Part shown: positions 1 through 64,000 of the stretch, in pieces | Layout: every line of letters starts with the position of its first letter | Position numbering within the stretch: position 1 is the first letter of the stretch | From: Thiemannella venezuelensis | GTDB lineage: Bacteria; Actinomycetota; Actinomycetes; Streptosporangiales; Streptosporangiaceae | DNA length: 64,000 bases | Reading direction: 5' to 3' | NCBI RefSeq assembly: GCF_014203605.1 | Contig: NZ_JACHJJ010000002.1 | Coordinates: forward strand, 124,001-188,000 | Made by a program: the position numbers and the translations under genes | Notes under the pieces: model-generated | Told to the model about the DNA's origin: nothing | What the model saw: only the letters and a program-made list of their open reading frames with translations | Databases searched by the model: none

Positions 1-1
1 C

Positions 2-1387
2 TCCGGCGCGACCCCGGTCGCCGCCAACATGCACGTCTTCGAGGCCCTGTTCGACCTCGACCCGGTGAGCCGCGAGTCCTACGCCGCGCTGGCCGCCGGC
101 GAGCTGGAGAAGGCCGGCGAGACGACCTACCGGGTCGCGCTCCGGGAGGGCGCGACCTTCCACGACGGCTCGCCGGTGACGGCCGACGACGTGGTCTTCA
201 GTTTCCGGCGGGTGATGGACCCGGCGAACGCCTCGCTCATGGTGCAGTTCATCCCGTTCGTCGAGAGCGTCGCCGCGACCGGCCCGAAGAGCGTGGAGAT
301 CAAGCTCAAGTACGCCTTCCCGCTGCTCAAGGAGCGGCTCGCGGTCGTCAAGATCGTGCCCAAGGCGCTCGTGGAGAAGGACGGGACCGCCTTCGACGCC
401 AGGCCCGTCGGATCCGGGCCGTACCGGCTGGTCGAGGCCACCAAGGAAGACAAGATCGTCTTTGAGCGGTGGGACGAGTACAACGGCACCCGCCCGGCCA
501 AGGCGAAGAACATGGTCTGGCGGCTGCTGTCCGACCCGTCGGCCCGCGTCACCGCGCTGGAGTCCGGCCGGGTCGCGGTCATCGAGGACGTCCCCTACAT
601 CGACGTGGAGAAGGTCGCCCGCAAGAGCACGCTGGAGGCCGCCCAGTCCTTCGGCCTGCTCTTCCTCATGTTCAACTGCGCCGAGAAGCCCTTCGACGAC
701 AAGCGCGTACGGCAGGCGCTGCACTACGCCATCGACACCGAGAAGCTGATCAGGACGGCGATGCTCGGCAACGCCGCCGCGGCCACCGGCTACGTCCAGC
801 AGACCCACCCGGCCTACGCCGAGGCCGCGACCGTCTACGGCTACGACCCCGAGAAGGCCAAGGCTCTGCTGAAGGAGGCGGGCGTCTCCGGGCTGAAGGT
901 CACCATGGTGACCACCGACGCCGGCTGGGTGAAGGACGCCGTCCCGGTCATCAAGGAGGGCTGGGACGCCGCCGGCGTGGAGACCACCCTCGACATCGGC
1001 CAGTCCGGCGGGCAGTACACCAACAAGATCGACCCCGGGAAGTTCCAGGTCCTGGTGGCCCCCGGCGATCCGTCGGTCTTCGGCAACGACATGGACCTGC
1101 TGCTGCGCTGGTTCTTCGACGGCCTCTGGCCCGAGAAGCGCTTCCGCTGGAACGGCACCGCCGAGGCGGAGAAGGTCCTGGAGCTGCTCGACGCGGCGGC
1201 GAAGACGGACGACGCGGCCGAGCAGAAGAGGCTCTGGGCCGAGGCGGTCGACATCATCGCCGAGGAGGCCCCGCTTTACCCGATCCTGCACCGCAAGCTG
1301 CCCACCGCCTGGAACGAGAAGAAGCTCACCGGCTTCAGGCCCGTCCCCACCACGGGCCTGTCGTTCCTCGACGTCGGCCTCGCCTGA
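2..1387 (+). CDS. Oligopeptide/sialic acid-type ABC transporter substrate-binding protein (5' partial)
   Basis: This is a periplasmic-type binding protein of the SBP_bac_5 (DppA/OppA) family. The reading frame is open to the left edge, so the signal peptide and first part of the protein lie outside the window; the 461 codons seen compare with a usual 500-550. The family pattern is clear: an early ATFHDG...DDVVFSFRR block, a middle GSGPYRL block and a later RQALHYAIDTEKL block. Normally it is a lipoprotein that delivers ligand to the membrane permeases encoded next. SBP_bac_5 proteins usually bind peptides, but some members, such as Haemophilus ducreyi Sat and corynebacterial Sia transporters, import sialic acid. 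The NanA/kinase/NanE genes downstream make sialic acid the best guess here. That substrate is inferred from context only. Confidence 0.9.
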   Translation, partial: SGATPVAANMHVFEALFDLDPVSRESYAALAAGELEKAGETTYRVALREGATFHDGSPVTADDVVFSFRRVMDPANASLMVQFIPFVESVAATGPKSVEIKLKYAFPLLKERLAVVKIVPKALVEKDGTAFDARPVGSGPYRLVEATKEDKIVFERWDEYNGTRPAKAKNMVWRLLSDPSARVTALESGRVAVIEDVPYIDVEKVARKSTLEAAQSFGLLFLMFNCAEKPFDDKRVRQALHYAIDTEKLIRTAMLGNAAAATGYVQQTHPAYAEAATVYGYDPEKAKALLKEAGVSGLKVTMVTTDAGWVKDAVPVIKEGWDAAGVETTLDIGQSGGQYTNKIDPGKFQVLVAPGDPSVFGNDMDLLLRWFFDGLWPEKRFRWNGTAEAEKVLELLDAAAKTDDAAEQKRLWAEAVDIIAEEAPLYPILHRKLPTAWNEKKLTGFRPVPTTGLSFLDVGLA

Positions 1388-1485
1388 TCCGCACGACCGG
1401 CCCGATCCGCGTGATCCGCCCATCCGCGTGATCCACCGCTCCCGGCCGGTCCGCCCGCTGATCCGCCCGCGACGAGAAAGACACC

Positions 1486-2436
1486 ATGTCCGCGTTTCTA
1501 CGACTGGCCGCGAGACGGCTGGCGACCCTGCCGCTCATGCTGGCCGGGGTCACCCTGCTCGTCTTCGTCGTCCTGCAGTTCTCGCCGAACGACCCGGCCT
1601 ACAACGCGCTCGGCGAGAGCGCGAGTCCCGAGGCCCGGGCGGCCTACGCGCAGGCGCACGGGCTGAACGACCCGCTCCCGCTGCGGTACGCGCGGTTCCT
1701 CGGGCAACTGGCGCAGGGCGACCTCGGCCACACCGCCCCGCCGGCCGCCCCGGTGGCCGACCGCATCGCCACGGCCTTCCCGCTGACCGTGCAGCTCACC
1801 CTGCTCGGGCTCGTGCTCGCGGTCGCCGGAGCCCTCGCCCTCGGCATCACCGGCGCGCTCTTCCGCGACCGCTGGCCCGACCAGCTGACCCGGCTGCTCT
1901 CGATCGCGGGCGTGGCGGTGCCGTCCTTCTGGCTCGGCATCCTGCTGATCCAGGAGTTCGCGCTCGGCGCCGGGCTCTTCCCGACCGGCGGCTACGTCAA
2001 CCCCGCCGACTCCCTCACCGGGTGGCTGCAGTCGCTCACCCTCCCGGCGGCCGCCATCGCCGTGCCCGTCGCGGCCTCGCTGGCGCGCCTGGTCCGCACC
2101 TCGATGGTCGAGGAGCTGGACCGCGACTACATCCGCACCGCCACGGGCAACGGACTGCCCCGCGCGGTCGTGGTGCGCGGGGCGCTGCGCAACGCGCTCA
2201 TCACCCCGCTGACCGTGCTCGGCCTGCGGGTGGGCTACCTGCTCAGCGGCGCCGTGGTCATCGAGACCATCTTCGACCTGCCCGGCATGGGCAAGCTCAT
2301 CCTCGACGGCGTCACCAACGGCGACGTCGCCCTGGTGCAGGGTGCGGTGCTGGCGATCGCGGTGACGTTCCTCGTGGTCAACCTCGTCGTCGACCTGCTC
2401 TACCTCGTCGTCAACCCGCGGATCCGGGTGGTGTGA
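1486..2436 (+). CDS. ABC transporter permease, DppB type
   Basis: A 316-residue inner-membrane permease of the BPD_transp_1 family. It has an N-terminal membrane segment near residues 10-30, a large external loop with the DppB-type NDP/LPLRYARF region, and about five further membrane segments. The cytoplasmic EAA coupling loop is visible near residues 205-235 (EELDRDYIRTATGNGLPR). It should pair with the next permease to form the channel. The start ATG follows GACGAGAAAGACACC, a weak ribosome site. It lies 98 bp after the binding-protein gene and its stop almost touches the next start, so the genes form one operon. Confidence 0.93.
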   Translation: MSAFLRLAARRLATLPLMLAGVTLLVFVVLQFSPNDPAYNALGESASPEARAAYAQAHGLNDPLPLRYARFLGQLAQGDLGHTAPPAAPVADRIATAFPLTVQLTLLGLVLAVAGALALGITGALFRDRWPDQLTRLLSIAGVAVPSFWLGILLIQEFALGAGLFPTGGYVNPADSLTGWLQSLTLPAAAIAVPVAASLARLVRTSMVEELDRDYIRTATGNGLPRAVVVRGALRNALITPLTVLGLRVGYLLSGAVVIETIFDLPGMGKLILDGVTNGDVALVQGAVLAIAVTFLVVNLVVDLLYLVVNPRIRVV

Positions 2437-2438
2437 CC

Positions 2439-4547
2439 ATGTTCCGATCCCAGCTCACCGCCCGGCTCTCCCGTCCGGGCATCCGCTTCTCCCGCCTCTC
2501 CCCGGCCGCGCTCGTCTCCCTCGCCATCCTGGCGGCGGTCGGGCTGCTGGCCGCGGCGGCCCCGCTGGTGGCGGGCGACCCGCTCGCGACCGGCGTCCCG
2601 GCCACCCCGCCCGACGCCGAGCACTGGTTCGGCACCGACCGCGCCGGGCGCGACGTCCTGGCCCGCGTCGTGCACGGCGCACGGTCCTCGCTGCTCATCG
2701 GCCTGGGGGCGACCGCCGTCGCGGTGCTCGCCGGCGCGGTGCTCGGCAGCCTCGCGGCCACCTCCCGCAAGCTCGTCGGCGAGGGCATCATGCGCGTCCT
2801 CGACGTGGTCATGTCCTTCCCCGGAATCGCGCTCGCCGCGGTGCTGGTGGCGGTCTTCGGCCGCAACCTCCCGGTGCTGATCGGGACCATCGCCTTCCTG
2901 TACGTCCCGCAGCTCACCCGGGTGGTACGGGCCAACGTCCTGGCCCAGTACGGCGAGGACTACGTCGCGGCCGAACGGGTGATCGGCGCCCCGCGCCGGT
3001 ACATCCTGGTCCGGCACGTCGCGGTCAACTGCGCCGCACCGATCATGGTCTTCGCGACCGTGCTGGTGGCCGACGCGATCATCTTCGAGGCGAGCCTGTC
3101 GTTCATCGGCGCGGGCATCCAGGACCCGGCCCCGAGCTGGGGCAACGTCCTGGCGTACGGCAGGCAGATCGTGCTGTCCGGCGGCTGGTGGGCGACGTTC
3201 TTCCCCGGCCTGGCGATCCTGGTCACGGTGCTCGCGCTCAACCTGCTCGCCGAGGGGCTGACCGACGCCTGGGCCGCCCCGCGCACGGCTCTCCGAAAGA
3301 CGCGGCAGGCCGCCGGGCTCCCGGCCGCCGAGGCCGCGACCGCCGTACCGGCCGCGGACTCCGTGGTGACCGGGCTGGCGGACGGCGCGCGGGCAGACTC
3401 CGCGGACGCCGTGGAGGCCGTACCTCCCGGCGGCGCCGCGCCCGTGGACGAGGCGCCGGGCTCCGGCCCGGACGCCGGGGTCCAGGCCGCGCTCGCCCGG
3501 CTCGCCGCGGTGACGACCGGGCGCGCGCCCCGGGTCGCCCCGCTGCCGCCGGGGGCCGCGACCCTGCTCTCGGTCAGGGACCTGACGATCCGCTTCCCGC
3601 AGCGCTACGGCGACGTCCCGGTCGTGCAGTCGCTCTCGTTCGACGTGCGCGCCGGTGAGACGCTCGGCCTGGTCGGGGAGTCCGGCTGCGGCAAGAGCCT
3701 GACCAGCCTCGCGATCATGGGCCTGCTCCCGCGCGGCGCGCAGGCCGGCGGGAGCATCGAGTACGGCGGGCGGGACATCCTCGCCCTGCCTCCCCGGCAG
3801 CGGCGGGCGATCTCCGGCCCGGAGATCGCCATGGTCTACCAGGACGCGATGTCCTCGCTGAACCCGTCGGTCCTCGCCGGGACCCAGCTGAGGCAGCTCA
3901 CCCGCAGGGGCGGCACGCGCAGCCCCGAGGAGCTGCTCGAACTGGTCGGCCTGGACCCCCGGCGGACCCTGCGCAGCTACCCGCACGAGCTCTCCGGCGG
4001 CCAGCGCCAGCGGGTGCTGATCGCGATGGCGCTCTCCCGCAGCCCGCGCCTGCTCGTCGCCGACGAGCCGACGACCGCGCTCGACGTGACCGTGCAGGCC
4101 CAGGTGGTCGAGCTGCTCGGGCGGCTCCGCGACGAGCTCGGCTTCGCCATGGTGCTCGTCTCGCACGACCTCGGCCTGGTCGGCGAGCTGGCGCACCGGA
4201 TCGCGGTGATGTACGCCGGCCAGCTCGCGGAGGCCGGCACGGCCCCGGCGCTGTTCTCCGGCGTCCGGCACCACTACGCCCGCGGACTGCTCGGCTCCGT
4301 GCTCTCCCTGGAGGCCGGGGCCGAGCGGCTGCACCAGGTCCCGGGCGTGGTGCCCGCGCCGCAGGACTTCGGCCCCGGCTGCCGCTTCGCCGGCCGGTGC
4401 GCGGCCGCCACCGGGATCTGCCGCACGACGCGGCCGGAGCTCGACGGCGACCCGCACGTCCACGCGCACGCCTGCTTCCACCCGGGCACCGTACGGGCCG
4501 GGGAGCGGTTGCAGCCGAGCGGCGCCCACGAAGGAGGACGGCCGTGA
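2439..4547 (+). CDS. Fused ABC permease (DppC type) and ATP-binding protein (DppD type)
   Basis: One 702-residue chain carries two transporter parts. Residues about 1-285 are a DppC-type permease (HWFGTDRAGRDVLARVVHGAR, EAA loop, SFIGAGIQDPAPSWG). An Ala/Pro/Gly-rich linker follows (about 290-370). Residues about 375-690 are a DppD-type ATPase with Walker A GESGCGKS, Q-loop YQD, signature LSGGQRQRV, Walker B LLVADEPTTALD and the H-loop SHDLGL. The C-terminal Cys-rich oligo_HPY tail (CRFAGRC...GICR...HACFHPG) is present. The frame is open far upstream, but the real start is ATG 2439 or GTG 2433, right at the stop of the preceding permease. Such permease-ATPase fusions are known in actinobacteria. 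The stop overlaps the next gene's start. Confidence 0.9.
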   Translation: MFRSQLTARLSRPGIRFSRLSPAALVSLAILAAVGLLAAAAPLVAGDPLATGVPATPPDAEHWFGTDRAGRDVLARVVHGARSSLLIGLGATAVAVLAGAVLGSLAATSRKLVGEGIMRVLDVVMSFPGIALAAVLVAVFGRNLPVLIGTIAFLYVPQLTRVVRANVLAQYGEDYVAAERVIGAPRRYILVRHVAVNCAAPIMVFATVLVADAIIFEASLSFIGAGIQDPAPSWGNVLAYGRQIVLSGGWWATFFPGLAILVTVLALNLLAEGLTDAWAAPRTALRKTRQAAGLPAAEAATAVPAADSVVTGLADGARADSADAVEAVPPGGAAPVDEAPGSGPDAGVQAALARLAAVTTGRAPRVAPLPPGAATLLSVRDLTIRFPQRYGDVPVVQSLSFDVRAGETLGLVGESGCGKSLTSLAIMGLLPRGAQAGGSIEYGGRDILALPPRQRRAISGPEIAMVYQDAMSSLNPSVLAGTQLRQLTRRGGTRSPEELLELVGLDPRRTLRSYPHELSGGQRQRVLIAMALSRSPRLLVADEPTTALDVTVQAQVVELLGRLRDELGFAMVLVSHDLGLVGELAHRIAVMYAGQLAEAGTAPALFSGVRHHYARGLLGSVLSLEAGAERLHQVPGVVPAPQDFGPGCRFAGRCAAATGICRTTRPELDGDPHVHAHACFHPGTVRAGERLQPSGAHEGGRP

Positions 4548-5620
4548 ACAAGCCGGTCATGAACAAGCCGGCCATGAACGGGTCGGCCGCGACGGAGCCG
4601 GTCGCCGGCGGGCCCGCCGTACCCGCGGGGAACGAGCCGGTCGTCAGCCTCGACCGGGTGCACGTCGTGCACACCGCGCGCAGCGGCGGACTGATCCGCC
4701 GCGACCGGGTGCACGCCCTCACCGACGCGACCGTGTCCGTCGGCCGGGGTGAGATCCTCGGCGTCGTCGGGGAGTCCGGCTGCGGCAAGTCCACACTGGC
4801 CAAGGTGGTGGTCGGCCTCCAGCCGCCCAGCTCGGGCACGGTGCGCTTCCGCGGCGACGACCTGTGGTCCCTGCCCGCGAAGGCGCGGCGCGAGAGCTTC
4901 GGCTCGGCCGTCGCCATGGTGTTCCAGGACGCCTCCACCGCGCTCAACCCCCGGCTGCCCATCCGGCGCATCCTGCGCGACCCGCTGGACGTGCACGGGC
5001 GCGGGACCGTACGGCAGCGCGAGGAGCGCGTGCGCGAGCTGCTCGGTCTGGTCGGGCTGCCCGGCCACGTCGCGGACGCGCTGCCCGGCGGGCTCTCCGG
5101 CGGGCAGCGCCAGCGGGTCGCCGTGGCCCGCGCCCTGGCGCTCGAACCCGACGTGATCGTCGCCGACGAGCCCACCAGCGCGCTCGACGTCTCGGTCCGC
5201 GCCCAGGTGCTCAACCTCCTGGTGGACCTGCGCGCCCGGCTCGGGCTCGGCCTGGTGTTCATCTCGCACGACATCCAGACGGTCCGCTACCTCGCCGACC
5301 GGATCGCGGTCATGTACCTCGGCCGCGTCGTCGAGGAGGGCCCGGCCGCCGAGGTGGCCGGGGCGGCCCGCCACCCGTACACCCGCGCGCTGTTCTCCGC
5401 CGCCCCGAGCCTGCTCGGCGGGAGCGAGCGGATCGTGCTGACCGGCCCGGTGCCGTCGGCCACGCACCCGCCGTCGGGCTGCCCGTTCCGCACCCGCTGC
5501 TGGAAGGCGACCGAGGAGTGCGCGGCAGAGTTCCCCGCAGCAGGGTTCCCGCACGCCGTGCAGGCGGGCCCGGACAGCCGCCACTCCTGGCACTGCATCC
5601 ACCCGGAGACCCCCGCATGA
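4544..5620 (+). CDS. ABC transporter ATP-binding protein, DppF type
   Basis: A 358-residue ATPase that should heterodimerise with the ATPase half of the preceding fusion. It has Walker A GESGCGKST, Q-loop FQDAST, signature LSGGQRQRV, Walker B VIVADEPTSALD, H-loop SHDIQT and a Cys-containing oligo_HPY tail (CPFRTRCWKATEEC). The GTG start overlaps the previous stop (GTGA) and is preceded by AAGGAGG, a strong ribosome site. An in-frame extension to 4397 exists but would lie deep inside the upstream gene. The first 30 residues are low complexity (NKP/MNKP repeats). Confidence 0.92.
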   Translation: MNKPVMNKPAMNGSAATEPVAGGPAVPAGNEPVVSLDRVHVVHTARSGGLIRRDRVHALTDATVSVGRGEILGVVGESGCGKSTLAKVVVGLQPPSSGTVRFRGDDLWSLPAKARRESFGSAVAMVFQDASTALNPRLPIRRILRDPLDVHGRGTVRQREERVRELLGLVGLPGHVADALPGGLSGGQRQRVAVARALALEPDVIVADEPTSALDVSVRAQVLNLLVDLRARLGLGLVFISHDIQTVRYLADRIAVMYLGRVVEEGPAAEVAGAARHPYTRALFSAAPSLLGGSERIVLTGPVPSATHPPSGCPFRTRCWKATEECAAEFPAAGFPHAVQAGPDSRHSWHCIHPETPA

Positions 5621-5776
5621 CCGCGGACCTTCGCGCGGGCGGAGGTCTCCACGTGACCGCGGACCCCTCGTGAACGGGGATCCCCGCATGATCGAACGCC
5701 TCCGCGCGGCCGGAAACGCCGTACGGACCCATCCCGAAACCCAGATCTCCCCGGAAACCCAGACAAGGAGCACCCT

Positions 5777-6706
5777 GTGAGCGCCCGTGAACCCCGCTTC
5801 GGCGGAGTCGTCCCCCCGGTCGTCACCCCCCTGACACCGGACGGCGAGGTCGACGCCGCCTCGCTGGAGCGGCTGGTCGACTTCCAGATCGAGGCCGGGG
5901 TCACCGGCCTGTTCGCGCTCGGCAGCTCCGGCGAGTCCGCCTTCCTCACCGACGCCCGGCGCGACAAGGCGCTGGAGGTCGTCATCCGGACGGCCGCGGG
6001 CCGGGTTCCCGTGCTCGCCGGCTGCATCGAGACGACGACCGCCCGGGTGGTCGAGCGGGCCGAGATCGCCGCGAAGCTCGGCGCCGACGCCACCGTGGTG
6101 ACCGCGCCGTTCTACACCCGCATCCACCCCCTGGAGATCGACCGCCACTTCCGGGCGGTCCGGTCCGCGGTCGACCTGCCGATGTTCGCCTACGACGTAC
6201 CGGTCTCGGTCCACAGCAAGCTGGCCGTCGACCAGGTGCTGGCGCTGGCCGCCGACGGGGTGATCGACGGGCTCAAGGACTCCAGCGGCGACGACGTCGG
6301 CTTCCGCCAGGTCGTGCTCGGCACCGCGGACCTGCCGGGCTTCTCGGCGCTGACCGGCCACGAGGTCGTCGTCGACGCGATGATGCTCGCCGGGGCGGAC
6401 GGCGCGGTGCCGGGCCTGGGCAACGTCGACCCGCACGGGTACGTGCGCCTGGTCCGGGCCTGCGCCGAGGGCCGCTGGGACGACGCCAGGGCCGAGCAGG
6501 ACCGCCTGACCCGGCTGTTCGGCATCGTCGACGCGGTGGACCCGGCGACCGCCGGGGGCAGCACCCGGGGCGTCGGCGCGTTCAAGGCGGGGCTCGCCCT
6601 GCGCGGCGTCATCGCGCACGCGGCGGTCTCCGCGCCGATGCGCGAGCTGACCGCCGACGAGACCCGCGCCGTGGCCGCCCGCCTGGAGGAGGCCGGGCTC
6701 CTGTGA
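5777..6706 (+). CDS. nanA: NanA-like N-acetylneuraminate lyase / dihydrodipicolinate synthase family protein
   Basis: A 309-residue (beta/alpha)8 aldolase of the DapA/NanA family. The predicted reaction is cleavage of N-acetylneuraminate to N-acetylmannosamine and pyruvate in the cytoplasm. Visible family residues are the carboxylate-binding GSSGE loop (49-53), the catalytic Tyr139 in FAYDVP, and the Schiff-base Lys167 in GLKDSSGDD. The start GTG has AAGGAG 8 nt upstream. The family includes other pyruvate aldolases, so sequence alone does not fix the substrate. Co-location with nanE and a ROK kinase makes the lyase role the most likely. The 156 bp upstream gap holds no gene. Confidence 0.8.
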   Translation: MSAREPRFGGVVPPVVTPLTPDGEVDAASLERLVDFQIEAGVTGLFALGSSGESAFLTDARRDKALEVVIRTAAGRVPVLAGCIETTTARVVERAEIAAKLGADATVVTAPFYTRIHPLEIDRHFRAVRSAVDLPMFAYDVPVSVHSKLAVDQVLALAADGVIDGLKDSSGDDVGFRQVVLGTADLPGFSALTGHEVVVDAMMLAGADGAVPGLGNVDPHGYVRLVRACAEGRWDDARAEQDRLTRLFGIVDAVDPATAGGSTRGVGAFKAGLALRGVIAHAAVSAPMRELTADETRAVAARLEEAGLL

Positions 6707-6752
6707 TCGCGTTCGCAGCGCGGACCGCTCCGGGCGGAGAGGTCCCGCCGAC

Positions 6753-7844
6753 GTGAGCCCTTCCGAGACGGGCGGGCGGGCCCCGGCGCGTCCGGGGCCG
6801 GTCGTCGGAGTGGACATCGGCGGCACCAAGACCTCGGCCGGACTGGTCGATCCCTCCGGCGAGCTGCTGGCCGTACGGACCAGGCCGACCCCCGCGACCC
6901 GGGGACCGGCCGAGGTCATGCGGACCGCCGCCGAGCTGGTCCGCGAACTGGCGGAGCTCGGCGGCGGCGCAGGGTCCGGTGGCGGCGTGAAGCCCGGCCA
7001 CGCGGGGCCCGGCGGCCCGGGGCCCGACGGCGGCCCGGGGACCGTCACGGCGGTGGGCGTCGGCAGCGCCGGGGTCGTCGACCCCCGGCGCGGCGTGGTG
7101 GTCTCGGCCACCGGCGCCATCGCCGGGTGGGCCGGCACCGACCTGCGCGGCGAGCTCTCCCGGGCGCTCGGCCTGCCGGTCGCCGTGGACAACGACGTGC
7201 ACGCGCACGCGCTCGGCGAGCAGTGGCGCGGGGCCGCCGCGGGCTACCGCGACGTGCTGCTGGTCGCGGCCGGCACCGGCATCGGCGCCTCTCTCCTCCT
7301 CGGCGGCCGGGTACGGCACGGCGCGCACTCCGCGGCCGGCCACGCCGGTCACCTGCCGGTCGCCGCGGCGGCCGGCCGGCCCTGCCCGTGCGGCGGGCGC
7401 GGCCACGTCGAGGCGGTCGCCTCGGGCCCCGCCCTGCTCGCCGAGTACCGCCGCCGCGCCGCCGCCGTCCACACCGGCGAGGCCGCGGTTCCGGGACCCC
7501 GTGCCGCCGCGGCCGAAGTCGCCCGTCGGGACGAGGTCACGCACCTCGCCGAGGTCGCCCGGCTCGCCGAGGCGGGCGACCCGGTCGCCGCGGCCGTCCT
7601 GACCGAGGGCGCGACCGCGCTCGGCTCGGCGATCGGAGGTCTCCTGAACGTCATCGACCCGGAGATCGTGGTCGTCGGCGGCGGCGTCGCCGGATGCGGC
7701 GCGCTCTGGTGGGACGCGCTCCTGGAGGCGGTCAGCGCCGAGGCGCTGCCCGCGCTGCGTGACATCCCCGTCGAACCCGCCGCGCTCGGCGGCGCCGCCG
7801 CTCTGCTCGGCGCGGCCCGGCTCGTCCTGGAGCCGGAGCGATGA
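6753..7844 (+). CDS. ROK family sugar kinase, probable N-acetylmannosamine kinase
   Basis: A 363-residue ROK protein. The N-terminal phosphate-binding motif VDIGGTKTSAG starts near residue 20, and the catalytic Asp lies in AVDNDVHAHALGE. In the pathway it would phosphorylate N-acetylmannosamine before NanE acts. Two departures from the usual ROK pattern stand out: the GE-I-GH substrate-loop motif reads GHAGH, and the zinc knuckle CxCGxxGC reads CPCGGRGH, with His in place of the third Cys. A Gly/Pro-rich insertion (about residues 74-95) is unusual. It is a kinase rather than a ROK repressor because no helix-turn-helix precedes the ROK fold. The GTG start gives a normal length. Confidence 0.82.
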   Translation: MSPSETGGRAPARPGPVVGVDIGGTKTSAGLVDPSGELLAVRTRPTPATRGPAEVMRTAAELVRELAELGGGAGSGGGVKPGHAGPGGPGPDGGPGTVTAVGVGSAGVVDPRRGVVVSATGAIAGWAGTDLRGELSRALGLPVAVDNDVHAHALGEQWRGAAAGYRDVLLVAAGTGIGASLLLGGRVRHGAHSAAGHAGHLPVAAAAGRPCPCGGRGHVEAVASGPALLAEYRRRAAAVHTGEAAVPGPRAAAAEVARRDEVTHLAEVARLAEAGDPVAAAVLTEGATALGSAIGGLLNVIDPEIVVVGGGVAGCGALWWDALLEAVSAEALPALRDIPVEPAALGGAAALLGAARLVLEPER

Positions 7845-7928
7845 GCCCGGCATGCACCGCCGTACGGCTGGCTCCGGAGGCGGCCGGACGGACCCCCGCA
7901 TGATCCGAACGATTTCCGAGGTGTTCCC

Positions 7929-8618
7929 GTGAATCCGCTACTCGCCGCGTTGCGCGGCCGTCTCGTGGTGTCCTGCCAGGCCTACCCCGGCGAGCCGATG
8001 CGCGACCCGGAGACGATGCGCCGGGTGGCGCAGGCGGTCGCGATCGGCGGCGCGGCGGGCATCCGCGCCCAGGGACTGGAGGACCTGCGGCTCATCCGGG
8101 CCGCGCTCGACCTGCCGCTCATCGGCCTGTGGAAGGACGGCGACGGCGACGTCTTCATCACGCCCACCCTCGAGCACGCCCTCGCGGTGGCCGGGACCGG
8201 CGCCGACGTCGTCGCCCTCGACGGCACCGGCCGCCCGCGCCCGGACCGCCGTACGCTCGCCGAGACCGTCCGGGCGGTGCACGAGCGCACCGGGCGGCCG
8301 GTCATGGCCGACGTCTCGACCTACGAGGAGGGCGTGGCCGCTGCGGAGGCGGGCGCCGACGTCGTGGGGACGACCCTCGCCGGATACACCCCGTACTCGC
8401 GCGTCGGCCCCGGCCCGGACCTCGACCTGGTCGCCCGGCTCTCCGCGGACCTGCCCGTCCCGGTGATCGCCGAAGGCCGGATCCACAGCCCCGAGCAGGC
8501 CGCCGAGGCCCTCCGGCGCGGTGCCCACGCCGTCGTCGTCGGCACCGCCATAACACACCCGGCGACCATCACCCGCTGGTTCACCGAGGCCGTCGCCCAG
8601 GACGCCCGCTCCGGCTGA
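7929..8618 (+). CDS. nanE: N-acetylmannosamine-6-phosphate 2-epimerase NanE
   Basis: A 229-residue TIM-barrel enzyme that converts N-acetylmannosamine-6-phosphate to N-acetylglucosamine-6-phosphate. The NanE pattern is strong: SCQAYPGEPM at the N terminus, GLWKDGDGDVFITPT, VALDGTGRPRP, ADVSTYEEGVAAAEAGADVVGTTLAGYTPYS, and the phosphate-binding VIAEGRIHSPEQAAEALRRG...VVVGTAIT end. It is the surest anchor for the sialic-acid reading of the operon. The GTG start follows a GAGG motif about 7 nt upstream. No nagA or nagB lies nearby, so the last steps must be encoded elsewhere. Confidence 0.93.
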   Translation: MNPLLAALRGRLVVSCQAYPGEPMRDPETMRRVAQAVAIGGAAGIRAQGLEDLRLIRAALDLPLIGLWKDGDGDVFITPTLEHALAVAGTGADVVALDGTGRPRPDRRTLAETVRAVHERTGRPVMADVSTYEEGVAAAEAGADVVGTTLAGYTPYSRVGPGPDLDLVARLSADLPVPVIAEGRIHSPEQAAEALRRGAHAVVVGTAITHPATITRWFTEAVAQDARSG

Positions 8619-8703
8619 GCGGGACGGTCCGGTCCGTCCCGCGGCCTCCACCTCAGGCCGGGGCACTGGGCGTCTTCGCCGAGCAGGAGATCCGATCCAT
8701 ATT

Positions 8704-8715
8704 CTGAGATCTCAG
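8704..8715. promoter_or_regulatory. 12-bp perfect palindrome upstream of amidohydrolase gene
   Basis: CTGAGATCTCAG reads the same on both strands and sits about 65 bp before the next start in an AT-richer patch. It may be an operator; no regulator for it is known from the window. Confidence 0.35.
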
Positions 8716-8779
8716 CGGAATGCCTGTCTTCGCTGGCCTTCTTGTTTGAATGATCCGACCACTTGCCTCCGGGAGAGCC

Positions 8780-9613
8780 GTGATCGACGCGCATCACCAT
8801 GTGTGGGACCTGTCCGTGCGGGACCAGGACTGGATCACCGGGCCGGCGCTGGCGCCGCTGCGGAGGGACTTCGCGATCGGGGACCTCCCGGCCGCGGCGA
8901 ACGGGGTCACGGCCACCGTGCTCGTGCAGACGGTCACCGTACGGGAGGAGACGCCGGAGTTCCTGGCCCTGGCCGAGGCGCACGGGCTCATCGCGGCGGT
9001 GGTCGGCTGGACGGACCTGACCGCGTCCTCGGCCGCCGAGGACCTCGCCGCGCTCCGGGCCGCGCCCGGCGGCGGCTACCTGCGGGGCGTCCGGCACCAG
9101 GTGCAGGGGGAGGCGGACCCGCGCTGGCTCTGCCGGGACGACGTGCGCGCCGGACTGCGGGCGGTGGGGGAGGCCGGCCTCGTCTACGAGCTGCTGACCC
9201 TGCCGCACCAGCTCCCCGCCGCGATCGAGACCGTGACCGCCCTGCCGGGGACGGCCTTCGTGCTCGACCACTGCTCCAAGCCGCCGGTCGCCTCGGGTGG
9301 GCTGGAGCCCTGGGCCGGGCTGGTCCGGGAGCTGGCCGCCCGGCCCAACGTCACCTGCAAGCTCTCCGGGCTGGTCACCGAGGCCGACTGGGCGACGTGG
9401 ACGGTCGAGGACCTGCGGCCCTACGCCGAGACGGTCCTGGAGGCCTTCGGGCCGGAGCGGGTCATGTTCGGCTCCGACTGGCCCGTCTGCCTGCTCGCCG
9501 CGCCGTACGAGGACGTGCTCGGTACGGCGAGGGCGCTCACGGCGGGCCTGTCCGCCGCCGAGCGGGACGACGTGTTCGGCGGCGTCGCGGCCCGGGTGTA
9601 CGGGATCGGCTGA
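8780..9613 (+). CDS. Amidohydrolase family protein, lactonase-like (COG3618)
   Basis: A 277-residue TIM-barrel hydrolase of the amidohydrolase-2 group that includes L-fucono-1,5-lactonase. The metal-binding start VIDAHHHVWDL, the middle GVRHQVQGE and the end FGSDWPVCLLAA are typical of that group. GTG 8780 is preferred because GGGAG lies just before it and the His motif then sits at residue 4-6, as in relatives; an ATG at 8750 has no ribosome site. It lies downstream of nanE in the same direction but is separated by 161 bp with a palindrome, so it may be its own transcription unit. The sugar lactone it might cleave is unknown. Confidence 0.82.
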   Translation: MIDAHHHVWDLSVRDQDWITGPALAPLRRDFAIGDLPAAANGVTATVLVQTVTVREETPEFLALAEAHGLIAAVVGWTDLTASSAAEDLAALRAAPGGGYLRGVRHQVQGEADPRWLCRDDVRAGLRAVGEAGLVYELLTLPHQLPAAIETVTALPGTAFVLDHCSKPPVASGGLEPWAGLVRELAARPNVTCKLSGLVTEADWATWTVEDLRPYAETVLEAFGPERVMFGSDWPVCLLAAPYEDVLGTARALTAGLSAAERDDVFGGVAARVYGIG

Positions 9614-9716
9614 ACCGACCCGGTGTCCCGGGAGACACCGTGTTCCCGGGAGGGCGTTTCCGCCGGGGAGTCCTTGGCTCCTCCCATGGACGGCCGGTGT
9701 TCCTCCGGGGCCGGAG

Positions 9717-11588
9717 TCACTGCAGGGCGGGGGCCTCCTCGGCGAGGATCGCGGCCGGGATGAGGGCGATCGCGCTGATCCCGCCGTAGGGGGAGGGGCG
9801 CAGGGTGACCCGGACGCCCTGGCGGGAGGCGAGCATCGCGACCACGAACAGCCCGAGCCGGTCGCTGTCGGCGAGATCGAACTCCGGGCTCTCGGCCAGG
9901 CGGCGGTTGAGCTCGGCCAGCTCCGGCTCCGGGATGCCCAGCCCGCGGTCCTCCACTTCGACCGCCAGCCCGGCCGCGGCGAGCTCGGCGCGGACGAGCA
10001 CCCGGGTCTGCGGCGGGGAGAACACCGTCGCGTTCTCCACCAGTTCCGCGATCAGGTGGATGACGTCGGCCACGGCGCTCCCGGTCAGCGCGGCGGAGGG
10101 CACGGGCAGCACCTGCACCCGGGCGTACTCCTCGACCTCCGCCACCGCCGCGCGCAGCACGTCCACCACCGGGACCGGCTTGCGCCAGCCCCGGCCGGGC
10201 GTCGCGCCGGACAGGATGATCAGGTTCTCCGCGTGGCGGCGCATCCTGGTGGTGAGGTGGTCCAGGCTGTAGAGGTCGGCGAGCGTCTCGGGCTGCTCCT
10301 CCTTGCGCTGCATCGCGTCGAGCTGGGTGAGCTGGCGGTGGAGCAGCGACTGGTTGCGCCGGGCCAGGCTGACGAAGACCTGGCTGACCCCCCGGCGGAG
10401 CTTGGCCTGGTCCGCGGCGGCCTCGTAGGCGGTGTGCCGGACCGAGTCCAGCGCGTGCCCGATGTCGCGGATCTCCGGGGCCCCCTCGATCTCGGGCAGC
10501 GACTCCTCCGGCGCGTCCTGTCCCCGTCGCAACCGGTCCACCAGGTGCGGGAGCCGTACCTCCGCCAGCTCCCCGGCCGCGTCCCGCAGCGCGCCCAGCT
10601 CGGCGGCGAGCCGCCCGGCGAACCGCAGGGAGAGCAGCACCGAGAGCACCAGCATGATCAGGCCGAGCCCGCCGGCGACCGCGATCTGGACCAGGATGCC
10701 GACCGCGGCCGGGGTGACCCGGGTGACCAGCAGGTCGACGACCTCGGCCTGGTCGCGCTCCACCTCGGTCCAGAGCCGCTCCACCGGCGTCAGGTCGGAC
10801 GGCACCTGGCGGGAGGCCGTCACCCGGCTCTCCAGCAGCACGAAGTCGCGGTGGAGCAGGGCGAACTCCCGCCGGTCGTACGGCGCGCGCAGCCCGGCGT
10901 CGAGCGTGGCCATGGCCTGCCGCCGCACCAGGCGGTGGGTCGAGACCATCCTGGTGAACGCGGCGTGCTCGGCGTCGCTCAGCCTCCCGCCCCCGCCCGC
11001 GGCCGACAGCAGCGCCCGCTGCCGGGCCAGGAGCTCCTTGGCCTCGCCGAGCGCGGTGACCGACCGGGCCTGCTGGTAGATCGTGATGTCCGGGACCAGG
11101 ATCATCTGGTCGTACACGCGGAACGTCGCATCGATGATCTTGTTGTAGGAGTCGATCACCCGGACGGGGTCCGCGGAGCGGGAGTCGACCAGGGCGCGGA
11201 TGGCGGGGAGCCGGTCGAGCTCGGCGAAGAGGGTGGTGAGCCGGATCCGCAGGTCCTCGTCGACCGCGTCCTGCGTGTCGTCGGCGGACGCCAGCCTGCG
11301 GAACGCCGCGAGAGCCTGGTCGGACGTGAGCCGCTGCCGGACGAGGGTCTCCTGGTCCGCCCTGCCGCGCAGGTGGCGGGCCGACTGCAGCCGCTCGTGC
11401 TGGAGCTCGATGACCGCCTTCTCCGACGGGGTGGCCACGCCGTTGACCAGGGTGTTGATCTCCAGGAGCCGCATGCCGTCACCCAGGGTCAGGCCGGCGG
11501 CGAAGCCCCAGAGCAGCACGAGGGAGACGATCGGCACCAGCAGCAGGGCGGTGACTTTGAAGCGAATCGGCCGGCCAGAGTTGTCCAT
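9717..11588 (-). CDS. Membrane sensor histidine kinase with nitrate/nitrite-sensing (NIT) domain
   Basis: A 623-residue membrane sensor kinase. Residues about 9-30 form the first membrane helix. A large extracytoplasmic region with the NIT-domain pattern follows (ELQHERLQSARHL, VRVIDSYNKIIDATFRVYDQM). A second helix lies at about 300-325, then a HAMP-like linker. The atypical H-box region LDHLTTRMRRHAENL is followed by a GHKL ATPase with N box ELVENATVFSP, G1 DRGLGIP and G2 LGLFVVAMLASRQG. Kinases of this type often head conservons followed by Roadblock, DUF742 and GTPase genes. None is present here: the gene converges on an amidohydrolase. Its partner regulator is therefore not in the window. 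Confidence 0.88.
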   Translation of the reverse strand: MDNSGRPIRFKVTALLLVPIVSLVLLWGFAAGLTLGDGMRLLEINTLVNGVATPSEKAVIELQHERLQSARHLRGRADQETLVRQRLTSDQALAAFRRLASADDTQDAVDEDLRIRLTTLFAELDRLPAIRALVDSRSADPVRVIDSYNKIIDATFRVYDQMILVPDITIYQQARSVTALGEAKELLARQRALLSAAGGGGRLSDAEHAAFTRMVSTHRLVRRQAMATLDAGLRAPYDRREFALLHRDFVLLESRVTASRQVPSDLTPVERLWTEVERDQAEVVDLLVTRVTPAAVGILVQIAVAGGLGLIMLVLSVLLSLRFAGRLAAELGALRDAAGELAEVRLPHLVDRLRRGQDAPEESLPEIEGAPEIRDIGHALDSVRHTAYEAAADQAKLRRGVSQVFVSLARRNQSLLHRQLTQLDAMQRKEEQPETLADLYSLDHLTTRMRRHAENLIILSGATPGRGWRKPVPVVDVLRAAVAEVEEYARVQVLPVPSAALTGSAVADVIHLIAELVENATVFSPPQTRVLVRAELAAAGLAVEVEDRGLGIPEPELAELNRRLAESPEFDLADSDRLGLFVVAMLASRQGVRVTLRPSPYGGISAIALIPAAILAEEAPALQ

Positions 11589-11694
11589 GCGTCGCCTTGG
11601 GGGGAAATTTCGTGATGAAATGCGCGATCAGGATCGCCTGAGATTACACCTCACGGCGACGGTCAGGTCAGCACCACTCTCCTGGAGGCACCCC

Positions 11695-12114
11695 GTGCGG
11701 CTCCCGCGCACCCCGTCCGGCTGGACCATCGCGGTCTTCGGCCTGCTCGCGTTCCTGCTCGGCCTCCTGGGGCTGTTCTCGCCCTCCACGACACTGGAGA
11801 TGCTCGGGTTCGAGGTCCTCGAGACCCGCGCGCCCGGCGACTACACCCTGGTCTACATGGCCGCCTCGTCCATGGCCGCGGTGAACATGGGGATCTACTA
11901 CATGCTCGCGGCGGCCGTGGACTTCCGGCCCTTCTTCCTCTGGACCGTCCCGTTCCGCCTGGTCACCTTCACCGTCTTCACCACGCTGGTGGTCACCGGC
12001 GAGGCACCCGCGAAGTTCCTCGGCGTCGGACTGTGGGAGGGACTGGGCGCGGTGATCACCGGGGCTGCGCTGTGGTGGGAGTCCCGCCGGACGCCGGCCC
12101 CGCAGGCCGCCTGA
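11695..12114 (+). CDS. Small multi-spanning membrane protein, function unknown
   Basis: A 139-residue hydrophobic protein with about four membrane segments (residues near 12-32, 48-70, 75-95, 112-130). The GTG start has CTGGAGG 6 nt upstream; the frame is open further upstream but without a better start. Short polar loops and the closing WWESRRTP suggest a cytoplasmic C-terminal tail. I do not recognise a family. The last 59 bp overlap the end of the convergent gene on the other strand. Confidence 0.7.
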   Translation: MRLPRTPSGWTIAVFGLLAFLLGLLGLFSPSTTLEMLGFEVLETRAPGDYTLVYMAASSMAAVNMGIYYMLAAAVDFRPFFLWTVPFRLVTFTVFTTLVVTGEAPAKFLGVGLWEGLGAVITGAALWWESRRTPAPQAA

Positions 12115-12925
12115 AGAAGGCCGCGACCGCGACGGGGTCGACGGAGCCGGTGAGCAGGGCGAGCATCTCGTCCCTGCGCGCGGGGTCCACCTTGAACGGG
12201 TGGCCGAACACGCGCGGGCCGGCTCCGTCCGGCAGCACCCGGGTCAGCATCAGGTCGCCGGGAAGGGCCTGCCCGGACAGGAGCGCGTCGGTCACGGTCA
12301 CCTTGTCCTCGCCGCCGTCCTCGCAGTCGCTCAGGGTGACCTCCTCCCCGGCCACGGACAGGACCTCCCACAGCCGCGTCGGGACCCTCCGCCACGACTC
12401 CAGCAGCCGCACCTCGTCCTCGCGCAGCCACTCGCCCCGCGCGTCCAGGAACTCGCCGATCACGTCGTGCTCGAACAGGGCCAGGTCGGCCAGGGCGAGC
12501 TCCGCCACCCGCACGCTCCGCGCCACCAGCTCCTCGACCAGATGGCGGCGGGCCGGACGGTAGAGGTAGGCGGTCAGCTGCCGGAACAGGTGCGCGGCCC
12601 GGTCCGGGAGCTCCCGGCGGGGGTCGGTGCGGCAGGCGGCGTACTCGGCCGCGTCCCGCTCCGCCGGAGCCAGGCCCGGATCGAGGGCGAGCGCCTCGGC
12701 GACGAGGCCGGCCGCCTCGAACGAGCGGCCCTCGCCCTCGGCCGAGCGGGCCGCCAGCAGCAGCGCGGCGGGCTCGGTCCGGGGGAGCGCCGCGACCAGG
12801 CCGGGCGGGAGCGGCTCCCGCTCCACCTCGTCGGCGACCCGCGCGAGGGTCTCCGCCGAACGCGACAGGTTGGCGATCACCGCGGACAGGTCCGCGCCCT
12901 CGTCCCGGGGCATGAGTTCGCTCAT
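12056..12925 (-). CDS. Hypothetical protein (289 aa), Ala/Leu/Glu-rich helical
   Basis: A soluble, mostly helical protein rich in Ala, Leu, Glu and Arg. The N-terminal third reads like helical repeats (AALLLAARSAEGEGRSFEAAGLVAEALALDPGLAPAERDAAEYAACR). The C-terminal third is more globular (WEVLSVAGEEVTLSDCEDGG...PGDLMLTRVLPDG). That tail resembles the globular part seen in actinobacterial SEC-C-type proteins, but no SEC-C cysteine motif is present. No catalytic motif is evident. It overlaps the convergent membrane-protein gene by 59 bp at the 3' end. Codon use is normal for the region, which supports it as real. Function not assigned. Confidence 0.75.
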   Translation of the reverse strand: MSELMPRDEGADLSAVIANLSRSAETLARVADEVEREPLPPGLVAALPRTEPAALLLAARSAEGEGRSFEAAGLVAEALALDPGLAPAERDAAEYAACRTDPRRELPDRAAHLFRQLTAYLYRPARRHLVEELVARSVRVAELALADLALFEHDVIGEFLDARGEWLREDEVRLLESWRRVPTRLWEVLSVAGEEVTLSDCEDGGEDKVTVTDALLSGQALPGDLMLTRVLPDGAGPRVFGHPFKVDPARRDEMLALLTGSVDPVAVAAFFRRPAGPASGGTPTTAQPR

Positions 12926-13007
12926 CCGTCCATCATGTTCCAGCGGAGGTGCCCGCGGTGCACCGGGCGGGTTCGCGGAGAGGGGAACGGCGTCCGCCCG
13001 GCACGCG

Positions 13008-13045
13008 GCGGCGCCGCCGTCCCGGGCGGGGGACGGCGGCGCCGC
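13008..13045 (-). terminator. Hairpin terminator after protease A
   Basis: Perfect 16-bp arms (13008-13023 and 13030-13045) enclose a GGGCGG loop about 50 nt past the protease stop. There is no U tract, as is usual for high-GC actinobacteria. Confidence 0.65.
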
Positions 13046-13094
13046 GGTCGTGGTGCGTGCCGGGGACCGGCTCCGCGGCCGGCCCGGCGCCGGT

Positions 13095-14597
13095 CTACGG
13101 CCTGGTCAGGCCGAGGGTGTAGGAACCGGATCCGCTGTAGGCGTGGACCCGGACCCGGTAGGTGCCCGCCGTGCCGTTGTAGGTGAAGGCCTCGTCGGGG
13201 TTGGGCGTGATCCCCTGGGCCACGGTGGTCCAGGTGGAGCCGCTGAGCTTCTGCAGGTAGGCGTCGTAGTCGGTGCCGTTCGGGCCGTCCAGGCAGATGC
13301 GGTGGGTGCCCGCGGCGGCGGTGTAGCCGCCGGTGCCCGGCTGGTAGGCGTTCTGGTTGGAGCTCAGCGAGCCGTTGTAGGTGTTCTGGTAGCCGGAGCA
13401 GCCGGTCGGCGGGGTGGTGCCGCCCGCCAGGGTGAGGCCGTACACCGAGAGGATCTCGTTGACGGGCTGGTGGTAGGTGGTGCCGCCGGAGGAGCAGTTG
13501 CCCGAGCCGCCGGAGGTGACGCCCTGGGCCTGGTCGCCGGAGATGTAGGAGCCGCCGGAGTCACCGGGCTCGGCGCACACCGTGGTGCGGGTCACGCCGG
13601 AGATGGTGCCCTCGGGGTAGGTGACGCTGGTGTTGTGCTGGCTGATGGTGCCGCAGTGGTAGCCCGTCGTGGAGCCGGAGCGGCAGATGGACGAGCCGAC
13701 CGCCCGCTGGGTGGAGCCGCGGACCGGCAGGATGCCGGAGTTGTAGGCGTTGACGACGCCGGTGGGGGTCCAGTTCGAGTTGACCTCGACCCAGGCGTAG
13801 TCGTTGCCGGGGAAGGACGAGCCGCGGAAGGTGCCCTGGGCGACCCGGTTGTGGCCCTGGGTGGCGGTGCCGACGTCGCCGCAGTGGCCGGCGGTGACGA
13901 AGCCGCCCTGGCTGCCGGCCTTGGTCACCGAGAAGCCGACCGAGCAGCGCCCGCCCATGTAGTAGGCGTCGCCGCCGCGCACGTCGTAGAACGGCTTGGG
14001 CTCCTCGCTGGAGGCCTCGACCCGGACGAGCGAGGCGTCGAGGCCGCTGCCGTCCACGAAGGACTGGGCCTCGGCGGTGTCGCGGGCGAGCACGACGACG
14101 CTGTTGTTCTGCACGTCGACGTACCAGGACGGGATCGACCTGGGCGCGCTGCCGGCCAGCTCGTCGAGCCGGGCCTTGGCCGCGTCCAGCGTGGCCAGCG
14201 AGTGCTTGACGAGCTTGGCCTGCGCGCCGGCCTTGAGGATCGCGGAGACCTTGGTGGAGTCGCTGGTGGCGACCACGAACTCGGCGGTGGGGCCGGTCAC
14301 CCAGGCGCCGGCGAAGTGCTCGCCGAGCTGCCTGCTGAGCGTCGGTTCGACCTTGGCCGCGGCGGCCTCGTTGACCAGGCGGGCCGCGGCCTGCTCGCCG
14401 GTGAGGCCGAGGTCGCGCTTGAGGGCGTCGATCAGCCCGGGCTCGGGCTGGGCGGCGGCCGCGGCCTGCGCCTTGGCCTGGGCGTAGAGGGACTCGGGGG
14501 CGGATGAGCCGCCGGGGCCCGCGTGGGCGATGGCAGGGGTGGCCACCAGCGTGAGGGCGAGCGCGAAGCCCGCCGTCACGGCACTGCTGCGGAGCAT
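13095..14597 (-). CDS. Secreted S1 (streptogrisin-like) serine protease A with PPC domain
   Basis: A 500-residue exported chymotrypsin-fold protease. The order is: signal peptide 1-26 ending AHA, an alpha-lytic-type prodomain (about 35-200), a catalytic domain from about residue 204, then a C-terminal PPC-like beta domain (about 405-500). The triad is visible: His238 in TAGHC, Asp266 in GNDYAWV, Ser347 in GDSGGSY. The prodomain should act as an intramolecular chaperone and be cut off after export. ATG 14597 is chosen because AGGAGAG sits just before it; the ATG 15 bp upstream lacks this. It is a tandem paralogue of the next gene, with long identical stretches. No local activator other than the LysR gene beyond the paralogue is seen. 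Confidence 0.93.
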   Translation of the reverse strand: MLRSSAVTAGFALALTLVATPAIAHAGPGGSSAPESLYAQAKAQAAAAAQPEPGLIDALKRDLGLTGEQAAARLVNEAAAAKVEPTLSRQLGEHFAGAWVTGPTAEFVVATSDSTKVSAILKAGAQAKLVKHSLATLDAAKARLDELAGSAPRSIPSWYVDVQNNSVVVLARDTAEAQSFVDGSGLDASLVRVEASSEEPKPFYDVRGGDAYYMGGRCSVGFSVTKAGSQGGFVTAGHCGDVGTATQGHNRVAQGTFRGSSFPGNDYAWVEVNSNWTPTGVVNAYNSGILPVRGSTQRAVGSSICRSGSTTGYHCGTISQHNTSVTYPEGTISGVTRTTVCAEPGDSGGSYISGDQAQGVTSGGSGNCSSGGTTYHQPVNEILSVYGLTLAGGTTPPTGCSGYQNTYNGSLSSNQNAYQPGTGGYTAAAGTHRICLDGPNGTDYDAYLQKLSGSTWTTVAQGITPNPDEAFTYNGTAGTYRVRVHAYSGSGSYTLGLTRP

Positions 14598-14726
14598 GTG
14601 ATCTCTCCTCATGTTGGGGGGTGCGCCGTTAACGTAACGGCGCGGCCACGAGGAGCGGCTCTATCAGTTCGTCCCTATCGCCGCGTTATGGGTCCCTTGC
14701 GGTAGGGCCGGGCCGCGGGGCGGAAG

Positions 14727-14767
14727 CCGGTCCGGGCCGGGAAGCGGGGCTTCCCGGCCCGGACCGG
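14727..14767 (-). terminator. Strong hairpin terminator after protease B
   Basis: A perfect 19-bp stem (14727-14745 with 14749-14767) and a GGG loop lie 51 nt past the protease B stop, between the two paralogues. The genes are therefore probably transcribed separately. Confidence 0.75.
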
Positions 14768-14817
14768 GGCGGTGCCGTTCGGCCGGGCACCGGCCCGGCG
14801 TCACCCGGCGGTGCGGT

Positions 14818-16191
14818 TCACAGGCGCTGCCAGAGCGCGGGAACGTTCGGCGGCTCCCAGCCCGGCAGCGAGGTGTGCCCCTGCAGGCACCGGTAGGTCG
14901 CGCCGCCGTAGGTCACCTGCGCGCCCACGGCGTAGGCGGTGTTCGGAGCCCAGGTGCCGCCCGGCTGGGTCACGGTCGGCGACGGGCTGGGGTCGGGGCC
15001 GCCGCCCGCGGTGGCCAGGGTGAGGCCGTAGGCGGAGAGGATCTCGTTGACGGGCTGGTGGTAGGTGGTGCCGCCGGAGGAGCAGGTGCCCGAGCCGCCG
15101 GAGGTGACGCCCTGGGCCTGGTCGCCGGAGATGTAGGAGCCGCCGGAGTCGCCGGGCTCGGCGCACACCGTGGTGCGGGTCACGCCGGTGATGGTGCCCT
15201 CGGGGTAGGTGACGCTGGTGTTGTGCTGGCTGATGGTGCCGCAGTGGTACTGGGTGGTGGAGCCGGAGCGGCAGATGGACGAGCCGACCGCCCGCTGGGT
15301 GGAGCCGCGGACCGGCAGGATGCCGGAGTTGTAGGCGTTGACGACGCCGGTGGGGGTCCAGTTCGAGTTGACCTCGACCCAGGCGTAGTCGTTGCCGGGG
15401 AAGGACGAGCCGCGGAAGGTGCCCTGGGCGACCCGGTTGTGGCCGCTGGTCGTGGTCCCGGCCCGGCCGCAGTGGCCGGCGGTGACGAAGCCGCCCTGGC
15501 TGCCGGCCTTGGTCACCGAGAAGCCGACCGAGCAGCGCCCGCCGGAGCCCATGTAGTAGGCGTCGCCGCCGCGCACGTCGTAGAGGGCCCTGGGCTGCTC
15601 GTCCGACTGCTCCACGCGGACCACGGAGGCGGCCAGGCCGCTGCCGCCCACGGCGCCGCGGGCCTCGGCGGTGTCGCGGGCGAGCACGACGACGCTGTTG
15701 CTCCGCACGTCGACGTACCAGAGCGAGGCCGCCTCGGAGATCTCCTCCGCGCGCTGGTCGAGCTGGGCCTTGGCCGCGTCCAGCGTGGCCAGCGAGTGCT
15801 TGACGAGCTTGGCCTGCGCGCCGGCCTTGAGGATGGCGGAGACCTTGGTGGAGTCGCTGGTGGCGACCACGAACTCGGCGGTGGGGCCGGTCACCCAGGC
15901 ACCGGCGTAGCTTCCGCCGAGCCGCTGGCGCAGGACGGGCTCGACCGCGCTCGCGGCGGCCTCGTTGATCAGGCGGGTGGAGGCCTGCTCGCCGGTGAGG
16001 TTCAGGTCGCGCTTGAGGGCCTCGACCATCCCGGGCTCGGGCCGGACGGTGGTCGCCGCCTCCGCCCTGGCCTGGGCGTAGAGGGACTCGGGGGCGGAAC
16101 CGCCGGAGGTCACGGCGTGGGCGATGGCGGGGACGGCCACCAGCGTGAGGGCGAGCGCGAGGCCCGCCGTCACGGCTCTGCTGCGGAGCAT
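14818..16191 (-). CDS. Secreted S1 (streptogrisin-like) serine protease B with chitin-binding-type module
   Basis: A 457-residue paralogue of the neighbouring protease. The signal peptide and prodomain resemble the sister copy, and the catalytic triad is His240, Asp268 and Ser349. The C terminus differs: a short Pro/Ser linker and a CBM5/12-like carbohydrate-binding module (WAPNTAYAVGAQVTYGG...YRCLQGHTS...WEPPNVPALWQ) replace the PPC domain. Such modules tether enzymes to chitin or other insoluble matter. The start ATG 16191 is chosen for the GAGGAGAG ribosome site; an upstream in-frame start at 16263 would add an unlikely leader before the signal peptide. Confidence 0.93.
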   Translation of the reverse strand: MLRSRAVTAGLALALTLVAVPAIAHAVTSGGSAPESLYAQARAEAATTVRPEPGMVEALKRDLNLTGEQASTRLINEAAASAVEPVLRQRLGGSYAGAWVTGPTAEFVVATSDSTKVSAILKAGAQAKLVKHSLATLDAAKAQLDQRAEEISEAASLWYVDVRSNSVVVLARDTAEARGAVGGSGLAASVVRVEQSDEQPRALYDVRGGDAYYMGSGGRCSVGFSVTKAGSQGGFVTAGHCGRAGTTTSGHNRVAQGTFRGSSFPGNDYAWVEVNSNWTPTGVVNAYNSGILPVRGSTQRAVGSSICRSGSTTQYHCGTISQHNTSVTYPEGTITGVTRTTVCAEPGDSGGSYISGDQAQGVTSGGSGTCSSGGTTYHQPVNEILSAYGLTLATAGGGPDPSPSPTVTQPGGTWAPNTAYAVGAQVTYGGATYRCLQGHTSLPGWEPPNVPALWQRL

Positions 16192-16269
16192 GGGGATCTC
16201 TCCTCGTGTTCGGGGGGTGCGCCGCCACGGTAAGGGCGCGGACACGAGGAATGGCTCTCCCAATTAATC

Positions 16270-16303
16270 ACTAGCGTCGTGTTATATATGTTTGTTCGCT
16301 AGT
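16270..16303. promoter_or_regulatory. Inverted repeat in AT-rich patch between protease B and LysR gene
   Basis: ACTAGCG (16270-16276) and CGCTAGT (16297-16303) form perfect 7-bp arms around an AT-rich 20-bp centre containing TATATA. It lies about 80 bp upstream of the protease B start and is a candidate promoter/operator, perhaps for the adjacent LysR protein. Confidence 0.45.
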
Positions 16304-16363
16304 AAAGCTCCTTGTGTGACTTAGGTGGATAATGCGAAGTTATGGCCGTCCTGCGGTCCGAGG

Positions 16364-17323
16364 CTATGGCGAGGTGCCGAAGCTCGGGTTGCCGGCCAGC
16401 CAGGAGGCGTAACGGCCGCTGCGCCGTACGGCGTCGGAGTGCGCGGCCCTGGCGTGCTCGGCGACCACGTCGGCGGCCGGTGCGGCGGGCCCGTCCGGGT
16501 GCCAGCCGAGCAGTTGCCGCCAGCGCAGCGGCGCGCCGGCGATCGGGACCATTCCCAGCCCGGCCGCGGGCTGGAAGGTCGCCTGGCACAGGACGGCGGC
16601 CCGGCCGACCTTGGCCAGATGCATGGCCGTGGCCACGTCGGTCTCGTACATGGTCCGGGGCGTGAACCCCGCGCGGGAGCAGGCCGCGGCGAAGCAGTCG
16701 CCGAAGCAGCCGTCGCCCGGGGTGGCCGCCCACTGCTGCCCGGCCAGCTCGGCCAGCTCCACCTCCTGCCGCCCCACCAGCGGATGGTCCTCGTTGAGCA
16801 GGACGAAGACCGGGTCCACCCCCACGGTGCGCCACACCACCGGACCGTCCACGGGCGGAGGACTCTCGCCGCAGGTGCCGATGATCGCGAAGTCGAGCCG
16901 GCCCGTCATCACCATGGTGGTCAGCTCCCTGGCCGACCAGGAGGAGTAGGTGATGACCGGCGTCGACGGCCAGGCCGTCATGAGCCGGTCCACCAGCCCG
17001 CCGAGGATCGGCCCGTTGGTGGCCCCCAGCCGGTACTGGGGGATCTCCCCGCCGGTGTTGGCGAACCGCACGGCCTCCTCCTGGAGCTCCCGGGCGGCGG
17101 GCAGCAGCACCCGCGCCCTGGCCAGCACCAGCTCCCCGAGAGGCGTGGGCCTCGCGCCGTTGTGGTCGCGGTCGAACAGCGCCCCCCCGAGCACCCGCTC
17201 TATCCGCTTGAGCTGCGCGGTCAGCGCGGGCTGGGCCAGCCCGAGATGGGTGGCCGCCTTGGTGACACTCCCGGCCTCGGCGACCGCGCGCACGATCCTG
17301 AGGTGTCGGAGCTCGAGATCCAT
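16364..17323 (-). CDS. LysR family transcriptional regulator
   Basis: A 319-residue LysR protein. The N-terminal winged helix is at residues 1-60 (LRHLRIVRAVAEAGSVTKAATHLGLAQPALTAQLKRIE), followed by a linker helix and a two-lobe effector domain (about 90-300). It is located upstream of the two proteases on the same strand, 172 bp before protease B. LysR-type regulators beside secreted proteases are known in streptomycetes, so control of the proteases is a reasonable guess but not shown. The C terminus has extra Cys residues (GDGCFGDCFAAACSR) that could matter for sensing. Confidence 0.9.
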   Translation of the reverse strand: MDLELRHLRIVRAVAEAGSVTKAATHLGLAQPALTAQLKRIERVLGGALFDRDHNGARPTPLGELVLARARVLLPAARELQEEAVRFANTGGEIPQYRLGATNGPILGGLVDRLMTAWPSTPVITYSSWSARELTTMVMTGRLDFAIIGTCGESPPPVDGPVVWRTVGVDPVFVLLNEDHPLVGRQEVELAELAGQQWAATPGDGCFGDCFAAACSRAGFTPRTMYETDVATAMHLAKVGRAAVLCQATFQPAAGLGMVPIAGAPLRWRQLLGWHPDGPAAPAADVVAEHARAAHSDAVRRSGRYASWLAGNPSFGTSP

Positions 17324-17459
17324 ATCGCGAAGGTAAGGCCGTGACGGTATGCCCGCAATCCAAACAAGTCATGAAATCTGACTCAATTTCGTGGAATCGT
17401 TCCAAACGCGGGAGCCGTCCGGGAGGTGAGCACGAGCCGCGACGGGGTAGGCGGATCCC

Positions 17460-17681
17460 ATGACGATGGGAATCGATCCGAAGGACCTGGCGGAGGACGA
17501 CCTCCTGCGGGAGCTGCGGCAGCTGCACGCGACCCGGACCGACACGTTCCTGCACGGCTCCGGGGACGCGCTGGCCAACCACACCGCGCGCACCGAGGAA
17601 CTCGAGGAGGAGTACCTGCGCCGCCATCCCGAGCGCCAGGTCGACCCCGAGCGGCTGCGCGAGGGAGCCCGGCAGCGCTGA
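17460..17681 (+). CDS. Small acidic helical protein, DUF6158-like
   Basis: A 73-residue charged, helical protein (DPKDLAEDDLLRELRQLHATR...HTARTEELEEEYLRRHPERQVDPERLREGARQR). The pattern matches the small actinobacterial DUF6158 family as I recall it; the function is unknown. A second ATG two codons later is also possible. It is followed 46 bp on by another small gene in the same direction. Confidence 0.72.
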   Translation: MTMGIDPKDLAEDDLLRELRQLHATRTDTFLHGSGDALANHTARTEELEEEYLRRHPERQVDPERLREGARQR

Positions 17682-17727
17682 CCGGTGCCCGCGCGGACCG
17701 CCGGGCCCGACCCGAGGAGGTACGGCC

Positions 17728-17964
17728 ATGCACATCCAGCACGACGTCCAGACCATGTCCACCGACGACACCACGGTCTACGAGGCGGTGGCCGCGGTCT
17801 CCACGCAGCGCCGCGCCGCCCACGTCGCCGACGTGGTCCACATGACGGGCCTGCCCGAGGAGACCGTACGGCGGAGCCTCGCCTTCCTGACGGAGAACGG
17901 GTGGCTCAAGACCCGGGGCGGCATCTACATCCTCGGCCCGCACGACTGGGAAGTGGACTACTGA
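17728..17964 (+). CDS. Small winged-helix-like protein
   Basis: A 78-residue protein with a compact helix-turn-helix/wing pattern ([40 protein letters not shown]). It could bind DNA or be a small adaptor. The start is well supported by GAGGAGG 9 nt upstream. Its last 7 bp overlap the end of the convergent P-loop kinase gene. No target is apparent. Confidence 0.72.
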
Positions 17965-18521
17965 CCCGCGGCCCGCTCCACCTGCTCGCCGACGGGCGGC
18001 GCCCCGGGACGGTTGTCGATCTCGACGTGCGGGACCGCCGGCGGCTCGTCCACCCTGATCGCCCGCAGGTACTCCCCGAACCGGGCGAGCTTCCCGGCGT
18101 CGCGGGCCAGGCCCCGCCGCTCCAGCCGGGCGCGCAGGGTCGGCCCGTCCGACCGCACCCACACCAGCCGGACCGGGGGCCCGCCCAGCTCTGCGACCCA
18201 GCGCTCCCACAGCGCCGCGTCATGGACCTGGCTCGTGAAGGGGCCGTCGAGCAGCACCGGGCAGCCGTGGGCGCGGATCTGCCGGGCCAGCGCGGTCAGG
18301 CCGGCGTACTCGTGGCACTTGACGTGCTCGTCGTACCACGGCCCCTCGCGCTCGCTGGGATCGCGGCCGTGCGCCCGGAGGGTGGCGGCGGCGAATCCGC
18401 CGTAGACCGTGTCCTTGTCCAGCAGCGCGGGCACGGGGGCGAGCCGGGCCAGCAGGGCCGCCGCCACGGTCGACTTGCCCGCTCCCGGCGGCCCGCTGAC
18501 GATCCACAGGGGCGCGGTCAC
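17958..18521 (-). CDS. P-loop NTPase / small-molecule kinase-like protein
   Basis: A 187-residue AAA-33/kinase-type protein. Walker A is GPPGAGKST (residues 10-18); the remainder ([38 protein letters not shown]) has the layout of nucleotide- or sugar-kinase-like proteins, with an Arg-rich lid. The substrate is unknown. Its start overlaps the stop of the upstream lipase gene (ATGA), so the two are translationally coupled. Confidence 0.8.
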
Positions 18522-19339
18522 GACCAGGTCTTGCCCACGGCGTCGGCGACCGCGAGGGCCTGGGCGAGCCCGGCGTCGAAGGCCGGGCGCCAGAGCGCCG
18601 GGTCGAGCACGTTGGCGCCGAAGACGGCGACGGACGCCTCGTCGGGGGCGACGTGGGCGACCGCGGCGTCGCCGAGCTCGGCGACCTCGGACCTGAAACG
18701 CGACCTCGGGGAGAGGTGCGCCATCGGCTCCACGATCACCACGGCCGAGGAGCCCTTCGCCAGGTCGGCGTTGGTCGCCGAGCGGACGCCGCCGTCCATG
18801 TAGCGGCGGCCGCCGATCTCCACCGGGGGGAAGACGCAGGGGACGGCGCAGCTGGAGGCGACCGCCGAGACCAGGGGCGCCCCGGAGTCACGGTCCCAGA
18901 CGACGAACTCGCCGGTGCCGGCGTCGACCGCGGTGACGAGCAGCCGGCACTCCGGCCACTCCTTCACCGGCAGCCGCTCGCCGATCGTCTCGATCCTGGC
19001 CCCGGTGTCCTTGGTCGCCATCGCCATCGCCCCCACCCGCCTGCGGGCCTCCCGGGGCTCCAGCGACGGGTCGAACAGGATGCCGAAGGCGGCCATGACC
19101 GCCTCCATGTCGACGGCGGGAACCCTCGCCTCCGTCTCCGACCCGGCCTGGGCGGCGACCGCGCTCTCCAGATCCGCGCCGGTGGTGACCAGCGCGCCCA
19201 CCACCGATCCCGCCGAGGTGCCCACCACGAGGTCCGCCGTCCCCAGCTCCACGCCCGCGCGCCGCAGGCCGGTGACGATCCCGGCCTCCCACGCGATCCC
19301 CGCGACTCCGCCGCCGCCCAGCACCAGTGCTCTCGTCAT
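18518..19339 (-). CDS. Patatin-like phospholipase family protein
   Basis: A 273-residue lipid acyl hydrolase of the patatin group. It has the oxyanion [13 protein letters not shown] (residues 8-20), the nucleophile elbow GTSAGS, and the Asp of the dyad in [12 protein letters not shown]. It is soluble, with no signal peptide. It is first in a two-gene unit with the P-loop kinase. A TetR or SoxR partner is not obvious, although the F420-type oxidoreductase just upstream runs in the same direction with its stop almost at this start, so the three genes may be co-transcribed. Confidence 0.88.
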
Positions 19340-19797
19340 GTGCCCATTTCTACCCGATCATCCTGTGCAGTCCCAGATGTGCGGGGCCGGACGTCGCGCC
19401 CCCGCATGCCGTCGTGCTCCGGGTCGACGCCCCACGAGATGATCCGCTCCGGGTGGATGCGGATGACCTCCCGGCTGAGGTACGGCGCGGGCGGGTCGTG
19501 GTCCTCGACGGCCTCGGCGGTGCCCCGGATCTCCACGCCCCTGACCCGCCAGGGGTCGGTGGAGGCCAGGTCGTCCACCACGAACGCCACCCGGCCGGCC
19601 GCCCTGACGTTGCGGAACTTCTTCGTCGCGCCCAGCGCCCGGCCGTAGATGTCGATCGTGCCGGTCGCGGGGTTGTACCGGAAGCCGGTGGGACTGTTCT
19701 GGAGGGCGCCGCCGGGCGCCGCCGTGGCCAGCCGGCCGAGCCTCTGCCCGGCGAGGTAGTCGAGTTCCGCCTCGGTGAACACCTGTGTGGTCGTCAT
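19336..19797 (-). CDS. PPOX-class F420-dependent oxidoreductase
   Basis: A 153-residue split-barrel flavin/F420-type protein of the PPOX class (FTEAELDYLAGQRLGRLATAAPGGALQNSPTGFRYNPATGTIDIYGR...KFRNVRAAGRVAFVVDDL...GVEIRGTAEAV). Such enzymes reduce diverse substrates with F420H2. ATG 19797 is preferred over a TTG 15 bp upstream, because the latter would fall inside the SoxR box. The gene faces soxR across 49 bp and is probably the direct SoxR target. Its stop overlaps the start of the lipase gene. Confidence 0.85.
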   Translation of the reverse strand: MTTTQVFTEAELDYLAGQRLGRLATAAPGGALQNSPTGFRYNPATGTIDIYGRALGATKKFRNVRAAGRVAFVVDDLASTDPWRVRGVEIRGTAEAVEDHDPPAPYLSREVIRIHPERIISWGVDPEHDGMRGRDVRPRTSGTAQDDRVEMGT

Positions 19798-19803
19798 GGT
19801 GGC

Positions 19804-19834
19804 AGCCTGCAACCTGAAGCATGGTTAAGGTCAA
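19804..19834 (-). promoter_or_regulatory. SoxR-dependent promoter and SoxR box
   Basis: CCTGAAGCATGGTTAAGG (19813-19830) matches the dyad of the known SoxR box (CCTnAA...TTnAGG). On the minus strand it lies between a -35 TTGACC (19834-19829) and a weak -10 CAGGCT (19809-19804) with a 19-bp spacer, the long spacer typical of MerR-family-activated promoters. Confidence 0.75.
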
Positions 19835-19846
19835 GTAGGGTGAAGC

Positions 19847-20365
19847 GTGTCCCAGAACTCGGAGCTCACCGTCGGCCAGGTCGCCGCACGCAGTGGAGTC
19901 GCCGTCTCGGCCCTGCACTTCTACGAGGCCAAGGGCCTGATCCGCAGCCGCCGTACGGCGGGCAACCAGCGCCGCTACAGCCGCGACACGCTGCGCAGGA
20001 TCGCCTTCATCCGGGTCTCCCAGCGGGTCGGCATCCCGCTGAAGACGATCCAGCACGCCCTGTCGGCGCTCCCGGACGAGCGCACCCCGAACCGGGAGGA
20101 CTGGGCGCGGCTCTCGGCGCTGTGGCGGGCGGAGCTGGACGACCGGATCCGGCAGCTCCAGCGCCTGCGCGACGGCCTGACCGACTGCATCGGGTGCGGC
20201 TGCCTCTCCCTGGACCGCTGCGCGCTGGCCAACCCCGGCGACATGCTGGCCGCGCAGGGGCCGGGCTCGCGGCTGATGGTCGCACCGCGCCGGGACGTCC
20301 CGCGGTCGTGCGAGTACCGGGGCGGGGAGAGCCGGGAGGAGGACGCGGAGGCCGCCGGCGCGTAG
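19847..20365 (+). CDS. soxR: Redox-sensing transcriptional activator SoxR
   Basis: A 172-residue MerR-family protein. It has an N-terminal winged helix (ELTVGQVAARSGVAVSALHFYEAKGLI), the dimerisation helix, and the [2Fe-2S] ligand set CIGCGCLSLDRC diagnostic for SoxR. In actinomycetes SoxR responds to redox-active compounds and controls a small set of oxidoreductase and efflux genes. The GTG start lies 17 bp from the SoxR box it is expected to bind, and the divergent neighbour is the probable target. Confidence 0.95.
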   Translation: MSQNSELTVGQVAARSGVAVSALHFYEAKGLIRSRRTAGNQRRYSRDTLRRIAFIRVSQRVGIPLKTIQHALSALPDERTPNREDWARLSALWRAELDDRIRQLQRLRDGLTDCIGCGCLSLDRCALANPGDMLAAQGPGSRLMVAPRRDVPRSCEYRGGESREEDAEAAGA

Positions 20366-20425
20366 GGGGAGGCGGGCCGGGCCTGGCGGGAGCGGCGGGC
20401 CGGAGCCGTGCGGGTCCGGGGCCCG

Positions 20426-20500
20426 GATCCCGTGGGGCCGGATTCCGTGGGCTCAGATCCCGTGGGCCCGGATCCCGTGGACTCAGATCCCGTGGGCGCG
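20426..20500. repeat. Five tandem 15-bp repeats across a stop codon
   Basis: Five units of the form GATCCCGTGGGCCCG (with variants) run from 20426 to 20500. The fourth and fifth units overlap the last codons and stop (20483-20485) of the epimerase gene on the minus strand. Confidence 0.85.
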
Positions 20501-21451
20501 GAGCCAGGCGCGGTTGGCGCGCTGGTCGTCCAGGATGCGCCCGATGTCCTGGCCGGAGGCCGGGGCGTCCTGCTCCACGACCAGCCAGCCCTCGTAGCCG
20601 CCCAGCTCACGCAGGACGCCGGGCAGGTCGACGTCCCCGCGGCCCAGGGGAGTGAACGCGCCGGCCGCGACCGCCGCCGCCAGGTCGCCGCCCGCCCGCC
20701 TGACCCGGTCGAGGACCTCCCGGTCGGCGTCCTTGAGGTGGAGCTGCCCGATCCGGCCGCCCCACCGCCGCGCCGCCGCCACCGGGTCCCCGCCCGCCAG
20801 CCAGAGGTGGCCGGTGTCCAGGCAGAGCGAGACGTCGGTGAGGTCGAGCACCCGCTCGACCTCCTCCGGGGTCTCCACCAGCGTGCCCAGGTGGTGGTGG
20901 AAGACGGGTTCGAGGCCGGCCTGCCGGCAGCGGTCGGCCGCCCGCTGGATCCGGCCGGCGAAGGCGGCCCACTCCCCGGCCGGCAGCCCCGGCGCGGCTC
21001 CGGAGGCGAACCGGGCGGGATGGGCGGGGCAGGCCAGGGTCGGCCGGGGGGCGAACCGCGGGTCGTCTGCCGGGGTGCCGGAGGACACCGGTACGCCGGA
21101 GGGCATCGCCGCGCCGGAGAGCACAGCCGTGCCGGGGGACGCAGCCGTGCCGGAGGACACCGCAGCGCCGGAGAAGACCGCCAGCGCGGTCTCCAGCCCG
21201 GCCAGATCGGCGGCGAACCCCTCGGCGTCGTCGTAGCGCAGGTCGATCCAGCCGCCCGCCAGGCCCATCCCGGTCCTGGCCAGCCGCTCCCCGAGCGCCG
21301 CACCGGTGCCCAGGTAGCCGATCGGGCCGGAGTCGACGCCGTCGTAGCCGGCCTCGGCCAGCGCGTACAGCAGGGCGTCGGGGCCCAGCGGGGCCTCGTC
21401 CGTCCGGTAGATCCCGAAGTTGACGGGGGCGTTCGCGACCTTGATCGCCAT
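20483..21451 (-). CDS. Sugar phosphate isomerase/epimerase family protein (xylose isomerase-like TIM barrel)
   Basis: A 322-residue AP-endonuclease-2 fold protein of the IolE/IolI type. Metal-site-like motifs include FHHHLGT, LCLDTGHLWLAGGD, IGQLHLKD and VVEQDA. The N terminus resembles inosose dehydratases (VANAPVNFGIY), so a role in myo-inositol or related sugar catabolism is possible. It carries an inserted low-complexity segment (about residues 90-126: SSGTAASPGTAVLSGAAMPSGVPV) encoded by six degenerate 18-bp repeats. It starts 2 bp after the phosphotriesterase-like gene stops and is likely co-transcribed with it. Confidence 0.85.
   Translation of the reverse strand: MAIKVANAPVNFGIYRTDEAPLGPDALLYALAEAGYDGVDSGPIGYLGTGAALGERLARTGMGLAGGWIDLRYDDAEGFAADLAGLETALAVFSGAAVSSGTAASPGTAVLSGAAMPSGVPVSSGTPADDPRFAPRPTLACPAHPARFASGAAPGLPAGEWAAFAGRIQRAADRCRQAGLEPVFHHHLGTLVETPEEVERVLDLTDVSLCLDTGHLWLAGGDPVAAARRWGGRIGQLHLKDADREVLDRVRRAGGDLAAAVAAGAFTPLGRGDVDLPGVLRELGGYEGWLVVEQDAPASGQDIGRILDDQRANRAWLRAHGI
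21075..21182. repeat. Six degenerate 18-bp repeats inside the epimerase gene
   Basis: Units such as GTGCCGGAGGACACCGCA repeat six times in frame and encode a Ser/Gly/Ala/Pro hexapeptide repeat inserted in the TIM barrel. Confidence 0.75.
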
Positions 21452-21453
21452 GG

Positions 21454-22359
21454 CTACTCCATGGGGGCCAGCCAGCGGAGGGGGTTGTCGTGGGTGATGA
21501 GGCGGATGGTCTCCTCGGTGATCCCGGCCTCGCGCAGCCGGGGGAGGAAGGTGCGGAACAGGTGACCGTATCCGGGTCCACCGTACCTCTGGATCTCGGA
21601 GACCCGGCAGACTCCGCTGCTGAGCAGCAGCCGGTGGGCGTGGCCCGCCTCGATGAGGTCCAGCGTGTCCCTGAGCCGGTCACCGCCCAGCGAGGTGAGC
21701 CGGACGTAGCCGCCGGCCTCGGCGACCTTGCGGGTGACCGCGGGGTCGCTCCCGGTGTCGCCGACGGCGATCCGGGCGGCGGGCAGGCCCTCGGCGAGCA
21801 GGATCTCCAGCAGGGCCAGGCCGCCGCGGTGGTGGACGGCGACGGGCAGCCCCGAGGCGAGGGACGCCCGGGCGGCGGCGGCCGCGCAGCGCTCCTCGGT
21901 CCCGGAGGGCTCCCCGGTCCAGGCGCCGATCTCGCCGATCACGCCGGGCCGGGCGCTGGTGCCGTCCAGGCCCTCGCCGATCTCGGTCATGAGGTGCCGG
22001 GTGAGCTCGTCCACGCCGGCGTCCAGCGCCCAGGAGGGGTTGAACGGGCCGGCGAAGAACCCCGTCCCGGCGACCACGGAGACTCTGCTGCCGGCGGTCG
22101 TCCTGGCCAGCGCGGCGGCGTCGCGGCCGGTGCCGATGGCGCTGAGCTCGACGACCAGGCCGAGGCGGTCGGACTGGCGCAGCTCGCGGAGCTCCGCGGT
22201 GACCGCCTGCTCCTCGTCGAGCCACCGGTGCGGATCGGAGTCGGCGCCGACCGCCCAGCGCATGTCGTTGCGGAGGCGTTCGCCGGGGAGCACGGATCCG
22301 TCGATCTCGGCAGGCGGGACGGGGCCGGTGAGGGTTCTGACCAGAGGCGCATCGGGCAT
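21454..22359 (-). CDS. Phosphotriesterase-family protein with lost metal ligands
   Basis: A 301-residue homologue of the phosphotriesterase-like lactonases. The overall frame is kept (RLLLSSGVCR, QRYGGPGYGHLFRTFLPRLREAGITEETIRLITHDNPLRWL). However, the metal ligands expected from the family are missing: the N-terminal HEH is replaced by DGSVLPGER, the IGHxD block reads VGDTGSDP, and the late SxD reads SSG. Only one His-rich strand (VAVHHRGG) remains. The protein may be catalytically altered or a binding protein. It pairs with the downstream epimerase-like gene in an apparent two-gene operon. The homologue at 46814 in this window keeps all ligands and shows the contrast. Confidence 0.8.
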   Translation of the reverse strand: MPDAPLVRTLTGPVPPAEIDGSVLPGERLRNDMRWAVGADSDPHRWLDEEQAVTAELRELRQSDRLGLVVELSAIGTGRDAAALARTTAGSRVSVVAGTGFFAGPFNPSWALDAGVDELTRHLMTEIGEGLDGTSARPGVIGEIGAWTGEPSGTEERCAAAAARASLASGLPVAVHHRGGLALLEILLAEGLPAARIAVGDTGSDPAVTRKVAEAGGYVRLTSLGGDRLRDTLDLIEAGHAHRLLLSSGVCRVSEIQRYGGPGYGHLFRTFLPRLREAGITEETIRLITHDNPLRWLAPME

Positions 22360-22704
22360 GAACGGACATTAACCCATATTTGGTGTAAAAATCTCACAGC
22401 TTTCCAGGGTTTTACCTTCGGGCCGGCCGGCCGGTCTCCGGCCGCCGCCGCACGGGCCCGGTCGCCGTGCGGGCCCGCGCCGGGGGAGGGTCCGCCCGGC
22501 GGCCGCCGTGATGAAAATTACATGGGCGCACCCGCCCTTGCATGGCCTTTGTTAGTTGAGTATTCAAACTATTGACGACGCACCGGAGGCCATGTGACCC
22601 TCTGGGCGCTCATGCACGCGCATCACGGGCGGTCGAAGGTCAGGTTCCCGCTCCCTGACCGTGCATGGCGGTTTGTCCATTGCTCCGCGGAGGGAAAGCC
22701 GTAC
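22360..22704. other. Intergenic region between divergent genes, promoter-bearing
   Basis: This 345-bp gap has no credible gene. Its two ends are AT-rich (around 22370-22410 and 22520-22585), as expected for two divergent promoters. The middle is a GC-rich block with self-complementary GGGCCC elements. TTGCAT with TATTCA 17 bp on (about 22541-22569) is a possible promoter for the xyloglucanase gene; I could not define either promoter firmly. Confidence 0.5.
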
Positions 22705-25674
22705 ATGCGAAGAAGACTGGTCGGCGCGCTCGCCGTCGCGGCGGTGACGTGCGCGACGGCGGGTGTGGCCGTCACGGGTCAGGCGGCGTCGGCGGCCGTC
22801 GTCCCGGCCGCCACCGTGACCGCCGCCTCGGCCGCGGCCGCCGAGACCAACGAGTGGAAGAACGTCAGGATCGACGGCGGCGGGTTCGTGCCGGGGATCA
22901 TCTTCAACCAGACAGAGAAGAACCTCGTCTACGCCCGCACCGACATCGGCGGCGCCTACCGGTGGGACCAGCCCACCAAGACCTGGATCCCGCTGCTCGA
23001 CTGGGTGGGCTGGGACAAGTGGGGCTACAACGGCGTGGTCAGCCTGGCCACCGACCCGGTGGAGCCCGACCGGGTCTACGTCGCCGCCGGGATGTACACC
23101 AACGACTGGGACCCCAACAAGGGCGCGATCCTGCGCTCCGCCGACCGGGGCAAGACCTGGAAGGCCACCGAGCTGCCGTTCAAGCTCGGCGGCAACATGC
23201 CGGGCCGGGGGATGGGCGAGCGGCTGGCCGTCGACCCGAACGACAACAACGTCGTCTACCTCGGCGCGCCCGACGGCAACGGCCTGTGGCGCAGCACCGA
23301 CAAGGGAGTCACCTGGGCCAAGGTGACCAGCTTCACCAACCCCGGCGACTACGCCGCCGACCCGAGCGACCCCAACGGCTACATGAGCCACCGGCCGGGC
23401 GTGGTCTGGGTGACCTTCGACCCGACCTCGGCGGCGAAGGGGCAGACCACCAAGAAGATCTACGTCGGCGTGGCCGACAAGGAGAACACGGTCTACAGCT
23501 CCTCCGACGGCGGCGCCACCTGGTCCCGCGTCGCCGGACAGCCGACCGGCTACATCGCCCACAAGGGCGTGCTGGACCACTCCAGCGGCACCCTCTACAT
23601 CGCCACCAGCGACACCGGCGGGCCGTACGACGGCGCCAAGGGCGACGTGTGGAAGCTGGACACCGCCACCGGCGCGTGGACGCGGATCAGCCCGGTCCCG
23701 TCCAGCTCGGCCGACGACTACTTCGGCTACAGCGGCCTGACGATCGACCGGCAGGACCCCGACACGATCATGGTCGCCACCCAGGTCTCCTGGTGGCCCG
23801 ACGCGATCTTCTTCCGCTCCACCGACGGCGGCGCGAACTGGACCAGGATCTGGGACTGGGGCTCCTACCCCAGCCGGACCAAGCGCTACACGATGGACGT
23901 CTCCTCCTCGCCGTGGCTGACCTTCGGGACGAACCCGCAGCCGCCCGAGGAGGCGCCCAAGCTCGGCTGGATGAACGAGTCGGTGGAGATCGACCCGTTC
24001 GACTCCAACCGGATGATGTACGGCACCGGCGCCACGATCTACGGCACCGAGGAGCTGAAGAAGTGGGACACCGGTGAGACGTTCACCATCAAACCGATGG
24101 TGAAGGGCCTGGAGGAGACCGCGGTCCTCGACCTGATCAGCCCGCCCTCCGGCGCGCCGCTGGTCAGCGCCCTCGGCGACATCGGCGGCTTCCGGCACAC
24201 CGACCTCACCAAGGTCCCGCCGATGATGTTCACCGCCCCGAACTTCACCTCGGCCACCAGCCTCGACTACGCCGAGACCAGCCCGGGCGTGATGGTCCGC
24301 GCGGGCAACTTCGCCGACGCCGACCGGCCGAACGACAGCCACGTCGCCTTCTCCACCGACGGCGGGGCCAACTGGTTCCAGGGGAGCGAGCCCGCCGGGA
24401 TCAACGAGGGCGGCACCGTCGCCGCGGCGGCCGACGGCTCCCGGTTCGTCTGGGCGCCCAAGGGCGTGGCCGTGCACTACTCGGTCGGCTACGGCAACAG
24501 CTGGACCGCCTCCACCGGCATCCCCACGAGCGCCGTGGTCGAGTCCGACCGGGTGAACGCCAAGAGGTTCTACGGCTTCAGCGCCGGGAAGTTCTACGCC
24601 AGCACCGACGGCGGCGCCACGTTCACCGCCACCGCCGCGACCGGCCTGCCCGCCGAGGGCAACGTCAAGTTCAAGGCCGTGCCCGGCCGCGAGGGCCACA
24701 TCTGGCTCGCGGGCGGCGACGCCGCCAAGGGCGCCTCGGGCATCTGGCGCTCCACCGACGGCGGCGCGTCCTTCACCAGGCTCTCCGGGATCACCGGCGC
24801 GGTGAACATCGGCTTCGGCAAGGCCGCCGAGGGCCGGAGCTACCAGGCGCTGTACGCGGTCGCCACGATCGGCGGCGTGACCGGCGTCTTCCGCTCCGAC
24901 GACACCGGCGCCACCTGGGTCCGGGTCAACGACGACCAGCACCAGTACGGCAACATGGGCGAGGCCCTGACCGGCGACCCCCGGATCTACGGCCGCGTCT
25001 ACCTGGGCACCAACGGCCGGGGCATCGTCTACGCCGACACCGGCGGCGACACCCCGCCGCCCCCGGACGACACCACCCCGCCGTCCAGGCCCGGCAAGCC
25101 CGCCGCCTCGGCGGTCACCCCGACCGGCGCCACGCTGACCTGGACGGCCTCGACCGACGACGTCGGGGTGGAGGGCTACGACGTCTACCGCGAGGCCGGG
25201 GCGACGGACGTGAAGGCGGGTTCCTCCTCCTCCGCGTCATTCTCCCTGACCGGGCTGGCGGCGGACACCTCCTACACCTACTACGTCGTGGCCCGCGACG
25301 CCGCCGGCAACGCCTCGGCCGCCTCCGACCCGGTGACCTTCACGACCGCCCCGGGCCCCGGCGGCGGAGAGGGCTGCACCGCGGCCTACAAGGCCGGCAA
25401 CTCCTGGCCCGGAGGTTTCCAGGGCGAGGTGACGGTGAAGAACACCGGCACCGCGGCGATCACGGGCTGGACCGTGAAGTGGTCGTTCCCGGACGGCCAG
25501 AAGATCACCCAGCTCTGGAGCGGCGCGCACACCCAGACCGGGGCGGACGTCACGGTCAAGAACGCCGGCTGGAACGGCGCGCTGAACGCGGGCGCGTCCA
25601 CCTCGTTCGGCTTCACCGGCACCTGGACCGGGGCCAACGGCGCCCCGGCCGCCGTCACCTGCACCGCGAGCTGA
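22705..25674 (+). CDS. Secreted xyloglucanase-like GH74 enzyme with FN3 and CBM2
   Basis: A 989-residue exported plant-cell-wall hydrolase. A signal peptide occupies about residues 1-33. A large two-propeller GH74 domain (about 45-775) contains many Asp-box-like SSDGGATW/STDGGA repeats. The two candidate catalytic Asp regions of GH74 are visible as ARTDIGGAYRW and SALGDIGGFRH. A Pro/Asp linker, an FN3 domain (about 795-880) and a C-terminal CBM2 (about 888-989, aromatic WPGGF, WTVKWSF and GWNG) follow. It should cut xyloglucan outside the cell, with the CBM2 holding it on cellulose. ATG 22705 is used because AGGGA precedes it and the signal peptide starts there; the frame is open 37 codons further up. 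No CebR-type operator was found. Confidence 0.92.
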   Translation: MRRRLVGALAVAAVTCATAGVAVTGQAASAAVVPAATVTAASAAAAETNEWKNVRIDGGGFVPGIIFNQTEKNLVYARTDIGGAYRWDQPTKTWIPLLDWVGWDKWGYNGVVSLATDPVEPDRVYVAAGMYTNDWDPNKGAILRSADRGKTWKATELPFKLGGNMPGRGMGERLAVDPNDNNVVYLGAPDGNGLWRSTDKGVTWAKVTSFTNPGDYAADPSDPNGYMSHRPGVVWVTFDPTSAAKGQTTKKIYVGVADKENTVYSSSDGGATWSRVAGQPTGYIAHKGVLDHSSGTLYIATSDTGGPYDGAKGDVWKLDTATGAWTRISPVPSSSADDYFGYSGLTIDRQDPDTIMVATQVSWWPDAIFFRSTDGGANWTRIWDWGSYPSRTKRYTMDVSSSPWLTFGTNPQPPEEAPKLGWMNESVEIDPFDSNRMMYGTGATIYGTEELKKWDTGETFTIKPMVKGLEETAVLDLISPPSGAPLVSALGDIGGFRHTDLTKVPPMMFTAPNFTSATSLDYAETSPGVMVRAGNFADADRPNDSHVAFSTDGGANWFQGSEPAGINEGGTVAAAADGSRFVWAPKGVAVHYSVGYGNSWTASTGIPTSAVVESDRVNAKRFYGFSAGKFYASTDGGATFTATAATGLPAEGNVKFKAVPGREGHIWLAGGDAAKGASGIWRSTDGGASFTRLSGITGAVNIGFGKAAEGRSYQALYAVATIGGVTGVFRSDDTGATWVRVNDDQHQYGNMGEALTGDPRIYGRVYLGTNGRGIVYADTGGDTPPPPDDTTPPSRPGKPAASAVTPTGATLTWTASTDDVGVEGYDVYREAGATDVKAGSSSSASFSLTGLAADTSYTYYVVARDAAGNASAASDPVTFTTAPGPGGGEGCTAAYKAGNSWPGGFQGEVTVKNTGTAAITGWTVKWSFPDGQKITQLWSGAHTQTGADVTVKNAGWNGALNAGASTSFGFTGTWTGANGAPAAVTCTAS

Positions 25675-25747
25675 CGGCCGCACCGTGAGCTGACGGCCGC
25701 GCCGGGAGCTGACGGAGCGCCGGGAACCGCCGGCCGCGACGGATACC

Positions 25748-25815
25748 GCCGCCGTCCCCCGCCCCGGGGACGGCGGCTCATCCGGTCGTACGGCGGGCGT
25801 CCGCCGTACGACCGG
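25748..25815. terminator. Two consecutive hairpin terminators after the xyloglucanase gene
   Basis: The first hairpin has 12-bp arms (25748-25759 with 25766-25777); the second has perfect 15-bp arms (25782-25796 with 25801-25815) and a GCGT tetraloop. They lie within 145 bp after the stop. Confidence 0.7.
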
Positions 25816-25896
25816 GTCCGTGTTCCTCCCCGGGGAGGAGCGTCGCCCGGATCCGCCCGCCTATCCTGGAACGAAACCGACTGCCCGGGGGAACGC

Positions 25897-26388
25897 GTGG
25901 CCATCTCAGACAAGATGCGGCAGACCGAGGACGGCATGGAGCCGCCCACCTCGGTCGGTGACGCCGAGGGGATGAAGGCCGACGCCGCCGAGCGCTCTCC
26001 CATCCGCTCCGGCCTGCACGGCAGGCTCGACGCGATCAGGGCCACCCGCACCGGCCGGCTCACCCTGAAGATCGTCATCGGCGGCATCGGCGGAGTGCTG
26101 GTCGTCGCCGGGCTCATCATGGTGCCCTTCCCGGGCCCCGGCTGGGCGGTCGTCTTCGCCGGCCTGGCGGTGCTGGCCCTGGAGTTCCACTGGGCCCACC
26201 GGCTGCTGGAGTTCGGCAAGCGGACCCTGGCGGCCTGGATGGCCTGGCTCGGCCGGCAGAACTGGTTCGTCAAGGCCGCCGTCATCCTCGTGGCAGCCGC
26301 CACCGCCACCGCCATCGTCTACTTCGGCGTCAAGCTCAGCTTCGGCGTCGACCTCGTCACCGAGGCCCAGAAGCTCCTGCGCCTGTAG
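25897..26388 (+). CDS. PGPGW-motif membrane protein, TIGR02611-like
   Basis: A 163-residue membrane protein with the hallmark MVPFPGPGWAVVFAGLAVLALEF motif (about residues 87-110) flanked by two hydrophobic helices, plus a third near residues 128-145. The N-terminal 50 residues are polar. The family is widespread in actinobacteria and has no known function. The GTG start is preceded by GGGGGA at a normal distance. Confidence 0.87.
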   Translation: MAISDKMRQTEDGMEPPTSVGDAEGMKADAAERSPIRSGLHGRLDAIRATRTGRLTLKIVIGGIGGVLVVAGLIMVPFPGPGWAVVFAGLAVLALEFHWAHRLLEFGKRTLAAWMAWLGRQNWFVKAAVILVAAATATAIVYFGVKLSFGVDLVTEAQKLLRL

Positions 26389-26444
26389 CCCCGCCGTTCC
26401 GCCCGCGGGGGGACGGCGGGCGTTGCACGGCGGTGACGCGATCC

Positions 26445-26492
26445 GCTCCCTGACCCGGCCGCTCCCTGACCCGGCCGCTCCCTGACCCGGCC
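26445..26492. repeat. Three tandem 16-bp repeats in an intergenic region
   Basis: GCTCCCTGACCCGGCC occurs three times without change between the PGPGW protein gene and the next gene, upstream of a possible promoter (TTGAAG near 26525, TATAGA near 26546). Confidence 0.85.
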
Positions 26493-26586
26493 GCGGCGGG
26501 GCGCGGGCCGTACGGGGACCGGCCTTGAAGAGGCAACCGGTTCGGTATAGATCAGAGGTCAGAGGATCTTTCCGGCCTACGCTTCG

Positions 26587-27603
26587 GTGGTGCCTGTGAG
26601 ACGTGGGATGTACCGCCTGCTCCGCCGTACCGCCGTCGTGGCCGCGGTGACGGCCACCGCCGTACCCGCGCACGCCGCGTTCCCCGCGCACGCCGCGTTC
26701 CCCGCGCACGCCGCGTTCCCCGCGCACGCCGTGACGCGCGCCGCCGCGCCGGTGGACGTCAGGCTGCCCGGCACCTCGACGACCGTGCGCGAGGACCCGG
26801 CGGACCCGGCCCGGGTCGCCTCCTACACGGTCGGCAAGGCGGTCTACCTGCGCCGGGGGAGCCGGTTCGTGCGCAGGACCGGCGACGCCGAGGTCACGGT
26901 CGCCCCCAAGGGCACCGTGGCGCTGGCCGTGCCGTCCTCCTACACCGCGGGCTACGACTCGGTGACCGTCTTCGACATCGCGACGGGCCGGGGCACCCGG
27001 ATCCGCACGGTGAGGAAGCCGCTGGTCGCGGGCTTCGCCCGCTGGTCCAGGGACGGGAGGAAGGCGGTGCTGACCGTGCGGAGGAAGTCGGGGAACGGCT
27101 GGGCGGCCACCGGCTTCGTGCTCGTCGACGCGGCGGCGAAGTCCGCCCGCGTGGTGACCGTGCCCGGCGCGGACCCGGCCGCGCGTTTCCGGTGGAGCCC
27201 CGACGGGGCGGAGCTGGTGGCCGGCCACCGGGGCGGGACCCGCTTCTACGGGCAGGACGGCAAGGTACGGCGCACGCTGGCCGGGACGGGCGCGCCCGCC
27301 GGGGGAGACGACGCCTTCTCGCCCTCGGGCCGGGGGATGACGACCTGGTGCCCGGCCGCCTACACCGAGCACGTCTGCGTCTGGGACCGGACCACCGGCA
27401 GGCTCGCCGCCAGGGTGAACCTCCGGCCGGAGACCCTGTGGGGCTGGTGGGACGAGAAGCACCTGGTCGCGGTCGTCGCCCACGGCGGCGCCTACCGGGC
27501 GATCCTGTCAGACCTGCGCGGCGGGACCGTCCGGGTGCTGGCCGAGATCCCCGCCGCCGACTGGCGGAAGAAGCTCTACCTGGGCTACCGGACGGCGCGT
27601 TAG
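26587..27603 (+). CDS. Secreted WD40/beta-propeller-like protein, function unknown
   Basis: A 338-residue exported protein. Its signal peptide region contains an unusual repeated AHAAFP segment (residues about 26-50) followed by a beta-rich domain with propeller-like strands (FRWSPDGAELVAGHRGG, FARWSRDGRKAVLTV, DAFSPSGRGMTTWCP). Two Cys residues (CPAAYTEHVCVW) may form a disulfide. WD40-like beta-propeller (PD40) proteins look similar. GTG 26587 and GTG 26590 are both possible starts. No partner gene is close. Substrate or ligand unknown. Confidence 0.75.
   Translation: MVPVRRGMYRLLRRTAVVAAVTATAVPAHAAFPAHAAFPAHAAFPAHAVTRAAAPVDVRLPGTSTTVREDPADPARVASYTVGKAVYLRRGSRFVRRTGDAEVTVAPKGTVALAVPSSYTAGYDSVTVFDIATGRGTRIRTVRKPLVAGFARWSRDGRKAVLTVRRKSGNGWAATGFVLVDAAAKSARVVTVPGADPAARFRWSPDGAELVAGHRGGTRFYGQDGKVRRTLAGTGAPAGGDDAFSPSGRGMTTWCPAAYTEHVCVWDRTTGRLAARVNLRPETLWGWWDEKHLVAVVAHGGAYRAILSDLRGGTVRVLAEIPAADWRKKLYLGYRTAR
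26665..26731. repeat. Tandem 18-bp repeats within the signal peptide region
   Basis: CCCGCGCACGCCGCGTTC occurs three times in full (26665-26718) and once in part (to 26731), encoding PAHAAF repeats with several AHA-type signal peptidase sites. Confidence 0.9.
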
Positions 27604-27739
27604 CCCCCGGCGGGGCACGGACGCCGGGCGGCCCGCTCCTCCGGCGGCGGACGCCGGCACGGGAACCCGCCCCCTCCTCTCCGGGGCGCCGCGGCTTCCG
27701 GCGGCCCCGGGGCAACCGGGCTGCAAGGGATCCGCAAAC

Positions 27740-28285
27740 GTGCGGATCTACGCTCCGGGCATGCTCGACATGGAGTACTCCAAGACCTTCCGGCCGTTCC
27801 TCTTCATCCCCGGCGCGCACATCGTGTGGCTGCCGATCGGGCTCTTCTTCGTGATCGGCGAACTCACCGGGAACGAGATCCCGATGAAGAGCGGATCCGC
27901 CCTGACACTGGGGATCATCTTCTGCTCGTTCGGCGTGGCGGCCGTCGTCGCCACGGTCGTGTTCGCCCTCTGCCTGCGGATGCGCGACCGCCGCCGCCGG
28001 GCCCTGCTGGAGTACGGCCTGCGGGCGCGGGCCGTCGTCACCGAGGTCTCCGCCATGCCCAGCAGGATCAACGGCCGGCAGCTGATGAAGCTGCACGTCT
28101 CGTCGCCCGAGGTACCCGGGCTGGCGTTCCGGCAGGTCACCTTCCACCCGGTGCCCGAGGGGACCGACGTGACCGTGGCCTACGACCCGGAGGAGCCGGG
28201 CAGGGGCGTCGTCGCCGACGACCTGCGCGCGCTGGCCCGGGCCGGCGCGAGGGCCTGCGACCACCGGTGCGGGGCGGCGGGCTGA
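27740..28285 (+). CDS. Membrane protein with DUF3592-like domain
   Basis: A 181-residue protein with two membrane helices (about residues 25-45 and 58-80) and a C-terminal beta-rich domain (RARAVVTEVS...VTFHPVPEGTDVTVAYDPEEPGRGVV). That arrangement resembles DUF3592-type proteins. GTG 27740 has AGGGA 9 nt upstream; a later ATG at 27761 is possible. Function unknown. Confidence 0.7.
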   Translation: MRIYAPGMLDMEYSKTFRPFLFIPGAHIVWLPIGLFFVIGELTGNEIPMKSGSALTLGIIFCSFGVAAVVATVVFALCLRMRDRRRRALLEYGLRARAVVTEVSAMPSRINGRQLMKLHVSSPEVPGLAFRQVTFHPVPEGTDVTVAYDPEEPGRGVVADDLRALARAGARACDHRCGAAG

Positions 28286-28314
28286 CCCTTCCGCCGGCCC
28301 CGGAAGGCGGGCCG

Positions 28315-28635
28315 TCAGAGGTAGAGGCCGGTGCCGTTGTCGGTCTGCAGGGTGGCGACGGCGTGCAGGTCGCGCTCGCGCATGACCAGGTAGAGCTGGC
28401 CGTGGACCTCGACCTCGTACTGGTCCTCGGGGTTGAACAGGACCTTGTCGCCGACCTTCACGGTGCGGGCGCCGGCGCCGACGCCGCAGACCTCGCCCCA
28501 GACGAGCCGGTTGGCCATCTTCACGGTCGCCGGGATCACGATGCCCGCCGTGCTGCGCCGCTCCTCGCTGTCCTGCTCGACCTTGACCATGACGCGGTCG
28601 TGGAGCATCTGGATCTCGAACTTCGGGTCAGCCAC
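28315..28635 (-). CDS. GroES-like co-chaperonin family protein
   Basis: A 106-residue Cpn10-fold protein (MLHDRVMVKVEQDSEERRSTAGIVIPATV...GEVCGVGAGARTVKVGDKVLFNPEDQYEVEVHGQLYLVMRERDL). It keeps the strand order and the mobile-loop position of GroES, but the loop is not the canonical sequence and no groEL is adjacent. It is probably a divergent stand-alone GroES-like protein rather than the housekeeping GroES. It converges on the membrane protein gene and its promoter faces the DUF885 gene. Confidence 0.82.
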   Translation of the reverse strand: MADPKFEIQMLHDRVMVKVEQDSEERRSTAGIVIPATVKMANRLVWGEVCGVGAGARTVKVGDKVLFNPEDQYEVEVHGQLYLVMRERDLHAVATLQTDNGTGLYL

Positions 28636-28778
28636 GACAGAAGTTTAGGGGACGGGCGGCGCCGTACCGGCTGGTCCGCGCCCCCGCGTCCCGCGGCGCC
28701 GGGCGCCGGGAGCGGACCCGCGGTGCGGCGCGCGTTCCAGGCCGGGCCTCCGGGGGCGGTGCGCAGTAGTCTCCGGAT

Positions 28779-30389
28779 ATGACGGATCCCTCCCCTGGCC
28801 TGGCCGACGAGTTCGTCGACTGGTACCTGAGCGCCAATCCCATCTACGCCTCCCTGGCAGGGGCGCCCGGCCACGACCGGACCCTCGGAGACTTCACCGC
28901 GGCGGGCATCCTCGCCCGGGAGAGCGAGTCGCGCCGCTGGCTGGAGCGGCTCCAGGAGGTGAAAGGCGGCGGGTTCGAGGACGAGATCGACCGCGAGCTG
29001 ATCATCTCCGCGCTGCGGGGCTCTCTCGCCTACGAGGCGTGGCCCTCCTGGCGGCGCGACCCGTCCGGCTACGTGGGGCCGGTCTTCTCGTCCTTCTTCA
29101 GCCCCTTCCTGAACCGGCTGGCGGGCGAGGAGGAGCTGGTGGACGCCGCCGCCGCGCGGCTGGCCGAGGTGCCGGACGTGCTGGCCGCCTGCCGGGCGAA
29201 CCTCGACCCGGAGCTGGCCGCCCCGCTGCTGGTGGAGCGGGGGCTCGGCCAGGCGCGGACCGGCCGGCGCTTCCTCACCGAGACCGTGCCCGCCCTGGTC
29301 GCCGACGAGCGGCTGCGCGCCCGGCTGGCCGGGGCGGCCGAGCCCGCGGCGGCGGCCTTCGACGAGCTGGTCGGGTTCCTCGGCGGCTTCGAGGCGCGGG
29401 GCGACTGGCGGATGGGGGAGGGGCTCTACTCCACGCTGCTGCGCGAGCGGGAGATGCTCGGGTACGGCGCGGCCGAGCTGCGCGAGCGCGGCCAGGCCGC
29501 CTACGACGAGCTGGACGCCGAGATGCGGGAGGTGGCCCGGCGGCTGACCGGCGGCTCCGACGACTGGCACGCGGCCATCGCCGAGCTCCAGGACGACCAC
29601 GCGCCGACCCTGGAGGACATGCGCGCCGAGTACGAGGCGGAGACCGGGCGGGCCAGGGAGTTCGTCCGCGAGCGCAGGCTGGTGACCTTCGCCGCGGGCG
29701 AGGAGTGCCGGGTGGTGCCGTCGCCGGAGTTCCAGCGGCCGATCCTGTCGGTCGCCTCCTACCTCTCGCCGCCGCCGCTGTCGACCTCCCGGATCGGCCA
29801 CTTCTTCGTGCCGTTCACCCCCGACTCCTTCACCGAGGAGCAGGTCCGCCAGCGGCTGCGGACCAACGCCCGGGCGCAGATGCCCTCGATCGCGGTGCAC
29901 GAGGCCTACCCCGGCCACCACTGGCACCTGTCGTGGGTGGCCGACAGCCCGCGCCGGGCCCGCAAGCTCTTCCGCACGCCGTACTTCACCGAGGGCTGGG
30001 CGCTGTACGTGGAGAAGGTCATGCGGGAGGAGGGCTACTTCACCACCCCCGCGCAGGAGCTCGCCCACCTGGAGTTCCGCCTCTTCCGCGCGGCCCGCAT
30101 CATCGTGGACACCTCGCTGCACTGCGGGGACATGAGCATCGAGGAGGCGGAGCACTTCATGACCACCAAGTCCTCGCTCACGCCGGGCACCGCCAAGGGC
30201 GAGGTCAACCGCTACTGCGCCTGGCCGACCCAGGCCCCCTCCTACCTGACCGGGGCACTGGAGATCGACCGCATCCGCGCCGACTACACGGCGGCCGGCC
30301 GCGGCGACCTGCGGACCTTCCACGACACCCTGGCGGGTTCCGGCGGGCTGCCCCTGGGCCTGGCCCGCCGGGTGGCGCTGGAGGGCTGA
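28779..30389 (+). CDS. DUF885 family protein, probable zinc metallohydrolase
   Basis: A 536-residue helical protein of the DUF885 family. The HEAYPGHHWHLSW motif (His near residue 374) is an HExxxGHH-type metal site, and the later YFTEGWALYVEKVM supplies the additional Glu seen in gluzincin-like enzymes. Related proteins behave as metallopeptidases. It has no signal peptide. The start ATG is 8 bp from a GTAGTCTCCGGAT stretch and may be leaderless-like. A long hairpin follows the stop. Confidence 0.88.
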   Translation: MTDPSPGLADEFVDWYLSANPIYASLAGAPGHDRTLGDFTAAGILARESESRRWLERLQEVKGGGFEDEIDRELIISALRGSLAYEAWPSWRRDPSGYVGPVFSSFFSPFLNRLAGEEELVDAAAARLAEVPDVLAACRANLDPELAAPLLVERGLGQARTGRRFLTETVPALVADERLRARLAGAAEPAAAAFDELVGFLGGFEARGDWRMGEGLYSTLLREREMLGYGAAELRERGQAAYDELDAEMREVARRLTGGSDDWHAAIAELQDDHAPTLEDMRAEYEAETGRAREFVRERRLVTFAAGEECRVVPSPEFQRPILSVASYLSPPPLSTSRIGHFFVPFTPDSFTEEQVRQRLRTNARAQMPSIAVHEAYPGHHWHLSWVADSPRRARKLFRTPYFTEGWALYVEKVMREEGYFTTPAQELAHLEFRLFRAARIIVDTSLHCGDMSIEEAEHFMTTKSSLTPGTAKGEVNRYCAWPTQAPSYLTGALEIDRIRADYTAAGRGDLRTFHDTLAGSGGLPLGLARRVALEG

Positions 30390-30391
30390 CG

Positions 30392-30449
30392 CCCCCGGCC
30401 GTCCGCGACCGGCGGGGAGCCGGTCCCCCGGGGCGCGGACGGCCGGGGG
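30392..30449. terminator. Long bidirectional hairpin between convergent genes
   Basis: Perfect 16-bp arms (30392-30407 with 30434-30449) enclose a 26-nt interior holding a smaller hairpin. It can serve both the DUF885 gene and the convergent rhodanese gene. Confidence 0.75.
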
Positions 30450-30474
30450 TCCCGCCCGGCGGCGGGCCGGACGG

Positions 30475-30813
30475 TCAGCGGGCGGCCGCCCCGCTCTCGA
30501 CGGGCAGGCCCGCCTCGACCCAGTCCTGGATGCCCTCGCGGTACTTGCGCACGCCGGTGTAGCCGAGGGCGGTCAGCCGGCGGGCCACCGCCTCGCTGTT
30601 GCCGCAGGCCGGGTTGGAGCAGTAGGTGACGATGGCGGCGTCGCGGTCGGGGAGGAGCTCGGCCGCGCGGGCGGCGACCTCGCTCTCGACCAGGGCGATC
30701 GCGCCGGGCAGGTGCTGCTGGGCGTAGTAGCCGCCGCCGAGGGCGTCCACGACGACGACGGTTCCCGCCTCGATCGCGGTCCTCAGCTCGTCGCGGCTGA
30801 TCAGTGCGGTCAT
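30475..30813 (-). CDS. Single-domain rhodanese (sulfurtransferase-like)
   Basis: A 112-residue rhodanese domain. The active-site loop is CSNPACG with Cys65 as the persulfide-carrying nucleophile. It would transfer sulfane sulfur in the cytoplasm. The frame is open another 91 codons upstream, but ATG 30813 has GGAGGAG just before it and sits downstream of the shared promoter. It is divergent from a TetR-type regulator that very likely controls it. Confidence 0.9.
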   Translation of the reverse strand: MTALISRDELRTAIEAGTVVVVDALGGGYYAQQHLPGAIALVESEVAARAAELLPDRDAAIVTYCSNPACGNSEAVARRLTALGYTGVRKYREGIQDWVEAGLPVESGAAAR

Positions 30814-30835
30814 GCTGGCCTCCTCCGGCCTAAAT

Positions 30836-30887
30836 GGACTATAGTCCGTTTCTGTGAGTGATTCGGAATTTAACGGACCACGGTCCG
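30836..30887. promoter_or_regulatory. Paired TetR-type operators with a palindromic -10 element
   Basis: GGACTATAGTCC (30836-30847) is a perfect palindrome that contains TATAGT on both strands, giving a -10 in both directions. CGGACCACGGTCCG (30874-30887) is a second dyad inside the regulator's first codons. They share GGAC...GTCC and flank the regulator start. Confidence 0.7.
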
Positions 30888-31477
30888 CTTCGTCAAGCGA
30901 GCCGCTGCGGACGCTGCTGGGCGAGCCGCCCAGGGAGCGGGCCGACGCCGCGCGCAACCGGGCGAAGGTGCTGGCCGCGGCGGCCAGGCTGTTCCGGGAG
31001 AAGGGGGTGGACGGCGTCTCGATGGACGCCGTCGCGGCCGAGGCGGAGGTGGGCAAGGGCACGCTGTTCCGCCGCTTCGGCGACAAGTCGGGCCTGGCCG
31101 CGGCGCTCCTCGACGAACGCGAGCGCGGACTGCAGGAGGCGATCCTGTCCGGCCCGCCGCCCCTGGGACCGGGGGCGCCGGCGGCGGAGCGGCTGGCGGC
31201 CTTCGTGGACGCCTACCTCGACCACCTGCTGGACCACCTGGACCTGGCCCGCATGTCGGAGACCGCCAGCCCCGGCGCCCGCTACCGGATCGGCGCCTAC
31301 CGGTTCTGGCGCCTGCACGTGGCGATCCTGCTGGCCGAGGCGCATCCGGGATGCGACGCCGACCCGCTCGCGCACGCGCTGCTCGCCCCGCTGGCCGCCG
31401 ACCACATGACGGTCCTGGTCGCCGAGTACGGCCCGGCGCGGGCGAGGGAGGCGGTCCGCGCGCTCGTTCCGGAGTGA
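30854..31477 (+). CDS. TetR family transcriptional regulator
   Basis: A 207-residue TetR/AcrR protein. The helix-turn-helix spans about residues 32-78 (NRAKVLAAAARLFREKGVDGVSMDAVAAEAEVGKGTLFRRFGDKSGLAAALL); the ligand domain follows. The GTG start lies 8 nt after TATAGT, so the mRNA may be leaderless. Operators around the start suggest self-repression and control of the divergent rhodanese. Confidence 0.9.
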   Translation: MSDSEFNGPRSASSSEPLRTLLGEPPRERADAARNRAKVLAAAARLFREKGVDGVSMDAVAAEAEVGKGTLFRRFGDKSGLAAALLDERERGLQEAILSGPPPLGPGAPAAERLAAFVDAYLDHLLDHLDLARMSETASPGARYRIGAYRFWRLHVAILLAEAHPGCDADPLAHALLAPLAADHMTVLVAEYGPARAREAVRALVPE

Positions 31478-31611
31478 CCTGGCCGGGAGGGCGGGAACGG
31501 GTGCGGTCGCGGAGCCTGCCGAGTCCGAAAAGCTACCGTCAGGTAACCAAAGTCACATGAGTGCCTCTCATAATCAATGATGCGCCCCTTGTGCTCTGAA
31601 AGGTCACCTCT

Positions 31612-34134
31612 GTGCGGATTGCTCCATTTGCCCGTCTATCACGGCCGGTCCGGTGGCTCGCCCGGATCCTCACCGCCCTCCTCGTCCTGGCGATCATCCT
31701 CGCCGGGACGGTGACCTGGACGGTCCGCCGGTCGTTCCCACAGCTCTCCGGTGAGGTGAGGCTCCCCGGCCTGGCCGCGGCGGTGACCGTCCACCGGGAC
31801 GCGCAGGGCATCCCGCAGATCTACGCCGACACCTCGGCCGACCTGCTCAGGGCCCAGGGCTACGTGCACGCCCAGGACCGCTTCTGGGAGATGGACTTCC
31901 GCCGCAAGACCACCGCGGGCCGCCTGTCGGAGCTGTTCGGCTCCTCGACCCTGGACATCGACAAGGTCGTGCGGACCCTCGGCTGGCGGCGCACCGCCGA
32001 GGCCGAGCTCCCGCTGCTGCGTCCCGAGACCCGCCGGGCGCTGGAGGACTACGCGGCCGGGGTCAACGCCTGGATGGCCCAGCACGACGGGTTCGCCGAG
32101 AAGAGCCTCGAGTACGGCGTGCTCAAGCTGACCAACTCCGGCTACGAGCCCGAGCCGTGGACCCCGGCCGACTCCCTTGCCTGGCTCAAGGCCATGGCCT
32201 GGGACCTGCGCTCCAACATGGAGTCCGAGATCGACCGCGCCCTGGTCGCGGCCAGGCTCCCGGCCGGGCGGGCCGCGCAGCTCTACCCGGGCTACCCCTT
32301 CGACCGGCACCGGACGATCGTGACCGGGACCGGGAGCGGGAGCGCCGAGGAGCCCAAGGGCGGCAGGCCGGTGGGCGCGGCGGACGCGCTGGCGGAGGCC
32401 GCCGAGCTGGTGGGCGCCGCCCCCGCCCTCCTGGGGACCGCGGGCGGCGACGTCGCCGGGATCGGCTCCAACTCCTGGGTGGTGGGCGGCGCCCACACCG
32501 CCACCGGCAAGCCGCTGCTCGCCAACGACCCGCACCTCGGCCCCAAGATGCCCTCGATCTGGTACCAGGCCGGGCTGCACTGCCGTACCAAGAGCGCGGC
32601 CTGCCCCTACGACGTGACCGGCTACACCTTCGCGGGCCTGCCCGGCGTGGTGATCGGCCACAACGACAGGATCGCCTGGGGCTTCACCAACCTCGGCCCC
32701 GACGTCAGCGACCTGTACCTGGAGCGCGTCAAGGGCGACACCGTCGAGGTCGAGGGCGAGTGGGAGCCGGTCCGGACGCGCACCGAGCAGATCGAGGTGG
32801 CCGGGGGCGAGACGGTCGAGCTGAAGGTCCGCAGCACCGGCCACGGCCCGATCATCTCCGGCGTGCTCGGCGACGCCCGCCAGGCCGTGCCCGGGGCCGC
32901 CGCGCGCCTCGGTGAGAAGGCCGACGGGCTGGAGGTGGCGCTGCGCTGGACCGCGCTCGACCCCGGCCGCACCGCCGACGCCATCCTGCTGATGAACCGC
33001 GCCGAGAACTTCGAGCAGTTCCGCGAGGGCGCAGCCTCCTTCGAGGCCCCGTCGCAGAACCTGATCTACGCCGACGTCGAGGGCAACATCGGCTACCAGG
33101 CGCCCGGGAAGATCCCGGTCCGCTCCGAGGGCGACGGCACCATGCCGGTGCCCGGCTGGGACGGAAAGCACGAGTGGACCGGCTTCGTCCCGTTCGAGAA
33201 GCTGCCGTCGGTCTACAACCCGTCCGAGGGCTACATCGTCACCGCCAACAACGCGGTCGTCCGCCCGAGCGAGGACCTCTTCCTGACCTCCGACTGGTCC
33301 CACGGCTACCGCTCCCAGCGGATCGTGGAGCGGATCGAGGAGGCCACCGCCGGGGGCAAGGTCACCGCCGAGACCATGGGCGAGATCCTGATGGACGACC
33401 GCAACAACCTCGCCCCGCTCCTCGTCCCGCACCTGCTCCGCCTCGGCGCCCCGAACGACACACTCAAGGGCTGGGACTTCGGCCAGGGCCGCGACTCGGC
33501 CGGGGCCGCCTACTTCAACGCGGTGTGGCTGAACCTGCTGGAGCGCGTCTTCACCGACGAGCTGTCCGGTCCCGTCGCCCCCGGCGGCAACGACCGCTGG
33601 TACGAGGTGGTCCGCAAGCTCCTCGACGCCCCCGAGGACCCCTTCTGGGACGACGTCCGCACCTCCGGCGCCACCGAGCGCCGCGACGACATGCTCAGGG
33701 CGGCGATGGCCGACGCCGACGCCGAGCTGCGCGAGCGGCTCGGCGACGACCCGGCGCGCTGGGCCTGGGGCGACCTGCACACCCTGGACCTCACCCACGA
33801 GACCTTCGGTACCAGCGGCATCGCCCCGGTCGAGTGGCTGTTCAACCGGGGCCCGCTGCGCACGTCCGGCGGCAAGGACACCGTGAACGCCACCGGCTGG
33901 GACGCCACCGAGGGCTACCAGGTCAACTGGGTGCCGTCGATGCGCATGGTCGTGGACCTCGCGGACATGGACCGCTCGCGGTGGATCAACCTGACCGGCG
34001 CCTCCGGCCACGCCTTCCACGCCAACTACGACGACCAGGCCGAACTCTGGGCGGACGGGAGGTTCACCCCGATGCTCTCCACCGAGCAGGCCGTACGGCG
34101 GGCCGCCGAGAACACCCTCACGCTGACCCCGTGA
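31612..34134 (+). CDS. Penicillin acylase family (Ntn-hydrolase) protein
   Basis: An 840-residue precursor of the S45 acylase family. Residues about 15-38 form a membrane anchor or signal. An alpha-subunit region (VTVHRDAQGIPQIYADTSADLLRAQGYVHAQDRFWEMDFRRK) is followed by a spacer and the autoprocessing site GSNSWVVGG with nucleophile Ser286. The beta subunit then runs to the end, with GHNDRIAWGFTNLGPD and HGPII typical of the family. Such enzymes deacylate beta-lactams, acyl-homoserine lactones or lipopeptides such as aculeacin. The substrate here is open. The GTG start has GAAAGG upstream. An AT-rich 130-bp stretch precedes it. Confidence 0.92.
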   Translation: MRIAPFARLSRPVRWLARILTALLVLAIILAGTVTWTVRRSFPQLSGEVRLPGLAAAVTVHRDAQGIPQIYADTSADLLRAQGYVHAQDRFWEMDFRRKTTAGRLSELFGSSTLDIDKVVRTLGWRRTAEAELPLLRPETRRALEDYAAGVNAWMAQHDGFAEKSLEYGVLKLTNSGYEPEPWTPADSLAWLKAMAWDLRSNMESEIDRALVAARLPAGRAAQLYPGYPFDRHRTIVTGTGSGSAEEPKGGRPVGAADALAEAAELVGAAPALLGTAGGDVAGIGSNSWVVGGAHTATGKPLLANDPHLGPKMPSIWYQAGLHCRTKSAACPYDVTGYTFAGLPGVVIGHNDRIAWGFTNLGPDVSDLYLERVKGDTVEVEGEWEPVRTRTEQIEVAGGETVELKVRSTGHGPIISGVLGDARQAVPGAAARLGEKADGLEVALRWTALDPGRTADAILLMNRAENFEQFREGAASFEAPSQNLIYADVEGNIGYQAPGKIPVRSEGDGTMPVPGWDGKHEWTGFVPFEKLPSVYNPSEGYIVTANNAVVRPSEDLFLTSDWSHGYRSQRIVERIEEATAGGKVTAETMGEILMDDRNNLAPLLVPHLLRLGAPNDTLKGWDFGQGRDSAGAAYFNAVWLNLLERVFTDELSGPVAPGGNDRWYEVVRKLLDAPEDPFWDDVRTSGATERRDDMLRAAMADADAELRERLGDDPARWAWGDLHTLDLTHETFGTSGIAPVEWLFNRGPLRTSGGKDTVNATGWDATEGYQVNWVPSMRMVVDLADMDRSRWINLTGASGHAFHANYDDQAELWADGRFTPMLSTEQAVRRAAENTLTLTP

Positions 34135-34171
34135 CCCCGTGACCCCGTGACCCCGTGACCCCGTGACCCCG
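34124..34171. repeat. Six tandem 8-bp repeats containing stop codons
   Basis: TGACCCCG is repeated six times at the end of the acylase gene; the natural stop is in the second unit. As the unit length is 8, the repeats place TGA in all three frames. Confidence 0.9.
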
Positions 34172-34180
34172 TGACCCGGT

Positions 34181-34208
34181 GGGCGGCCCGCCCCGGCGCG
34201 GGCCGCCC
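34181..34208. terminator. Hairpin between convergent acylase and siderophore ATPase genes
   Basis: Perfect 10-bp arms (34181-34190 with 34199-34208) around CCCCGGCG, usable in both directions. Confidence 0.65.
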
Positions 34209-34241
34209 GCCGGCCCGGGTCCGCCCGTCCGGGGACTGCGG

Positions 34242-35036
34242 CTACGCCGTGGTGCGGGCGCGGCGGCGGGTCTCGGGGACGATCAGCGGGGTGCCGCTCT
34301 GCGGGTCGGTGATGATCTCGCAGCGCAGGTCGAAGACCTCCCGGACCAGCTCGGCGGTGACGATCTCCACCGGGTCGCCCTCGGCCACGATCCTGCCGTC
34401 GCGCATCACGATCAGGTGGGTGGCGTACCGGCAGGCCTGGTTGAGGTCGTGCAGCACCGCGACCAGCGTCCGCCCCTGCTCGTGCAGGTCGGCGCAGAGG
34501 TCGAGGACCTCGATCTGGTGGGCGATGTCGAGGAAGGTCGTCGGCTCGTCCAGCAGCAGGATCGGCGTCTCCTGGGCCAGCGCCATGGCCAGCCAGACGC
34601 GCTGGCGCTGGCCGCCGGAGAGCTCGTCCACGCAGCGCTCGGCCAGGTCGGTCACGCCGGTGGACTCCATCGCGGAGGCCACCGCGACCTCGTCCTGCCT
34701 GGACCACTGGCGCATCAGCCGCTGGTGCGGGTAGCGGCCCCGGCCGACCAGGTCGGCGACGGTGATGCCGTCGGGCACGATCGAGCTCTGCGGGAGCAGG
34801 CCGAGGCGGCGCGCGACCTCCTTGGACGGCAGTGAGGTGATCAGCGCGCCGTCGAGGTGGACCGTCCCGGCGCGCGGCTTGAGCATGCGGGCCAGCGCGC
34901 GCAGCGTCGTGGACTTGCCGCAGGCGTTCGGCCCGATGATCACGGTGAACGAGCCGTCCGGGATCGCCACGTCCAGCCCGGTCGCGACCGTGCGCTTGTC
35001 GTAGGAGAGCGTCAGTCCGGTGCCGTGCAGTCTCAA
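34242..35036 (-). CDS. Ferric-siderophore ABC transporter ATP-binding protein (FepC type)
   Basis: A 264-residue ATPase of iron-siderophore importers. Walker A GPNACGKST, signature LSGGQRQRVWLAMALAQ, Walker B ILLLDEPTTFLDIAHQ and the H-loop VLHDLNQA match FepC/FhuC proteins. The start is TTG 35036, overlapping the stop of the permease (TTGA) with GGAAGGA upstream; the frame is open much further but only as an overlap with the permease gene. It is last in the three-gene minus-strand import operon. Confidence 0.9.
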   Translation of the reverse strand: MRLHGTGLTLSYDKRTVATGLDVAIPDGSFTVIIGPNACGKSTTLRALARMLKPRAGTVHLDGALITSLPSKEVARRLGLLPQSSIVPDGITVADLVGRGRYPHQRLMRQWSRQDEVAVASAMESTGVTDLAERCVDELSGGQRQRVWLAMALAQETPILLLDEPTTFLDIAHQIEVLDLCADLHEQGRTLVAVLHDLNQACRYATHLIVMRDGRIVAEGDPVEIVTAELVREVFDLRCEIITDPQSGTPLIVPETRRRARTTA

Positions 35037-36043
35037 CGTCGTTCCTTCCGGAGCATGAACACCAGGTACGTGCCGCCGAGCGCGGCGGTCATGATCCCCA
35101 CGGGGAGCTGGACGGGCGCGAGCACGCGCTGCGCGGCCAGGTCGGCCCCCGCCAGCAGGACCGCGCCCATCAGGGCGGAGGAGACCAGAGTGATGCCGGG
35201 GGAGCGGGAGACCCGCCGGGCGAGCTGGGGGGCCGCCATCGCGATGAAGATCACCGGACCGGCGGCCGCGGTGGCGACGCCGCACAGCAGCACGCCCGCC
35301 GCGATGGCCGCCGCGCGCACCGGCTCCACCCGGATCCCGGCGGCCCTGGCCGCGTCGTCGCCCATCTCCATCATCCGCAGCGGCCGGGAGACCAGCGCGC
35401 AGACCGGCAGGAGGACCGCCAGCGCGCAGGCGACCGGGACCGCGTGCTCCCAGCCGCGCCCGCTCAGGCTGCCGGTGATCCAGGCGCCCGCGCTGGCGGC
35501 GTCGTTGATGTTGGCCCGGGTCAGCAGGTACCAGTCGGCGGAGACCAGCAGCGCGCTGACGCCGATGCCGACGAGGATCAGCCGGTAGTTCTGCACGCCG
35601 CCCCGGAACGCCAGCGCGTAGACCAGCAGCGCGCACGCCACGCAGCCCAGCAGCGAGCCGCCCGCGATCTGCCAGGCGGACCCTCCCATCATGACCGCGA
35701 CGATGCCGCCGGTCGAGGCGCCGGCGGTGAAGCCGATGAAGTCGGGGCTGCCGAGCGGGTTGCGGGTCAGGCTCTGGAAGATCGCGCCGCTCAGCCCGAA
35801 CGCCGCTCCGACCAGCAGGCCCGTCACGACCCGGGGCGCGCGCAGCCTGCCGACGATGAGCTCGGCGGCCGGGGTGCCCTGGCCGAACAGCGAGGACACG
35901 ATGTCGGGGATGGGGACGGTGAACTCGCCGGTGGAGAGGGAGACCAGGCTGACCGCGACGCCCGTGAGGATCATCGCGACCGCGGCGGCGACTCCGCGGG
36001 GGGAGAGCCGCGCGGACCACGGGCCCAGGCGGAGGACGGTCAT
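35033..36043 (-). CDS. Ferric-siderophore ABC transporter permease (FecCD family, FepG type)
   Basis: A 336-residue integral membrane permease with about nine to ten hydrophobic helices. The FecCD motifs LRAPRVVTGLLVGAAFGLSGAIFQSLTRNPLGSPDFIG and the ATPase-coupling GDDAARAAGIRVEPVR are clear. It forms a heterodimer with the next permease. An 88-bp gap separates it from that gene, without a visible terminator. Confidence 0.92.
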   Translation of the reverse strand: MTVLRLGPWSARLSPRGVAAAVAMILTGVAVSLVSLSTGEFTVPIPDIVSSLFGQGTPAAELIVGRLRAPRVVTGLLVGAAFGLSGAIFQSLTRNPLGSPDFIGFTAGASTGGIVAVMMGGSAWQIAGGSLLGCVACALLVYALAFRGGVQNYRLILVGIGVSALLVSADWYLLTRANINDAASAGAWITGSLSGRGWEHAVPVACALAVLLPVCALVSRPLRMMEMGDDAARAAGIRVEPVRAAAIAAGVLLCGVATAAAGPVIFIAMAAPQLARRVSRSPGITLVSSALMGAVLLAGADLAAQRVLAPVQLPVGIMTAALGGTYLVFMLRKERR

Positions 36044-36131
36044 GGGGCCGGGCTCCTTGTCGCGGAGGACGTCGAACGGGGGCGAGGCGGCGCCGGGCGG
36101 GAGGTGCGGCGCGGCGGGGACGGGCGGGCGG

Positions 36132-37235
36132 TCACAGCGCGGCGAGTCTTCTGCGACGGGCGAGGAGGATGAACACCGGGGCGCCGACGACGGAGCACAT
36201 GATGCCCACCTGCACCTCCTCGGGTGCCGCGATCACCCGGCCGACGATGTCGGAGCCGAGCAGCACCAGGGGGGAGAGCACGGCGGTGTACGGCAGCACC
36301 CAGCGCTGGTCGGGGCCGGTGAAGGAGCGCACCGCGTGCGGTACGGCCAGGCCGACGAACCAGAGCGGTCCGGCGGCGGCGGTGGCGGATCCGCACAGCA
36401 GGGTGACGGCGATCGCGGTCAGCGCCCGGGTACGGCCCACGCCCACGCCGAGGGCGCGTCCCGCGTCGTCGCCGAGGGCGAGCGCGTTGAGCGGCCCGGC
36501 CAGCAGCAGCCCGAGGACCAGGCCGGCGGCGAGGAACGGCGCGAGCCGTACGGCGATCTCGGGGGTCGGCCCGGCCAGCGAACCGGTCAGCCAGAACCGC
36601 ATCCGGTCGAAGGTGGCGGTGTCCATGCGGAGGATCGCCGAGGACGCGGCGTGGAAGACCATGCCCAGGGCGACGCCCGCCAGCGCCAGCCGTACCGGGC
36701 TCGTTCCGGACCGTCCCGCCGAGCCCAGCGCGTAGACCAGGACGGCCGAGAGCGCCGCTCCGGCGAAGGCGAACCAGACGTAGACCGCCGGGTCGGACAG
36801 GCCCAGCAGCCCGAGGGCGACGGTCACGCCGAGCGCGGCGCCGTAGTTGACGCCGAGCAGGCCCGGGTCGGCCAGCGGGTTGCGGGTCAGACTCTGCATG
36901 AGCGCCCCGGCCAGGCCGAGCGCCGCGCCCACCCCGAGACCGAGGAAGGTGCGCGGCACGCGCAACTCCCGGATCACGGTGTGGTCGACCGAGCCGTCGG
37001 GCGAGGTCAGCGCGTCCACCACGGTGGAGAGCGGGACCGAACGGGAGCCCACGGCGATGCTGACCAGCACCAGCAGCACCAGAACGCCGACGGAGGCCAG
37101 CAGCCCTGCGGCCAGCGCGGCGGAGCGCCCTCTGCGGCGGCGCGGCGGCGCCTGCCCGGGCGCCGGTCCGGGATCCCGCCCGGGCGCCGCCTCGATCACA
37201 CCGGCCGGGCTCACCCGACCCCCCTTCGTCTTCAC
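36132..37235 (-). CDS. Ferric-siderophore ABC transporter permease (FecCD family, FepD type)
   Basis: A 367-residue membrane permease, partner of the FepG-type one. It contains ELRVPRTFLGLGVGAALGLAGALMQSLTRNPLADPGLLG and GDDAGRALGVGVGRTRAL. The first 40 residues are a polar Pro/Arg-rich extension before the first helix. The upstream region carries an iron box 3 bp from the start, so this is the first gene of the iron-repressed operon. Confidence 0.92.
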   Translation of the reverse strand: MKTKGGRVSPAGVIEAAPGRDPGPAPGQAPPRRRRGRSAALAAGLLASVGVLVLLVLVSIAVGSRSVPLSTVVDALTSPDGSVDHTVIRELRVPRTFLGLGVGAALGLAGALMQSLTRNPLADPGLLGVNYGAALGVTVALGLLGLSDPAVYVWFAFAGAALSAVLVYALGSAGRSGTSPVRLALAGVALGMVFHAASSAILRMDTATFDRMRFWLTGSLAGPTPEIAVRLAPFLAAGLVLGLLLAGPLNALALGDDAGRALGVGVGRTRALTAIAVTLLCGSATAAAGPLWFVGLAVPHAVRSFTGPDQRWVLPYTAVLSPLVLLGSDIVGRVIAAPEEVQVGIMCSVVGAPVFILLARRRRLAAL

Positions 37236-37237
37236 AG

Positions 37238-37286
37238 TTAGGTAAGGCTAATCTAAAGTTCAACTACTCAGGTAAGCCTAACCTTT
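37238..37286. promoter_or_regulatory. Two iron boxes (DmdR/IdeR type) between divergent siderophore genes
   Basis: TTAGGTAAGGCTAATCTAA (37238-37256) and TCAGGTAAGCCTAACCTTT (37268-37286) fit the known DmdR/IdeR operator TWAGGTWAGSCTWACCTWA closely. One lies next to each divergent start, so iron-loaded regulator should silence both operons. Confidence 0.88.
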
Positions 37287-37296
37287 GGAGAGGGAA

Positions 37297-38319
37297 ATGT
37301 CGCTACCCGTCCTGTCCCGGAGGGGGTTCCTGGCCGCCGGTCTCGGCACCGCCCTGCTCACCCTCACCGCCTGCGGAGAGGGAGCGGAGAAGGCCCCGGA
37401 AGGCGCCGCATCCCCCTCCGCGCCGGCCGCGGGCCCGTGGAGCTTCACCGACGACAGGGGCAAGAAGATCGACCTGCCCAAGCGTCCCGAGCGGATCGTG
37501 GCGCAGATCGGCGCCGCCGCCGTGCTCTGGGACTTCGGCGTCCGGCCGATCGCGGTCTTCGGCCCGCACAAGCTGAAGGACGGGTCCAAGGACCCGCAGA
37601 TCGGCGACGTCGACCTGGCCAAGGTGGAGACGCTCGGCAACGTCTGGGACGAGTTCAACGTCGAGAAGTACATCTCGCTCCAGCCCGAGCTGCTGATCAG
37701 CGGCATGTACAACGGCGACACCCTCTGGTATGTCCCGGAGAAGTCCACCGCCACCATCGAGCAGGTCGCGCCCACCCTCGGCGTCAAGCTGTTCGGCAGG
37801 TCGATCCCCAACCTGATCGCCAAGTACGGCGAGGTGGCCGCGTCCCTCGGCGCCGACCTGAACGCCCCCGCGGTGACCGGGGCGAAGGCCGGGTTCGAGG
37901 CGGCGTCCAAGGCGCTGCCCACCCCCGAGGCCAGGCAGTTGAAGATCATGGTCATGGCGGGCGGTCCGGAGGCACTGTGGATCGCCCACTTCAAGGACCA
38001 CATCGACGTGGGCTACATGAAGGAGCTGGGCCTGGACGTCGTCGTCCCCGACAAGGTCGAGAAGACCGGCTACTGGGAGACCCTGAGCTGGGAGAACGCC
38101 GACAAGTACGACGCGGACGTGATCCTCGTCGACGCCCGCGCCCAGTCCATGCAGGTCCCGGAGATGATGAAGAAGCCGACCTTCGCCCAGCTTCCCGCGG
38201 TCAAGGCCGGGCAGGTCTACCCCTGGCGCGCCGAGCAGCGCTACAGCTACCAGGGCTACACCGCCATGCTGGAGGAGCTCGCCGCCAACCTGGCCAAGGC
38301 CAAGAAGCTCGACGGCTGA
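37297..38319 (+). CDS. Iron-siderophore binding lipoprotein
   Basis: A 340-residue periplasmic-type binding protein of the FepB/FhuD (Peripla_BP_2) family. The N terminus reads LSRRGFLAAGLGTALLTLTAC: a twin-arginine motif plus a lipobox, so it is probably Tat-exported and lipid-anchored. The binding domain follows (KRPERIVAQIGAAAVLWDFGV...LLISGMYNGDTLW...VEKTGYWETLSWENADKYDADVILVD). ATG 37297 has GGAGAGGG just upstream. It is divergent from the permease/ATPase operon and shares its iron boxes. Confidence 0.92.
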   Translation: MSLPVLSRRGFLAAGLGTALLTLTACGEGAEKAPEGAASPSAPAAGPWSFTDDRGKKIDLPKRPERIVAQIGAAAVLWDFGVRPIAVFGPHKLKDGSKDPQIGDVDLAKVETLGNVWDEFNVEKYISLQPELLISGMYNGDTLWYVPEKSTATIEQVAPTLGVKLFGRSIPNLIAKYGEVAASLGADLNAPAVTGAKAGFEAASKALPTPEARQLKIMVMAGGPEALWIAHFKDHIDVGYMKELGLDVVVPDKVEKTGYWETLSWENADKYDADVILVDARAQSMQVPEMMKKPTFAQLPAVKAGQVYPWRAEQRYSYQGYTAMLEELAANLAKAKKLDG

Positions 38320-38320
38320 C

Positions 38321-38346
38321 GGGCGCCCGGGGGGACGGGGGCGCCC
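38321..38346 (+). terminator. Hairpin after the siderophore-binding gene
   Basis: GGGCGCCC (38321-38328) pairs with its repeat at 38339-38346, directly after the stop. Confidence 0.5.
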
Positions 38347-38382
38347 CACCGCCAGGCGCGGGCACCCGAGGCGCGGGCACCG

Positions 38383-40779
38383 TCAGGCGTAGGCGCCGCG
38401 GACCTCGACGATGTCGGCCAGCGGGAACTCCAGGTAGTCCCCGGCCTCCTCGCACCACGCGTCGAGCACGCCGCTGCGCAGTTCGCCGTGGCTGATGGTG
38501 GCGGTCAGGCCGTCGGCCAGGGTGATCCCCGCCCGGACGCCGCGGTCCACCACGAAGCCGAGCAGGGACTGCTGGGCGGTGGGCAGCCGGGAGGCCATCC
38601 GGCCGATGACCGCCCACGTGCGCCCGGCGGTCCGCGGGCCCCCGCCCTCGGCGGCGAACAGCCGCCGTGCGTGCTCGCGCGGGTCCGGCGGCGGCTCCAC
38701 CAGCACCTGGGCGGGCGGCTCCAGTTCGGCGACCTGGCCGCCGGGCAGCAGGATCAGCCGCCCGCCCTGCGGCTCCTCGATCCGGGCGCGCCGGATGGTG
38801 ATCTCCCCGGTGTCCTCGACGGGCACCGGGGCGTAGCCGTTCTCCCGCAGCGCGGCGAGGGTCCGGTCGGCGGGCATCGCGCTGGCCAGCACGGTCGGCG
38901 CGAGCAGCCGCAGGCCCAGCCTGCCCAGCCGCCGGTGGGCGGCGATCTCGGCCAGCAGCGCCGGGTCGGAGGCCTGCACGATGCAGGCGACCGTGGTCAC
39001 GGTCACCTCGCCGTGCCGTCTGGCCACGTCGCGCACCAGGTAGTCGAGGGGCTGGGGGACCGTGCCCACCTCGCCGAGGTCGGCCAGCAGTCCCTCGGCG
39101 GTGTAGCCGGAGTCCAGGGCGCCGCGCACGCTCGCCGGGCTGAAGCGCCACACCGAGGCCGCTCCGCGCGACTCCCGCTCGGCGACCCGGTCCAGCAGCT
39201 CGGCGAGCTCGGTGGAGGGCGGCCCGGTCACCACCGCGGTCAGGTCGGCGCCGAACAGGGCGCTCCGCCGCACGCTGGCCAGGGCTCTGGTCGAGCACTC
39301 CACCAGAACCGGGTCGTGTTCCACGGCCGGTGAGGAGTCGTCGGTCTCATCCCCGGCGTCGGCGTCCAGGGCGGCCAGGGCGCGGCCCAGATCGGTGATC
39401 GCGTCCTGGGCCACCAGTCCGAGCAGCCGGGCCTCCTCCAGCACTCCGGGGACGCACTCGGCGAGCAGCGCCCGGTCGAGCAGCGGGGCGTGCCAGTGGG
39501 TCAGCCGGACCAGGCCGGCGCGGTCGGCGCAGGCCGTACTGGCCGGGAGGCCGGCCAGCACGCCGAGAACCGCGCGGCGGGCCCGGGCCACCGCGGGCCC
39601 GGAGGGGTCGTCGCCGAGCACCGTGCCGTACTTGCCGCCGCTGCGGCGCAGCGACGAGCGCTCCATCCGCCACCACGCCGCCAGCAGCACCCGGAGCCGG
39701 GCCGCCGCGTCGTCCAGCCGCCACCGGTCGAACCGCTCGGTGGGCACCAGCCCGCCGGCCGGCTCGTCCCAGGCCAGCAGCCGGGCCACCGCGCAGATCT
39801 CCAGCAGCAGCCGGGTCTCGTCCTCGTCGCAGCCGGTCTCCTTGGCCACCCGCCGGACCTCGCGCACCCCGACGCCGCCCGCCTTGAGCAGCGGCAGCGG
39901 GGTCTTGGCGGTGTTCTCCAGCATCGCGGCACACCGCTCGACCACGTGCGGGGCGGCCAGCGTCATCAGGTGGTCCACGCCCTCGGGGTCCACCGGGTGC
40001 GTGGCGAGGTCGGGCGGGACGGGGGTGAAGGGCGGGCGGTAGTCGGGGCCGCGCAGCGCGAGCGCCACCTCCCGCGGCATCTCGGCCACGTTCCAGCTGG
40101 GCCGGAAGACCAGTCCGTGGTCGGCGGCCCACTTCTCGGGGGTGCCCGGCACGACGAACCGGCCGCCGTCCACGTCGCGGACCGGGCCGTCCCAGGCGAA
40201 CTCCTCCAGCAGCCGGCCGGCCCCGGCGGGGGCCCGCTCCAGCAGGGCGGCCACCCGCGCCGGGTCGGACAGGATCTCGGAGATCCTGGTGACGGTGCGC
40301 CGTTTGGGACCGTGCGGCAGGCCGAGCGAGCGCGCGAGCCCGCGCAGGGCGTCGGCGCTGACCGTCCAGGAGTTCAGGTAGTGGGCCAGCGGCTCGCCCA
40401 GCCCGCAGGGGGCCGTCCACCAGCGGGCGAGCGCGCCGACGATCCGGACCCGCCCCTCGTCGTCGGGCCAGGCCAGCGCGTGGTCGAACAGCACGTCGAG
40501 CCAGGGGGCGAGCTCGGACGCCGGCACGCCCAGGAGGTCCGCCAGGGACTGCGGGCCGGCCTGGTCGCCCAGGACCAGCGAGGCCTCGGCCACCTCCAGG
40601 GCGGGCAGCGGCAGACGGCGCAGCACCTCCATCACGGCGAAGCCGTTGCCCAGCCGCTGCGCCAGGGTGTCCAGGCGGCGCGGCCACGGCGGGGCGATGG
40701 CGTCCAGCCGGTTGGCCAGGACTCGGGCGAGCCGTTCTTCGTCGAGGGTTTTCAACCAGCCGAGCAGGTGATCGTCCAT
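38383..40779 (-). CDS. Helicase-associated-domain protein (XPB/Ssl2-like N-domain), function unknown
   Basis: A 798-residue cytoplasmic protein. It lacks helicase Walker motifs; the C-terminal part (YLVRDVARRHGEVTVTTVACIVQASDPALLAEIAAHRRLGRLGLRLLAPTVLASAMPADRTLAALRENGYAPVPVE) matches the helicase-C3-type domain found next to XPB-like helicases in actinobacteria. The N-terminal half is helical and resembles winged-helix repeats. Homologues are common near DNA repair genes, but here no helicase is adjacent. A role in DNA repair is thus only a family-based guess. Confidence 0.8.
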   Translation of the reverse strand: MDDHLLGWLKTLDEERLARVLANRLDAIAPPWPRRLDTLAQRLGNGFAVMEVLRRLPLPALEVAEASLVLGDQAGPQSLADLLGVPASELAPWLDVLFDHALAWPDDEGRVRIVGALARWWTAPCGLGEPLAHYLNSWTVSADALRGLARSLGLPHGPKRRTVTRISEILSDPARVAALLERAPAGAGRLLEEFAWDGPVRDVDGGRFVVPGTPEKWAADHGLVFRPSWNVAEMPREVALALRGPDYRPPFTPVPPDLATHPVDPEGVDHLMTLAAPHVVERCAAMLENTAKTPLPLLKAGGVGVREVRRVAKETGCDEDETRLLLEICAVARLLAWDEPAGGLVPTERFDRWRLDDAAARLRVLLAAWWRMERSSLRRSGGKYGTVLGDDPSGPAVARARRAVLGVLAGLPASTACADRAGLVRLTHWHAPLLDRALLAECVPGVLEEARLLGLVAQDAITDLGRALAALDADAGDETDDSSPAVEHDPVLVECSTRALASVRRSALFGADLTAVVTGPPSTELAELLDRVAERESRGAASVWRFSPASVRGALDSGYTAEGLLADLGEVGTVPQPLDYLVRDVARRHGEVTVTTVACIVQASDPALLAEIAAHRRLGRLGLRLLAPTVLASAMPADRTLAALRENGYAPVPVEDTGEITIRRARIEEPQGGRLILLPGGQVAELEPPAQVLVEPPPDPREHARRLFAAEGGGPRTAGRTWAVIGRMASRLPTAQQSLLGFVVDRGVRAGITLADGLTATISHGELRSGVLDAWCEEAGDYLEFPLADIVEVRGAYA

Positions 40780-41174
40780 CTCGCAGCTCTCTTAGGAATC
40801 TCGCTCGGGGGACTCTCCGTGAGCCATGGACATCAACGGTAATGCAGAGGGCATGCCGGGGGGCATGCACCGCGCGGAATGCAACGCGTTCCATGGCGGG
40901 CGGGGCGCAGGGTGGCGGGTGCGGGACGGCCTGCGGCACGGTGGGGCGGCCTGCGGCGCGGCGGGGTGCGGCGCGGCGGGGGGCCGGGTGTGGCCCGCTC
41001 CGGGACCGGCGACGGGGGGATGCCGGTCCCGGAGCCGGCCGGCGCCAGGTGAGGGGAAGAGGCGGCGCCTTCTCCGGATGGTCTCTGCGGGGTCCCTCCG
41101 GGCGGTCCGGATGCCCGGGGACGGGGTGGGGCGGGCGGGGCGGGGGGCGGGCCGGCGGATCCGCGCGGGGCGGC
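40780..41174. other. 395-bp gap with no credible gene
   Basis: The region holds the upstream DNA of the helicase-associated gene and the 3' flank of the anti-sigma-like gene. It contains GCATGCC/GGCATGC arms (40851-40857, 40862-40868) with a GGGG loop and runs of GGCCTGCGGCGCGGCGG-like DNA. Open frames exist but have repetitive Gly/Arg composition and no ribosome site. Confidence 0.6.
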
Positions 41175-41807
41175 TCAGACGCCCGCGGGGGCCGGGCTCT
41201 CCGCGGAGGGTCCGGCGGGGCCCGGGAGGCCGGGCTCTCCGGGGGCCTCGCGGGTCTCGTGGGTCTCGTGGGCGAGGACGGCCCAGACGATCTTTCCGTA
41301 GGGGGCGAGCGGCGCCCAGCCCCAGCGGGCGCTGAGCGACTCGACGATGTGCAGCCCGAGCCCGCCGATCTCCAGGGGGGAGGGGTCGCGGAGGGTGGGG
41401 GAGCCGGAGCCCGGGTCGTTGAGGGCGCACACGACCAGGACGCCCCGGCGGATCAGGGAGAGCCGTACGGGCTCCCTGGTGCGGGAGTCGGCCAGCCGGA
41501 GCCCGTGCCGGATCGCGTTGGTGGCCAGCTCGGAGACGACCAGCTCCATGTTCTCGCACAGGCCGCCGAGCCGCCAGCCGGTGAGGGTCCCCAGGGCGAA
41601 GCTCCGCGCGGAGTGCACGGACTCGGTGTTCGGCGGGAGCACGAAAGTGGCGCTGGCCGCGGGGAACGCGGCCGTGGGCGTCGCCGGGGGACCGGACAGG
41701 AGGTCACGGGCCGCGTCGGGCCACCAGCCGACCGGGGGCCACCAGTCGAGCGCCGTCCACGTGGAACGCGGAGGAGCGGTTTGGGCGGACTGCACGCAGA
41801 TCATCAT
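41175..41807 (-). CDS. GHKL ATP-binding protein, anti-sigma factor-like
   Basis: A 210-residue protein with an RsbW-like histidine-kinase ATPase fold (about residues 60-180). The N box ENMELVVSELATNAIRHG and the G box GGLGLHIVESLSARWG are present. The C-terminal tail is Pro/Glu-rich. In actinomycetes such proteins pair with an XRE/DUF5753 regulator and a DUF397 protein, which are both next to it here on the other strand. Start at ATG 41807 (MMIC) or one codon later. Confidence 0.87.
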   Translation of the reverse strand: MMICVQSAQTAPPRSTWTALDWWPPVGWWPDAARDLLSGPPATPTAAFPAASATFVLPPNTESVHSARSFALGTLTGWRLGGLCENMELVVSELATNAIRHGLRLADSRTREPVRLSLIRRGVLVVCALNDPGSGSPTLRDPSPLEIGGLGLHIVESLSARWGWAPLAPYGKIVWAVLAHETHETREAPGEPGLPGPAGPSAESPAPAGV

Positions 41808-41822
41808 GAGGCAAACTCATGT

Positions 41823-41848
41823 GCAGGTGCAAGAGCGAATGCACGTGC
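41823..41848. promoter_or_regulatory. Inverted repeat between WhiJ-like genes
   Basis: GCAGGTGCA (41823-41831) and TGCACGTGC (41840-41848) form 9-bp arms with one mismatch and an 8-bp spacer, within the divergent promoter region of the ATPase gene and the XRE regulator gene. A likely operator for the XRE protein. Confidence 0.5.
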
Positions 41849-41981
41849 ATAAGGATCGTGCAGGCGCTACGGTACCCCTGATTCGGTAGCTTCCGGCAGA
41901 AAGGGGATCTTGTCATTGGCCGGGAAATCCCCGGCTGCGAGGTGACACACTGTCGATCAGGAAGCGAGCAAGGAGCACCAC

Positions 41982-42848
41982 GTGTCCATCGACCCTCCGG
42001 GTACCGGTTCCACCGTCCGGCGCATCATGCTCGGCGCGAGCCTGCGCCGCCTGCGTGAGGGGAACGGGCTCACCAGAGAGGCCGCGGGATTCCACATCCG
42101 CGCCTCCGAGTCCAAGATCAGCCGGATGGAGCTGGGCCGGGTGGGTTTCAAGACCCGGGACGTGGAGGACCTGCTCACCCTGTACGGCGTGCTCGACGAC
42201 GCGGAACGGCGCGGCCTGCTGGAGATGGTCCGCGAGGCGAACACCCCGGGCTGGTGGCACAAGTACGGCGATCTGCTGCCGGGCTGGTTCGCCACCTACG
42301 TGGGGCTGGAAGAGGCGGCGAACGTGATCCGCACCTACGAGGTGCAGTTCGTTCCCGGCCTCCTGCAGACGTCCGCCTACGCGCGCACCGTCTACCGGCT
42401 GGGCTACCCGGACGTGCCGGACGCGGAGATCGAGCGCCGCGTGCATATGCGCATGCAACGGCAGGACCGCCTGACGGCGAAGGGCGGCCCCCGCCTGTGG
42501 GCCGTCATCGACGAGGCGGCACTGAAGCGGCCGATCGGAGGCAGGGAGATCATGCGCGAGCAGCTCCAGCACCTGCTGGAGGCGGCCACGCTTCCCAACA
42601 TCACCCTCCAGGTGATGCCCTTCAAGTTCGGCATGCATGCGGCCGAGGGTGGCGCGTTCAGCATCCTCAGATTTCCCGAGTCCGACCTGTCGGACGTCGT
42701 TTACGTCGAGCAGCTCTGGGGGGCCCTCTACCTGGACAAGCGTGAGGACGTGGATCCATACCTCACGGCCATGGAGCAGCTGTGCGTGGAGAGCACAACG
42801 CCCGGGGGGACCACCGAGTTACTCGGCGCCCTTCTCAGAGAGATCTAA
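41982..42848 (+). CDS. XRE-family regulator with DUF5753 (WhiJ-like)
   Basis: A 288-residue protein. The N-terminal helix-turn-helix is at about residues 10-65 (LGASLRRLREGNGLTREAAGFHIRASESKISRMELGRVGFKTRDVEDLL); the rest is the DUF5753 ligand/partner domain (LEEAANVIRTYEVQFVPGLLQTSAYARTVYR...RMQRQDRL...LGSVAA-type end with PFKFGMHAAEGGAFSILRFPE). Regulators of this type (WhiJ, BldB-linked) control development and secondary metabolism in streptomycetes. GTG 41982 has AAGGAG 8 nt upstream. Its stop abuts the DUF397 start. Confidence 0.93.
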   Translation: MSIDPPGTGSTVRRIMLGASLRRLREGNGLTREAAGFHIRASESKISRMELGRVGFKTRDVEDLLTLYGVLDDAERRGLLEMVREANTPGWWHKYGDLLPGWFATYVGLEEAANVIRTYEVQFVPGLLQTSAYARTVYRLGYPDVPDAEIERRVHMRMQRQDRLTAKGGPRLWAVIDEAALKRPIGGREIMREQLQHLLEAATLPNITLQVMPFKFGMHAAEGGAFSILRFPESDLSDVVYVEQLWGALYLDKREDVDPYLTAMEQLCVESTTPGGTTELLGALLREI

Positions 42849-43085
42849 ATGGAGCAGACCTATAACGGCATGCCCGCCACGGACCTGGCCGGGGCCGACT
42901 GGCGAAAGAGCCGCTACAGCAACTCGCAGGGCAACTGCGTCGAGCTCGCCGAACTGCCGGACGGCAGCGTAGCGGTCAGGAACTCCCGCTTTCCGGACGG
43001 TCCGGCCCTGATCTACACCCGCGACGAGATCCGTGCGCTGGTGCTCGGGGTGAAGGACGGGGAGTTCGACAGCCTGACGGCGTAA
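42849..43085 (+). CDS. DUF397 protein (BldB-related partner)
   Basis: A 78-residue protein with the DUF397 core (DWRKSRYSNSQGNCVELAELPDGSVAVRNSRFPDGPALIYTRDEIRALVLGVKDGEFD). It starts at the base right after the XRE stop, so the two are translationally coupled. Members act with the neighbouring XRE regulator; the exact mechanism is not settled. Confidence 0.95.
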   Translation: MEQTYNGMPATDLAGADWRKSRYSNSQGNCVELAELPDGSVAVRNSRFPDGPALIYTRDEIRALVLGVKDGEFDSLTA

Positions 43086-43197
43086 CACCGTTTTTACCTC
43101 CGGCGCGCGCGATTAACCCGGGCGCGCCGGTCGCGTAACAGGGGAGACGGGCCGGCCGGGCAGAGTTCGGACCACAGTCAAGAAGGGGGACCGAACC

Positions 43198-43464
43198 GTG
43201 CTCGACCAGATGACCCTGTACCCCGTGGCCGACGACGTGCTGTTCGCGCCAGGCGGTCGCGTCGTGATCCGGACCTACGGAGTCGGGTCGGCGGCCACGG
43301 CCGGCGGCGCGCTCCCGGTGTCCTACCGCACATGGGTCACCGGGGTGCGCGACCGGCCGCGCTACTGGAGCTGGGGCCATTTCGAGGACGCCCGCCGGGG
43401 CCACCGGATGGTCGTCGAGTGGCTGACCGGCCGGGGCCCGCAGCCCGCCGCCGCGGCGGCCTGA
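43198..43464 (+). CDS. Small hypothetical protein (88 aa)
   Basis: A short protein with aromatic- and Arg-rich middle (VSYRTWVTGVRDRPRYWSWGHFEDARRGHRMVVEWLTGRG). The start GTG is well placed after AAGAAGGGGGACC. No motif is recognised. It sits between the DUF397 gene and an unknown gene, all on the plus strand. Confidence 0.65.
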   Translation: MLDQMTLYPVADDVLFAPGGRVVIRTYGVGSAATAGGALPVSYRTWVTGVRDRPRYWSWGHFEDARRGHRMVVEWLTGRGPQPAAAAA

Positions 43465-43526
43465 CCCGCGGCCCGCACCGCGATCCGCGCCCTGTACGGC
43501 CCGCACCTCCTCGGCTAGTCTACCAA

Positions 43527-43542
43527 CCAAGCATTCGCTTGG
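43527..43542. promoter_or_regulatory. TetR-type palindrome upstream of the 43560 gene
   Basis: CCAAGC-ATTC-GCTTGG is a perfect 6-4-6 inverted repeat 18 bp before the start. The AAGC-N4-GCTT core recurs at 45997-46008. Confidence 0.6.
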
Positions 43543-43559
43543 GATGGGGAGGCGCCTCC

Positions 43560-44318
43560 ATGCGGCGTGGGATCTACCTGATCGAAGAGGTCGACTTCCG
43601 GCCGATGAACTCGCGCAGGCCGCTGGAGTACCTGACCTGGCTCACCCGCTACAAGAAGGAGGACGAGACCCTCGACGCCCCGGAGCTGACCACGGGGCTG
43701 TCGATCAGATCGCGCGAGATCGACCTCGTCGGAGCCTTCTACGCCGTGGGCATCACCGGCCACCCGCAGTTCAGGGCCGTCACGCTCTGGGACTGCCACG
43801 GCGGCTGGGACGGCGGCTGGCGGCAGATGATGAACATCTACGACGGCGTCGACGACAGGCTGTTCCTGTCCGACATCGACGACCTGCGCTTCTCCGCCTT
43901 CTCCCGGCCGCTCGGCGCGGTCCGGGGCAGCCCGGCCCTGGCCGACATCACCGCCGAGGGCTACGCCGCGCCGTTCTACCTCTTCGAGAGCGCGCGGGTC
44001 CGCCCCGGCGCGGCCCTGGACTACCTCGACGCCGTCCGCGAGGAGCGCGCACCCGTCCTGGCCGACCACGGCCACCGCCCCGTCGGCCTGTACGAGGTGC
44101 TGTTCTGCGACAGCGAGGTGGTCACGGTCTGGGGCATGTCCCTGGACGCGCACCTGGCCGTGCAGCGCGCCCGGGACGCCGCCCTCGGCCTGGACGACGA
44201 GGCCGAGCCGGACGAGCGCCTGCTCGCCTGGGGCAGGCGCGCCAGGGACTTCCTCGACGGACCCTGGCGCGAGACCCTCCTGGCCCCCTTCCCCGGCTCC
44301 CGCCTCTCCCCGGTGTGA
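43560..44318 (+). CDS. Hypothetical protein with ferredoxin-like (NIPSNAP-type) features
   Basis: A 252-residue soluble protein with two similar halves. Each has a strand-rich segment ending in W (FRAVTLWDCHGGWDGGW and VGLYEVLFCDSEVVTVWGMSLDAHL), a layout seen in tandem dimeric alpha-beta barrel (NIPSNAP-like) proteins. I am not certain of the family. ATG 43560 follows GGGGAGG at a good distance; the frame is open 76 codons further up. The TetR-type palindrome upstream links it to the oxidative operon at 46 kb. Confidence 0.7.
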   Translation: MRRGIYLIEEVDFRPMNSRRPLEYLTWLTRYKKEDETLDAPELTTGLSIRSREIDLVGAFYAVGITGHPQFRAVTLWDCHGGWDGGWRQMMNIYDGVDDRLFLSDIDDLRFSAFSRPLGAVRGSPALADITAEGYAAPFYLFESARVRPGAALDYLDAVREERAPVLADHGHRPVGLYEVLFCDSEVVTVWGMSLDAHLAVQRARDAALGLDDEAEPDERLLAWGRRARDFLDGPWRETLLAPFPGSRLSPV

Positions 44319-44390
44319 GTCCGCCGGCGGCGGGTGCCGTCCGCCCCGCCTGCCTGCGGCGCGTCCGCGGACCCCGCGGGGCGCCGGCCG

Positions 44391-44972
44391 TCAGACCGGG
44401 GCGTTCCAGGTCAGGAGCACCGGCTTGCCGTGTTCGAAGCCGAGCCGGGAGTACGTGCCGGTGTCCAGCCGGAAGAAGCGGCCCTCCTCGGGAGGCTGGC
44501 CCAGCCAGCAGGCCGCCAGGACCCGCAGGAAGTGGCCGTGCGCGACCAGGACGACGTCGCCCGCCGCGGCCCCGGCCCGGGCGATGACCCGGTCGGCGCG
44601 CTCGGCGACCTGCGCGGCGCTCTCACCCGGATGCCCGGCGTCGCCGGGGATCACCCCGTCGCGCCAGAGGTACCAGCCCGGACGGGTCTCGCGGATCGAG
44701 GCGGTGGTGATGCCCTCGTAGCCGCCGTAGTCCCACTCCCACATGTCCGGCACGGGCTCGTAGCCGGTCAGCCCTGCCAGCTCGGCCGTCCTGCGGGCCC
44801 GCAGGGCGGGGCTGACCAGGACGAGGTCGAAGGACCTGCCCGCGACGAGCGGGGCCAGCGCCCGCGCCTGGTCCTCGCCCACGGGCGTCAGCGGGAGGTC
44901 GGTGCGCCCGGTGTGCCGCCGGTCGCGGCTCCACTCGGTCTCGCCGTGGCGCAGCAGAATCATCTCGTTCAT
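44391..44972 (-). CDS. Histidine phosphatase superfamily protein
   Basis: A 193-residue phosphoglycerate-mutase-like phosphatase. The LLRHGETEW motif holds the catalytic His near residue 8; the second His lies in VAHGHFLRVL. A late catalytic Glu is in DYGGYEG. ATG 44972 is preferred as it places the motif at the usual distance, although ATG 44984 is in frame. It lies 54 bp after the luciferase-like gene on the same strand and may be co-transcribed. Confidence 0.88.
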   Translation of the reverse strand: MNEMILLRHGETEWSRDRRHTGRTDLPLTPVGEDQARALAPLVAGRSFDLVLVSPALRARRTAELAGLTGYEPVPDMWEWDYGGYEGITTASIRETRPGWYLWRDGVIPGDAGHPGESAAQVAERADRVIARAGAAAGDVVLVAHGHFLRVLAACWLGQPPEEGRFFRLDTGTYSRLGFEHGKPVLLTWNAPV

Positions 44973-45026
44973 TGCGACCATCATGCCGGTACGGCTCCCG
45001 CCGTCCCGGACCGGCCCCGCCGCGGT

Positions 45027-45941
45027 TCAGCCTCCCGCGAGCTCCTCGACGACCGGGGTGAAGGCCTCCAGGTCCCGCTCGTGGTGGAGTACGTAGTAGG
45101 ACAGGTCGTGGGTGTCGCGCCAGTGCCGGAGCTTGTCCGCGACGTCCCCGCGGGTGCCGAGCAGGACCTGGGGGGTCTCGTCCTGCCGGGAGGAGTCGGC
45201 GGCGCTCCACGGCTCGTCCCGTCTGCGCTCGCCGAGCTGCTGGACGCTGGTGCCCAGCTCGATCGCGCCGTAGCGCTCCGCCGCGGCCCGCCGTACCACG
45301 TCGATCTTGGCGAGGAACGCGGCCAGGCCGCCGTCCGCGCCGTCGGGGCCGGTGCCGTCCGCCCTGACCCGCATGCCGAGGTTGATCACGTCGGCCTCGC
45401 GGGCGGCGAGCCGGAGCATGCGCGGCCCGCCGCCGCCGAGCAGCAGCCGGGGGCCGGGCCGCCGGAACGGCTTGGGGTGCTGGTCCAGCCCGTCGATCCG
45501 GTAGTGCTCGCCGCGGAAGGTGAACGGGCCGTCGCCCCAGAGCCCCTTGAGGACGGCGATCGCCTCGGCGAGCCGGTCCACCCGGGTGCCCGGCGGATCG
45601 AGCGCCAGGCCCGCGGCGGCGTAGTCGGCGGCCATCCAGCCGGTGCCCAGGCCGAGCTCCAGGCGGCCCTCCGAGAGCAGGTCGACGGTGGCCGCCTCCT
45701 TGGCGAGCACGGCCGGGTGCCGGAAGTCGTTGGCGAACACCAGGGTGCCGACCTTCAGCCGGCTGGTCGCGCAGGCCGCCGCGGTCATCGCCGCGACCGG
45801 GGCCAGGCGCGGGCCCACCAGGTGGTCGGGGACGAGCAGCACGTCGAACCCGGCCCCCTCCAGGCGCCGGGCCTTCTCGGCCCACTCCCTGCCCGAGGAG
45901 GCCTGCCTGACCACCGCGGCGAACCGGAACGGCCGATCCAT
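45027..45941 (-). CDS. LLM-class F420-dependent oxidoreductase
   Basis: A 304-residue luciferase-like monooxygenase-fold protein (FDVLLVPDHLVGPRLAPVAAMTAAACATSRLKVGTLVFANDFRHPAVLAKEAATVDLLSEGRLELGLGTGW). That pattern is typical of F420-dependent enzymes in actinobacteria. ATG 45941 has AGGGAGG 9 nt upstream; two earlier ATGs are too close to that site. It is divergent from the PhyH operon and shares its operator region. Confidence 0.87.
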   Translation of the reverse strand: MDRPFRFAAVVRQASSGREWAEKARRLEGAGFDVLLVPDHLVGPRLAPVAAMTAAACATSRLKVGTLVFANDFRHPAVLAKEAATVDLLSEGRLELGLGTGWMAADYAAAGLALDPPGTRVDRLAEAIAVLKGLWGDGPFTFRGEHYRIDGLDQHPKPFRRPGPRLLLGGGGPRMLRLAAREADVINLGMRVRADGTGPDGADGGLAAFLAKIDVVRRAAAERYGAIELGTSVQQLGERRRDEPWSAADSSRQDETPQVLLGTRGDVADKLRHWRDTHDLSYYVLHHERDLEAFTPVVEELAGG

Positions 45942-45993
45942 CGGCATCATCCTCCCTGAGAGGTCGGGACGGGGTCCTCCGGCAATTCTGCAT

Positions 45994-46008
45994 ACCAAGC
46001 GCTTGCTT
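45994..46008. promoter_or_regulatory. KstR2-like / TetR-type operator in the divergent promoter
   Basis: ACCAAGCGCTTGCT (45994-46007) fits the published KstR2 pattern AnCAAGnnCTTGnT and contains the 10-bp palindrome CAAGCGCTTG. The alternative core AAGC-GCTT-GCTT matches the site at 43529-43540. It lies 30 bp before the PhyH gene and about 53 bp from the luciferase-like start. Confidence 0.6.
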
Positions 46009-46037
46009 TAGAAGAGGTGAGGCTCGAAACTGGGCCC

Positions 46038-46817
46038 ATGGCTGACGAGACCCCGGTCCGCGACGTGACCGACGACGAGGTCGCCTTCTTCGGGGAGAAC
46101 GGCTGGGCGCGGCTGCCGCGCCTGGTGGAGCCCGGCCACGCGGCGCTGCTCCGCGAGCGGGCGATGGAACACCTCGCCGCGCGCACCCGGGCCGTCACCT
46201 CCCAGGTGGACCTGGCGTTCGGGCAGTCCAGGGACATCGCCGAGACCGACGGGCACTTCAGGGCGCTGGCCCACGCCCCCGCGCTGGGCCGCTCGGCCGT
46301 ACGGCTGCTGCGCGGGGTGGCCGCGGTGCGGGTGCAGGTGACGAACCTGCTGATCAAGGAGCCGGAGGGCGGGGGGCACGGCGCCACCGAGTTCCACCAG
46401 GACTTCCCGTGGATGCCGATGGACCGCTCGGCGATGCTCACCGTCTGGCTCGCGCTGGCGGACGTGCCCGCCGACATGGGCTCCCTGCGGTTCTACAGCG
46501 GCTCCCACCGGTACGGCGTGCTCGGCCGCTCCTTCGCCCGCGACGGCGACGACCAGCTCAGCCAGCACCCCTGGCTCAAGGAGCTGGAGCTCTCCCCGCC
46601 GCTCGACCTCGCCGCCGGGGACGCGACCGTGCACCACGCGCTGACCGTGCACGGAGCGGCGGCCAACCGCCGCGACAGCCCCCGGCTGTCGTTCACCGTC
46701 ACCTACTTCGACGCCGGAGCCCTCTACACCGGCACGCCGTACCGGCAGACCGACGGTCTGGGCCTGGCCGTCAACGAGCCGTTCGAGCACCCGAAGTTCC
46801 CGGTGGTCGCCCAGTGA
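46038..46817 (+). CDS. Phytanoyl-CoA dioxygenase (PhyH) family protein
   Basis: A 259-residue Fe(II)/2-oxoglutarate dioxygenase. Ligands for iron are visible as His120 and Asp122 (FHQDFPW) and the distal His205 (TVHGAAANRRDSPRLSFTVTY), with the Arg for 2-oxoglutarate in the same stretch. It would hydroxylate an unknown substrate. GTG 46017 is an alternative start. It is the first gene of a five-gene operon: the stop overlaps the phosphotriesterase start (GTGA). Confidence 0.85.
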   Translation: MADETPVRDVTDDEVAFFGENGWARLPRLVEPGHAALLRERAMEHLAARTRAVTSQVDLAFGQSRDIAETDGHFRALAHAPALGRSAVRLLRGVAAVRVQVTNLLIKEPEGGGHGATEFHQDFPWMPMDRSAMLTVWLALADVPADMGSLRFYSGSHRYGVLGRSFARDGDDQLSQHPWLKELELSPPLDLAAGDATVHHALTVHGAAANRRDSPRLSFTVTYFDAGALYTGTPYRQTDGLGLAVNEPFEHPKFPVVAQ

Positions 46818-47824
46818 ACGCCGGGCACCCGGTGGACGCCGAGCGTCCCGGGGCCGTGGAGACCGTCGCGGGTCCCGTGGCGGACGTGGGCGCGACGCTG
46901 ATGCACGAGCACGTCTTCGGGCTCAGCCCGGAGATCCTGTGGAACTGGCCGGACATCCCGGAGGGCTGGAACCTGGAGACGCGGGCACGCGAGGCCGCGG
47001 ACAGGCTGACCGAGCTGAAGGAGCACGGCGTCGACACGATCGTGGACCTGACCGTGATCGGTCTCGGCCGCTACGTGCCCGCCGTCCAGCGGGTGGCCGA
47101 GCTGACCGAGGTCAACATCGTCGCCGCGACCGGCCTGTACACCTACGACGCGCTCCCGCCCTACTTCGGCAACCGCGGCCCCGGCTCGCTGTTCGGCGGC
47201 CCGGACCGGCTGGCCGAGTTCTTCGTCAGGGACATCACCGAGGGCATCGGCGAGACCGGGGTGAAGGCGGGCGTCCTCAAGTGCGCCTCCGACCACCTGG
47301 GCATGACCGCCGGCTGCGAGCGGGTCTTCCGCGCGGTCGCCGAGGCGCACCGGGCCACCGGCGCGCCGATCTCGACCCACTCCCACAGCGCCTCCCGCGG
47401 CGGGCTGGAGCAGCAGAGGCTCCTGGCCGCCGAGGGCGTGGACCTGGGCCGGGTGGTGATCGGCCACGCCGGGGACTCCACCGACCTGGCCTACCTGGAG
47501 GAGCTCGTCGCGGGCGGCTCCTACCTGGGCATGGACCGCTTCGGCATCGACACGATCAGCTCGTTCGAGGACCGGGTGGCGACGGTGGCGGCCATGTGCG
47601 AGCGCGGCCACGCCGGGCGCATGGTCCTGTCCCACGACTCCTACTGCTTCAACGACCGCTTCGACCACGAGGTGGTACGGCGCCGCCACCCCGACTACCA
47701 CCTGCTGCACATCTCCCGGGACGTCCTGCCCGAGCTGCGCAGGCGGGGCGTGACCGAGGAGCAGATCCACCAGATGCTCGTCGCCAACCCCCGCGACATC
47801 CTCACCCCGCGGGAGCCGTACTGA
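46814..47824 (+). CDS. Phosphotriesterase-family (lactonase-like) metal hydrolase
   Basis: A 336-residue TIM-barrel hydrolase with all expected ligands: HEH at residues 31-33, a candidate bridging Lys in GVKAGVLKC, STHSHS, VIGHAGDSTD and LSHDSYC. PTE-like members mostly open lactones, while a few cleave phosphotriesters. GTG start by overlap with the PhyH stop. In this operon it may open a lactone or ester formed by the oxygenases; that role is inferred. Confidence 0.9.
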   Translation: MNAGHPVDAERPGAVETVAGPVADVGATLMHEHVFGLSPEILWNWPDIPEGWNLETRAREAADRLTELKEHGVDTIVDLTVIGLGRYVPAVQRVAELTEVNIVAATGLYTYDALPPYFGNRGPGSLFGGPDRLAEFFVRDITEGIGETGVKAGVLKCASDHLGMTAGCERVFRAVAEAHRATGAPISTHSHSASRGGLEQQRLLAAEGVDLGRVVIGHAGDSTDLAYLEELVAGGSYLGMDRFGIDTISSFEDRVATVAAMCERGHAGRMVLSHDSYCFNDRFDHEVVRRRHPDYHLLHISRDVLPELRRRGVTEEQIHQMLVANPRDILTPREPY

Positions 47825-47860
47825 GCCCGCCGCGGCCGAACCCGGAGCAGGGAGCCCATC

Positions 47861-49060
47861 ATGATCGACGCTGACGACTTCGACGTCGGCGCGGCCTGGC
47901 ACGTCGCCGCGCCGTACGACTTCCTGCGCAGGCTCCGCCACGAGCGGCCGGTCTTCCGCAGCGAGCACCTGGGCGCCTACGTCCTGACCCGGTACGCCGA
48001 CGTCCGCGCCGCCTACGGCGACCCGAGGCGGTTCTCCTCCGAGGGCTCGCTGACCATCTCCCGGAGCCTGTCCGAGGAGACGCGCCTCAAGCTGGGCGAG
48101 CACGGCTCGTTCCTGTCGAGTTTCGTGGCCAACGTGGACCCGCCCGTGCACACCCGGCTGCGCCGCTCCGTCTCGCGGGCCTTCACCCCGCGTGCCGTCG
48201 CCGCGCTGGAGCAGCGCTTCCGGGCGCTGAACGGGGAGCTGCTCGACCGGGTGGCCCCGGACGGCGGCGGCGACCTGGTCGCGGAGATCGCGCACGTGCC
48301 CTCGGCCAAGCTCACCGCCCGCTTCATCGGCGTTCCCGAGGAGGACGAGGAGTTCGTCAAGCAGCACGTGAAGGACTGGTTCCAGCTGTTCCTCTCGCCG
48401 CAGCCGCCCGACCGGCAGCTCGCGCTGGCCGAGAGCTTCCTGGTCTACCTGGACTACGTGGACGGGCTCGTCGCCTCCCGGGCGAAGGATCCCCGCGACG
48501 ACTTCACCTCCCTGATGACCTCCCTGATCGGCACCGAGCTCTCGCACCGCGAGGTGGTCGAGCTGATCTCCACGATCCTGCTCGGCGGCAACGACACCGT
48601 CCCCAACCAGCTCGGCAACAGCGTGCTGCGGCTGCTGCGCGAGGGCGTCTGGCCGGTCCCGCCGGAGCGGGTCCGCAACGCGGTCGAGGAGTGCATGCGC
48701 GTCGACGGCGCCAGCCTGGGCTCCTTCCGCTACGCCAGGAGCGACGTCGAACTGCACGGCACGACGATCCCGGCCGGGGCGCTCTGCCTGCTCTCCACCG
48801 ACTCCGCGGCCCACGACGAGACCGTCTTCGCCGAGCCCGAACGGTTCGTGATCGACCGGCCCAACGCCGACGCGCACATGACCCTGGGCTACGGCATCCA
48901 CTTCTGCGTCGGCGCGGCCCTGGGCCGGCTCCAGCTCCGCACCGCCCTGGAGGTCCTCGGCGAGCGCCTCCCGGGGCTCCGGCTGGTCCCCGGACAGGAG
49001 ATCGCCTACCGCGCCTCGATCGTCGGCCGCGGCCTGACCGCGCTGGCCGTGGAGTGGTGA
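47861..49060 (+). CDS. Cytochrome P450
   Basis: A 399-residue soluble bacterial P450. The heme thiolate is Cys349 in LGYGIHFCVGAALG, where the usual first Phe of FGxGxHxCxG is Leu. The I-helix reads LLGGNDTV, and the K-helix EECMR supplies the ExxR pair. The family and substrate are not recognised, but actinobacterial P450s of this type hydroxylate terpenoids, steroids or polyketides. The start ATG is preceded by GGAGCAGGGAGCC. The stop overlaps the SDR start. Confidence 0.95.
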   Translation: MIDADDFDVGAAWHVAAPYDFLRRLRHERPVFRSEHLGAYVLTRYADVRAAYGDPRRFSSEGSLTISRSLSEETRLKLGEHGSFLSSFVANVDPPVHTRLRRSVSRAFTPRAVAALEQRFRALNGELLDRVAPDGGGDLVAEIAHVPSAKLTARFIGVPEEDEEFVKQHVKDWFQLFLSPQPPDRQLALAESFLVYLDYVDGLVASRAKDPRDDFTSLMTSLIGTELSHREVVELISTILLGGNDTVPNQLGNSVLRLLREGVWPVPPERVRNAVEECMRVDGASLGSFRYARSDVELHGTTIPAGALCLLSTDSAAHDETVFAEPERFVIDRPNADAHMTLGYGIHFCVGAALGRLQLRTALEVLGERLPGLRLVPGQEIAYRASIVGRGLTALAVEW

Positions 49061-49878
49061 CGCACGCGGCGGCGCGCTTCGCCGGGAAGGTCGCGCTGGT
49101 CACCGGTGCGGGCTCGGGGATCGGCGCGGCCACCGCGCACCGGCTCGCCGCCGAGGGCGCCCGGGTCGGGGTCGCCGACCTGCGGCCCGCGGGCGCGCGC
49201 TCGGTCGCCGCGGCGATCGAGGCCGCGGGCGGTACGGCGCGCGCCCTCCGCTGCGACGTGTCCGACGAGGCGGCCGTGGCGGCGGCCGTCGCCGAGCTGA
49301 CCGGCTCGTTCGGGCCGCTGGACGTGCTGCACTCCAACGCCGCCTGCCTGGACCGCGAGGTCTACGGCCGGGACCTGGACCTGCTCGACATGGACGTGGA
49401 GGTCTGGGACCGGACGATGGCGGTCAACCTGCGCGGCGCGATGCTCACCGTCAAGCACGCGGTCCCGGCGATGGCCGACGGCGGCGCGATCGTGCTGACC
49501 TCCTCGGTCTCGGGCCTGGTCGGGGACGCCGACCACGCGGCCTACGGCGCCTCCAAGGCGGCGCTGACCGGGCTCGTCCGCTATGTCGCCACCATGTACG
49601 GCTCCCGCGGCATCCGGTGCAACGCGGTCGCCCCCGGCCTGGTCATGACCGACCTGGCGAAGGCCGTGATGACGCCGGAGCGGCTGGCGGAGAAGGCGGC
49701 CGAGCGCGTCCTGCCGTGGGCGGCCGAGCCGGGCGACGTGGCCGCGCTCGTCGCCTTCCTCGCCTCCGGTGAGGCGCGCTGCGTGACCGGCCAGACGGTC
49801 GTCGTCGACGGCGGCACCACGGCGCACCGGCCCGAACACGCGATCAGGACATGGTCTCGTGAGAAGCTGGACAAGTGA
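49057..49878 (+). CDS. Short-chain dehydrogenase/reductase (SDR)
   Basis: A 273-residue classical SDR. TGAGSGIG near residues 16-23 binds NAD(P); the catalytic Ser lies in SSVSG, with YxxxK as YGASK. A C-terminal extension (HRPEHAIRTWSREKLDK) is unusual. GTG 49057 overlaps the P450 stop. It could oxidise an alcohol made by the P450 or dioxygenase; the substrate is unknown. Confidence 0.92.
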   Translation: MTHAAARFAGKVALVTGAGSGIGAATAHRLAAEGARVGVADLRPAGARSVAAAIEAAGGTARALRCDVSDEAAVAAAVAELTGSFGPLDVLHSNAACLDREVYGRDLDLLDMDVEVWDRTMAVNLRGAMLTVKHAVPAMADGGAIVLTSSVSGLVGDADHAAYGASKAALTGLVRYVATMYGSRGIRCNAVAPGLVMTDLAKAVMTPERLAEKAAERVLPWAAEPGDVAALVAFLASGEARCVTGQTVVVDGGTTAHRPEHAIRTWSREKLDK

Positions 49879-50729
49879 CGATTTCTGTGGGTCTGGTGGG
49901 CGCCGGCCCGTGGGCGGAGAAGGTGCACGCGCCGGCGCTGGCGGCCGGGCCGCACACCCGGCTGGCGGGAGTGTGGGCCCGCAGGCCCGAGGCGGCGGCC
50001 CGGCTGGGCGCCCCGGTCTTCGAGCGGATCGAGGCGCTGTTCGACTCCTGCGAGGCGGTGGTCTTCTCGGTGCCGCCCGACGTGCAGGCCGAGCTGGGAG
50101 TGATGGCGGCCAAGGCGGGCAAGGCGCTGCTGCTGGAGAAGCCGCTCGCGGCCGACCTGGACGGCGCGCGGCGGCTCTCCGACGCCATCGGGGAGGCGGG
50201 CGTGGCCTCCCAGATGTGCCTGACCTGGCGCTACTCGGCGGCGGTGCGGGCCTTCCTGGCGCGGGTCTCGGCCATCGAGCCGTTCGGCGGGCACGCGGCC
50301 AGCATCTCCGGCGCCATGCTCGGCGGAGACTTCGCCAGCCCCTGGCGGCTGGAGCGCGGCGCCGTCCTCGACGTCGGCCCGCACATGATCGACATGCTGG
50401 ACGCCGCGCTCGGCACGGTGACCGGGGTGCGCGCGCACGGCAACCCGACGGGCTGGGTCGGCCTGCTGCTGGAGCACGAGACCGGCGCGGTCAGCGAGGC
50501 CTCGCTCTGCCTGAGCGCGCCCGGGGAGACCCCGCCCTCCCACGTGGACGTCTACGGCAGGCTCGGCCGGGAGTCCGTCGACCGCAACGCCCTGGGCCCC
50601 GACGTCTTCACCACGATGATCGCCGAGTTCGCCGGGACCGTGCGCAACGGCGGCGGACACCCGCTCGACGCCCTGCACGGCCTGCGCCTCCAGGAGATCA
50701 TCGCCGCAGCCGAGGCGCAGCTCGGCTAG
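49875..50729 (+). CDS. Gfo/Idh/MocA family oxidoreductase
   Basis: A 284-residue NAD(P)-dependent dehydrogenase. The Rossmann motif VGLVGAGPWAEKVHAPAL is at residues 5-22, with EKPLAAD (about residues 97-103) holding the family's catalytic Lys. The C-terminal domain follows. The GTG start overlaps the SDR stop. It is the last gene of the tightly packed operon, and the LacI gene after it points the other way. Confidence 0.9.
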   Translation: MTISVGLVGAGPWAEKVHAPALAAGPHTRLAGVWARRPEAAARLGAPVFERIEALFDSCEAVVFSVPPDVQAELGVMAAKAGKALLLEKPLAADLDGARRLSDAIGEAGVASQMCLTWRYSAAVRAFLARVSAIEPFGGHAASISGAMLGGDFASPWRLERGAVLDVGPHMIDMLDAALGTVTGVRAHGNPTGWVGLLLEHETGAVSEASLCLSAPGETPPSHVDVYGRLGRESVDRNALGPDVFTTMIAEFAGTVRNGGGHPLDALHGLRLQEIIAAAEAQLG

Positions 50730-50813
50730 GAACGGGCGCCGCGGTGACGGTCCGCCGGAGGGGATGACGGTCTCCCCGGGCGCGCTCGCCGGGACCGGTC
50801 CTCGGCGTGCGGG

Positions 50814-51866
50814 TCAGGCGGACTCCCGGACGACGAGGGCGGGTTCGAAGATGATCGAGGTCGCCGGCCGCTCGGGCTGGTCGACCCGGGCGAGCAGCAG
50901 GCGGGCCATCTCGGCGGCCATGTCCTCCACGGGGTGGCGGACGGTGGTGAGCGCCGGACGGCTGGCGGCCGCCACGCTGCTGTCGTCGAAGCCGATCACG
51001 GCGACGTCCTCCGGCACCCTGAGGCCGTGCTGCCGGAGCACGAACAGAGCGGCCTGGGCCATCACGTCGTTGGCGGCGAAGACGCCGTCGAGGCCGGGGT
51101 GCTCGGCGAGCAGCCGCTCCATGGCGGCCTCCCCGCTGTGGTAGGTGAAGTTCCCCTCGGCGCAGGGGATGTAGGGGTGGCCGTGCACGGCCATGGCGTC
51201 CCGGAAGCCGGCCAGCCGGGCCTGCGCGGCCGGCAGGTTGGGCGGGCCGGTGATGGTCGCGACCCGCCGCCGGCCCCGGGCGACGAGGTGGTCGGCGGCG
51301 AGCTTGGCCCCGGTCCGGTGCTCGACGTCGACGTAGCTGATCGGGATCGGCTCGGCGGGTCTGGCGAAGAGCACGGCGGGCAGGCCCGCGTCGGCGAGGA
51401 GCCGGGGGAGGAGGTCCTCGGCGTGGGTGGAGACCAGCAGTGCCCCGTCGGCGTTGCCCTGGCGCAGGTAGGTGAGCACCTGGGCGCGGGTCTCGGCGTC
51501 GTCGGCGAACATCAGGATCGGGTGGATGCCCCGGGGGCGGAGGAACCCGATGATGCCGGAGGCCACCCGGCCGAAGAACGGGTCGGTGAAGACCTGGCCG
51601 GGGGAGGGCTCGCCCGGCTCCTCCCCGCTGGCGCCGGAGACGACCAGGGCGACCACGCCGGCGCGGCGGGTCACCAGGGAGCGGGCCGCCTGGTTGGGGA
51701 CGTAGCCGGTGGCGGCGACGGCCTGCCTGACCGCCTCCTGGATCGCGGGGTCGACGTTTCGGATGCCGTTGATCACCCGGGAGACCGTGGCGCGGGAGAC
51801 GCCCGCCGCCCGGGCCACGTCCTCCAGGGTGGGGGATGATCCTGAGGGCGGTGGGGCTGCGTTCAC
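50814..51866 (-). CDS. LacI family transcriptional regulator
   Basis: A 350-residue LacI/GalR repressor. The helix-turn-helix and hinge lie at the start (SPTLEDVARAAGVSRATVSRVINGIRNVDPAIQEAVRQAVAATGYVPNQAARSL), followed by a sugar-binding periplasmic-type domain. GTG 51866 is preferred: TATAAA sits 6 nt upstream, fitting a leaderless transcript; ATG 51884 is an alternative. The divergent sugar importer with two GAGAGCGCTCTC operators is the expected target. Confidence 0.93.
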   Translation of the reverse strand: MNAAPPPSGSSPTLEDVARAAGVSRATVSRVINGIRNVDPAIQEAVRQAVAATGYVPNQAARSLVTRRAGVVALVVSGASGEEPGEPSPGQVFTDPFFGRVASGIIGFLRPRGIHPILMFADDAETRAQVLTYLRQGNADGALLVSTHAEDLLPRLLADAGLPAVLFARPAEPIPISYVDVEHRTGAKLAADHLVARGRRRVATITGPPNLPAAQARLAGFRDAMAVHGHPYIPCAEGNFTYHSGEAAMERLLAEHPGLDGVFAANDVMAQAALFVLRQHGLRVPEDVAVIGFDDSSVAAASRPALTTVRHPVEDMAAEMARLLLARVDQPERPATSIIFEPALVVRESA

Positions 51867-52042
51867 CGGGACTTTATAGCACATTCGGAAATCGCTATCC
51901 CATGATCTCGCGGCTCTGACCTGGAACTCCGCAGCAGGACGCGGGGTGGAGGCTGCTGGTTCCCGTGATTTTAACGCCTTAGGCTGCAGTGTCCCGTTAG
52001 ATAGCCGTGATCGTCGGGATCAAAGGTGCTCATCCGATCGAG

Positions 52043-52060
52043 TTAGAGAGCGCTCTCTAA
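52043..52060. promoter_or_regulatory. LacI-type operator 1
   Basis: TTAGAGAGCGCTCTCTAA is a perfect 18-bp palindrome of the LacI/GalR type (central CG), about 190 bp from the regulator start and 380 bp before the importer start. Confidence 0.82.
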
Positions 52061-52179
52061 TGGGTTGCGGCACCCTTGTCGCAGGTCGTCGCCGTCAGGG
52101 AAGGGCGGAAATGCCCTTTCTGGAGTGCTCTTTGTTACGCAAAGGTGCCCAGAAGGTTTCGGATCGGTGCGGGAGAGCC

Positions 52180-52230
52180 TTGACATCATTTGCCCGTCGG
52201 GTGCACGCTCTCTCACGGAGAGCGCTCTCC
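52180..52230 (+). promoter_or_regulatory. Importer promoter with LacI-type operator 2
   Basis: TTGACA (52180-52185) and CACGCT (52204-52209) with an 18-bp spacer form a plausible promoter. GGAGAGCGCTCTCC (52217-52230) overlaps the expected transcription start, ideal for repression. Confidence 0.75.
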
Positions 52231-52438
52231 CTTCGTTGCCGTCACGCACGGCGGACACCCCCCACACCGAGGAGAGGTCGTGCACCTGACGCGCAGTTCA
52301 GGCGGGTACCGGACCGGAACGTCCGGAACCTCCCGCTAGGCCGGCACGGCCGCAAGGCGTGCCCGGTTCGGGGCGGCGCGCCGCAGGCCGGCCGCGGTCC
52401 CTCTCCTCCCTCACCATCAAGGACCCAAGGAGGGTTCC

Positions 52439-53737
52439 ATGGGCAAGCTCCGCCCCCGGTTTCTCGCCCCGATGCTCGCCGCGGTCGCGCTGACCGTGGG
52501 CGTGGCCGCCTGCGGCGGTGACGGCGGCACCGGCACCGGCACCGCCGCGTCCGGCGCGCCGGCCGAGAAGATCAAGCTCACCGTCGCGCTGTTCAGCGAC
52601 TTCCACTACGCGCCGCTGTACGAGGAGTTCAAGAAGACCCACCCCAACGTGGAGATCGTGGAGCGCCGCGCGCAGTTCAACGACCACCACACCAACCTCA
52701 TCACCCAGCTGGCCACCGGCGCGGGCGCCGCGGACGTGGTGGCCGTCGAGGGCGGTTACGTCGGCGCCTTCACCCCCACGCCGGACAAGTTCCACAACCT
52801 CAAGGACTACGGCCTGGACAAGCGGCAGAGCGAGTACCTGGACTGGAAGTGGCAGCTGGGCGTCTCCAACGACGGCTCCGCGCTGCTGGGCCTGGGCACC
52901 GACGTCGGCGGCCTGGCCATGTGCTACCGCCCCGACCTGTTCGAGAAGGCCGGCCTGCCCACCGCCCGCGACGAGGTGTCGGCGCTCTGGCCCACCTGGG
53001 ACCAGTACATCGAGACGGGCAAGAAGTTCGTCGCGGCCAAGGTGGAGGGCGCCAAGTTCACCGACGGTCCCGGCGAGCACTTCCGCGCCATGGTCGAGCA
53101 GGCCCCGGTCGGCTACTACGACGAGCAGTACAACGTCATCGCGGGGACCAACCCCGAGGTGCGCAAGGCCTACGACATGGGCGTCAGGATCGTCGACGAG
53201 GGACTCTCGGCCAAGCTCGCCGCCTTCACTCCGCCGTGGAACACCGGCATCGCCAAGGGCACCTTCGCCACCATGGTCTGCCCCGCCTGGAAGACCGGCA
53301 CGATCAAGGACCAGAACCCCGGTGAGGGCGCCTGGGACATCGCCGCGGTGCCCGGCGGCGGCGGCAACCAGGGCGGCACCCACCTGATGCTGCCCAAGCA
53401 GGGCAAGCACCCCAAGGAGGCGGCCGAGCTCATCGACCTGCTGACGAGCAAGGAGAGCCAGATCAAACTCTTCAAGGAGGCCAGCGCGCTGCCCTCGCTG
53501 CCCGCCCTGTACGACGACCCGGCGGTGTCGGAGTTCGTCAACCCGTACTTCGGCAACGCGCCGATCGGCAAGATCTTCACCGACGCGGCCAAGGCGCTCA
53601 AGCCGCAGAAGGTGGGCCCCAAGGCCGGCGACATCCTGAAGGCCTTCGGTGACGGCCTGCAGCGGGTCGAGCAGGGCAAGCAGAACCCGGAGGAGGCCTG
53701 GGCCCAGGCGCTGAAGGACGTCGACCGGGTCAAGTAG
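52439..53737 (+). CDS. Sugar ABC transporter substrate-binding lipoprotein
   Basis: A 432-residue family-1 (SBP_bac_1) binding protein. The N terminus ends in a lipobox (VGVAACGG), so it is membrane-anchored outside the cell. The core KIKLTVALFSDFHYAPLYEEFKKTHPNVEIV, and later DPAVSEFVNPYFGNAPIGKIF, are typical of sugar binders. The start ATG follows AAGGAGG. A 147-bp GC-rich gap with stem-loop potential separates it from the permeases. The sugar is unknown. Confidence 0.92.
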   Translation: MGKLRPRFLAPMLAAVALTVGVAACGGDGGTGTGTAASGAPAEKIKLTVALFSDFHYAPLYEEFKKTHPNVEIVERRAQFNDHHTNLITQLATGAGAADVVAVEGGYVGAFTPTPDKFHNLKDYGLDKRQSEYLDWKWQLGVSNDGSALLGLGTDVGGLAMCYRPDLFEKAGLPTARDEVSALWPTWDQYIETGKKFVAAKVEGAKFTDGPGEHFRAMVEQAPVGYYDEQYNVIAGTNPEVRKAYDMGVRIVDEGLSAKLAAFTPPWNTGIAKGTFATMVCPAWKTGTIKDQNPGEGAWDIAAVPGGGGNQGGTHLMLPKQGKHPKEAAELIDLLTSKESQIKLFKEASALPSLPALYDDPAVSEFVNPYFGNAPIGKIFTDAAKALKPQKVGPKAGDILKAFGDGLQRVEQGKQNPEEAWAQALKDVDRVK

Positions 53738-53769
53738 CCCGGCCCCGCGCGCCCGCCGCCGGACCCCTG

Positions 53770-53835
53770 TCCCGCCCGTCCGCCCGCCCGTCCGCCCGCC
53801 GGTCCCGGTACCGCCGGGCGGGCGGGCAGGCGGCG
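53770..53835 (+). terminator. GC-rich stem-loop after the binding-protein gene
   Basis: CCGCCCG-type runs face GGGCGGGCGGG-type runs around a TCCCGGTA loop. It may stabilise or attenuate the mRNA, as often seen after binding-protein genes. Base pairing is imperfect. Confidence 0.4.
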
Positions 53836-53884
53836 TCCGCTCCCCGACCCCTCCCCGCCCCCACCCGTCACCGAAGGATCTGCC

Positions 53885-54856
53885 ATGGCCACCCGCGCAC
53901 CCGACCGCCCGGCGGCGGTCGCATCGGGCGAACCGGTGCGACCTCGCCGCCGCCTCCGGCGCCACCTGGTCCACCAGCTCGACGTCAAGGGCTCCCCGTA
54001 CGCGTACGTGGCCCCGTTCTTCCTGCTCTTCTCCGCGTTCGGGTTGTTCCCGCTCGCCTACACCGCCTGGGTGAGCCTGCACGAGTGGACGCTGCTGGCC
54101 GACGAGCACCCCTTCGTCGGCCTGGACAACTTCAGGACGCTGCTGGCCGACGACTACTTCTGGAACGCCGCGTTCAACACCCTGTCCATCGGGGTGCTGT
54201 CCACCGCCCCCCAGCTGCTGCTGGCCATCTGGCTGGCCCACCTGCTCAACCGGCCGCTGCGGGCGCAGACCTTCTTCCGCGTCACGCTGCTGCTGCCCAA
54301 CGTCACCAGCGTGGTCGCGGTGGTGGTCATCTTCAGCCAGCTGTTCGGCCGGGACTTCGGCATGATCAACTGGATGCTGTCCTGGTTCGGGGTCGGAGGC
54401 GTCGCCTGGAACGAGGGGGTGGCCAGCTCCCACGCGGCCATCTCCATCATGATCATGTGGCGGTGGACCGGCTACAACGCGCTGATCTTCCTGGCGGCCA
54501 TGCAGGCCGTACCGCGTGAGCTGTACGAGGCGGCCACCATCGACGGTGCGGGCAGTATGACCCAGCTCCGCCGGATCACGATCCCGATGATCAAGCCCAC
54601 GATCGTCTTCGTCGTCATCACCTCGACGATCGGCGCCATGCAGGTGCTCGCCGAGCCGCTGCTCTTCGGCAGCTACAGCCCCACGGGCGGCGTGGACCGG
54701 CAGTACCAGACGCTCGCGCTGTTCATCTACGAGAACTTCGTCAAGCTCGACTTCGGCTACGCCTCCGCCATCTCCTGGATGATGTTCGTCTTCATCGTCG
54801 TGGTCGCGGGCGTCAACTACCTGCTGACCCGACGCACGAAGGGAGGGCTGGTATGA
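53885..54856 (+). CDS. Sugar ABC transporter permease 1 (MalF type)
   Basis: A 323-residue membrane permease with about six helices (first near residues 42-62). The EAA loop is visible at about residues 214-235 (MQAVPRELYEAATIDGAGSMTQLRRIT). It pairs with the next permease. The ATG follows AAGGATCTGCC. Its stop overlaps the next start (ATGA). Confidence 0.93.
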   Translation: MATRAPDRPAAVASGEPVRPRRRLRRHLVHQLDVKGSPYAYVAPFFLLFSAFGLFPLAYTAWVSLHEWTLLADEHPFVGLDNFRTLLADDYFWNAAFNTLSIGVLSTAPQLLLAIWLAHLLNRPLRAQTFFRVTLLLPNVTSVVAVVVIFSQLFGRDFGMINWMLSWFGVGGVAWNEGVASSHAAISIMIMWRWTGYNALIFLAAMQAVPRELYEAATIDGAGSMTQLRRITIPMIKPTIVFVVITSTIGAMQVLAEPLLFGSYSPTGGVDRQYQTLALFIYENFVKLDFGYASAISWMMFVFIVVVAGVNYLLTRRTKGGLV

Positions 54857-55713
54857 CCGCCCCGCGGCCCACGGCCCGTACGGCCAGGCGCGGCGCCCCC
54901 GGCGGCGCCCGGCGGCTCACCTACCTCACGCTGCTGGCGGTGGCGTTCTTCTCGGCGGTCCCGCTGTACTACAGCGTCGTGGTGGCCTCCCGCGACAACG
55001 CGGCCCTGGCCGAGGTCCCGCCCCCGCTCCTGCCCGGCGGGAACTTCTTCGCCAACGTCGCCCGCGTGTTCGACACCGTGCCCTTCGCGCTGGCGCTGGC
55101 CAACTCCGTCCTGGTCTCCGGGACCATCGCGCTGGCGGTGATGTTCTTCTCCACGCTGGCCGGGTTCGCCTTCGCAAAGCTCCGCTTCCGCGGCCGCAAC
55201 GCCCTGCTGCTGCTCACGGTGGCGACCATGATGGTCCCCACCCAGCTCGGGATCATCCCGCTCTACATGCTCATGGTGAAGCTGGAGTGGACCGGCACCA
55301 TGTACGCGCTGATCGTCCCCGCGCTGGTCAACGCCTTCGGGGTGTTCTTCATGACGCAGTACCTGTCGCGGGCGCTCCCGACCGAGCTGCTGGAGGCGGG
55401 CCGGGTCGACGGCTGCACCACCTGGGGGCTGTTCTGGCACGTGGTGCTCCCGGTCGCCCGCCCCGCGGCCGCCGTGCTCGGCATGCTCACCTTCATGTCC
55501 GCCTGGAACGACTACTTCTGGCCGCTGGTCGTGCTGACCCCGGAGAACCCCACCGTGCAGGTCGCCCTGTCCACGCTGGCCGCCGGGTACGTCAACGACT
55601 ACGTGCTCGGCCTGGCCGGCACCGCGCTCGGCACGCTGCCTCTGGTCATCGTGTTCGGCCTGCTCGGCAAGCAGATCATCGGAGGCATCATGCAGGGAGC
55701 CGTCAAGGGGTAG
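54853..55713 (+). CDS. Sugar ABC transporter permease 2 (MalG type)
   Basis: A 286-residue carbohydrate permease with six helices. The EAA loop is at about residues 178-198 (LPTELLEAGRVDGCTTWGLFWHVV). It completes the channel. No ATPase follows; in actinomycetes such importers use a shared ATPase (MsiK) encoded elsewhere. A strong hairpin follows. Confidence 0.94.
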   Translation: MTAPRPTARTARRGAPGGARRLTYLTLLAVAFFSAVPLYYSVVVASRDNAALAEVPPPLLPGGNFFANVARVFDTVPFALALANSVLVSGTIALAVMFFSTLAGFAFAKLRFRGRNALLLLTVATMMVPTQLGIIPLYMLMVKLEWTGTMYALIVPALVNAFGVFFMTQYLSRALPTELLEAGRVDGCTTWGLFWHVVLPVARPAAAVLGMLTFMSAWNDYFWPLVVLTPENPTVQVALSTLAAGYVNDYVLGLAGTALGTLPLVIVFGLLGKQIIGGIMQGAVKG

Positions 55714-55762
55714 CGGCGCCCCGGTCCCGGTCCCGCTCGGGGGGTCCGGGGCCGGTCCCCCC

Positions 55763-55800
55763 GCCGTACCGCGGCCCGCGCCCCCGGTCCGCGGTACGGC
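55763..55800 (+). terminator. Terminator hairpin of the sugar importer operon
   Basis: GCCGTACCGCGG (55763-55774) and CCGCGGTACGGC (55789-55800) form a perfect 12-bp stem with a 14-nt loop, 50 bp past the stop. Confidence 0.7.
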
Positions 55801-55835
55801 CTCCCTCTTCTGCCGGGAGCCTGCTCGGAGGCCCT

Positions 55836-55965
55836 GCGTCACGGTGGTGCTCCGGCGGGTTGATAGCGTTTGCCCGACGCGTGACGTGGAGCGAAGTCCG
55901 GTGTGAGCCCGGCGCTGTCCCGCAACTGTCATGGCCTCCACGGCCGAGCCAGGTCGCCTCCCGCC
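55836..55965 (+). ncRNA. Cobalamin riboswitch
   Basis: The core of the known cobalamin aptamer is clear: GAAGTCCGGTG (55893-55903), a CCGGCGCTGTCCCGCAACTGT-type stretch (55909-55929) and the B12 box AGCCAGG (55947-55953). It sits directly upstream of a B12 uptake operon. Downstream GGGTCCT (56017-56023) can pair with AGGACCC (56041-56047), which covers the ribosome site of the first gene, a plausible switch for translation. Confidence 0.92.
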
Positions 55966-56051
55966 GCGCCGGCGCTGTCAACCCTCGTGGGAAAGGGTGA
56001 TCCGTCATGTTCCAGCGGGTCCTCGGTTCCAGCAGAAGAAAGGACCCTCTC

Positions 56052-57005
56052 GTGAGGCCCGTACGTACCGCCTTCGCGGGCGCGCTTCTCGGCGTGCTGG
56101 CCCTGGCCGGATGCGGTCAGAGCTCGACCACCGCCCAGCCTGGCGCCCCCGCCTCCGCCTCCGCGACCCCCTCGGCGGCGGGCGCGTTCCCCGTCACCGT
56201 CGAGGCGGCCAACGGCCCGGTCACCCTCGCCGAGCGGCCCGAGCGGATCGTCTCCCTCTCGCCCACCGCCACCGAGACCCTGTTCGCCGTCGGCGCCGGA
56301 GCCCAGGTCGTCGCGGTCGACGACCAGTCGAACTTCCCGGCCGAGGCGCCCAAGACCGACCTGTCGGGCTTCAAGCCGAACGCCGAGGCGGTCATCGCGC
56401 AGAAGCCCGACCTGGTCGTGCTCGCCAACGACGTCGAGGGCATCGTGGCCAAGCTGGCGAAGGTCGGCGTCCCGGTGCTGCTGGAGCCCGCCGCCACCAA
56501 GCTCGACGAGGCCTACGACCAGATCGCCGACCTCGGCGCGGCCACCGGCAACACGGCCAAGGCCGAGGAGGTCGTGGCCGGGATGAAGAAGAAGATCGAC
56601 GAGATCGCGGCCGCCGCGCCCAAGGACAAGAAGCTCACCTACTATCACGAGCTGGACACCACGCCCTACTCGGTGACCTCCACCACCTTCCTCGGCCAGG
56701 TCTATGCCCTGTTCGGCCTGACCAACATCGCCGACAAGGCCCCCGACCTGGCCGGCGGCTACCCCAAGCTCTCCTCCGAGTTCGTCGCCCAGGCCGACCC
56801 GGACCTGATCTTCCTCGCCGACACCAAGTGCTGCGGCCAGTCCAAGGACACCATCGCCAAGCGTCCCGGCTGGTCCAAGCTCTCCGCCGTCGAGAACGAC
56901 CGGGTCATCGCCCTGGACGACGACGTCGCCTCCCGCTGGGGGCCGCGCGTGGCCGACCTCGCCCAGCAGGTCGGCGAGGCCGTCCAGAAGGCCGCCTCCG
57001 AGTAA
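56052..57005 (+). CDS. btuF: Vitamin B12-binding lipoprotein BtuF-like
   Basis: A 317-residue periplasmic-type binding protein of the BtuF/FepB fold. The signal ends in a lipobox (LALAGCG). ERPERIVSLSPTATETLFAVGAGAQVVAVDD is typical of BtuF-like proteins, and KCCGQSKDTIAKRPGWSKL follows later. GTG 56052 is chosen as AAAGGA lies 8 nt upstream, inside the riboswitch-controlled hairpin; ATG 56007 falls within that hairpin. B12 or corrinoid is the inferred ligand, from the riboswitch and CbiZ. Confidence 0.9.
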   Translation: MRPVRTAFAGALLGVLALAGCGQSSTTAQPGAPASASATPSAAGAFPVTVEAANGPVTLAERPERIVSLSPTATETLFAVGAGAQVVAVDDQSNFPAEAPKTDLSGFKPNAEAVIAQKPDLVVLANDVEGIVAKLAKVGVPVLLEPAATKLDEAYDQIADLGAATGNTAKAEEVVAGMKKKIDEIAAAAPKDKKLTYYHELDTTPYSVTSTTFLGQVYALFGLTNIADKAPDLAGGYPKLSSEFVAQADPDLIFLADTKCCGQSKDTIAKRPGWSKLSAVENDRVIALDDDVASRWGPRVADLAQQVGEAVQKAASE

Positions 57006-58067
57006 GTGACCGATCCATCCGGCTCCGCCGCCCCTGTACGGCGGGCGTCCCGGCTCCGGGCGGGGGCGGCCGCCGCCGCGGTGGGGGTGCTCCTGGTGAG
57101 CGCGACCGCCGGGCTGCTGGCCGGGGCGGCGGACATCGCGCCCGGGCGGGTGGTTCTCCAACTGCTCGACTGGCTCCCGTTCGTCTCGGCGGACTCCGGT
57201 CTCACCCCGGTCGAGCAGGGCCTGCTCTGGGAGATCCGGCTGCCCCGGGTGCTGCTCGGGGCGGTCGTCGGAGGCCTGCTGGCGATCGCCGGGGCGGCCT
57301 ACCAGGGCGTGTTCCGCAACCCGCTGGCCGATCCCTACCTGCTCGGCGCCGCCGCGGGCGCGGGACTCACCACCACCGTGGTGGTCGTGTTCCTCAAGGG
57401 CGACGACACGTCCCTCGCCGTCCCGGCCGCGGCCTTCGCCGGGGCCGTGGGCGGCGTCCTGCTCGCCTACGCCCTGGGCAACGTCGCCGACCGGAGCGGC
57501 GGGACCGCCACCCTGGTCCTGGCCGGGGTCGCGGTGACCTCCTTCCTCACCGCCGTGCAGACGTTCATCCAGCAGCTCGGCATCGAGGAGCTCCAGCGCA
57601 TCTACGCCTGGATCCTCGGCACCGTCGACGGCGGCTGGGGCAAGGTCACCCTGGTCGTGCCCTACGCGGCCGTCTCGGTGACCGCGCTGCTGCTGCACGG
57701 GCGGCTGCTCGACGTGCTCTCCGTCGGCGACGACGAGGCCGTCAGCCTCGGCCTCAACGCGCCGCGGGTCCGGCTCGTCGTGCTGCTGGCCGCCTCCCTG
57801 GCCACCGCCTCGGCGGTCGCCGTCAGCGGCCTGATCGGCTTCGTCGGCATCGTCGTCCCGCATGTGGTCCGCCGCCTGGCGGGAGGCTCCTACCGGATCG
57901 TGCTCCCGCTCTCCCTGCTCGGCGGAGCGGCCTTCCTGGTCCTCGCCGACGTGATGGCCCGGACCGTGCTCGCCCCGGCGGAACTGCCCATCGGGGTGGT
58001 CACCGCCTTCGTCGGCGCGCCGTTCTTCGTGGCCGTCCTGCGCATGACGAGGAGGGTGGAGACGTGA
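57006..58067 (+). CDS. btuC: Vitamin B12 ABC transporter permease BtuC-like
   Basis: A 353-residue FecCD-family permease with about ten helices. The motifs IRLPRVLLGAVVGGLLAIAGAAYQGVFRNPLADPYLLG and GDDEAVSLGLNAPRVR match BtuC/FecCD proteins. The GTG start touches the btuF stop. It should work with BtuF and BtuD. Confidence 0.92.
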   Translation: MTDPSGSAAPVRRASRLRAGAAAAAVGVLLVSATAGLLAGAADIAPGRVVLQLLDWLPFVSADSGLTPVEQGLLWEIRLPRVLLGAVVGGLLAIAGAAYQGVFRNPLADPYLLGAAAGAGLTTTVVVVFLKGDDTSLAVPAAAFAGAVGGVLLAYALGNVADRSGGTATLVLAGVAVTSFLTAVQTFIQQLGIEELQRIYAWILGTVDGGWGKVTLVVPYAAVSVTALLLHGRLLDVLSVGDDEAVSLGLNAPRVRLVVLLAASLATASAVAVSGLIGFVGIVVPHVVRRLAGGSYRIVLPLSLLGGAAFLVLADVMARTVLAPAELPIGVVTAFVGAPFFVAVLRMTRRVET

Positions 58068-58927
58068 GCCGCACGTCACGCGGGCGGGCCTCCGGATCCG
58101 CGGAGCCTCCGGCGCGCGGGGCGGACCCTCCGGGCGGGGAGGGGACGGCCAGCCGCATCAGGGCACGCGACCTGTCGGTCGCCCTCGACGGGCGGACCGT
58201 GCTGTCCGGCGTCGCCCTCGACGTGCGGGCCGGTGACTGGCTCGCCGTGATCGGGGCCAACGGCGCGGGCAAGTCCACGCTGCTGAAGGCCGTCGCGGGG
58301 GTGCTGCCCTGCTCCGGCGAGGTGCTCATCGACGACACGCCCGTCCGCCGGCTCAGGCCCCGGGAACGGGCACGGCTCCTCGCCTACGCCCCCCAGTCCC
58401 CGGCGCTCCCGCCGGACATGACCGTGTTCGACTACGCCCTGCTGGGCCGCACGCCGTACATCCCCTACCTGGGGCGGGAGAGCCGCCACGACCGGGAGGC
58501 GACCGCCTCGGTGCTGGAGCGCCTGGACCTGGCGCCGTTCGCCGCCCGCGCGCTCGGCCACCTGTCGGGCGGTGAGCGCCAGCGGGTCGTGCTCGCCCGG
58601 GCCCTGGTCCAGCAGGCCCCCGTGCTCCTGCTCGACGAGCCCACCACGGCACTCGACCTGGGCCACCAGCAGCAGGTGCTGGAGCTCGTCGACCGGCTCC
58701 GGCTGGCCGACGGCCTGACCGTGGTCACGACCCTGCACGACCTGAGCGTGGCGGGGCAGTACGCCGACTCGATGATGCTGGTCTCCGCGGGCCGGGTCGC
58801 CGCTTCGGGGACCCCCGCGGACGTGCTCACCGAGGAACTGATCGACGAGCACTTCGGCGCCCGCGTCCGGATCGGGACCGGTCCGGACGGCAGGCCCGGA
58901 GTCCACCTGGAGCGCCCATGCCGCTGA
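58064..58927 (+). CDS. btuD: Vitamin B12 ABC transporter ATP-binding protein BtuD-like
   Basis: A 287-residue ATPase. Walker A GANGAGKST, Q-loop YAPQSP, signature LSGGERQRVVLARAL, Walker B VLLLDEPTTALDLGH and H-loop TLHDLSVAG are present. The N-terminal 28 residues are low complexity. GTG overlaps the btuC stop (GTGA), and its end overlaps cbiZ by 10 bp. Confidence 0.93.
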   Translation: MSRTSRGRASGSAEPPARGADPPGGEGTASRIRARDLSVALDGRTVLSGVALDVRAGDWLAVIGANGAGKSTLLKAVAGVLPCSGEVLIDDTPVRRLRPRERARLLAYAPQSPALPPDMTVFDYALLGRTPYIPYLGRESRHDREATASVLERLDLAPFAARALGHLSGGERQRVVLARALVQQAPVLLLDEPTTALDLGHQQQVLELVDRLRLADGLTVVTTLHDLSVAGQYADSMMLVSAGRVAASGTPADVLTEELIDEHFGARVRIGTGPDGRPGVHLERPCR

Positions 58928-59706
58928 CCCCCCCGCCGGAGACCACCGGGCCCGGACCCGTCCGGCCCGGGGGGGCCCGGGACACCGCCGGACCGGACAC
59001 GGCCCCGATCGGTCACGTGCCGGACGCCGGCCTGCCGGGGCGCCCGCGGCTGAGTCACCGCCAGGAGGACGGCGCCCTCCTGGCCTCGCTGCTGTGGGAG
59101 TTCGGCCCCGGCCGGCGGGGGATCTCCTCGGCCATGCTCGGCGGCGGCATCGGCCCGGTCGAGTGGGTGCTCAACGCCCAGGTGCCCGGCGGCTACGCGC
59201 GGATGGACCCGGTGGAGCACCTGCTGGAGATGGCCCCGCCCGGCCGCGGCGTCGGCATGCTCACCGCCGCCTCGGTGGGCCGCTTCACCCGGGCGGACGA
59301 CGGCGGGGCGCACGCGGTGAGCACCGTCGGCCTGCGCGTGCCGACCTGGGCCGCCGCCCCCGAGGGCGCCGCCGACCCCGAGCTCGCCCCCGCGCACCTC
59401 CCCGGCACGATCAACATCGTCGTCGCCGTCCCGGTGGCGATGAGCGACGCCGCTCTGGTGAACGCGGTGATGACGGTGACCGAGGCCAAGACCCAGGCGC
59501 TGGTCGAGGAGGGCTTCCCCTGCACGGGCACCGCCTCCGACGCGGTCTGCGTCGTGGCCGCCGCGGACGGCCCCGAGGAGCTGTTCGGCGGCCCCCGCTC
59601 GGTCTGGGGCGCCCGCATCGCCCGCGCCGTCCACCGGGCCGTACGGCAGGGCGCCCGCGACTGGGCGGGTCAGGGCCCCTCGCGCGCGGCCCGGCGGGCC
59701 CGGTAG
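58918..59706 (+). CDS. cbiZ: Adenosylcobinamide amidohydrolase CbiZ
   Basis: A 262-residue CbiZ protein (SSAMLGGGIGPVEWVLNAQVPGGYARMDPVEHL, GTASDAVCVVAA). It hydrolyses adenosylcobinamide to cobyric acid, letting the cell salvage incomplete corrinoids taken up by BtuFCD. The gene is the last in the riboswitch operon. The first 45 residues are low complexity. Its end overlaps the CGNR gene by 37 bp. Confidence 0.93.
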   Translation: MPLTPPPETTGPGPVRPGGARDTAGPDTAPIGHVPDAGLPGRPRLSHRQEDGALLASLLWEFGPGRRGISSAMLGGGIGPVEWVLNAQVPGGYARMDPVEHLLEMAPPGRGVGMLTAASVGRFTRADDGGAHAVSTVGLRVPTWAAAPEGAADPELAPAHLPGTINIVVAVPVAMSDAALVNAVMTVTEAKTQALVEEGFPCTGTASDAVCVVAAADGPEELFGGPRSVWGARIARAVHRAVRQGARDWAGQGPSRAARRAR

Positions 59707-60260
59707 GCGGCCATCTTGGCGCGGGCGCCGCAGCCGTCCATCGAGCACCAGCGGCGGTGACCGGACCGGCTGGTGTCCAGGAACAGCAGCGTGCACGGCT
59801 CCAGTCCGCACTCCCGTACGCGTGCGGCCAGCGGCCCGCCGAGCAGGTCGACGGCGTCGCGGGCGATCTCGGCCAGCAGCGTCTCGGCGGTCGCCTCGCC
59901 CCGGACCCGCCGCAGGCGGCCGCCGGAGCCGGCCTCCAGCCGTTCCGCCGGACCCGGCCGGGCGGCCCAGCCGTTCACGACCGCCAGCGCCTCCGGAGGG
60001 ATCTCCCGTTCCCGCCGCGAGGCGGTGAACAGCTCGTACACCGCCTCGCGGAGGACGTGCGCCTGACGCAGCTCCGGTTCGCCCACCGCGGGAGTCCGGG
60101 GGAGCGCCGGGGAGTCAGGGGGGACCAGGCCCGCCTCGGCGAACCAGCGGCCCAGGTCGGCGGGGGTCGCCAGCCGCTCGACGCGCTCCGTCCGCCGTCT
60201 GCTCACGGTGGCGATGAGGTTCAGGCAGTGCCGGCCGCCGTGGAACCGGAAAGTGCTCAC
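59670..60260 (-). CDS. CGNR zinc-finger regulator-like protein
   Basis: A 196-residue protein of the ABATE/CGNR type. The N-terminal stress-response-like domain starts HGGRHCLNLIATV; the C-terminal zinc finger reads CTLLFLDTSRSGHRRWCSMDGCGARAKMAAYRAR with ligand cysteines. These proteins are thought to be transcription regulators. GTG 60260 is chosen; the frame is open far upstream. It faces the mycothiol gene across a perfect dyad. Confidence 0.87.
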   Translation of the reverse strand: MSTFRFHGGRHCLNLIATVSRRRTERVERLATPADLGRWFAEAGLVPPDSPALPRTPAVGEPELRQAHVLREAVYELFTASRREREIPPEALAVVNGWAARPGPAERLEAGSGGRLRRVRGEATAETLLAEIARDAVDLLGGPLAARVRECGLEPCTLLFLDTSRSGHRRWCSMDGCGARAKMAAYRARRAAREGP

Positions 60261-60269
60261 CGTGTTGAA

Positions 60270-60290
60270 GTTACCGGATGAGCCGGTAAC
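60270..60290. promoter_or_regulatory. Operator-like dyad between divergent CGNR and mycothiol-enzyme genes
   Basis: GTTACCGG (60270-60277) and CCGGTAAC (60283-60290) form a perfect 8-5-8 inverted repeat 9 bp before one start and 10 bp before the other; the CGNR protein is the natural candidate ligand. Confidence 0.65.
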
Positions 60291-60299
60291 CTTCCTCCC

Positions 60300-60992
60300 A
60301 TGACACCTAACGATCTTGTGGCCCGTGTCCGCGAGGGGCACCGCCGCCTGGAGAACCTGCTCGCCGATCTCGCCGACGCCGACGTCCGGGCGCCTTCCGC
60401 GCTGCCGGGGTGGTCGCGCGGCCATGTGATCACCCATCTGGAGCAGAACGCCGCCGCCTTCACCCGCCAGGCGGAGTACGCCCGCCGGAACGAGCTCGTC
60501 GACGTCTACGACGGCGGGGCCGCCGGCCGCGCCGCCGCCATCGAGCGCGAGGCCGGCCGCGGAGCCGGGGAGCTCCGCCAGGCCCTCGCCGAGGCGCACG
60601 CCGCGCTGGAGGACGCCTGGGCGGGGACCGGGGAGGACGTCTGGGGGCGGCCCGTCCGCTACCGCGACTCCACCCTCCTCGACACGGTCTACGCCCGCTG
60701 GCGCGAGGCCGAGGTCCACATGGCCGACCTGGACCTGGGCCACCGGCCGTCGGAGTGGCCGCTCGGCTTCTGCGACCACCTCGTGGACTTCCTGGCCCCC
60801 CGCGTGCCCGCCGGGACGCACCTGACGATGGTCGCCGACGACGCGGACCGCCGGTGGAGCGCCGGGAGCGGCGACCCCGTCGTCCTGCGCGGGAACGCGC
60901 GCGACCTGGCCGCATGGCTGGCCGGGCGGGCCCCCGTCGGGCCGGTCGCCGCCGAGGCCGGCTCCCCGCCCGAGCTCGGCCCCTGGCCGTGA
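60300..60992 (+). CDS. Maleylpyruvate isomerase-family mycothiol-dependent enzyme
   Basis: A 230-residue DinB/MDMPI-fold protein. The metal-binding PGWSRGHVITHLEQN and WREAEVHMADLDLG motifs fit. Members isomerise maleylpyruvate or handle other mycothiol conjugates. ATG 60300. The substrate is not shown by the window, as no gentisate or similar pathway gene is near. Confidence 0.87.
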   Translation: MTPNDLVARVREGHRRLENLLADLADADVRAPSALPGWSRGHVITHLEQNAAAFTRQAEYARRNELVDVYDGGAAGRAAAIEREAGRGAGELRQALAEAHAALEDAWAGTGEDVWGRPVRYRDSTLLDTVYARWREAEVHMADLDLGHRPSEWPLGFCDHLVDFLAPRVPAGTHLTMVADDADRRWSAGSGDPVVLRGNARDLAAWLAGRAPVGPVAAEAGSPPELGPWP

Positions 60993-61015
60993 TCACCCCC
61001 GCCGCCCTGGAATGA

Positions 61016-62701
61016 TCACCGGGTGGCCGCTCCGTCCTCCCGTACCGTGACGCCGTAGTCGCGGGCCGCCCCCTCGGCCGTGACCTTCCCGGCGCGCAGG
61101 TCGGCCGCCACCTCCTCCGGCGGCCGGTCGTACGGCGAGCCGATGCCGCCGCCGCCCGTGGTCTCCACCACGAACGCCTCGCCGGCCGCGAACAGCACGT
61201 TGTTGACCTTCGAGTCGAGCCGCTCCAGCGTGCCGTCCGCGTGCCGCCGGTAGAAGCCGCCGACCCGGCCCGGCAGGCCGCCGGAGCGGCCCGGGGGAGG
61301 GGTGCGCAGCCGGTCGCCCCGGGTGGTGACGTGCGCGTCGGTCAGGAAGCGGATCACCGTGCGGGAGCCGAGCCCGCCGCGGTGGCGGCCGGGACCGCCG
61401 GAGTCGGGGACGGTCTCCACCGACTCCACGATCAGCGGGCAGCGGGTCTCGACCGGTTCGGCCTGCGGGACCGAGTTGCGCCCGATGCCGAAGTGCACCC
61501 CCGTCGCGTCCGGCCCGTCCTTGCCCTGCCGGGCCCCGACCCCGCCGAAGTCGTAGGACAGGTGGATCCAGTACGGCGCGCGCACGGCCGCGATGGAGAA
61601 CGGCTGCAGGATGCCGCTGGCGGCGATGGCCCGCTCGGGCACGGCGTCCGACAGCGCCTGGAAGATCGCCTCCATGGCCGCGTAGATCGGTACGAACCGG
61701 CCGCCGCAGGGATGCGGGGAACGGGCGTCGAGCAGCGAGCCGGGCGGGAGCCGTACCTCGATCGCCCGCAGGCAGCCGTCGTTCATCGCGATCGAGGGAT
61801 CGAGGAAGCAGCGGACCGCGAACACCGCGGCGGCCAGCGACTGCGAGGCCGAGGCGTTGATCGCCGCCGGGACCTGCGGGTCCGTCCCGGTGAAGTCCGC
61901 GACCACCCGTCCCCGCTCCACGGTGACCGCCACCCGGACCGTGTGGGAGCGGGCGGTGTCGATGCCGTCGTCGTCGATCGGGTAGGACGAGGCGTAGCGG
62001 CCCGGCGGCAGGGCGGCCAGGGCGGCGCGGGTCCTGGCCTCGGTGTGGTCGAGGTAGTCGTCGATGCCCCGCGCGAGCCCGGCGGGGCCGTACTCGCCGA
62101 GCATCGCCTCGATCCGGGCGGCGGCGACGGCGGTGCCCGCGATGAGCGCGCGCACGTCGCCCATGACCTTGTCCGGAGTGCGGCTGTTGGCCCGCAGGAT
62201 CGCCTCGATCGCCGGTTCGATCCCCCGGGCGGTGGCCAGGCGGACCGGCGGGAGCTGGAGGCCCTCCAGGAAGACGTCGGTGGCCAGCGGGGCCATGCCG
62301 CCCGCGGACAGGCCGCCGAGGTCGGAGACGTGGATCATCGTGGCGGTGAAGTAGGCGGGGGAGCCGCCGACGAAGACCGGCCGGTAGACCAGCAGGTCGT
62401 TGGTGTGCACGCCGCCCCGGTAGGGGTCGTTGAGCACGAAGACGTCGCCGGGGCGCATGACGGCGGCCGGGATGTCCTTCAGCAGCTCCGGCAGGGCGAC
62501 CTTGAGCGCCATGCTGTTCATGAGCGTGGTGGCCATCGACTGGGCGACCAGGCGGCCGGAGGCGTCGAGGACGGCCGCCGAGGCGTCCGAGCCCTCGACG
62601 ATGAACGTCGAGTACGCCGACCGGACGACGACGATGCTGGCCTCCTCCGCCGCCACGACCAGCGCGTTCCGCAGCACCTCGGCGGTCAGCGCGTCGCTCA
62701 T
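61016..62701 (-). CDS. Hydantoinase B/oxoprolinase family protein (HyuB-like)
   Basis: A 561-residue subunit of hydantoinase/oxoprolinase/acetone carboxylase-like enzymes. Typical parts are RSAYSTFIVEGSDASAAVLDASGRLVAQ, PGDVFVLNDPYRGGVHTNDLLV and FGIGRNSVPQAEPVETRCP. With HyuA it should open cyclic amides such as hydantoins or 5-oxoproline, using ATP. The start overlaps the HyuA stop (ATGA). Confidence 0.92.
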   Translation of the reverse strand: MSDALTAEVLRNALVVAAEEASIVVVRSAYSTFIVEGSDASAAVLDASGRLVAQSMATTLMNSMALKVALPELLKDIPAAVMRPGDVFVLNDPYRGGVHTNDLLVYRPVFVGGSPAYFTATMIHVSDLGGLSAGGMAPLATDVFLEGLQLPPVRLATARGIEPAIEAILRANSRTPDKVMGDVRALIAGTAVAAARIEAMLGEYGPAGLARGIDDYLDHTEARTRAALAALPPGRYASSYPIDDDGIDTARSHTVRVAVTVERGRVVADFTGTDPQVPAAINASASQSLAAAVFAVRCFLDPSIAMNDGCLRAIEVRLPPGSLLDARSPHPCGGRFVPIYAAMEAIFQALSDAVPERAIAASGILQPFSIAAVRAPYWIHLSYDFGGVGARQGKDGPDATGVHFGIGRNSVPQAEPVETRCPLIVESVETVPDSGGPGRHRGGLGSRTVIRFLTDAHVTTRGDRLRTPPPGRSGGLPGRVGGFYRRHADGTLERLDSKVNNVLFAAGEAFVVETTGGGGIGSPYDRPPEEVAADLRAGKVTAEGAARDYGVTVREDGAATR

Positions 62702-64000
62702 GCGTCCTCCCCGGCCAGGGCGCCCGGCCGGGGCGCGCGGACGCCGGCCCGCCCGGCCGCCGTGCGGACCGCGGTGAGCGTCACCGCCGTGTCCTCCCCC
62801 AGGACGGCCCGCCACCCGGGCGGCACCACGATCGTGGACTCCGCGTCCTCCACGATCGCCGGGCCCTCGGCCTCCCGCAGGGAGGCCCTGGTGAACACCG
62901 GCGTCTCGACGTACCCTCCGGCCTCGGTGAAGTAGGCCGCCCGCCGCGCGGCGGCCGGGGCGCCGCGCCCCGCCGTGCCCCCGCCCGCCGTGCCCCTGCC
63001 CGCAGTGCCCCCGCCCGCCGCGGGGACGGCGGGGCGGGGGGCGGCCTGGGTGACGCGGACGCGGTAGCCGACGACCTCGACCGGGCCCCGCTGGGCGATG
63101 CCGTACACCTGCTCGTACCTGGCGGAGAACCGCTCGGCGAGGTCGCCGGGGGAGCCGGTCCAGGGGACGGTGAGGTCGTGGGCCTGGCCGATGAAGCGGA
63201 CGTCGGCCGAGCGGTCCACCCGCACGCCGGGGGCGCCGAGCCGTACGCCCAGATCGGCGGCGGCCGCCTCGGCGAGCTCGGAGAACACCCGCTCGGGGTC
63301 GGCGTCCAGCGCGGAGCGCACGCGGTCGGCCGACAGGTCGCCGGCCAGCAGCCCGGCGGCCGAGGCGACGCCGCAGTGGGCCGGGACGACCACGGTGGAG
63401 ATGCCGAAGCGGGCGGCGACCCGGGCGGCGTGCATCGGGCCCGCACCGCCGAAGGCGACCATCGCGAAGCCGCGCGGGTCGATGCCGCGCTGGACGGTCA
63501 CCACGTGCACGGCCGAGCCCATCGAGGCGTTGGCGATCTCGTGGACGGCGTGCGCGGCCTCGGCCCGGGAGACGCCCAGCGGCCCGGCCAGGCGCAGGTC
63601 GATCGCCTTCTCGGCGAGCTCCCGGGCGAGCGGCATGGCGCCGCCAGCGAAGGACGCGGGGTCCAGGTAGCCGAGCACCAGGTCGGCGTCCGTCACGGTC
63701 GGCTCCTCGCCGCCCAGGCCGTAGCAGGCCGGGCCGGGCGCCGAACCCGCCGAGCGCGGGCCGACGCGCAGCGCGCCGGCCGGATCCACCCACGCGACGC
63801 TGCCGCCGCCGGCCCCGACCTCCGCCAGGTCGATGGCGGGCGTCTTGACCGGCACGCCGGTCCCGGCCCGGCGTCCGCCGAAGCTGCCCTTGCCGCCGAC
63901 GTGGAACTCGTGGGTGATCTCCGGCCTGCCGTTCCTGATCACGCAGGCCTTGGCCGTCGTGCCGCCCATGTCGAAGGAGATCGCGTCCGGGTGCCCGGAC
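62698..64000 (-). CDS. Hydantoinase A/oxoprolinase family protein (HyuA-like, 5' partial)
   Basis: A HyuA-type ATP-dependent subunit, cut by the right edge; at least 433 residues are visible, including the nucleotide-binding FDMGGTTAKACV and GPGPACYGLGGEEPTVTDADLVLGYLDP stretches. The N-terminal part of the protein lies beyond 64000. About residues 315-330 hold a GGGTAGRGTAGGGTAG insert encoded by 15-bp repeats. It is the first gene, with HyuB coupled after it. Confidence 0.9.
   Translation of the reverse strand, partial: SGHPDAISFDMGGTTAKACVIRNGRPEITHEFHVGGKGSFGGRRAGTGVPVKTPAIDLAEVGAGGGSVAWVDPAGALRVGPRSAGSAPGPACYGLGGEEPTVTDADLVLGYLDPASFAGGAMPLARELAEKAIDLRLAGPLGVSRAEAAHAVHEIANASMGSAVHVVTVQRGIDPRGFAMVAFGGAGPMHAARVAARFGISTVVVPAHCGVASAAGLLAGDLSADRVRSALDADPERVFSELAEAAAADLGVRLGAPGVRVDRSADVRFIGQAHDLTVPWTGSPGDLAERFSARYEQVYGIAQRGPVEVVGYRVRVTQAAPRPAVPAAGGGTAGRGTAGGGTAGRGAPAAARRAAYFTEAGGYVETPVFTRASLREAEGPAIVEDAESTIVVPPGWRAVLGEDTAVTLTAVRTAAGRAGVRAPRPGALAGEDA
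62971..63015. repeat. Three 15-bp repeats in the HyuA-like gene
   Basis: CGCCGTGCCCCCGCC occurs three times with single changes, encoding a Gly/Thr/Ala-rich insert. Confidence 0.85.

Follow-up and report, generated by a model that had tools for sequence, protein, structure and literature searches.

A conserved five-gene oxidative operon in Thiemannella venezuelensis probably belongs to a sterol-like degradation pathway

Judging by gene order and residue conservation, a PhyH-PTE-P450-SDR-Gfo/Idh gene row of Thiemannella venezuelensis, located within the 64-kb stretch of DNA analysed here (the window), is a genuine operon, common to dozens of soil actinobacteria. Since it shares its promoter signal with steroid-type breakdown genes, it probably supplies a missing part of a route by which sterol-like compounds (cyclic isoprenoids) are degraded. 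Our preferred reading, to which we assign a probability of about 0.5, is that it constitutes the oxidation and lactone-opening branch of a dispersed regulon under KstR2-like control, the substrate of which, sterol-like or another cyclic isoprenoid, would be degraded as CoA thioesters in a route ending in IpdABC (ring C/D). Bacterial steroid and terpenoid breakdown is known mostly from mycolic-acid actinobacteria and proteobacteria; here, a ring C/D module and side-chain genes coexist with a conserved unstudied operon, without KshA (3-ketosteroid 9-alpha-hydroxylase, the classical ring-B opener). If the operon is part of this pathway, it would represent an undescribed way to open cyclic isoprenoids and a source of new lactonase and oxygenase activities of use in steroid chemistry, and the regulon would be directly testable with one repressor and one operator.

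The operon, its active sites and the linked genes

The five open reading frames and their families, proposed in a first-pass annotation, were confirmed by Pfam profiles (Table 1), as were, in the sequence, the GTGA stop/start overlaps at 46814, 49057 and 49875 and the 36-bp spacing between the PTE and P450 genes; three genes, and not four as had been stated, start on the previous stop.

Table 1. Operon, linked genes and operator sites in the window
Feature	Position	Strand or placement	Basis
Imperfect operator-like inverted repeat ACCAAGC-ATTC-GCTTGGG	43526-43543	before 43560 gene	2 mismatches to 14-mer
Conserved protein, predicted tandem dimeric alpha-beta-barrel (DABB)	43560-44318	+	structure model; no Pfam match
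LLM-class flavin/F420 oxidoreductase	45027-45950	-	TIGR03621, 282 bits vs cut-off 213
KstR2-type operator ACCAAGCGCTTGCT	45994-46007	between LLM and PhyH	exact match to motif AnCAAGnnCTTGnT
PhyH-type Fe(II)/2-oxoglutarate dioxygenase, operon gene 1	46038-46817	+	PF05721, 84 bits
Phosphotriesterase-family (PTE; PLL-like) hydrolase, probable lactonase	46814-47824	+	PF02126, 323 bits
Cytochrome P450	47861-49060	+	PF00067, 65 bits
SDR dehydrogenase	49057-49878	+	PF13561, 222 bits
Short Gfo/Idh/MocA oxidoreductase, final operon gene	49875-50729	+	PF01408, 61 bits
HyuB-type subunit, one operon with HyuA	61016-62701	-	PF02538, 480 bits
HyuA-type hydantoinase/oxoprolinase subunit, cut by window end	62698-63999	-	PF01968

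As judged from alignments, the active sites of the operon enzymes are intact. In the PhyH-type dioxygenase, the closest solved chains of which are SnoK/SnoN, the HxD...H iron triad and the 2-oxoglutarate arginine (H120, D122, H205 and R216) are invariant in 56 sequences. The binuclear metal ligands HxH/Lys/His/Asp are present in the PTE protein, with H31, H33, K156, H218, D275 and others invariant in 56 orthologs and the family's remaining lone histidine without certain mapping; its closest solved chain is 4if2 (Phosphotriesterase homology protein; 415 bits over 316 residues). The heme ligand Cys349 and the ExxR motif (E277xxR280) of the P450 are invariant in 54 sequences, and its closest solved chains are mixed actinobacterial P450s, TamI and CftA among them, all at 180 bits or less; neither a ferredoxin nor a reductase was found within the operon as redox partner. 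Invariant residues were also observed in the SDR (S151, Y164 and K168, 38 sequences), the motif of which suggests an NAD type, and in the Gfo/Idh protein (E88-K89 and D166/H170, 37 sequences). For the PhyH, P450, SDR and Gfo/Idh proteins, no homology pointing to a specific substrate was found.

In every one of the 55 related loci, from about 17 genera (family sample), the PhyH and PTE genes lie side by side, followed in most by the P450 gene; the SDR and Gfo/Idh genes are present in about two thirds (38/56 and 37/56 loci, respectively) and the full order was observed in 27 of the 55. Together with the invariant catalytic, metal and heme residues, this conservation places the operon far above chance, and supports the proposal of the first-pass annotation that it is a single conserved multi-step oxidative operon; the five-gene order, which that annotation suggested searching for in other genomes, is widespread and not restricted to this one. 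Synteny is also conserved for the DUF5753/DUF397, histidine phosphatase and B12-transport neighbours, with no sign of a role in the operon system.

Two further genes belong with the operon, those encoding the LLM and DABB-fold proteins. The LLM gene, found in 49 of 56 loci, is divergent from PhyH, with the operator between them, whereas in Planotetraspora and Dactylosporangium it points the same way as PhyH-PTE; neither the gene nor the intervening operator appeared in the first-pass annotation. Its product has as closest solved chain 9g64, an F420-dependent oxidoreductase, and matches the camphor enzyme 4uwm (3,6-diketocamphane monooxygenase) marginally (E = 8e-4). The DABB gene stays linked to the operon through rearrangements and its product is predicted to have a NIPSNAP/HemQ/monooxygenase-like fold (model pLDDT 80; Foldseek matches 3mcs, 2pgc, HemQ and NIPSNAP). 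The HyuAB genes, which adjoin LLM-PhyH-PTE in a Planotetraspora locus (L055), probably belong with the operon too; the best named relative of HyuB is the caprolactamase beta subunit, with a score far under that family's cut-off.

A KstR2-type operator and its distribution

The 14-mer upstream of PhyH matches the published KstR2 motif (PMC3068626) and is the sole perfect site in the window. Perfect sites were identified up to 200 bp upstream of PhyH in 51 of 55 relatives, vs 0 of 5500 block shuffles, and the 14-mer has five copies in the host genome and 99 in 18 relatives, vs 0 and 5, respectively, for the reversed control. The 10-bp core alone, with 13 copies in the host genome vs 19 for the reversed control, is not above chance, and this count was dropped as stand-alone evidence.

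We identified the same operator, in the host genome, upstream of acyl-CoA ligase, enoyl-CoA hydratase (EchA19-like), lipid-transfer thiolase/DUF35 and CYP125-like genes, the operator-bearing P450 matching CYP125 at 370-537 bits. In relatives, it is present at a TetR gene divergent from a FadA6-like thiolase gene and at a TetR gene divergent from an IpdA-like gene, being shared with ipd/fadA6 genes in Nonomuraea, Streptosporangium, Planotetraspora and Dactylosporangium; the host's own ipd cluster has no perfect site. Sites were also observed at DapB-like and Rv3169-family genes, and before generic genes (OYE-type reductase and CaiB-like). Upstream of HyuA, CAAGCGCTTG is present in 12 of the 13 genomes having full upstream sequence, including that of the host, where it lies about 55 bp upstream, beyond the window end. 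Operator-like sites precede the orthologs of the DABB gene in 24 of 38 loci; those of Nonomuraea and some other genera, around -26 to -41, have one mismatch, and those of Planotetraspora (L055/L185) are perfect. Membership of the operon in a KstR2-like regulon is well supported by the sequence evidence.

The first-pass annotation had noted that the operon contains no CoA ligase or thiolase and matches no standard pathway. The absence holds inside the operon, but not genome-wide, as both enzymes are encoded elsewhere behind the same operator; in Dactylosporangium, LLM-PhyH-PTE is in fact physically linked to CoA ligases and a thiolase, orthologs of which sit elsewhere in the host genome, the thiolase-DUF35 pair being the operator-bearing one. 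The idea that the operon stands outside any known pathway because these enzymes are missing is unsupported, although the literature search retrieved no described operon with these genes.

Two KstR2 homologs are encoded in the host genome, at C18:87313-87990 and C29:103121-103732. The TetR of operator-bearing loci resembles KstR2 (4w97/4w1u, 174 bits), and the host ipd cluster carries a second, closer KstR2 (198 bits). This canonical KstR2 (C29) was set aside as the repressor of the operon and the C18 paralog is the likelier candidate, because the C29 ipd cluster has no perfect site, whereas the C18 relatives have the site in their own promoter.

Steroid-catabolism genes, alternatives and proposed route

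We observed ipdA in all 58 family genomes with a PhyH ortholog and in 93 of the other 241 (151 of 299 overall; Fisher p 9e-21, kinship between genomes ignored). The HIP (IpdAB) module is represented in each of the 19 operon genomes by an IpdA, which matches the CoA-transferase alpha subunits 6co6/6coj/6con, taken here to be IpdA, at about 300 bits. The host genome contains an echA20-ipdA-ipdB-ipdC...kstR2-fadA6-like cluster and, near the CYP125-like gene, an ltp2-like gene (617 bits to 6ok1_A) and a ChsH2-like gene. KshA (PF19298 profile) has no match in the host genome and strong matches in just 2 of the 19 operon-bearing genomes, and so the classical steroid pathway is not present. In gene lists from contigs C3, C16, C18, C22 and C29 (about 370 kb), read by eye, there was no obvious candidate for KstD or HsaACD, a result limited to these stretches.

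The KstR2-like TetR that, in relatives, has the operator in its own promoter was found in more of the 299 genomes than ipdA (191 vs 151), and thus its regulon may not be steroid-specific. Also weighing against the preferred reading are the closer KstR2 and missing perfect site of the host ipd cluster, the core count at chance level, the scarcity of KshA, the P450 standing without a redox partner in the operon, and the lack of homologies that would point to a substrate. It is possible, if somewhat unlikely, that this TetR is a general regulator for lipophilic acids or terpenoids and that the operon breaks down some compound of plants or fungi other than a steroid, such as a terpenoid lactone, sharing only CoA-type enzymes with steroid genes; most operon carriers being without KshA, and the operator being present at the OYE-type reductase and CaiB-like genes, would agree with this. 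Nevertheless, a general regulator does not account well for an operator common to CYP125-like, EchA19-like and, in relatives, FadA6/IpdA genes, nor for ipdA accompanying every PhyH ortholog.

From the gene content we infer the following route for a sterol-like or other cyclic-isoprenoid substrate. A CoA-thioester effector would free the LLM/PhyH operator from the KstR2-like TetR repressor; the ring system would be hydroxylated by PhyH and P450, and the alcohols converted to ketones by the SDR and Gfo/Idh proteins. The LLM protein may catalyse an F420- or FMN-dependent step, either a reduction or a lactone-forming oxygenation, the PTE protein would hydrolyse the lactone, and HyuAB could perhaps perform an ATP-dependent ring hydrolysis or carboxylation, with later steps carried out by the CoA ligase, thiolase and hydratase of the regulon, encoded elsewhere. 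A further proposal, that in these Streptosporangiales LLM, PhyH, P450, SDR, PTE and HyuAB form a KshA-free replacement ring A/B (or lactone-forming) module for a sterol or triterpenoid, feeding IpdABC, is rather doubtful. Hydroxyindane-lactone (HIL/sitolactone) was considered as substrate and dropped, the literature yielding nothing usable.

The similarity of PhyH to SnoK/SnoN, from nogalamycin biosynthesis, and the TamI and CftA matches of the P450 could suggest tailoring of a specialised metabolite, with both oxygenases working as in antibiotic pathways, but this is improbable: no scaffold-forming gene recurs near the operon in the 55 loci, the same core is found in 17 genera and the operator is a catabolic one. 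We find it just as hard to regard the PTE protein as a quorum-quenching or detoxifying lactonase, even though a PTE-family lactonase under a TetR-type operator follows the logic of the Rhodococcus qsd operon (PMC6262395, PMC6476934), as two oxygenases and two dehydrogenases would be superfluous for N-acyl homoserine lactones, and CYP125-like and Ipd-type genes are among the members of the regulon. Degradation of an unusual sugar together with the adjoining LacI and sugar ABC transporter genes (50814-55713), by a PTE sugar lactonase and Gfo/Idh and SDR sugar dehydrogenases, families (Gfo/Idh and PTE) in which sugar enzymes do exist, is most unlikely, since, of the 55 loci, just two, in Planomonospora and Planobispora, have these genes near the operon, the GAGAGCGCTCTC palindromes upstream of the ABC genes are unlike the PhyH operator, and PhyH and P450 would have no obvious role. 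AAGCGCTT at 45997 was considered as a LacI operator and dropped, because LacI/ABC are not conserved beside the operon and the sites fit KstR2.

Comparison with known systems

Camphor/cineole-type pathways involve a P450, an SDR, a type II Baeyer-Villiger LLM and lactone hydrolysis, and the enzyme logic proposed here would, by analogy, be the same (hydroxylation, ketone, lactone and opening), although the LLM protein is TIGR03621/F420-like. The PTE protein resembles PLL and mycobacterial PHP (4if2), with conserved metal ligands, but mycobacterial, Acidobacteria and other PTE loci at about 60% identity have zero operon partners. In the Rhodococcus qsd operon, the PTE-type lactonase QsdA and the acyl-CoA ligase QsdC are under control of the TetR QsdR (PMC6262395, PMC6476934). 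The combination of a TetR-controlled PTE-family lactonase with a CoA ligase is alike, whereas the qsd operon has no such oxygenases or dehydrogenases and acts on another substrate class.

The sterol side-chain genes CYP125, EchA19 and Ltp2-ChsH2 (igr operon) have homologs in the host, and the CYP125-like and EchA19-like ones bear the operator; in mycobacteria such genes belong for the most part to the KstR regulon, and the host differs in having no KshA, the ring A/B opener. The KstR2 regulon of mycobacteria and Rhodococcus shares the operator consensus (PMC3068626) and a KstR2-like TetR, and in relatives the site is also found at FadA6- and IpdA-type genes. As published, that regulon comprises 15 genes in a single chromosomal region, and the two papers describing it make no mention of a phosphotriesterase, P450 or phytanoyl gene (PMC3068626, PMC5380842). 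Here, in contrast, the regulon is scattered and includes CYP125-like, HyuAB and LLM genes and the five-gene operon.

The five-gene operon and its distribution

The first-pass annotation had described a five-gene oxidative operon (PhyH, PTE, P450, SDR and Gfo/Idh). The families of all five genes were borne out by Pfam and the junctions stand as described, except that three genes, not four, start on the previous stop. Comparison of orthologs indicated that active-site residues are kept in all five proteins and in the neighboring LLM protein. Using PTE to scan GTDB genomes yielded 55 loci with a PhyH ortholog immediately before PTE, nearly all from Streptosporangiales, plus two from Dactylosporangium; the full PhyH-PTE-P450-SDR-Gfo/Idh order, counted on locus maps, is present in 27/55. 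With the window counted in, P450 is present in 54/56 loci, LLM in 49/56, the 43560 gene (encoding a predicted DABB-fold protein) in 39/56, SDR in 38/56 and Gfo/Idh in 37/56, contig ends accounting for some absences. The operon is real and conserved, and SDR and Gfo/Idh are optional members. At farther PTE relatives of mycobacteria and Acidobacteria (about 60% identity), the operon partners were not found. Within a sample of the GTDB family, PhyH was detected at E <= 1e-40 in 60/299 genomes (17 genera), 58 of which have clear orthologs (E <= 1e-90).

The window also encodes a second protein of the PTE family, distantly related (about 28-34% identity), beside a TIM-barrel isomerase-like gene. 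A PTE paralog on contig C8, 55% identical, adjoins genes for an acyl-CoA dehydrogenase, an APH-like protein and an SDR, and in several Actinomadura a similar copy adjoins the PhyH operon.

Coordinates of the features (window positions, unless a contig (C) of the T. venezuelensis genome, G000, or a compared locus (L) is given)
Feature	Position	Strand
Secreted-protein gene pair	13095-16191	-
TIM-barrel isomerase-like gene	20483-21451	
Second PTE-family gene	21454-22359	
43560 gene	43560-44318	+
LLM gene, divergent from PhyH	45027-45950	-
KstR2-type operator	45994-46007	
Five-gene operon	46038-50729	+
LacI/sugar ABC region	50814-55713	
GAGAGCGCTCTC palindromes	about 52047-52059, 52219-52230	
FecB-FecCD-ATPase/CbiZ region	56007-59706	
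HyuA/HyuB	61016-63999	-
PTE paralog	G000:C8:141396-142394 (L104 7406-8398)	
CAAGCGCTTG sites	G000:C18:80355 (L203 3356), G000:C16:20585 (L244 5586)	
Dactylosporangium PhyH/TetR_C_11 intervals	L052 3085-3174, L056 9105-9216	

The operator and its candidate regulator

The sequence TACCAAGCGCTTGCTTTA stands 5' of PhyH, and its 14-bp core fits exactly the motif AnCAAGnnCTTGnT (Kendall et al., 2010; PMC3068626) of KstR2, the TetR repressor of steroid ring C/D catabolism. In 51/55 loci the 200 bp upstream of PhyH contain a perfect site, against 0/5500 block-shuffled controls. The pattern ACCAAGCGCTTGNT has five copies in the T. venezuelensis genome (reversed pattern, 0) and 99 in 18 relatives (reversed pattern, 5). 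The bare 10-mer is not enriched in the former (13 vs 19 for the reversed control); by inspection, about 12 of these 13 sites precede catabolic-type genes. Genes at operator sites form a few recurring groups: TetR divergent from a FadA6-like thiolase or, in Dactylosporangium, from an IpdA-like gene; flavin reductase/acyl-CoA dehydrogenase divergent from a lipid-transfer thiolase with DUF35; DapB-like; Rv3169 family; P450; EchA19-like and acyl-CoA ligase; CaiB-like; the PhyH operon; and a Planotetraspora pair, LLM2 and a 43560-type gene in divergent orientation. The 10-bp core also occurs upstream of HyuA in 12/13 genomes with full upstream sequence, T. venezuelensis among them, and a related site precedes the 43560 gene in 24/38 loci.

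Further CAAGCGCTTG sites, on contigs C18 and C16, precede lipid-transfer-thiolase-like genes, which are likely extra regulon members. The divergent neighbor of PhyH in Dactylosporangium is a different TetR (TetR_C_11), and the PhyH promoter there contains another palindrome-like stretch, TTTACGTATCGTATCGTAAAC, so that its control has been rewired in this genus.

The TetR encoded at operator sites is a KstR2 homolog (174 bits to 4w97/4w1u), and T. venezuelensis has two such homologs. The C29 copy, within an echA20-ipdA-ipdB-ipdC...kstR2-fadA6-like cluster, is nearer to KstR2 (198 bits) than the C18 copy, which matches a Nonomuraea TetR at 83%. No perfect operator site was found at the C29 cluster, and the C18-type TetR seems the likelier owner of the PhyH-type operator. 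Since this type is wider spread than ipdA (191/299 vs 151/299 genomes), its regulon may not be confined to steroids.

Neighboring genes and sterol-type context

Flanking synteny is mostly plain shared ancestry. Its breaks, seen in Planotetraspora L055, Dactylosporangium L052/L056, Actinoallomurus and Actinomadura, tend to leave LLM, PhyH, PTE and the 43560 gene grouped. In Planotetraspora, P450, an SDR and HyuB-HyuA adjoin this group; the Dactylosporangium cluster also has AMP-type and ADP-type CoA ligases, a lipid-transfer thiolase with a DUF35 protein, a cyclase-family protein, more LLM proteins and a KstR2-like TetR, and orthologs of these extra genes lie on contig C18 of T. venezuelensis.

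The LacI-family repressor gene, divergent from a sugar-type ABC transporter, adjoins the operon only in Planomonospora and Planobispora; this region, which has GAGAGCGCTCTC palindromes inside it, probably entered the host genus by insertion and serves sugar uptake as a self-contained system. Synteny in nearly all relatives extends over an apparent operon for cobamide uptake and remodelling, in which CbiZ follows a transporter of the FecB-FecCD-ATPase type. Elsewhere, two adjoining genes for similar secreted proteins, beside a LysR-type regulator, are probably a tandem duplication.

A site-bearing P450 on contig C22 matches CYP125 (537 bits to 8vxi, 'CYP125MRCA'; 370 bits to steroid C26-monooxygenase/CYP125 chains), and a cluster close by combines genes for two acyl-CoA dehydrogenases and a CoA ligase with Ltp2-like (617 bits to 6ok1) and ChsH2-like genes. 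IpdA, which scores about 300 bits against solved IpdA-type structures, was present in 19/19 operon-bearing genomes tested, and ipdA in 58/58 genomes with PhyH orthologs vs 93/241 others (p 9e-21, uncorrected for phylogeny). KshA, the classical ring opener, was not found in the T. venezuelensis genome and is strong in only 2/19 operon-bearing genomes. The operon therefore accompanies sterol-type genes for the side chain and rings C/D, but in most cases the classical opener of ring A/B is lacking.

Proposed roles and relation to known systems

Beyond the family assignments, we infer that PhyH and P450 would hydroxylate, SDR and Gfo/Idh would oxidize, LLM may form a lactone precursor or reduce it, and PTE would hydrolyze the lactone. 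HyuAB could be an ATP-dependent partner; a helper role, as a small oxygenase or isomerase-like protein, is proposed for the DABB-fold protein. No Pfam entry was found for the family of the latter; its distant homologs in other actinobacterial classes (L105, L106, L107 and L109) lie among CaiB, SDR, thiolase, CoA-ligase, NTF2-like and LLM genes, company that fits lipid catabolism.

The operon was not found described in the literature searched. Features that define the described KstR2 regulon, and others that define the 9,10-seco pathway, were looked for and not found, so we assigned it to neither; its operator places it in a KstR2-like regulon.
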